Of a stretch of DNA of 20,127 bases, positions 1 through 20,127 are shown in pieces (positions within the stretch are counted from its first letter, which is position 1; the number at the start of each line of letters is the position of its first letter). The translations under genes and the position numbers were made by a program. This DNA comes from a virus: the IMG/VR virus record IMGVR_UViG_3300031621_000657, positions 1 to 20,127 of that record. One strand, written 5' to 3'. A model generated the notes under the pieces. It did no database searches. It worked only from the letters and a program-made list of their open reading frames with translations, and had not been told where the DNA came from.

Positions 1-2
1 TT

Positions 3-1280
3 GCTGAAGGCGGTAATGCATATGACGAGTTTGGCAAGCATATTACAAGTTTAAGTGAAGAATTAGCAAAACTTAGAAAGTTCAAAAATTACATGGGTCG
101 CTCTAGTGTAATGGCAGAAAGTCTAAGTGAGTATATGGACGTTGTTAAAGAACGTGTTGTGACAGTTAAGAAGACAATTGAATCATTACAAAAGCCAAAG
201 TTTTATGCAGAAGCATTTGAAGCATTTGCTCCGGTTGTAATGGAAGATGTACCAGCAGACGTTGCTGAAAATTGGATTGACCAATTAACTATTAGACAGT
301 TTAATGAAGAGCTGTCAGATGTATTTCCATACATTTACAAACTAGTAAGTGAAGCAAGTAAAGCAGAAGACATTAATCCAGATGACTTAGACGAGACAGG
401 CTTACAGCGTTACACAGGTATTAAGAAGTACGGCAAAAAAGGTTTTGAAGAATTACAAAAAGCAGGGCGTGAAGGCGCAGGCGAAGAAGAAAAAGGCAAA
501 ATCAAAGACAAACATTTAAGCAAAGAAGAAATAGAAATTGAATCAGCGTTTGAACAAATGATGGGCCAGTTTGCAGAAGCTCCAGCACAAGAAGTTAGTA
601 ATTGCTGTGGCGCTCCTATACAAGGAGAAGTAGATAGTGGTCATGGTAGATGTTCACAATGTAAAGAGATGGCATCAGTTGAAACTGATGAAAGTTTTGA
701 TCCAAATGCAGAGCCAAGTCAGGCAGACTTAGCTATGGAAGAGTTTATGGATACCTATGAAAAAGGTGGCGAAAAAGCATTAGCAGCTGCTTTACGGATT
801 AGCGAAGAAGAACTTGATCAAGATATTAACGAATGGTGTGCAGCACACGGCAAACATGCAGACGATGATAGAGACGAAGCAATTGAAGGCGTTGTTCAAG
901 AACTAGTTGACGATACAAATTTTGATGAAGGCAATGCGTTTGCACAAAAAGTACGTCAGGCTAAAGCAAATGGCAAGAAAAAAGGTGACAAAGTAGACGG
1001 ACCAGACGGTGACGAGATTACACTTGAAAAGGACGAAAAGACTCCATTAGGCGAGTTCATACTAAGTTACTTTGATAGAGATAACGGATCATTTCCAAAG
1101 GGCGAAACAGCCGTACTAACTATGATCGAAAAGGACTATGGTGAAGAGTATATTACTCCAGCTAAACAGTTCATTGAAAGAATTAACCAAACATTTGAAG
1201 AGTACCAAATGCGTGTACAACCACAGCAAATGGAAAATCCAGAGTTTGACAGAATACGTGAGTTAGCTGGTTTAAGATAA
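3..1280 (+). CDS. Acidic phage protein, probably virion-associated, 5' partial
   Basis: The reading frame is open from the first bases of the window, so the gene begins upstream; the first in-window ATG (93) is internal, because coding sequence runs into it without a stop. The visible part is about 425 residues, strongly acidic and mostly helical-looking, rich in Glu, Asp and Lys. Around bases 600-690 there is a Cys-rich patch: adjacent cysteines in an NCCGAP motif, then a CSQC pair about 15 residues on, which reads as a zinc ribbon. The last residues (FDRIRELAGLR) resemble a tail often seen on structural or hypothetical proteins of marine T4-like phages; that is memory of the family, not a search result. 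No enzymatic motif was recognised. It ends 163 bases before gene 32 and is separated from it by a promoter. Function unknown; a structural or assembly role is inference. Confidence 0.75.
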   Translation, partial: AEGGNAYDEFGKHITSLSEELAKLRKFKNYMGRSSVMAESLSEYMDVVKERVVTVKKTIESLQKPKFYAEAFEAFAPVVMEDVPADVAENWIDQLTIRQFNEELSDVFPYIYKLVSEASKAEDINPDDLDETGLQRYTGIKKYGKKGFEELQKAGREGAGEEEKGKIKDKHLSKEEIEIESAFEQMMGQFAEAPAQEVSNCCGAPIQGEVDSGHGRCSQCKEMASVETDESFDPNAEPSQADLAMEEFMDTYEKGGEKALAAALRISEEELDQDINEWCAAHGKHADDDRDEAIEGVVQELVDDTNFDEGNAFAQKVRQAKANGKKKGDKVDGPDGDEITLEKDEKTPLGEFILSYFDRDNGSFPKGETAVLTMIEKDYGEEYITPAKQFIERINQTFEEYQMRVQPQQMENPEFDRIRELAGLR

Positions 1281-1310
1281 TTAGCTAACCGCTTATAAGT
1301 TTTTATGTAT
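1262..1310 (+). terminator. Weak possible terminator or mRNA-end hairpin
   Basis: GTTAGCT (1262-1268) in the end of the upstream gene is the exact reverse complement of AGCTAAC (1283-1289), giving a 7-bp stem extended by two G-T pairs around a short loop. It is followed by the palindrome CTTATAAG and then five T. The T run is separated from the main stem, so this is not a classical intrinsic terminator. It could end or slow transcription ahead of the gene 32 promoter. Confidence 0.3.
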
Positions 1311-1327
1311 TTTCTTTAAAAAAACAC

Positions 1328-1356
1328 TTGACTTTATTTGTAAACCAGTATATAAT
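1328..1356 (+). promoter_or_regulatory. Sigma70-type promoter of gene 32
   Basis: TTGACT (1328-1333) and TATAAT (1351-1356) are separated by exactly 17 bases, a near-consensus host sigma70 promoter. An A/T-rich tract with seven consecutive A lies just upstream and could act as an UP element. Transcription would start near 1363, giving an 80-base leader. The segment AAAACACTTGAC (1321-1332) recurs exactly at the second promoter (14751-14762). The strength suggests early or constitutive expression by host polymerase. Confidence 0.85.
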
Positions 1357-1362
1357 ATAGAC

Positions 1363-1443
1363 TGTGCTACAAATTAATAGGCACAAAAACGTAGCAATGT
1401 AGCTACAAAGCATAACATAGGCACTTATAGGAGGCATTCAACT
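1363..1443 (+). promoter_or_regulatory. Structured 5' leader and RBS of gene 32
   Basis: The predicted leader holds TGTGC (1363-1367) pairing with GCACA (1381-1385), and GTAGC (1391-1395) pairing with GCTAC (1402-1406). GCTAC at 1366-1370 overlaps the first stem and could instead pair with GTAGC at 1391, allowing a competing fold or pseudoknot. ATAGGCAC occurs twice (1377-1384 and 1417-1424). A very strong Shine-Dalgarno, AGGAGG (1429-1434), sits nine bases before the ATG. T4 gp32 represses its own translation by binding a pseudoknot leader; a similar role here is inference. Confidence 0.5.
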
Positions 1444-2463
1444 ATGGCATCATTAGCAGAAATCCGAGCAAAGCTCAAAGAACAAGAAACCCGCTCATCG
1501 GGCGGTGGACAAAATCAAGGTCCAAACCCAATTTACCCATTTTGGAATATGAAAGAAGGCGAGAGTTCAACTCTACGTTTCCTTCCAGACGGTAACGCAG
1601 ATAACACTTTTTTCTGGGCAGAACGTTTGATGATCAAACTTCCGTTCGCAGGTGTTAAAGGCGAAACTGATAGTCGTCCAGTACAAGTACAAATTCCTTG
1701 TATGGAAATGTATGGTGAAACATGTACTATCTTAAATGAAGTACGTGGTTGGTTTAAAGATTCAAGTCTAGAAGACATGGGTCGTAAGTATTGGAAAAAG
1801 CGTTCATACGTATTCCAAGGCTTTGTAACTGACAATCCAATTGCAGACGATCAGTCACCTGAGAACCCAATACGTAGGTTCATTATCGGTCCACAAATCT
1901 TCCAGATCATTAAGCAGGCGCTTATGGATCCAGACATGGAAGAGTTGCCAACTGATTACACAGCAGGTGTAGACTTCCGTTTAAACAAAACATCTAAAGG
2001 TGGGTACGCAGACTATTCAACTTCATCTTGGGCACGTAGAGAGCGTCCATTAGATGACAGTCAAATGAATGCTGTTAACACACACAGCCTGTTTAACTTG
2101 TCAGACTTTTTACCTAAAAAGCCAGACGAAACAGCGCAAAAAGTGATGCATGAAATGTTTGAAGCATCAGTAGATGGTGAAGCATATGACGCAGAACGTT
2201 GGAGTCAATACTTCCGTCCTGCAGGTATGCAAGCACGTACAGGTGATCCACAAGTGGCTGCAAGTGTAAATGCAACAGCAACTTCGCGTTCGGAAGCACC
2301 AGCGGTAACTCCGGCTCCTGTAGCAGAAGCAGCACCGTTTGAAGCAGATGTCAAAGTAGCAGAAGCAGCTATTGCGGCACCGGCAGCACCTGCAGCACCT
2401 GCACCTAGTGAAGGCAATGCAAGTGACATTCTAGCAATGATTAGAAGTCGTCAATCACAATAA
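1444..2463 (+). CDS. 32: gp32-like single-stranded DNA binding protein
   Basis: This 339-residue protein matches the layout of T4-type gp32, which coats single-stranded DNA at replication forks and recombination intermediates and coordinates UvsX/UvsY. The N terminus (SLAEIRAKLKEQE) is the short basic cooperativity segment. The core follows, with the phrase IPCMEMYGETC (residues 84-94). T4 gp32 uses one His and three Cys for zinc; here only C86 and C94 are visible nearby, so the zinc site may be altered. The tail (about 275-339) is an Ala/Pro-rich linker ending in DILAMIRSRQ, unlike the acidic tail of T4 gp32. At 339 residues it is longer than T4 gp32 (301). The start is fixed by AGGAGG nine bases upstream. 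The gene has its own promoter, structured leader and terminator, so it is probably a single-gene transcript. Confidence 0.9.
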   Translation: MASLAEIRAKLKEQETRSSGGGQNQGPNPIYPFWNMKEGESSTLRFLPDGNADNTFFWAERLMIKLPFAGVKGETDSRPVQVQIPCMEMYGETCTILNEVRGWFKDSSLEDMGRKYWKKRSYVFQGFVTDNPIADDQSPENPIRRFIIGPQIFQIIKQALMDPDMEELPTDYTAGVDFRLNKTSKGGYADYSTSSWARRERPLDDSQMNAVNTHSLFNLSDFLPKKPDETAQKVMHEMFEASVDGEAYDAERWSQYFRPAGMQARTGDPQVAASVNATATSRSEAPAVTPAPVAEAAPFEADVKVAEAAIAAPAAPAAPAPSEGNASDILAMIRSRQSQ

Positions 2464-2474
2464 AATAGCAATTG

Positions 2475-2508
2475 AAAAGGGTTGCTATGTAATGTAGCAA
2501 CTCTTTTT
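2475..2508 (+). terminator. Intrinsic terminator after gene 32
   Basis: The left arm 2475-2487 pairs with the right arm 2495-2507. The core is GTTGCTA/TAGCAAC, extended by one G-T pair, one G-C and four A-T pairs, around a 7-base loop. The right arm runs into TTTTT. This is a standard Rho-independent terminator and separates gene 32 from uvsX. Since no clear promoter follows it, uvsX may depend on read-through or on a phage-modified promoter. Confidence 0.85.
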
Positions 2509-2533
2509 ATATTATAGCTTAATAGGAGAAAAC

Positions 2534-3616
2534 ATGGCTAAATCATTTGATGTAAGTAAGTTCCGCAAGGACTTAACTAAAAGTATCTCAGGCATGAGTA
2601 CTGGATTTAACGATCCTACTGATTGGATCAGTACATGATCATATGCACTAAACTATCTTATCTCAGGAGACTTTCACAAAGGTGTTCCGCTAGGTAAGGT
2701 TACTGTGTTTGCAGGTGAATCAGGAGCAGGAAAGAGTTACTTCTGCGCTGGAAACATTGTAAAAGACGCACAGGATCAAGGTATATTTGTAGTCTTAATT
2801 GACTCGGAGAACGCACTTGATGAGAGCTGGCTACAGGCTCTAGACGTTGACACTAGCGCAGAGAAACTTCTCAAGCTAAACATGTCAATGATTGATGATG
2901 TAGCAAAAACTATCTCAACATTTATTACAGAGTATCGTGCTATGGACGAAGAAGATCGTCCTAAAGTATTGTTTGTAGTTGATTCGTTGGGTATGTTACT
3001 AACACCTACTGACGTTGATCAGTTTAACAAGGGTGATATGAAAGGTGATATGGGTCGTAAGCCTAAGGCATTGACTTCACTTGTTCGTAACACAGTTAAC
3101 ATGATTGGTTCACTTAATGTAGGCTTAGTATGTACTAACCACACGTATGCATCACAGGACATGTTTGATCCAGATGATAAGATTAGTGGTGGCGCAGGCT
3201 TTATCTATGCATCAAGTATTGTTGTTGCAATGAAGAAGTTGAAACTAAAAGAAGACGAAGACGGTAATAAGATCTCAGAAGTTATGGGTATCCGTGCTGG
3301 TTGTAAAGTAATGAAGACTCGATATGCAAAACCTTTCGAAGGTGTGCAGGTTAAAATTCCTTATGAAACTGGTATGAATCCATACAGTGGGTTAGTTGAA
3401 TTGTTTGAGAAGAAAGGCTTGTTAGTTAAGCAAGGCAATCGACTCAAGTATATTAACCTATTAGGCGAAGAAGTTCTTGAATATCGTAAGGCTTGGATGA
3501 TTGATGGTAAACTTGATCAGATCATGTTAGAGTACAACGAAAAAATGAAGCCGGTGGTAAATACCTCTGAAGCAGAACTAGAAGAAACACTAGACGAAAC
3601 TGTGACAGAGGAGTAA
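2534..3616 (+). CDS. uvsX: UvsX RecA-like recombinase, interrupted by in-frame TGA
   Basis: UvsX is the T4-type RecA homologue that forms filaments on gp32-coated DNA and drives strand exchange for recombination-dependent replication. The natural start is ATG 2534, with AGGAG five bases upstream. The frame stays coherent to 3616 (360 residues) except for TGA at 2636-2638, codon 35. The flanking residues WIST and SYALN match the conserved TGS segment before the RecA core, so Gly is expected and a single GGA-to-TGA change explains the stop. Walker A GESGAGKS is at residues 61-68, acidic SEN near 91-93 and Walker B VVDSLG near 148-153. If the stop is real, translation could restart at GTG 2705 behind AAGG, losing 57 residues. 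TGA clearly terminates other genes here, so a recoded genome is unlikely; a sequencing error, a true nonsense mutation or read-through remain possible. Confidence 0.9.
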
Positions 3617-3620
3617 TTTT

Positions 3621-3848
3621 ATGGAAGTTGAACAAGCGATAGATGTTTGGAATTTGTTTAAAGAGTATGTAGACAAAAAACAAGTCGAATTAGTTGCTGA
3701 GAAATTTGTTGATCTATTAGCCGATCATGGCTTTGACGATCAGCAAATAAAAGAAATTAGCGGCTTTGATAATCATCTAGATGAAGCAATAAGCTACTAC
3801 TTAGATGAAGACGTTGAAACATACGATGACGAAGAAGAGGACTTTTAA
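3621..3848 (+). CDS. Small acidic protein between uvsX and uvsY
   Basis: The gene encodes 75 residues, starting four bases after the uvsX stop, with the uvsX-terminal GAGGAG acting as ribosome binding site. It is helical-looking and strongly acidic; the C-terminal third is almost all Asp and Glu (DDEEEDF at the end), resembling a DNA-mimic or a protein-interaction tail. No known domain was recognised. Its stop overlaps the uvsY start (TAATG at 3846-3850), so the two are probably translationally coupled. The position between the recombinase and its mediator suggests a role in recombination or replication, but this is inference from context only. Confidence 0.8.
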   Translation: MEVEQAIDVWNLFKEYVDKKQVELVAEKFVDLLADHGFDDQQIKEISGFDNHLDEAISYYLDEDVETYDDEEEDF

Positions 3849-4303
3849 TGGGTTGGTATAGTGAAGTATCACGTGACGTAGGTAAAATTCCACAAGCTAT
3901 TCAATACTTTGAAGACGAACTGATTGAAGGTCGTTTAGATGTAAAGCTGAAAGGTAATGTTGAACGTGCCGCGGCAAATATGCCCGGCATTGTTGAACAA
4001 CGTTTTAATCAACTTCAAGAGATCGAAGCTATACTATACTACTTAAATATCGAGCTACGTAGATTGCGTAGCTCGTACTTTAAGAAATACTTAGAAAACT
4101 ACCAACGAGCTCTGTCAAGCCGTGACGTTGAAAAATACGTAGACGGTGAGGCAGACGTTGTTGACTATGAAAAGATCATTAATGAATTTGCATTGCTACG
4201 TAACAAATGGTTAGGACTGTTAAAAGGCCTCGATCAAAAGCAATGGCAGATTACTAACGTTGTTAAACTTAGAGTTGCTGGGATGGAAGATGCCAGTCTT
4301 TAA
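3848..4303 (+). CDS. uvsY: UvsY-like recombination mediator
   Basis: In T4, UvsY loads UvsX onto gp32-coated single-stranded DNA. This 151-residue, entirely helical-looking protein is close to the T4 length (137) and lies in the expected place after uvsX. Features I associate with UvsY of marine T4-like phages are the RSSYFKKYLENYQRALSSRD segment, the VVDYEKIINEFALLRNKW segment, and a C-terminal KLRVAGMED that parallels the end of T4 UvsY (IKHIQDMRAFEAG). It has no signal peptide or membrane segment. Its start overlaps the preceding stop (TAATG). A perfect 9-bp inverted repeat lies inside the coding sequence at 4051-4075. The 3' end overlaps the start of the FkbM gene by 14 bases, so the first sugar-island gene is coupled to the recombination block. 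Confidence 0.75.
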   Translation: MGWYSEVSRDVGKIPQAIQYFEDELIEGRLDVKLKGNVERAAANMPGIVEQRFNQLQEIEAILYYLNIELRRLRSSYFKKYLENYQRALSSRDVEKYVDGEADVVDYEKIINEFALLRNKWLGLLKGLDQKQWQITNVVKLRVAGMEDASL

Positions 4304-4970
4304 GAAAGATGACGATAGATTAATTTACGAATACATATCTGATACAGCACCTAAAGACATGTTTATGTTAGACGTAGGTGCTAGGACAGGCAAATGGTGT
4401 AAAACATTTGTAGATGCATTTCCAGAAGCAAAGTTTGCTTGCTTTGAAGCATTACCAGAACAATATGAAAAATGTAAAAATAGATTTAGAAAAAATGATA
4501 ATGTTACCGTACATAATTTTGTTATAAGTAATCACTGTAATGAAAAAATAACTTTTTATAAAGACACTGACAGACTAGGATGGAGTGGTTTACAAAAACA
4601 TTCTTATATGGAAAACTTTGAAGAGTTAGCATTACCTAGCAAGACGTTAGATAGTTTTTCTTTAGCACCTTATTTTGTAAAACTTGATGTAGAGGGTGCA
4701 GAATTATTGGCACTACAAGGCGCAATATTTACACTAAAGGAAGCAAAAGTAATTTACTTTGAATGTAATGAAATACACACTAAAGATTATGATTACGGCA
4801 CTGATCAAATATACAATCAATTAAAAAATAATAATTTTACAGTACATGACAAACATCTAAATGAACTAACATTAGATGAATTTGTGTATCGTACAGCTGA
4901 TGCTAGGCGTTACGAAAACCCAAAGGGGTATGAATCTAATTTTGTAGCACTGAGTAATGTACGTACATAA
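4290..4970 (+). CDS. FkbM-family SAM-dependent methyltransferase
   Basis: This 226-residue protein has the class I SAM-binding fold. Motif I is MLDVGARTGKW (residues 26-36), the acidic end of the second strand is FEALP (52-56), and the FkbM hallmark KLDVEGAELLALQG is at 131-144. FkbM enzymes O-methylate sugars and other secondary metabolites, and phages often carry them in glycan clusters. An upstream in-frame ATG at 4260 exists, but ATG 4290 is preferred: it gives the usual short lead into motif I, has GGATGGA just upstream, and reduces the overlap with uvsY to 14 bases. It is the first gene of the sugar island. The acceptor cannot be told; a methyl cap on a surface or virion glycan is inference. 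Confidence 0.85.
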   Translation: MPVFKKDDDRLIYEYISDTAPKDMFMLDVGARTGKWCKTFVDAFPEAKFACFEALPEQYEKCKNRFRKNDNVTVHNFVISNHCNEKITFYKDTDRLGWSGLQKHSYMENFEELALPSKTLDSFSLAPYFVKLDVEGAELLALQGAIFTLKEAKVIYFECNEIHTKDYDYGTDQIYNQLKNNNFTVHDKHLNELTLDEFVYRTADARRYENPKGYESNFVALSNVRT

Positions 4971-4973
4971 ATA
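4966..4973 (+). promoter_or_regulatory. Possible T4-type late promoter element
   Basis: CATAAATA differs by one base from the T4 late promoter -10 element TATAAATA and lies five bases before the ATG at 4979. That gene has no obvious Shine-Dalgarno sequence, so a transcript starting here would be nearly leaderless. The match is short and the region A/T-rich, so it may be chance. Confidence 0.2.
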
Positions 4974-4978
4974 TCTAT

Positions 4979-5758
4979 ATGGAACGTATTGTATTAGTCA
5001 CAGGTGGATTTGACCCACTACACTCAGGCCACATAGCCTACTTTAAAGAAGCAAAAAAACTTGGCACCAAATTAATTGTTGGTGTTAACTCAGACGAATG
5101 GCTCACACGCAAAAAGGGTAGACCTTTTATGTCGTTTGAAGAACGATGTGCTATTATAAAAGAACTATCTGTTGTTGATCAAGTCATAGGATTTAACGAC
5201 ACTGATGATAGTGCATGTCATGCGATTTTTCAAACCCTTAGCACACATAGCAGTGGAACAAAACTTATCTTTGCTAATGGCGGAGATAGAACAGACACCA
5301 CGACTCCTGAATATGCTACATACGGTGATTATCCACATGTAGATTTTGCGTTTGGTGTAGGTGGCGAAGACAAAAAGAATTCAAGTAGTTGGATACTAGA
5401 CGAATGGAAAAATCCAAAGACTATTAGAGAGTGGGGTTGGTATAGAGTATTAGACGATCAACCCGATAAAGGATACAAAGTAAAAGAACTTGTTATACTT
5501 CCAGGTAAGAGTTTAAGCGATCAGAGACACCATTATAGATCCGAATGTTGGTATGTTACTCAAGGGCAAGTGTCTATGGCTATTCAAATAGACGGTGACC
5601 CCCAACAAGGATTTGAGTTACCTGCACTTACAAATAGTTATAACATTGGATCAAATATTTGGCACAAGGCAATGAATAATCAAGATGTTCCAGCACATGT
5701 AATTGAGATACAGTTTGGCGAAAAATGTATTGAAGAAGATATAGAAAGAAGAAATTAA
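4979..5758 (+). CDS. Cytidylyltransferase-cupin fusion
   Basis: The protein has 259 residues in two parts. Residues 1-140 are a nucleotidyltransferase of the TagD/HldE-C type: GGFDPLHSGH (9-18) holds the HxGH motif, RPFMSFEER (48-56) is the second family block, and SSSWIL (135-140) matches the late phosphate-binding block. Such enzymes activate a sugar phosphate, glycerol phosphate or alditol phosphate to its CDP or ADP form. Residues about 150-255 look like a cupin barrel, with a paired His at 184-185, GQVSM at 196-200 and a late WHKA, as in the cupin part of type II mannose-6-phosphate isomerases. The fusion could couple activation with epimerisation or isomerisation of the same sugar. The true substrate is unknown. 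It lies eight bases after the FkbM gene, lacks a clear ribosome binding site, and its stop overlaps the next start (TAATG). Confidence 0.8.
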   Translation: MERIVLVTGGFDPLHSGHIAYFKEAKKLGTKLIVGVNSDEWLTRKKGRPFMSFEERCAIIKELSVVDQVIGFNDTDDSACHAIFQTLSTHSSGTKLIFANGGDRTDTTTPEYATYGDYPHVDFAFGVGGEDKKNSSSWILDEWKNPKTIREWGWYRVLDDQPDKGYKVKELVILPGKSLSDQRHHYRSECWYVTQGQVSMAIQIDGDPQQGFELPALTNSYNIGSNIWHKAMNNQDVPAHVIEIQFGEKCIEEDIERRN

Positions 5759-6429
5759 TGAAAGTATTCATAGGCTACGACCCAAGAGAAGATATTGCAT
5801 ACCAAGTATGTAAGCATAGTATACTAAAGCATCAACCCGATGCAGACGTGCGCCCATTAAAGCAAAGTGAACTACGAGACGGCGGATGGTATACTCGTCC
5901 TGCGGACAAACTTGCTAGTACAGAATTTACATTTACACGCTTCTTAATACCAGAACTTGCTAACTTCAATGGCTGGGCTGTGTTTATGGACTGTGATATG
6001 ATACTTACAACAGACATTAAAGAACTTTTTGATCAAGCAGATGACCGTTATGCTGTTATGTGTGTTAAGCACGACTATAAAGTTAAAGAAGAATTTAAAA
6101 TGGATGGACAAAAGCAAACTATATATCCACGCAAGAATTGGTCAAGTGTTGTATTATGGAACTGTGGACATCCTAGTAACAAAGTTGTTGATCAAGACAT
6201 GGTAAATGAAAAAGAACTTAACGGAGCATACTTCCATAGGTTTAACTGGCTTAACGATGAAGAGATTGGTGAATTGGATCATACATGGAACTATCTAGTA
6301 GGTGTATATGACGACATTGAAAAACCAAACATAATACACTACACAGAAGGTGGTCCGTGGTTTGAAAACTATCGTGATTGCGAATTTAACGAATTGTGGA
6401 AACAAGAACTTTATGATATGTTTAAGTAA
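5758..6429 (+). CDS. DxD glycosyltransferase, GT-A (GT8-like) fold
   Basis: The 223-residue protein opens with MKVFIGYDPREDIAY, the first strand and nucleotide-binding start typical of GT8-like enzymes. It has FMDCDMIL at residues 77-83, where D78-C-D80 is the metal-binding DxD, and ends with an IIHYTEGGPWF segment (H194) that supplies the late His ligand common in these families. It should transfer a sugar from a nucleotide-sugar donor in the cytoplasm. No membrane segment is visible. The start overlaps the upstream stop (TAATG), and its 3' end overlaps the next start by 17 bases, indicating one coupled transcript. Donor and acceptor are unknown. Confidence 0.82.
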   Translation: MKVFIGYDPREDIAYQVCKHSILKHQPDADVRPLKQSELRDGGWYTRPADKLASTEFTFTRFLIPELANFNGWAVFMDCDMILTTDIKELFDQADDRYAVMCVKHDYKVKEEFKMDGQKQTIYPRKNWSSVVLWNCGHPSNKVVDQDMVNEKELNGAYFHRFNWLNDEEIGELDHTWNYLVGVYDDIEKPNIIHYTEGGPWFENYRDCEFNELWKQELYDMFK

Positions 6430-7204
6430 AAACAAATCAGACGAATATGTAAACATGTACGCTAAAGGTGCAAGTTTACCAATACACGATTACGACTATG
6501 ATTATGAAAGTAAAAAGGCACCTATACTAATACGTAGCCTAGCTAAACGTAAAGTAATATGGAAATGTTTACAAGATAAAAGACCTTTCTATTATATGGA
6601 CAGCGGGTATATAGGTAATTATAAAAGTCCTATTAACCCTATGGGCTGGAAGTTGTTTCATCGTATAGTTAAAAATGGACTACAGCATGATGAAATAATC
6701 GAACGTCCTAGCGACAGATGGGAACAATTAGGAATAAAAATACAAGCGAGAAAGAAAACAGGTAGTAATATTTTATTGGTAATGCCCAGTGAAAAGCCTT
6801 GTAAGTATTACGGCATTAACGCAGAAGAATGGAAACAAAATACAATAGCGCAAATTAAAATGCATACAGATAGGCCTATTGTTATTAGAGAAAAACAACC
6901 AAGACATGTACGTTTACAAAATACAATATACCAAGACTTAGATAATGCATATGCACTAGTAACCTATCAAAGTATAGCGGCTGTAGAAAGTGTGTTGTAT
7001 GGCGTCCCGGCTTTTACACTTGCTCCAACAGCAGCTGACCCTGTTGCTAATAAGTACTTGTACAATCTAGAAAAACCAGAGCGGTACGATAAAGAGTACA
7101 TCTATAGTTGGGCATGCCACCTAGCATATGGACAGTTTCATATTAATGAAATGAAAAACGGCACAGCTCATAACTTTATAATGGAGGAACTTTATGGCAA
7201 TTAA
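6413..7204 (+). CDS. Capsule-synthesis-like GT-B protein, paralog A
   Basis: This is the first of four related proteins in the island (263 residues). The signature is HTDRPIVIR (151-159), then DNAYALVTYQS (177-187) and AVESVLYGVPAF (190-201), followed by a C-terminal W..LAYGQF...E...G block. In the other three copies the first block continues as RxHP; here it reads REKQP, so a His-Pro pair that may be catalytic or structural is missing, or this is a distinct subfamily. The pattern resembles the C-terminal half of capsule-synthesis (KpsC/KpsS-like) GT-B enzymes. The upstream ATG at 6350 lies deep in the preceding gene; ATG 6413 is preferred, overlapping it by 17 bases. It overlaps the next gene by 11 bases. 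Function is inferred from family resemblance only. Confidence 0.7.
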   Translation: MICLSKNKSDEYVNMYAKGASLPIHDYDYDYESKKAPILIRSLAKRKVIWKCLQDKRPFYYMDSGYIGNYKSPINPMGWKLFHRIVKNGLQHDEIIERPSDRWEQLGIKIQARKKTGSNILLVMPSEKPCKYYGINAEEWKQNTIAQIKMHTDRPIVIREKQPRHVRLQNTIYQDLDNAYALVTYQSIAAVESVLYGVPAFTLAPTAADPVANKYLYNLEKPERYDKEYIYSWACHLAYGQFHINEMKNGTAHNFIMEELYGN

Positions 7205-8111
7205 GTACGTAGTAGTTCATAGAACTGATAAAAATAATATCGGCGACATGGCCAGTAACCCCTTGCAATATTACTTACCAGCAAGTGATTATCAAGTAGT
7301 TGATATTTTAGATATCGGCGCATCAAAATACCCAAGTGACGTTCCACTAATAGCAGGCGGTGGCGGGCTAATAGGCAATCAGTTCTTAGGAAGTGACCTT
7401 TCGTATGCTCTTAACAACAGCGATCAAAACGCATTAATGACAATGTGGAAGGAAGCATGGTCTGTAGTAAATCATAATAACATAGATGTACGTGACGAAT
7501 TTTTACGTAAACTACAACCTATGATAAAAGAATATATTGATAAACTAGACAATACTACTGCCCCTCGAATTGTATGGGGTGCAGGACATAACGAAGATAC
7601 TAACAAACGTGTAAAGCGTCCAGAGTGGCCCGATTGGTTATCTAACTTTGACCTTATTGGTGTTAGAGATCACGGACAGCCTTATGAATGGGTTCCTTGT
7701 GCAAGTTGCTTAGACACAGCGTTTGATAAAAATTATAGAATTAAAAACGATGTAATTTGGTATGAACATAAAAAACAATTAATAAAATCTACACACTTTG
7801 GTAGCAAACCAGTTCCTAGATATATTAACAGCGGCGCAAACATGGAACAAACTATCGAGTTACTTGGTAGTGCAAATACAATTATTACTAACAGTTACCA
7901 CGGAGCATACTGGGGTACATTATTAGGTAAGAAAGTTATTGTTGCCGGTGCTTGGAGTAGTAAGTTTCATACGCTAAAGCATAGAGTTACATTTATTAAT
8001 CCGCAGGATAACTATGAATACTTACTTGACAATGTAGAAACACATCCTGAATCATTACAAGAATGTAGAGAAGCAAATAATACTCACTGGAATAAGATTA
8101 GATCGTTATGA
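7194..8111 (+). CDS. Polysaccharide pyruvyl transferase-like protein
   Basis: The 305-residue protein resembles the polysaccharide pyruvyl transferase family, which adds pyruvate ketals from phosphoenolpyruvate to exopolysaccharide sugars. Visible marks are the N-terminal NIGD (15-18), the glycine run IAGGGGLIG (53-61), IVWGAGHN near the middle, RDHGQ, and the family hallmark NSYHGAYWG (233-241). The start is secured by GGAGG eight bases upstream of ATG 7194, within the end of paralog A (11-base overlap). Its stop overlaps the next start as ATGA (8108-8111). A pyruvyl group would add negative charge to a glycan; some family members do other sugar chemistry, so the exact reaction is uncertain. 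Confidence 0.82.
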   Translation: MAIKYVVVHRTDKNNIGDMASNPLQYYLPASDYQVVDILDIGASKYPSDVPLIAGGGGLIGNQFLGSDLSYALNNSDQNALMTMWKEAWSVVNHNNIDVRDEFLRKLQPMIKEYIDKLDNTTAPRIVWGAGHNEDTNKRVKRPEWPDWLSNFDLIGVRDHGQPYEWVPCASCLDTAFDKNYRIKNDVIWYEHKKQLIKSTHFGSKPVPRYINSGANMEQTIELLGSANTIITNSYHGAYWGTLLGKKVIVAGAWSSKFHTLKHRVTFINPQDNYEYLLDNVETHPESLQECREANNTHWNKIRSL

Positions 8112-9022
8112 AAACTGTAGTAGGATATGCATCGGGTATACCAAACCCACATAAGAATCAGCACAAGGTTGATATTTTAAAAAGATATATCGACGGCGTA
8201 CAAAAGCACGGCGACAAGGGTATTTTACATTACGGTAACAATATTATCGACAGTGATGTAAATTTAATCCAAGGCTGGGTCCATGCAGGATCAGCAGCTA
8301 GTCCGCACTTAGTACTACGCAGACGTGCTCATGAAATTAATATTAATAAAGGTAAGCATTCATTTATTGCTGACAGTAATCTGTTTAACTATGCTGTAGG
8401 TAAAATGCATAACATGCAATATCTAAGATATAGTATGGACGGTGTATTTCCTACAACTGGTAATTATTTTACCAATACTGTTGACCCAAACAGATGGAAT
8501 CAGATACAAAAAGATCTTAACATTTCAATGAAAGATTGGAGACCTCAAGGTGTGCATGTATTAATATGTACGCAACGTAATGGTGGTTGGAGTATGGGCG
8601 GACTTAGCGTTGTGGACTGGTTAACTAAAACAATTAAAGAAGTTAGAAAACATACAGACAGACCAATTATAGTGCGCGGCCATCCAGGAGATAAACATGC
8701 TCCTAAATATCTTAAAAATAAAGACTGGCAAGTAAGTAAAGCACCGTCTATTATAGACGATCTTAGAAACGCACATTGTTCTATTACATATAATAGTAGT
8801 CCAAGTGTTGCAAGTGCTATAGAAGGCATACCAACATTTATTACAGACCCTACTCCACAAATTAGTCAAGCATATGCTGTTGCTAACACTGACTTATCTA
8901 ATGTTGAAAACCCGCTAATGTTTGAACGAACAGAATGGGTACAAAAATTAGCAATGAGCCATTGGAACTTTAACGAATTAAGTTCAGGCGATGCGTGGGC
9001 ACACATGAGAGATTACGTATGA
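8108..9022 (+). CDS. Capsule-synthesis-like GT-B protein, paralog B
   Basis: The protein (304 residues) carries the shared family signature: KHTDRPIIVRGHP (181-193), then RNAHCSITYNS (220-230) and ASAIEGIPTF (235-244), and a C-terminal W..KLA...WN..E..SG.AW.H block. Its middle, NRWNQIQKDLNISMKDW (128-144), matches paralog C (ERWNRFESMTGIKFKDW) closely, so B and C look like a tandem duplication. The RxHP motif followed by a small/Ser-rich strand resembles the C-terminal domain of capsule-synthesis GT-B proteins such as KpsC and KpsS. Both ends are ATGA overlaps (with the pyruvyl transferase gene and with paralog C). A glycosyltransferase role is inference. Confidence 0.72.
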   Translation: MKTVVGYASGIPNPHKNQHKVDILKRYIDGVQKHGDKGILHYGNNIIDSDVNLIQGWVHAGSAASPHLVLRRRAHEININKGKHSFIADSNLFNYAVGKMHNMQYLRYSMDGVFPTTGNYFTNTVDPNRWNQIQKDLNISMKDWRPQGVHVLICTQRNGGWSMGGLSVVDWLTKTIKEVRKHTDRPIIVRGHPGDKHAPKYLKNKDWQVSKAPSIIDDLRNAHCSITYNSSPSVASAIEGIPTFITDPTPQISQAYAVANTDLSNVENPLMFERTEWVQKLAMSHWNFNELSSGDAWAHMRDYV

Positions 9023-9969
9023 TAAAGATGATAGGCTTTCCGCCTCCGGCTTCTAAACCCTACTTCCATTGGGCAAAGGGTATGGAAAAAGTAGGTGATC
9101 AGTATATAGTAAGTGATGACTTAGATAGTAACATTGTGCGTGATGCTGATGCTTACTATCAAACTAATGAACTAAAGCCTAAGTTTTTACATGGCGGCAG
9201 AGCTGAATGGCATGGCAAGTACATGTTACATATTCAACAAGCAAACAAGCCTTACATTGTTAGTGAAAGCGAACCTTTTCGTGAATGTCCTGGATGGCTA
9301 AGATTTGGATGGAACAGTTATCGTTGGAACGATGCTAACTGGAATAACGAAAATGTAGGTCCTGAAAGATGGAATCGTTTTGAAAGTATGACTGGCATCA
9401 AATTTAAAGATTGGCACAGCCCGGGTGACTATATTCTTATTATGGGGCAGAAGGAAGGCGATAGTAGTCTAGTAAATGTATATAAAGCAGGCTATGCTAG
9501 TATATACGACTACATTGCAGAACAGTGTAAAATAATTAGACAATACACAGATCGCCCTATAGTTATACGACCACATCCTCGTAACTTAGATAGAGGTGCA
9601 AAGTTAGTAACAAAATTGTTAAAAGAAATGAAACTTGAAAATATAACAATGAGTCCTAACCTTACACGCGGCGGATCACAAGGCGGCGAAGGACTAGACA
9701 AAGATTTACAAAACGCATATTGCGTAGTTACATATAATAGTTTAAGTGGAGTTGAGGCCGTAGTAAGAGGAATACCGGTATTTGCTCTTGACGGCGGAAG
9801 CATGGCATATCCAGTAGCACATACAGACCTTTCAATTATTGAAAATTTAAATTACGATATCGACTTGCAAGAATGGAAAAATAAAATTGCTTACTCTATG
9901 TGGAATAAGCAGGATGTACAAACCGGTGAATGCTGGACACATTTAAAACAAGTATACTTTAAGGATTAA
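9019..9969 (+). CDS. Capsule-synthesis-like GT-B protein, paralog C
   Basis: The 316-residue protein has the signature YTDRPIVIRPHP (176-187), QNAYCVVTYNS (231-241) and VEAVVRGIPVF (245-255), then a C-terminal W..KIAYSMWN...G..W.H block. It differs from paralog B by a Gly-rich insertion near 217-226 (RGGSQGGEGL). The N-terminal half has several aromatic-rich runs (LRFGWNSYRW). The start is ATG 9019, overlapping the paralog B stop as ATGA; a longer GTG-started reading from 8995 would overlap B needlessly. Expected to be a cytoplasmic GT-B sugar transferase acting on the same glycan as its paralogs, but donor and acceptor are not deducible. Confidence 0.72.
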   Translation: MIKMIGFPPPASKPYFHWAKGMEKVGDQYIVSDDLDSNIVRDADAYYQTNELKPKFLHGGRAEWHGKYMLHIQQANKPYIVSESEPFRECPGWLRFGWNSYRWNDANWNNENVGPERWNRFESMTGIKFKDWHSPGDYILIMGQKEGDSSLVNVYKAGYASIYDYIAEQCKIIRQYTDRPIVIRPHPRNLDRGAKLVTKLLKEMKLENITMSPNLTRGGSQGGEGLDKDLQNAYCVVTYNSLSGVEAVVRGIPVFALDGGSMAYPVAHTDLSIIENLNYDIDLQEWKNKIAYSMWNKQDVQTGECWTHLKQVYFKD

Positions 9970-9971
9970 AA

Positions 9972-10655
9972 ATGCTAAGAACTATTTTTACTACACTAAC
10001 TAAACGGTGTGACAAATTTCAACATTACTTTCCGTTGTACGAAAAGCACTTTCAACAGTACGTAGGTAAAAGTCCTCGCATACTCGAAATAGGTGTACGC
10101 GGTGGCGGGAGTTTACAAATGTGGAAAAAGTATTTTGGTGAAGGAACATATGTACACGGAGTAGACATAGATGCAAAATGCCAAGCACACGAAGATACTG
10201 ACAACAATATACACGTAACTATTGGTGACGGCACTGATCCTATATTTTGGGAACAGCAATTTAAACAAAAAGGTATTAGAGATTTTGATATTATTATCGA
10301 TGACGGTAGTCACGAAAGTCCAGATCAAATTGTAACTTTAAAACTTACATACCAATTACTTAAAGATGTAGGAGTATACTGGTGTGAAGATACACATACT
10401 AGTTACTATCCAAATAGACTCGACGGCGGCTATGACAATCCAAAAAGTTTTACATCATATGTAAAAAATATAGTTGACGTACTAAGTCATCATCACACTA
10501 GTCATGCAATTGGATTTGGCCCAATAGACGGGCCGCATGTTCCTAAGAAGTTAATAAAGCCATTCGATCAAATACAAGGCGTTGCGTTTTACGATAGTGT
10601 TATTGTAATTGACAAAGGTCCAAGATTACATTTTAAACGGATAGTAAAAAAATGA
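9972..10655 (+). CDS. Class I SAM methyltransferase, CmcI/macrocin-type
   Basis: The 227-residue protein has motif I ILEIGVRGGGS (37-47), the acidic strand-2 end GVDID (63-67), and the metal-site-like IIIDDGSHESPDQ (107-119), followed by YWCEDTHTSY. This combination is typical of sugar O-methyltransferases of the macrocin and cephalosporin-hydroxylase-like (Methyltransf_24) group, which use a metal ion held by the DDGSH acidic residues. It lies three bases after paralog C with AAGGA as ribosome binding site, and its stop overlaps the HAD gene start (ATGA). It probably methylates a hydroxyl of a sugar in the island's glycan; the specific position is unknown. Confidence 0.83.
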   Translation: MLRTIFTTLTKRCDKFQHYFPLYEKHFQQYVGKSPRILEIGVRGGGSLQMWKKYFGEGTYVHGVDIDAKCQAHEDTDNNIHVTIGDGTDPIFWEQQFKQKGIRDFDIIIDDGSHESPDQIVTLKLTYQLLKDVGVYWCEDTHTSYYPNRLDGGYDNPKSFTSYVKNIVDVLSHHHTSHAIGFGPIDGPHVPKKLIKPFDQIQGVAFYDSVIVIDKGPRLHFKRIVKK

Positions 10656-11878
10656 ATTCGTGGGACGTCTTTGACACATTAATTGCTAGACTACATTACC
10701 ATCCTACTTCTATTTTTGACGAAGTAGGGAAGCGTATTGGCGATGCAGATTTTAAAGACAGGCGTGTTGCGGCATGGAAGCAAGTTAAGAAAACTTGTGT
10801 AGATAAAACATATAATGACATATATGATATACTTGTAGACGACGATCCGCAGATAGAACTTGATGTAGAGTTTGAGCATAACTTTCCTATATATGAAAAT
10901 ATAATGAAGGTTAAAGACGGAGATCTATTGATAAGTGACATGTACTTGCCTGCAGAATTTATAATGAAGATGCTACGCAATGTCGGATTAACAGCAGATG
11001 TTAAGATAGTTGTTACAGCTGACGGTAAGAAAAAAGGTTGGATATGGGAATCAATTAATGAAAACTATATCATAGATAACCACTACGGCGATAACGAAAA
11101 GAGTGATGTAAAGTCTGCACACGAACATGGTATCAATGGAGTACTATACACAGGTTATAAACTTAATAACATTGAAAACTTTGTTTACAAATACGATAGA
11201 CAGTTAGCATTATGGATGCGTTGTATTAGATTACAATGTCCATTCAACGACGAAAGACATATTAAATTTTGGAACGATCAAGCTAATATTAATATGCCTG
11301 TACTAGCACTTGCAACATTAGAGTTGCCTGATACTCCTATAGCGTTTACATATAGAGATTGTTTTAATTGGCAAAAGATCTACGAAACAATGACTAACAA
11401 GACAGGACTTAGGTTAGATGTATCACGTAAAATGTATCTTGGACCAAATGAGTACTTTACTAAGTACATGGAGTTTGTAAAAGAAGCTAATGCTACTATT
11501 GTAGATTTACAGGGCAAAGGCCGAAGCATACAAAGTTTTTATAACGGTGCGCCACCTAACACAGTTTACATAGGCGGTAGACCCCCACCGTATGTTAAAC
11601 GTTTAGTCGACTATCAAACTAAAAGCATGGAGAAACATAACTGTTTTGAAGAAGGTCCAATTATAGATTACAACGAACACGGGCCTGTTAGAGGAGTTAA
11701 TGATCATCCTGCCGATGTTGCAGACATACATAAAAAAGCAGGCCAAGCGGCTGTTAGATATCTTAATAAGTTTAAATTTAAAAATAATTTATTATTATTA
11801 ACCGAGCTAGTAAAGATGTACGATACACAAAACTTTACTAATAAAAATGTTAAATGGGCAAAGTATAATAATGAATGA
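10652..11878 (+). CDS. HAD-superfamily hydrolase-like protein
   Basis: The N-terminal 165 residues carry the HAD motifs in order: WDVFDTLIAR (4-13) with nucleophile D5 and D8/T9, LLISDMYLP (92-100) with Ser95, the lysines of ADGKKKG (123-129), and HYGDNEKSD (144-152) with the acidic metal ligands. The DVFDTL plus SDMYLP combination is that of the predicted hydrolases often found in polysaccharide clusters (COG5610-like). The following 240 residues have no recognised domain, though the phrase TIVDLQGKGRSIQSFY suggests a second nucleotide-binding or sugar-related fold. Total 408 residues, longer than a simple HAD phosphatase. It starts in an ATGA overlap and ends with TGA overlapping the kinase-like gene by eight bases. 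A sugar-phosphate phosphatase role is plausible but unproven. Confidence 0.78.
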   Translation: MNSWDVFDTLIARLHYHPTSIFDEVGKRIGDADFKDRRVAAWKQVKKTCVDKTYNDIYDILVDDDPQIELDVEFEHNFPIYENIMKVKDGDLLISDMYLPAEFIMKMLRNVGLTADVKIVVTADGKKKGWIWESINENYIIDNHYGDNEKSDVKSAHEHGINGVLYTGYKLNNIENFVYKYDRQLALWMRCIRLQCPFNDERHIKFWNDQANINMPVLALATLELPDTPIAFTYRDCFNWQKIYETMTNKTGLRLDVSRKMYLGPNEYFTKYMEFVKEANATIVDLQGKGRSIQSFYNGAPPNTVYIGGRPPPYVKRLVDYQTKSMEKHNCFEEGPIIDYNEHGPVRGVNDHPADVADIHKKAGQAAVRYLNKFKFKNNLLLLTELVKMYDTQNFTNKNVKWAKYNNE

Positions 11879-12374
11879 AGTTACAAGACGTAGACTCACT
11901 AGAGAATTTTGGAACGATGAAAAGGAATGTTATCGTAGACTAGAATCTTGCCAGCAAGTTCCGACTCTTATTAGATCTAATATGACTGACTTAACTATAA
12001 CAACATCGTATGCAGGCACAAGTTTGTTTATACTTACAGCGGTTCAAAAAAAGAAAGACATTGTAATTAACAATCCGTTAGAACAAATTAAAACTTTTAT
12101 TGATGCTTGTAAAGAGCAAGGTATTACCCATTTAGATTGTCATCCCGGTAATGTATTATTACTAGACGGCAAACTTTCAATAATTGATTTTGAAAAAGTT
12201 GCATTAGACGGTACTACCCGAAATACAAAAATGAAAAAAAAGTATGATAAATTTATGTCCAAGGGCGGGTGGGATTGGATACTAAATAGATATACAAAAT
12301 ACTTTGATAACTTCGATAACTATATTTGGTTTAACGAAGAAGTCTTACAAAAAGGAATAAGGAAATATGGATAA
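11871..12374 (+). CDS. Small kinase-fold (APH/LPS-kinase-like) protein
   Basis: This 167-residue protein has the catalytic half of a eukaryotic-like kinase fold. HLDCHPGNVLL (87-97) matches the catalytic loop HxDxxxxN, with D89 and N94, and LSIIDFEKV (102-110) matches the metal-binding DFE/DFG element at D106. The N terminus has a helix like kinase alpha-C (EKECYRRLESC, 17-27), but the glycine loop and a clear ATP-binding lysine strand are missing, so it is either a minimal kinase or a truncated one. Related folds phosphorylate LPS core heptose or Kdo, choline or aminoglycosides; a glycan kinase fits the neighbours. ATG 11871 is chosen over ATG 11847 because it reduces the overlap with the HAD gene to eight bases. 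Confidence 0.68.
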   Translation: MNEVTRRRLTREFWNDEKECYRRLESCQQVPTLIRSNMTDLTITTSYAGTSLFILTAVQKKKDIVINNPLEQIKTFIDACKEQGITHLDCHPGNVLLLDGKLSIIDFEKVALDGTTRNTKMKKKYDKFMSKGGWDWILNRYTKYFDNFDNYIWFNEEVLQKGIRKYG

Positions 12375-12492
12375 TAGAGAGCACCAGGAACAAAAGTTAA
12401 AGTTCCAAGAAAAGACGATTAAAGATCAAGAGAAACAAATAGCCGAACAGGCTAAGCGTATTGCAGAACTTTACAAAGGGAAGAAGAAGTAG
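12367..12492 (+). CDS. 41-residue charged coiled-coil microprotein
   Basis: A short frame from ATG 12367 to TAG 12490-12492 encodes 41 residues, nearly all Glu, Gln, Lys and helix formers (for example KDQEKQIAEQAKRIAELYK), ending in a Lys-rich tail. The spacing of Phe13, Ile18, Ile25, Ile32 and Leu35 fits an amphipathic heptad helix. AAGGA lies at a good distance upstream of the ATG, the frame overlaps the kinase-like gene by eight bases, and it ends one base before the next ATG, so the gene fits the translational chain exactly. No homologous family was recognised. It may be a coiled-coil partner for a neighbouring enzyme, which is inference. Confidence 0.65.
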   Translation: MDNREHQEQKLKFQEKTIKDQEKQIAEQAKRIAELYKGKKK

Positions 12493-12493
12493 C

Positions 12494-13036
12494 ATGGCTA
12501 AGCATTATAGTAAATTTACAAACAACTACACAAAGATTTATTACAAAAATAAACTTATATCAGACGGCTCACGTGATCCACTAGAAAGAATAAATGCTAT
12601 GCCTGTAGACTTTAAAGATAAAACTTTATTAGACTTAGGGTGTAATTGCGGTGGCACAATGTTTGCTGTTGCAGATCAAATTAAACAAGGATGGGGTTGT
12701 GATATTAATCCTGATGCAATTAGTTTTGCAAACGACCTAGCAAAGGAAAATAATATTAATAATGTTTCTTTTAGTGTTGCTGATCTTAACAACTGGCAAG
12801 AAGCTAACCTTCCTAAAACAGATATACTATTTGCCTTAGCAATTGCAAAATGGGTTCCTACTTGGAAAGAAATAATTGCACACCTTGATCCTAAAGTATG
12901 TGTGTTTGAAGCACATGGTAAAGGCAGTATGGTGCCTGATCAAGTTGCTTGGCTAACTAATCATTTTAAAAGTGTAGAAGTAATACTCGACGGGTATGAA
13001 GCAGGCAAACGTAGACTTTACCTTTGTGTCCAATAA
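12494..13036 (+). CDS. Class I SAM methyltransferase
   Basis: The 180-residue protein has motif I LLDLGCNCGG (45-54), the acidic strand-2 end GCDINPDAI (68-76, D70), and a VADLNNW segment that would contact the adenine. It is a compact Rossmann methyltransferase without an obvious extra domain, close to ubiquinone/trans-aconitate-type enzymes. The motif ILFALAIAKW replaces the usual catalytic strand-4 sequence. ATG 12494 is preferred to the upstream frame start at 12461 because AAAGGGAAGAAG precedes it and it follows the microprotein stop directly. Its 3' end overlaps the opposite-strand glycosyltransferase by 19 bases. The substrate is unknown, probably a sugar given the neighbours. Confidence 0.82.
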   Translation: MAKHYSKFTNNYTKIYYKNKLISDGSRDPLERINAMPVDFKDKTLLDLGCNCGGTMFAVADQIKQGWGCDINPDAISFANDLAKENNINNVSFSVADLNNWQEANLPKTDILFALAIAKWVPTWKEIIAHLDPKVCVFEAHGKGSMVPDQVAWLTNHFKSVEVILDGYEAGKRRLYLCVQ

Positions 13037-13860
13037 TCTTCTTTTCGATTAACCATTATATCTGAACTTTTACTTTTACCAGTGTTTTTACGATCACCTT
13101 TCATGTGATCCATCCACTTACCTAATTCAGTATTAATTAACGGATGTCCGCCCCCGCCCGACTTTGCTTCGCGCAAATACATTGAGGCACTATAGTCATG
13201 ACTAGGAAACTCTTTATACTTGTTAAGTATTTCACCAAAGATATAACTGTCATGCCACTCAGGTAATTTAAACATACCATTGTCGGCATCTTCGTACATG
13301 CGTTCAAACTCTTTAAGGAACTCGTGACACACAGGGTGATTAAGATTAAGGCCGTAAAAGCCGCACTCGGGCCACGTCTGTGATCCTTTACCTCTACCTA
13401 CATATGTAATGTAGTCGTGTTGAGGTAGTAAGTTATTAAATTCTTTGTGCTTCCACGGACTATGAATAAATGTATCAGCGTCCATCCATACTACCCAATC
13501 GTTGTGCTTTTCACAAGCATCAAATACAGCATATACTTTATTAGCAAAGCGTATAGCGTCCCATTTAAATCCTTTGTTCCAATCCTTACGTCCGTGTCTA
13601 GCAGAGTGATTTGCAATATCGCCGTTTGCATGCGGAACATCCTTCCAACGTTCTTTAAATGCATTTAGTTTTGGTAATTCTTTAATTGCATCTAGTATTG
13701 TAATTTGATCTGGATTTGGATTCTTTGGGCTACAGTTTTCTGCATACACGACTAATTTAACTTTGCTCTCGACATTTTCGGCAAAGCTATCTATAAATCG
13801 TTGTCCGTATAGACTAAGTCCAGGTTGGTGAAACGTTGTTACCACAGTTATTGATGACAT
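13018..13860 (-). CDS. DxD glycosyltransferase-like protein on minus strand
   Basis: This is the only minus-strand gene seen. The 280-residue protein starts SSITVVTTFHQPG, a first strand and turn like GT-A glycosyltransferases, and has DWVVWMDADTFIH (121-133) where D127-A-D129 is the metal-binding DxD. The segment ECGFYGLNLNHP and the later EWHDSYIFG are consistent with acceptor-side and catalytic elements of nucleotide-sugar transferases. The start codon is preceded by AAAGGA on its strand. It runs convergently into the methyltransferase gene (19-base overlap) and diverges from paralog D across 42 bases. The inversion suggests separate acquisition or separate timing of expression. Donor and acceptor unknown. 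Confidence 0.8.
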   Translation of the reverse strand: MSSITVVTTFHQPGLSLYGQRFIDSFAENVESKVKLVVYAENCSPKNPNPDQITILDAIKELPKLNAFKERWKDVPHANGDIANHSARHGRKDWNKGFKWDAIRFANKVYAVFDACEKHNDWVVWMDADTFIHSPWKHKEFNNLLPQHDYITYVGRGKGSQTWPECGFYGLNLNHPVCHEFLKEFERMYEDADNGMFKLPEWHDSYIFGEILNKYKEFPSHDYSASMYLREAKSGGGGHPLINTELGKWMDHMKGDRKNTGKSKSSDIMVNRKEDYWTQR

Positions 13861-13902
13861 ATTAATCCTTTGAGTAAATATACTATATGGAGTATTTAAC
13901 CA
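13861..13902. promoter_or_regulatory. Divergent intergenic control region
   Basis: These 42 bases separate two divergent starts, so they must hold or overlap a promoter for at least one side. On the minus strand AAAGGA gives a ribosome binding site; on the plus strand GGAG (13889-13892) serves paralog D. TATACT (13879-13884) could be a -10 box with a poor -35 at ATGACA (13854-13859, 19-base spacing). Both strands carry six-of-eight matches to the T4 late element TATAAATA. No single promoter can be assigned with confidence. Confidence 0.4.
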
Positions 13903-14775
13903 ATGATTTTCTGTCTGTACACTGATTATGGCGCACTAAACAGTCAACCTGTATTTCATGCATTCGCTAAGAGTGTAGTTGATGCAGGACACACTGTAAT
14001 ATACAATGAGCCTTACCGGCTCATGGATCACTACAACAACTATGACGTTGCTGTAATATGGAGTGTATTATGGAATGGACGAATGGCACAAAACAAGACA
14101 GTATGGGAGCAAAATCGCTTACATAACAGACCAGTAATTGTTTTAGAAGTAGGTGCTCTTAATAGAGGCACTATGTGGAAGGTAGGACTCAACGGCATTA
14201 ATAGAGATGCATACTTTGCACCAAAGAAGAACAATAACGAACGTGCTAACATGTTAGGGTTAAAATTAAAACCATGGACGTATAACGAAGACGGCCCTAT
14301 TGTAATTTGTTTACAACATAATAAAAGTCAACAGTGGGCAACTATGCCGCCACACGATAAATGGTTAGACAACACACTATCAACTATACGAAAGCGTACT
14401 GATAGACTTATAATAATTAGGCCGCACCCACGTTGTCCAATCCCACTATTTTCTGACAAATATAAAAACGTAGATGTTCAATACCCAGTAAAGAATAACA
14501 CCACATATGACGATTATGAATTTGATATGTCAGATGCATATGCTGTTGTAAGTTGGAGTTCTAATCCTGCTATACAAGCAATACTACAAGGAGTTCCTGT
14601 TTTTGTCGGACCAAGTAGTTTGGCTTACGATGTAGCACAACACAGCGTTAAAGAAATTAACAATCCAATAAGACCTGACAGGACGCAATGGCTAAATGAC
14701 CTTGCACATGTGGAATACAGTACACATGAAATTGCCGCAGGCTACCCATTAAAACACTTGACATTACAACTTTAA
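13903..14775 (+). CDS. Capsule-synthesis-like GT-B protein, paralog D
   Basis: The 290-residue protein is the fourth copy of the island family, with KRTDRLIIIRPHPR (164-177), SDAYAVVSWSS (210-220) and IQAILQGVPVF (224-234), then a C-terminal W.NDLA...YS..E...G block. Its N-terminal half (MIFCLYTDYGALNSQPVF) looks like a GT-B first strand and differs from A, B and C. It retains the RxHP motif. It is set apart from the other three by five genes and lies beyond the inverted glycosyltransferase. GGAG stands ten bases upstream of ATG 13903. Its 3' end contains the -35 box of the next promoter, so it closes the island. A sugar transferase role is inferred from resemblance to capsule-synthesis proteins. 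Confidence 0.72.
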   Translation: MIFCLYTDYGALNSQPVFHAFAKSVVDAGHTVIYNEPYRLMDHYNNYDVAVIWSVLWNGRMAQNKTVWEQNRLHNRPVIVLEVGALNRGTMWKVGLNGINRDAYFAPKKNNNERANMLGLKLKPWTYNEDGPIVICLQHNKSQQWATMPPHDKWLDNTLSTIRKRTDRLIIIRPHPRCPIPLFSDKYKNVDVQYPVKNNTTYDDYEFDMSDAYAVVSWSSNPAIQAILQGVPVFVGPSSLAYDVAQHSVKEINNPIRPDRTQWLNDLAHVEYSTHEIAAGYPLKHLTLQL

Positions 14776-14786
14776 ACTGTTATACT
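14758..14786 (+). promoter_or_regulatory. Sigma70-type promoter of the uvsW operon
   Basis: TTGACA (14758-14763) and TATACT (14781-14786) are separated by exactly 17 bases. The -35 box lies within the last codons of paralog D. The twelve bases 14751-14762 are identical to 1321-1332 at the gene 32 promoter, suggesting both belong to one expression class. Transcription would start near 14793, giving a leader of about 24 bases. Confidence 0.82.
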
Positions 14787-14802
14787 AGTTACATATTACA
14801 GC

Positions 14803-14819
14803 AGGAGTACCTACGTTTG
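14803..14819 (+). promoter_or_regulatory. RBS that fixes a TTG start codon
   Basis: AGGAG (14803-14807) is followed by nine bases and then TTG 14817-14819. The next in-frame ATG is at codon 51 with no comparable ribosome binding site, so TTG is the best start for the 412-residue gene. TTG initiation is unusual among the other genes here, which use ATG. Confidence 0.7.
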
Positions 14820-16055
14820 CAACATACAATTGAAGATTGTTTGGAAATTGTAGCAGGCCTTAGAGCCAATATCGATTTCAAACTTGACAGATTAGACGGG
14901 TCAATTACCCTTAGCATTGCTAAACAAGTCTTTAGGGGAACATCTCTTAGTGACAAACAATACAAACTAATGAAGGAAAAATTAGTAAAGTATAGCGATC
15001 AATTTAAAGAACTAGATATTGACATCCACGATGCTGTGACTCGAACAAGTATGCCGTTGCGGTCTATTGATAGGACTAAGTTTATTAAGTTTGTTGATTT
15101 AGAAGACGTGGTAGCAGCAGACTCAGTAACTACATTTGGTAGAAGAAAAATAGAATTATCTAATCTACCCTGGATTGCTATACGCTTTCCTTTTTCTAAA
15201 AAACTAATTTGCAAACTAGATAACCTTCCAAAGTCAGCTACTACGTATGTACACAAAAAAGGAACACATACCCATTACTATGCACTTACTGAAAAAGTTG
15301 CATACGAATGTATAGAACAATTTGGAGTTAATAACTTTGAAATTGATTCCGAAATATTTGAGTTACATAAAGAAATAAACACTTGGAAGAAGGAAGATTA
15401 TGTTCCGGGAATTTATAATAACAAAATTAAAAACTTGCCACAACATGTAATCGATGAAATGATAGGAGAAATGGGCGAGCCCTGCATAGAAAATATGCAC
15501 TTGTATCATGATAAGAAGTTTATGTACGGACTTGAAGAAGTTAGTGGTGGCGCATATCATTGTAGTATATTATCAAAAACTATTGCAGAACGAAGCAAAA
15601 ATTATGTTCACATAGATTCAAAAGAACACCCGTTGCAAGAATTATTTAAATCAATGATAGAATTAAAACGCTATCCTATTAATATTTTAGTCGAAGAAGA
15701 GTCAGCATTTGATATACTAACACAGACACATCAAATTGTTCGTAATTATATTCCTAATGATCAAATAAGTGTATTGTACAGAATGGATAATCAAACTGAC
15801 ACTGAAGGATATAACAAGTACATTAAAATACATGAACTTAATACTCCGGTTGACAAAGACACAAAAATAGTGTATACTCTAAAGAGTAAATTAAATAAAC
15901 CCTTATTAAAGAGTGACTGTAAACCTATTACTAGTTTCTCTTTTTCTAGTAACAGATATCCAATGAGTACGGCTGCCGTACTTGAACATATGGATTTGTT
16001 AATTGAATATTGCGAAGATGCACCTCTTTTTAGAGACTGGAGAAATAAATTTTAA
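14817..16055 (+). CDS. Protein of unknown function upstream of uvsW
   Basis: The 412-residue protein was not recognised. Residues 25-65 contain SITLSIAKQVF and LSDKQYKLMKEKL, a helix pair with an LSxKQ phrase that I associate with DNA-processing phage proteins. Residues 118-170 (from PWIAIRFPFSKKLICKL to ALTEKVAYECIEQF) resemble a small HARP-like alpha/beta domain as found before SNF2-type helicase cores; this is a weak impression. The C-terminal 150 residues have alternating strands and helices (YPINILVEEESAFDIL, TKIVYTLKSKLNKPLL) that could be a helicase-like domain without Walker motifs. It is first in the operon, with its own promoter, and its stop overlaps the uvsW start (TAATG), which points to a partner role in replication or recombination. 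Function unknown. Confidence 0.85.
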   Translation: MQHTIEDCLEIVAGLRANIDFKLDRLDGSITLSIAKQVFRGTSLSDKQYKLMKEKLVKYSDQFKELDIDIHDAVTRTSMPLRSIDRTKFIKFVDLEDVVAADSVTTFGRRKIELSNLPWIAIRFPFSKKLICKLDNLPKSATTYVHKKGTHTHYYALTEKVAYECIEQFGVNNFEIDSEIFELHKEINTWKKEDYVPGIYNNKIKNLPQHVIDEMIGEMGEPCIENMHLYHDKKFMYGLEEVSGGAYHCSILSKTIAERSKNYVHIDSKEHPLQELFKSMIELKRYPINILVEEESAFDILTQTHQIVRNYIPNDQISVLYRMDNQTDTEGYNKYIKIHELNTPVDKDTKIVYTLKSKLNKPLLKSDCKPITSFSFSSNRYPMSTAAVLEHMDLLIEYCEDAPLFRDWRNKF

Positions 16056-17518
16056 TGGCGTCATGTAGACTAATAATAGAAGATGAAGTAAATATCAAGA
16101 TAGAAGGTCTTGATGTAGATATCAGACGCAAACTTGCAAATGCTCTTAAATTTGAAGTGCCTTACGCAAAGTATATGCCACAATATAAACTTGGACGATG
16201 GGATGGCAAGGTTGCTTTCTTTGGCATAGGCGGCACAGGTTATGTTAATCACCTTGATGTTGTTGCTGATGTACTTGCAAAAAATAATGTTGAGATAGCT
16301 GACATTGACGATAAACGCAATCCTATACAATTAAACTTTACACCGGTTACAGAACGTTACTGGGCAGACCAAGGTGTATGCTGGCCTGAAGGACATCCTG
16401 TAGCAGGTACAGAAATTATTCTACGTGACTATCAAGTAACAGCTATTAATAACTTTTTAAGTCATCCACAGAGCTTGCAACAGATTGCTACTGGTGCAGG
16501 CAAAACAATTACGACAGCAACCCTGTCACATATAGCTGAGCCATACGGTCGGTCGATTGTGATTGTTCCTAACAAATCGTTAGTAGAACAAACAGAAGAA
16601 GACTATATTAACTGTGGGCTCGACGTAGGGGTGTACTTCGGAGATCGAAAACAGTTAGGTAAGACTCACACTATTTGCACTTGGCAGAGTTTAAATATAC
16701 TCGACAAGAAGCACAAGGATGGCACGGCTGTTTTAAGCCTAGCAGAATTCCTAGACGGTGTGAGCACTATAATCGTCGATGAAGTACACCAAGCGAAAGC
16801 TGAAGTTCTTAAGAACTTGCTCACTCGCAACCTACGTAACGCTCCAATACGTTGGGGACTAACTGGCACAGTGCCTAAAGAGAAGTTTGAGTTTGAAAGT
16901 ATACACGCAAGTCTTGGACCTGTAATTGGAAACATTACAGCAAAAGAATTGCAAGACAAATGTGTGCTATCACAATGTCATGTTAACGTTTGTCAATTAA
17001 TTGACACTGTTGCACATAGAGATTACCAAGGCGAACTTAAATATCTAACATCAAACGAAGCGAGACTACAGTACATTGCTAAGATGATGAATAAGATTTC
17101 GGAGACAGGCAACACACTAATACTAGTAGATAGAATTAGCGCAGGCAAATTATTAGAAGAACTAATACCTAACAGCACGTTTGTAAGCGGCGCTGTAAAA
17201 GTTAAAGACAGGAAAGAAACTTACGATACAATTAAGGAAGGCACTAATGAAGTTATTATTGCAACTTATGGTGTAGCGGCTGTTGGACTTAACATTCCTA
17301 GAATCTTTAATCTTGTCCTTATCGAACCTGGCAAGAGTTTTGTTAGGGTAATACAGAGTATAGGCAGAGGCGTAAGAAAGGCAAAGGACAAAGACTTCGT
17401 GCAAATTTGGGATATCACTTCAACGTGCAAATTTGCAAAGAGACATTTAACACAACGTAAAAAATTCTATAAGGAAGCACAATATCCTTTCACTATAGAA
17501 AAAATTGATTGGAACTAA
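16055..17518 (+). CDS. uvsW: UvsW-like superfamily 2 DNA helicase
   Basis: UvsW of T4 is an SF2 helicase that remodels branched recombination intermediates and stalled forks and ends origin-type initiation by unwinding R-loops. This 487-residue protein is near the T4 length (about 500). Motifs in order: an N-terminal substrate-binding domain (1-100) with KYMPQYKLGRWDGKV, RDYQ (124-127), Walker A ATGAGKT (145-151), DEVH (242-245), LTGT (269-272), and motif VI QSIGRGVRK (434-442). It is cytoplasmic. The start overlaps the upstream stop as TAATG, so it is coupled to the unknown 412-residue protein, and both would be transcribed from the promoter at 14758. Confidence in the family is high; the name uvsW is based on architecture and on nearby gp32, uvsX and uvsY. 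Confidence 0.92.
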   Translation: MASCRLIIEDEVNIKIEGLDVDIRRKLANALKFEVPYAKYMPQYKLGRWDGKVAFFGIGGTGYVNHLDVVADVLAKNNVEIADIDDKRNPIQLNFTPVTERYWADQGVCWPEGHPVAGTEIILRDYQVTAINNFLSHPQSLQQIATGAGKTITTATLSHIAEPYGRSIVIVPNKSLVEQTEEDYINCGLDVGVYFGDRKQLGKTHTICTWQSLNILDKKHKDGTAVLSLAEFLDGVSTIIVDEVHQAKAEVLKNLLTRNLRNAPIRWGLTGTVPKEKFEFESIHASLGPVIGNITAKELQDKCVLSQCHVNVCQLIDTVAHRDYQGELKYLTSNEARLQYIAKMMNKISETGNTLILVDRISAGKLLEELIPNSTFVSGAVKVKDRKETYDTIKEGTNEVIIATYGVAAVGLNIPRIFNLVLIEPGKSFVRVIQSIGRGVRKAKDKDFVQIWDITSTCKFAKRHLTQRKKFYKEAQYPFTIEKIDWN

Positions 17519-17521
17519 TAT

Positions 17522-18028
17522 ATGAGAATACTTACACTTGAAAACAAATGTTTTCATCTTGATAAACTACCAGAAGAAATAGATGAGGACATACGTTTTA
17601 GTGTGCTTGATAATTCAGATCCAAAGGAACCCGACTTCTTTTTTATTCCTTTGATCTTTTTAGAATCATTTAGCGCACCCGCTATGGTCCTTAATATAAA
17701 CGGACACGAACTTACAATGCCAGTAGATTGGCATATTGCTGTTGGCGACCAAGAGGCAGGCATGGACTTAGAAGTATTGCCGCTGACTAGTTTAAATGAC
17801 AGAGGCTTTGAAGCATGGATGTTTAACCCATTAACAGGATTTAAATCAGACTACGGAAAGATAGAAATTGTTAATTTTTATAATGATGTAAAATGGTATT
17901 TCCCTAAAATGAAAAACGGACAACTATTAAGTATGCCGCTAACAGATGGAGACAGGCCTGATTGTGTATTTGTTGCTAAAGATATTACACGACAGAGCGA
18001 AGTGATAGAATATGCATCACTTATATAA
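17522..18028 (+). CDS. Hypothetical protein downstream of uvsW
   Basis: This 168-residue acidic protein was not recognised. It seems mainly beta-rich in the centre (MVLNINGHELTMPVDWHIAVGD) and has a conserved-looking Pro-Leu-Thr-Ser segment (LEVLPLTSLNDRGFEAW) and a final aromatic-rich part (VKWYFPKMKNGQLLSMPL). No membrane segments, signal peptide or catalytic motif are clear. It starts three bases after uvsW, so it is in the same transcript, with only a weak GGAA ribosome binding site. The gap to the next gene is 11 bases. Operon membership suggests a replication-related or regulatory role, but nothing in the sequence proves it. Confidence 0.78.
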   Translation: MRILTLENKCFHLDKLPEEIDEDIRFSVLDNSDPKEPDFFFIPLIFLESFSAPAMVLNINGHELTMPVDWHIAVGDQEAGMDLEVLPLTSLNDRGFEAWMFNPLTGFKSDYGKIEIVNFYNDVKWYFPKMKNGQLLSMPLTDGDRPDCVFVAKDITRQSEVIEYASLI

Positions 18029-18039
18029 AGGAGAGTACA

Positions 18040-18396
18040 ATGGGAATTAAAGCAGGAAAAATCTGGGGTAACACAGAGTTAGTACATGCAAACGGTGTAC
18101 TAGAATTTCACCGTATTGAATTTAACAAAGGATTTAAATGCTCTGAACATGAACATGAATTTAAATGGAATGGCTTTTTTGTAGAGTCAGGAAAAATGAT
18201 TGTACGTGTTTGGCAAGATGACCAAGACGGTCTTGTTGATGAAACTATTTTAGAAGCCGGCGACTTTACACAAGTAAAGCCTGGTAAAATACATCAGTTC
18301 GAAGGACTTGAAGATGGTGTAGCGTTTGAACTTTATTGGGCTGAATTTAATCACAATGATATTGTTAGACGCACTGTAGGAGCGTCAGTGAAATAA
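18040..18396 (+). CDS. Single-domain cupin protein
   Basis: The 118-residue protein has the cupin pattern: CSEHEHEFKWNGFFVESG (about 33-50) supplies the first metal-binding histidines and the conserved glycine, and GDFTQVKPGKIHQFEG gives the second motif with its late His. It is probably a small metal-binding barrel. Cupins act as isomerases, epimerases, dioxygenases or binding proteins, so a reaction cannot be named. AAGGAG lies seven bases before the ATG. It is immediately followed by the methyltransferase at 18397 (no gap), which suggests the two work together, possibly on a sugar. A second cupin domain sits in the cytidylyltransferase fusion at 4979, with little visible similarity beyond the fold. 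Confidence 0.82.
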   Translation: MGIKAGKIWGNTELVHANGVLEFHRIEFNKGFKCSEHEHEFKWNGFFVESGKMIVRVWQDDQDGLVDETILEAGDFTQVKPGKIHQFEGLEDGVAFELYWAEFNHNDIVRRTVGASVK

Positions 18397-18924
18397 ATGT
18401 ATTCGCTGAAGTATATAGAAGAACTTCGTGTTATACATGCCGACCGTAGTCGAACAAAAGGCTTTGGTGGCAAGACTAAGAACCTTGGCAAGTTTCACAC
18501 GTATGTTAAACAATGGCAACCTTTAACTTTACTAGATTACGGTTGTGGTAAAGGAGGCATACTATCTGACCTAGAGTCAAGGTACAGACACATTAAGTGT
18601 ATAGGATATGATCCTGCTGTACTAATGTTTGCTAACAACGCAACAGAAGTAGAATGTGTGTTTAGTAATGATGTACTAGAACATATTGAACCAGAGTTTC
18701 TAAATCAAGTTCTCGGTCACATAAATTTATTAAGTACAAAATATGTATGGCTTCGTATAGACACTAAGCCTGCACGTAAAAGACTTAGTGACGGAAGAAA
18801 TGCACATTTAATTTTAGAAGACCAAACATGGTGGACTGAACAAATTAACAGATATGTTGACGGCACTATAGTTTATAATAATTTAAATGATAAAGGGAAA
18901 TTAGATGTCGCTATTGAAAAGTAA
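18397..18924 (+). CDS. Class I SAM methyltransferase
   Basis: The 175-residue protein has motif I LLDYGCGKGG (45-54), strand-2 end GYDPA (70-74, D72), and SNDVLEHIEPE (90-100), the post-motif common in small-molecule methyltransferases of the UbiE/Methyltransf_11 group. The C-terminal part (LRIDTKPARKRLSDGRNAHL, WWTEQI) is consistent with the lid over the substrate. The ATG directly follows the cupin stop, with GGAG thirteen bases away, so coupling with the cupin is likely. The end overlaps the next gene by 20 bases. Substrate unknown. Confidence 0.82.
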   Translation: MYSLKYIEELRVIHADRSRTKGFGGKTKNLGKFHTYVKQWQPLTLLDYGCGKGGILSDLESRYRHIKCIGYDPAVLMFANNATEVECVFSNDVLEHIEPEFLNQVLGHINLLSTKYVWLRIDTKPARKRLSDGRNAHLILEDQTWWTEQINRYVDGTIVYNNLNDKGKLDVAIEK

Positions 18925-19189
18925 GTTAACAATGATTCCGGGCGAAGCATTAATATATGAAAGAGCTGACGGAGTTGTATATGCAAGATATAGAGATAAG
19001 CCACATAATAAAATACCTCGTTGGATTGTCGGCGGCGACCCTGCAGGCGTTGCAAGAGCACAAGGCGAATTATTAAATTATTCTGAATGGCAAGAGTTGT
19101 GTGAACTGAGTTTAGAATACCCTACACTAAAAAAGCTCCTAGATCAGTTAGTAACAACTTACTATACAGTAAAGGATCATAGGAAATGA
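18905..19189 (+). CDS. Hypothetical 94-residue protein
   Basis: A small protein with a basic, strand-rich N-terminal half (EALIYERADGVVYARYRD, then RWIVGGD) and a helical C-terminal half (EWQELCELSLEYPTLKKLLD). No domain was recognised, though similar short proteins are familiar to me from marine T4-like phages. ATG 18905 is preferred because AAAGGGAA stands just upstream; the in-frame ATG 18932 lacks a ribosome binding site. It overlaps the methyltransferase gene by 20 bases and its stop overlaps the next start as ATGA. Function unknown. Confidence 0.72.
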   Translation: MSLLKSKLTMIPGEALIYERADGVVYARYRDKPHNKIPRWIVGGDPAGVARAQGELLNYSEWQELCELSLEYPTLKKLLDQLVTTYYTVKDHRK

Positions 19190-19779
19190 TACATCACAAA
19201 TCGTGTGTAAGTAAAATGACACTAATACAATTAGAACATAGTAGTAAGCTTCTAGCAGATTTAGTATCAGATAGATTTGACGAATTTTACAAAACTTTTC
19301 CTAAGGGGTATATGGGGTTTGCAGAAGGTAGTCGTAGTACAGAGTTGTATGAAGCATACAATGTGTTCCTATGTCATTACCCAGGGTTTACTGATCTATA
19401 TAAACAAATTGTAACTACAATTAAATCCAAAATACCAAACTGGCATGAATACGCAATAGCAGGTTGGGTGAATGTTTATAACAAAGGCGGCTACTTAAAC
19501 TGGCATAAACATGGTCCAGAAAATCAAGTACATGACGGAAGGTGGCATGGGTATGTTTGCGTAAACGCAGAACCTAGTCAAACAATGTATAGAGATAAAG
19601 ATGAAGTTATTAAAACAATTGACAACCAAGATGGTTATATAACACTCAGTCCAGCAGGTCTATATCATCGTGTTAGCGAGTGGGAGAAGGATACGCCTCG
19701 TATAACAATAGCGTTTGATATTATTAAACGTGAACAAATAGATCCTTTATTATTAAACAGATGGATACCAATAATATGA
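19186..19779 (+). CDS. 2-oxoglutarate/Fe(II) oxygenase-like protein
   Basis: The 197-residue protein has a double-stranded beta-helix signature. WVNVYNKGGYLNWHKHG (94-110) gives H107 and H109 as the first metal ligands, GLYHRVSEW (158-166) gives the distal H161, and PRITIAFDI (171-179) gives R172 for 2-oxoglutarate. This order is typical of phage 2OG-Fe(II) oxygenases; the usual HxD/E has become HxH, so metal binding may be modified. Such enzymes hydroxylate proteins, nucleic acids or small molecules. ATG 19186 overlaps the upstream stop (ATGA) but has its AGGA only two to three bases away, so ATG 19216 is a possible alternative. The stop overlaps the kdsA start. Confidence 0.78.
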   Translation: MIHHKSCVSKMTLIQLEHSSKLLADLVSDRFDEFYKTFPKGYMGFAEGSRSTELYEAYNVFLCHYPGFTDLYKQIVTTIKSKIPNWHEYAIAGWVNVYNKGGYLNWHKHGPENQVHDGRWHGYVCVNAEPSQTMYRDKDEVIKTIDNQDGYITLSPAGLYHRVSEWEKDTPRITIAFDIIKREQIDPLLLNRWIPII

Positions 19780-20127
19780 GAATTATAGCAGGACCATGTC
19801 AGCACGAATCATTACCACAAAGTTTAGAGATCGCTCGAGAGTGCAAACGTGTATGTGATAAGTATGGTATTGAATATTATTTTAAAGCAAGTTTTGACAA
19901 AGCTAATCGTAGTAGTATGCAAGGTGTACGTGGGCAAGGTATGTCAGCAACACTAACAGACTTCTTGGCACTAAAAGTAGAACTAGGTGTAAAGACACTT
20001 ACTGATGTACATGACTATGTACAAGTTGCTCGTATTGAACGTGAGTTTAGAGATGCTGTTGATGTTTATCAGATCCCTGCATTCTTGTGTAGACAGACAG
20101 ACCTAATAAAGGCGGTCTGCGCCACAG
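19776..20127 (+). CDS. kdsA: Kdo-8-phosphate synthase, 3' partial
   Basis: The visible 117 residues match 3-deoxy-D-manno-octulosonate-8-phosphate synthase, which joins phosphoenolpyruvate and arabinose-5-phosphate to make Kdo-8-phosphate. Family marks in order: RIIAGPCQHES (2-12), the signature KASFDKANRSS (37-47), RGQGM, TLTDVHD, and IPAFLCRQTDL with the end of the strand that precedes the active site. These blocks have the same order and spacing as in bacterial KdsA. It starts directly at the IAGPC block, about ten residues shorter than typical KdsA at the N terminus. The ATG overlaps the preceding stop (ATGA). The gene is cut by the window end; full length would be about 270-280 residues. 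In bacteria the product feeds LPS core and group 2 capsule linkers. Confidence 0.92.
   Translation, partial: MRIIAGPCQHESLPQSLEIARECKRVCDKYGIEYYFKASFDKANRSSMQGVRGQGMSATLTDFLALKVELGVKTLTDVHDYVQVARIEREFRDAVDVYQIPAFLCRQTDLIKAVCAT

Follow-up and report, generated by a model that had tools for sequence, protein, structure and literature searches.

Retaining Kdo transferases, the origin of which has been called unclear, act by a double displacement that the literature describes as unique so far within the glycosyltransferases (PMC10148158, PMC12887879). These enzymes carry a QXXXD motif, which provides the nucleophilic aspartate and a glutamine binding the Kdo carboxylate, and a (K/R)XHP motif, which binds CMP (PMC12887879, PMC10148158). 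In KpsC (GT107), the dual beta-Kdo transferase of the E. coli group 2 capsule, the nucleophile has been proven to be Asp160, the activity of the D160A variant is undetectable, and acceptor and linkage are determined by the N-terminal domain alone (PMC10148158). The N-terminal domain of WbbB (GT99) has the same fold and, inside a multidomain protein, puts a terminal beta-Kdo on O-antigen, while KrkA (GT140) of the E. coli K13 capsule, which carries QTLND plus HP and has its base glutamate in a YE motif, belongs to the fold with negligible sequence similarity to the other members. KpsS1 (GT118), an Acinetobacter pseudaminate transferase which we liken to these enzymes by description only, indicates that the fold accepts another ulosonic acid (PMC12887879).

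In phages, the searched passages of two papers describe clusters for modification of lipopolysaccharide or capsule in cyanophages, jumbo phages and pelagimyophages, which also combine glycosyltransferases with sugar-nucleotide enzymes, and these passages name no family of the Kdo-transferase type (PMC7824862, PMC7029224). The genes kdsA and kdsB have already been reported as viral genes (PMC10653327), and our search of the open-access literature found no phage KpsC-like or Kdo transferases. The locus analysed here appears to contain the same fold as a set of old paralogs within one gene cluster, two clades of the family having the nucleophile and three being without it. Judging from the aligned sequences, what is new is the invariant replacement of the nucleophile in two of the paralogs, B (Gly) and D (Ser), and its retention in C and in a further clade, E, beside Kdo-activating genes. 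The set is thus a natural test of how the double-displacement mechanism arose or was lost, and the Kdo-synthesis genes which marine viruses were already known to carry have in this family a likely user.

Homology and predicted fold of the four window proteins

The window, which is the whole stretch of 20,127 nucleotides of viral record IMGVR_UViG_3300031621_000657, was recognised as a fragment of a T4-like phage by its gp32 (1444-2463), RecA/UvsX (2705-3616) and UvsW (16055-17518) genes. The closest relatives of its UvsX and UvsW were found in jumbo phages, such as Sinorhizobium phage Phosso, Atu_ph07, PA5oct and Vibrio phage 2.275.O, and a megablast of positions 4001-14800 against phage records gave no match. 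Four intact open reading frames on the plus strand encode protein A (6413-7204, 263 aa), protein B (8108-9022, 304 aa), protein C (9019-9969, 316 aa) and protein D (13903-14775, 290 aa), the frames of B and C overlapping by 4 nt (ATGA). The homology among the four proteins is far above chance, with Z scores of 17.7 to 52.9 against 300 shuffles for all six pairs and the top score of 52.9 for B and C; a search with C against its own record returned B with an E value of 3.7e-32, D with 2.3e-13 and A with 8e-10. The four paralogs of the initial annotation are thus real, B and C are indeed the most alike, being adjacent and falling in sister clades, and the common blocks TDRPI.IR, AY.VVTY.S, GIPVF and W..LA....E...G were found to be genuine aligned columns. 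The strong divergence it described for the N-terminal halves was seen between groups, where identity was 10-22% in the N-terminal part versus 25-32% in the C-terminal part, but not within each group, where the corresponding values were 39-54% and 45-52%. Because the N-terminal domain governs acceptor choice in KpsC (PMC10148158), a separate acceptor for each paralog is plausible by analogy.

The four genes are surrounded by other putative glycan genes on the plus strand. Upstream of A lie an FkbM-type methyltransferase (4284..4970) and two conserved neighbours, namely a nucleotidyltransferase (RfaE/HldE C-terminal-like) fused to a mannose-6-phosphate isomerase-type cupin (4979..5758) and a GT8-type glycosyltransferase (5758..6429), and a polysaccharide pyruvyl transferase family protein (7194..8111) separates A from B, a position at which the related locus L329 has no equivalent. 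Downstream of C follow a methyltransferase (Methyltransf_24, 9972..10655), a protein with weak HAD-like similarity at most (10652..11878), and an APH/protein-kinase-like protein with weak similarity to the Kdo kinase of lipopolysaccharide (11847..12374). A conserved protein without Pfam match between B and D (13018..13860) is encoded on the minus strand in the window, opposite to the paralogs, and on the same strand in L329, and the plus-strand gene for KdsA, 3-deoxy-8-phosphooctulonate synthase, is truncated by the window end (19761..20126). The bacterial kps locus of E. coli Nissle likewise includes a KdsB-type gene, adjoining kpsC, as KdsB is found in the cassettes of phage relatives; unlike the kps locus, no export genes were recognised among the assigned cassette proteins in the window.

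AlphaFold models were made for A and C, with mean pLDDT of 93.5 and 95.5, respectively, while B and D were placed by homology to A and C. In the Foldseek search of the C model against the PDB, ranks 1-18 were all KrkA, KpsC or WbbB, with KrkA providing the top matches, and all 15 matches of the A model at E<=0.001 were also to these three proteins. By VIA, the best match of C was KpsC (8fux, Z 14.4, rmsd 4.1, 250 aligned) and KrkA scored 12.4, the three proteins coming first with Z 12.4-14.4 in comparison to 10.9 for the best match outside the group, and the best match of A was WbbB with 12.1, followed by KpsC with 11.7 and KrkA with 9.8, in comparison to 9.3 outside the group. The models thus support a double Rossmann, GT-B-like fold of the retaining beta-Kdo transferases (GT99/GT107/GT140) for A and C, and the capsule-like GT-B reading proposed earlier survived the structural comparison. 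In terms of sequence, C scored 20.6 bits against Pfam PF05159 (Capsule_synth), 0.6 bits above the gathering cut-off of 20, whereas PF05159 was not matched by A, B or D. Of 65 family members, 5 matched PF05159 at E<=0.01 and none matched PHROGs at E<=0.001, nor was there a PHROGs match for A-D. Searches of PDB sequences with C (phmmer) and with profiles of clades C and E gave chance matches only (E above 0.4), so the link to the Kdo transferases is drawn from the fold and from pairwise profile comparisons.

Clades and catalytic motifs

From the fetched loci we collected 602 unique homologs with a length of 180 aa or more, and a careful tree was built from 61 representatives. Five clades were recovered, each on one side of a branch, with supports of 100/97 for A, 95/88 for C and 100/100 for each of B, D and E, and clades B and C were sisters (94/91). 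The fifth clade, E, was found in other phages and not in the window.

The kpsC and kpsS genes of E. coli Nissle were used as yardsticks for the motifs. Protein C has QKEGD (9448-9462) and RPHP (9568-9579), the full signature of retaining beta-Kdo transferases in the same register as in KpsC, and with its fold and both motifs it groups with these enzymes. In the profile comparisons, each with a modest pairwise E value, QKEGD of C fell on QVEDD of the KpsC C-module (8.9e-5), QLAGD of clade E on QTFND of the KpsC N-module, whose Asp is residue 160 (0.017), and a profile combining C and B on the KpsS sequence QVYND (4e-6). Protein B reads QRNGG (8573-8587), with Gly at the nucleophile position, and keeps RGHP (8675-8686); protein D reads QHNKS (14314-14328), with Ser at that position, and keeps RPHP (14419-14430). 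Both have the Gln and the (K/R)XHP motif without the nucleophilic Asp, and we do not file them as retaining Kdo transferases. Protein A has the fold and has lost both motifs, with PSEKP (6785-6799) at the QXXXD site and REKQP (6887-6901) at the RXHP site; despite this loss its fold matches at E<=0.001 stayed within the group. These differences in catalytic residues from copy to copy, with the nucleophile lost in three of the four, had been missed in the initial annotation.

The motif states are fixed by clade. At the nucleophile position every member of clades C and E has Asp, every member of B has Gly and every member of D has Ser (100% in each case); the Gln of QXXXD is present in 100% and the His of RXHP in 99-100% of clades B-E, while clade A has Pro in 98% at the Gln position and Lys or Arg at the His position. 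In the RPHP of clade C, Arg and His are found in 100% and Pro in 87%. For close orthologs, dN/dS was 0.05 to 0.11 for A, B, C and D alike, so all four window copies are under strong purifying selection and the loss of motifs is not decay. Three of the four copies have therefore replaced the nucleophile in a fixed way and probably work by a different mechanism, and since KpsC D160A is inactive, B and D should not use the same chemistry. In comparison to KpsC, the phage genes are single modules with marginal sequence similarity, and B, D and A are without the nucleophile; in comparison to WbbB, whose QXXXD nucleophile is as in C and E, the sequence similarity is negligible; and KrkA retains the nucleophile which phage B and D invariantly replace. 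An acidic residue after an N-domain strand, matched among clades by its position after the strand, is Asp or Glu in 93-100% of members in all five clades and is a candidate base; in C it would be Glu83 (93% in the clade), which MAFFT places in a different column from the acid of the other clades.

With moderate confidence, we propose that the locus is a phage CMP-Kdo glycan cassette in which C is a transferase of the retaining Kdo type, B and D are CMP-sugar transferases acting by another mechanism, and A has been recast, and we infer its donor, mechanism, product and glycan target as follows. Protein C is most likely a retaining transferase of beta-Kdo, or of a similar ulosonic acid, by double displacement, in which Asp148 of QKEGD would attack CMP-Kdo, Gln144 would hold the carboxylate, His186 of RPHP would hold the CMP phosphate, and the candidate base Glu83 of the N-terminal domain may activate the acceptor. 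Proteins B and D probably still bind a CMP-sugar, because Gln and RXHP are kept, and without the nucleophile they should not be able to form the Asp adduct; the likeliest alternative would be direct displacement by an acceptor which the conserved N-domain acid activates, a route that should give the opposite anomer (alpha-Kdo). For protein A, strongly conserved and without both motifs, a different donor is probable. A-D, along with the GT8 protein, the pyruvyl transferase and the methyltransferases, would build or decorate a glycan, most likely, at a guess, on the surface of the infected cell. A broader proposal, which we regard as possible yet doubtful, is that these proteins form a phage-restricted glycosyltransferase family, new at the CAZy level, with one ancestral Kdo-transferase fold split into retaining (C, E), nucleophile-less and possibly inverting (B, D), and donor-switched (A) branches; a phage could then use CMP-Kdo of its own making to place both alpha- and beta-linked Kdo in a single glycan.

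Putative donor supply and alternative functions

In many relatives the cassette also encodes the CMP-Kdo supply in the form of KdsA and KdsB. KdsA was found in 26 of 65 searched records and was absent from the other 39, some of them long; wherever a contig group had both KdsA and D (36 of 36), the two were on one strand, with KdsA 3.7-6.9 kb downstream. A KdsB-type gene adjoined KdsA in 22 of 25 cases, in relatives usually directly after it, and the identity of this neighbour was confirmed by NCBIfam. The presence of KdsA showed a moderate link with that of C or E, 19 of 34 with in comparison to 7 of 30 without (Fisher p 0.011, kinship uncorrected), and the link was not significant among contigs with long downstream flanks. 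Seven KdsA-bearing contigs were found without C or E, and a WaaA-type Kdo transferase was found in none of the 26 KdsA-bearing contigs, which are fragmentary so that its absence is weak evidence; this combination fits the use of CMP-Kdo by B or D as well. KdsA and KdsB are known from viruses at large (PMC10653327), and here they may work for other enzymes than A-D.

These data also bear on the possibility that the same fold uses other donors, either other CMP-sugars such as pseudaminic-type ulosonic acids or, for A, an NDP-sugar, the KdsA/KdsB linkage then reflecting general lipopolysaccharide tinkering. The lack of KdsA in 39 of the 65 records would fit this explanation, as would the KpsC relative GT118 KpsS1, whose ulosonic acid is a different one, and the presence of (K/R)XHP in sialyltransferases (PMC12887879). 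However, we consider it unlikely, given the fixed place of KdsA-KdsB downstream of D in the 36 contig groups and the score of the neighbouring cytidylyltransferase, 121.7 bits with the kdsB model versus 27.3 bits with the pseudaminate model.

Another explanation is that B, D and A are pseudoenzymes: without catalysis of their own, they would bind either CMP-sugar or acceptor and would serve C or a host transferase as scaffolds or specificity subunits, as the invariant loss of the nucleophile in B and D, the loss of the CMP motif in A and the lack of detectable activity in KpsC D160A (PMC10148158) might suggest. Yet each clade has its own invariant residues with dN/dS of about 0.1 or less, and the clade set ABD, without C or E, accounts for 70 of the 162 contig groups, so that these proteins would usually have no catalytic family member at their side to support; we therefore judge this explanation distinctly unlikely and retain the CMP-Kdo cassette with active B and D. 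Among the 162 groups the gene order was A-B-D in 55, C-A-B-D in 12 and A-B-C-D in 8, numbers which, as the contigs had been selected by pattern, should not be read as unbiased frequencies. A-B-D is thus the usual core, and C and E are optional.

Age of the duplications and distribution of the family

The initial annotation interpreted the four copies as a local expansion and B and C as a tandem duplication. Each copy falls in a clade of its own, with members in many phages, and the AU test rejected a single clade of the window's four copies (p 2.7e-6) as well as a private pair of the window's B and C, while clades B and C held together were not rejected. A-D are thus old copies in four deep clades common to many aquatic phages. 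The sister relationship of clades B and C supports a B/C duplication that is old and predates the divergence of these phages, so the duplication itself stands and its reading as a recent event in this phage does not. B was followed by C in 17 contig groups, with a gap under 300 nt in 16 of them. A recent tandem expansion in this one phage, to which the adjacency, 4-nt overlap and top pair score of B and C had pointed, is very improbable, given that the clades are separate and each rich in orthologs, that the AU test rejected the private groupings, and that C lies upstream of A in more contigs than it lies after B.

At least 599 stretches in viral contigs match the patterns of the family, in comparison to 4 relatives (loci from three MAGs) in a genome collection of 84,980 species, a search whose patterns were built from phage sequences so that distant bacterial members could escape. 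Three of these bacterial homologs were rejected as misbinned phage DNA, L329, which carries gp32, UvsX and UvsW, with its near-copy L330, and L332, which carries UvsW. The remaining stretch, L331, has no replication gene; among 149 genomes of that MAG's phylum, 4 had PF05159 matches, in which no QXXXD was found beside (K/R)XHP. In isolates, both family members of the cultured pelagiphage Mosig (Pelagibacter) are without QXXXD and RXHP and are uninformative on C, and giant phages of Caulobacter carry one or two members of the family.

Family members outside the window

A fifth paralog clade of the KpsC-like family, clade E, has no member in the window and is found in other contigs, its members including those at L042:4959-5987, L031:4010-5002 and L044:8037-9068 (locus:positions), among others. 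They carry the motifs QLPGDASLR and R.HP, and clade E is a second enzyme type bearing QXXXD. Another family member, with QVPQD and RPHP, lies at L096:4759-5610 in the small phage MW202713 from Manatee Spring; this stretch is mostly without an annotated gene.

Family-bearing contigs in prokaryote genome bins

Three loci of relatives were assigned to prokaryote species genomes, L329 and L330 to a Neomarinimicrobiota MAG and L332 to a Euryarchaeota MAG. By their phage replication genes (gp32, UvsX and UvsW on L329, of which L330 is a near-copy, and UvsW on L332), these contigs are phage DNA that was misbinned.

Gene content and orientation of the cassette

The gene at 4979-5758 encodes an RfaE/HldE-type nucleotidyltransferase fused to a mannose-6-phosphate isomerase-type cupin in one protein, and L329 keeps it beside the GT8 gene. 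The pyruvyl transferase family gene between paralogs A and B (7194-8111) looks like a module exchanged inside the glycan cassette, since its counterpart is absent from the A-B interval of L329. The orientation of the gene at 13018-13860, the sole cassette gene on the minus strand, flips among relatives, as the L329 ortholog (62% identity) lies on the same strand as the cassette and the L332 ortholog on the opposite one.
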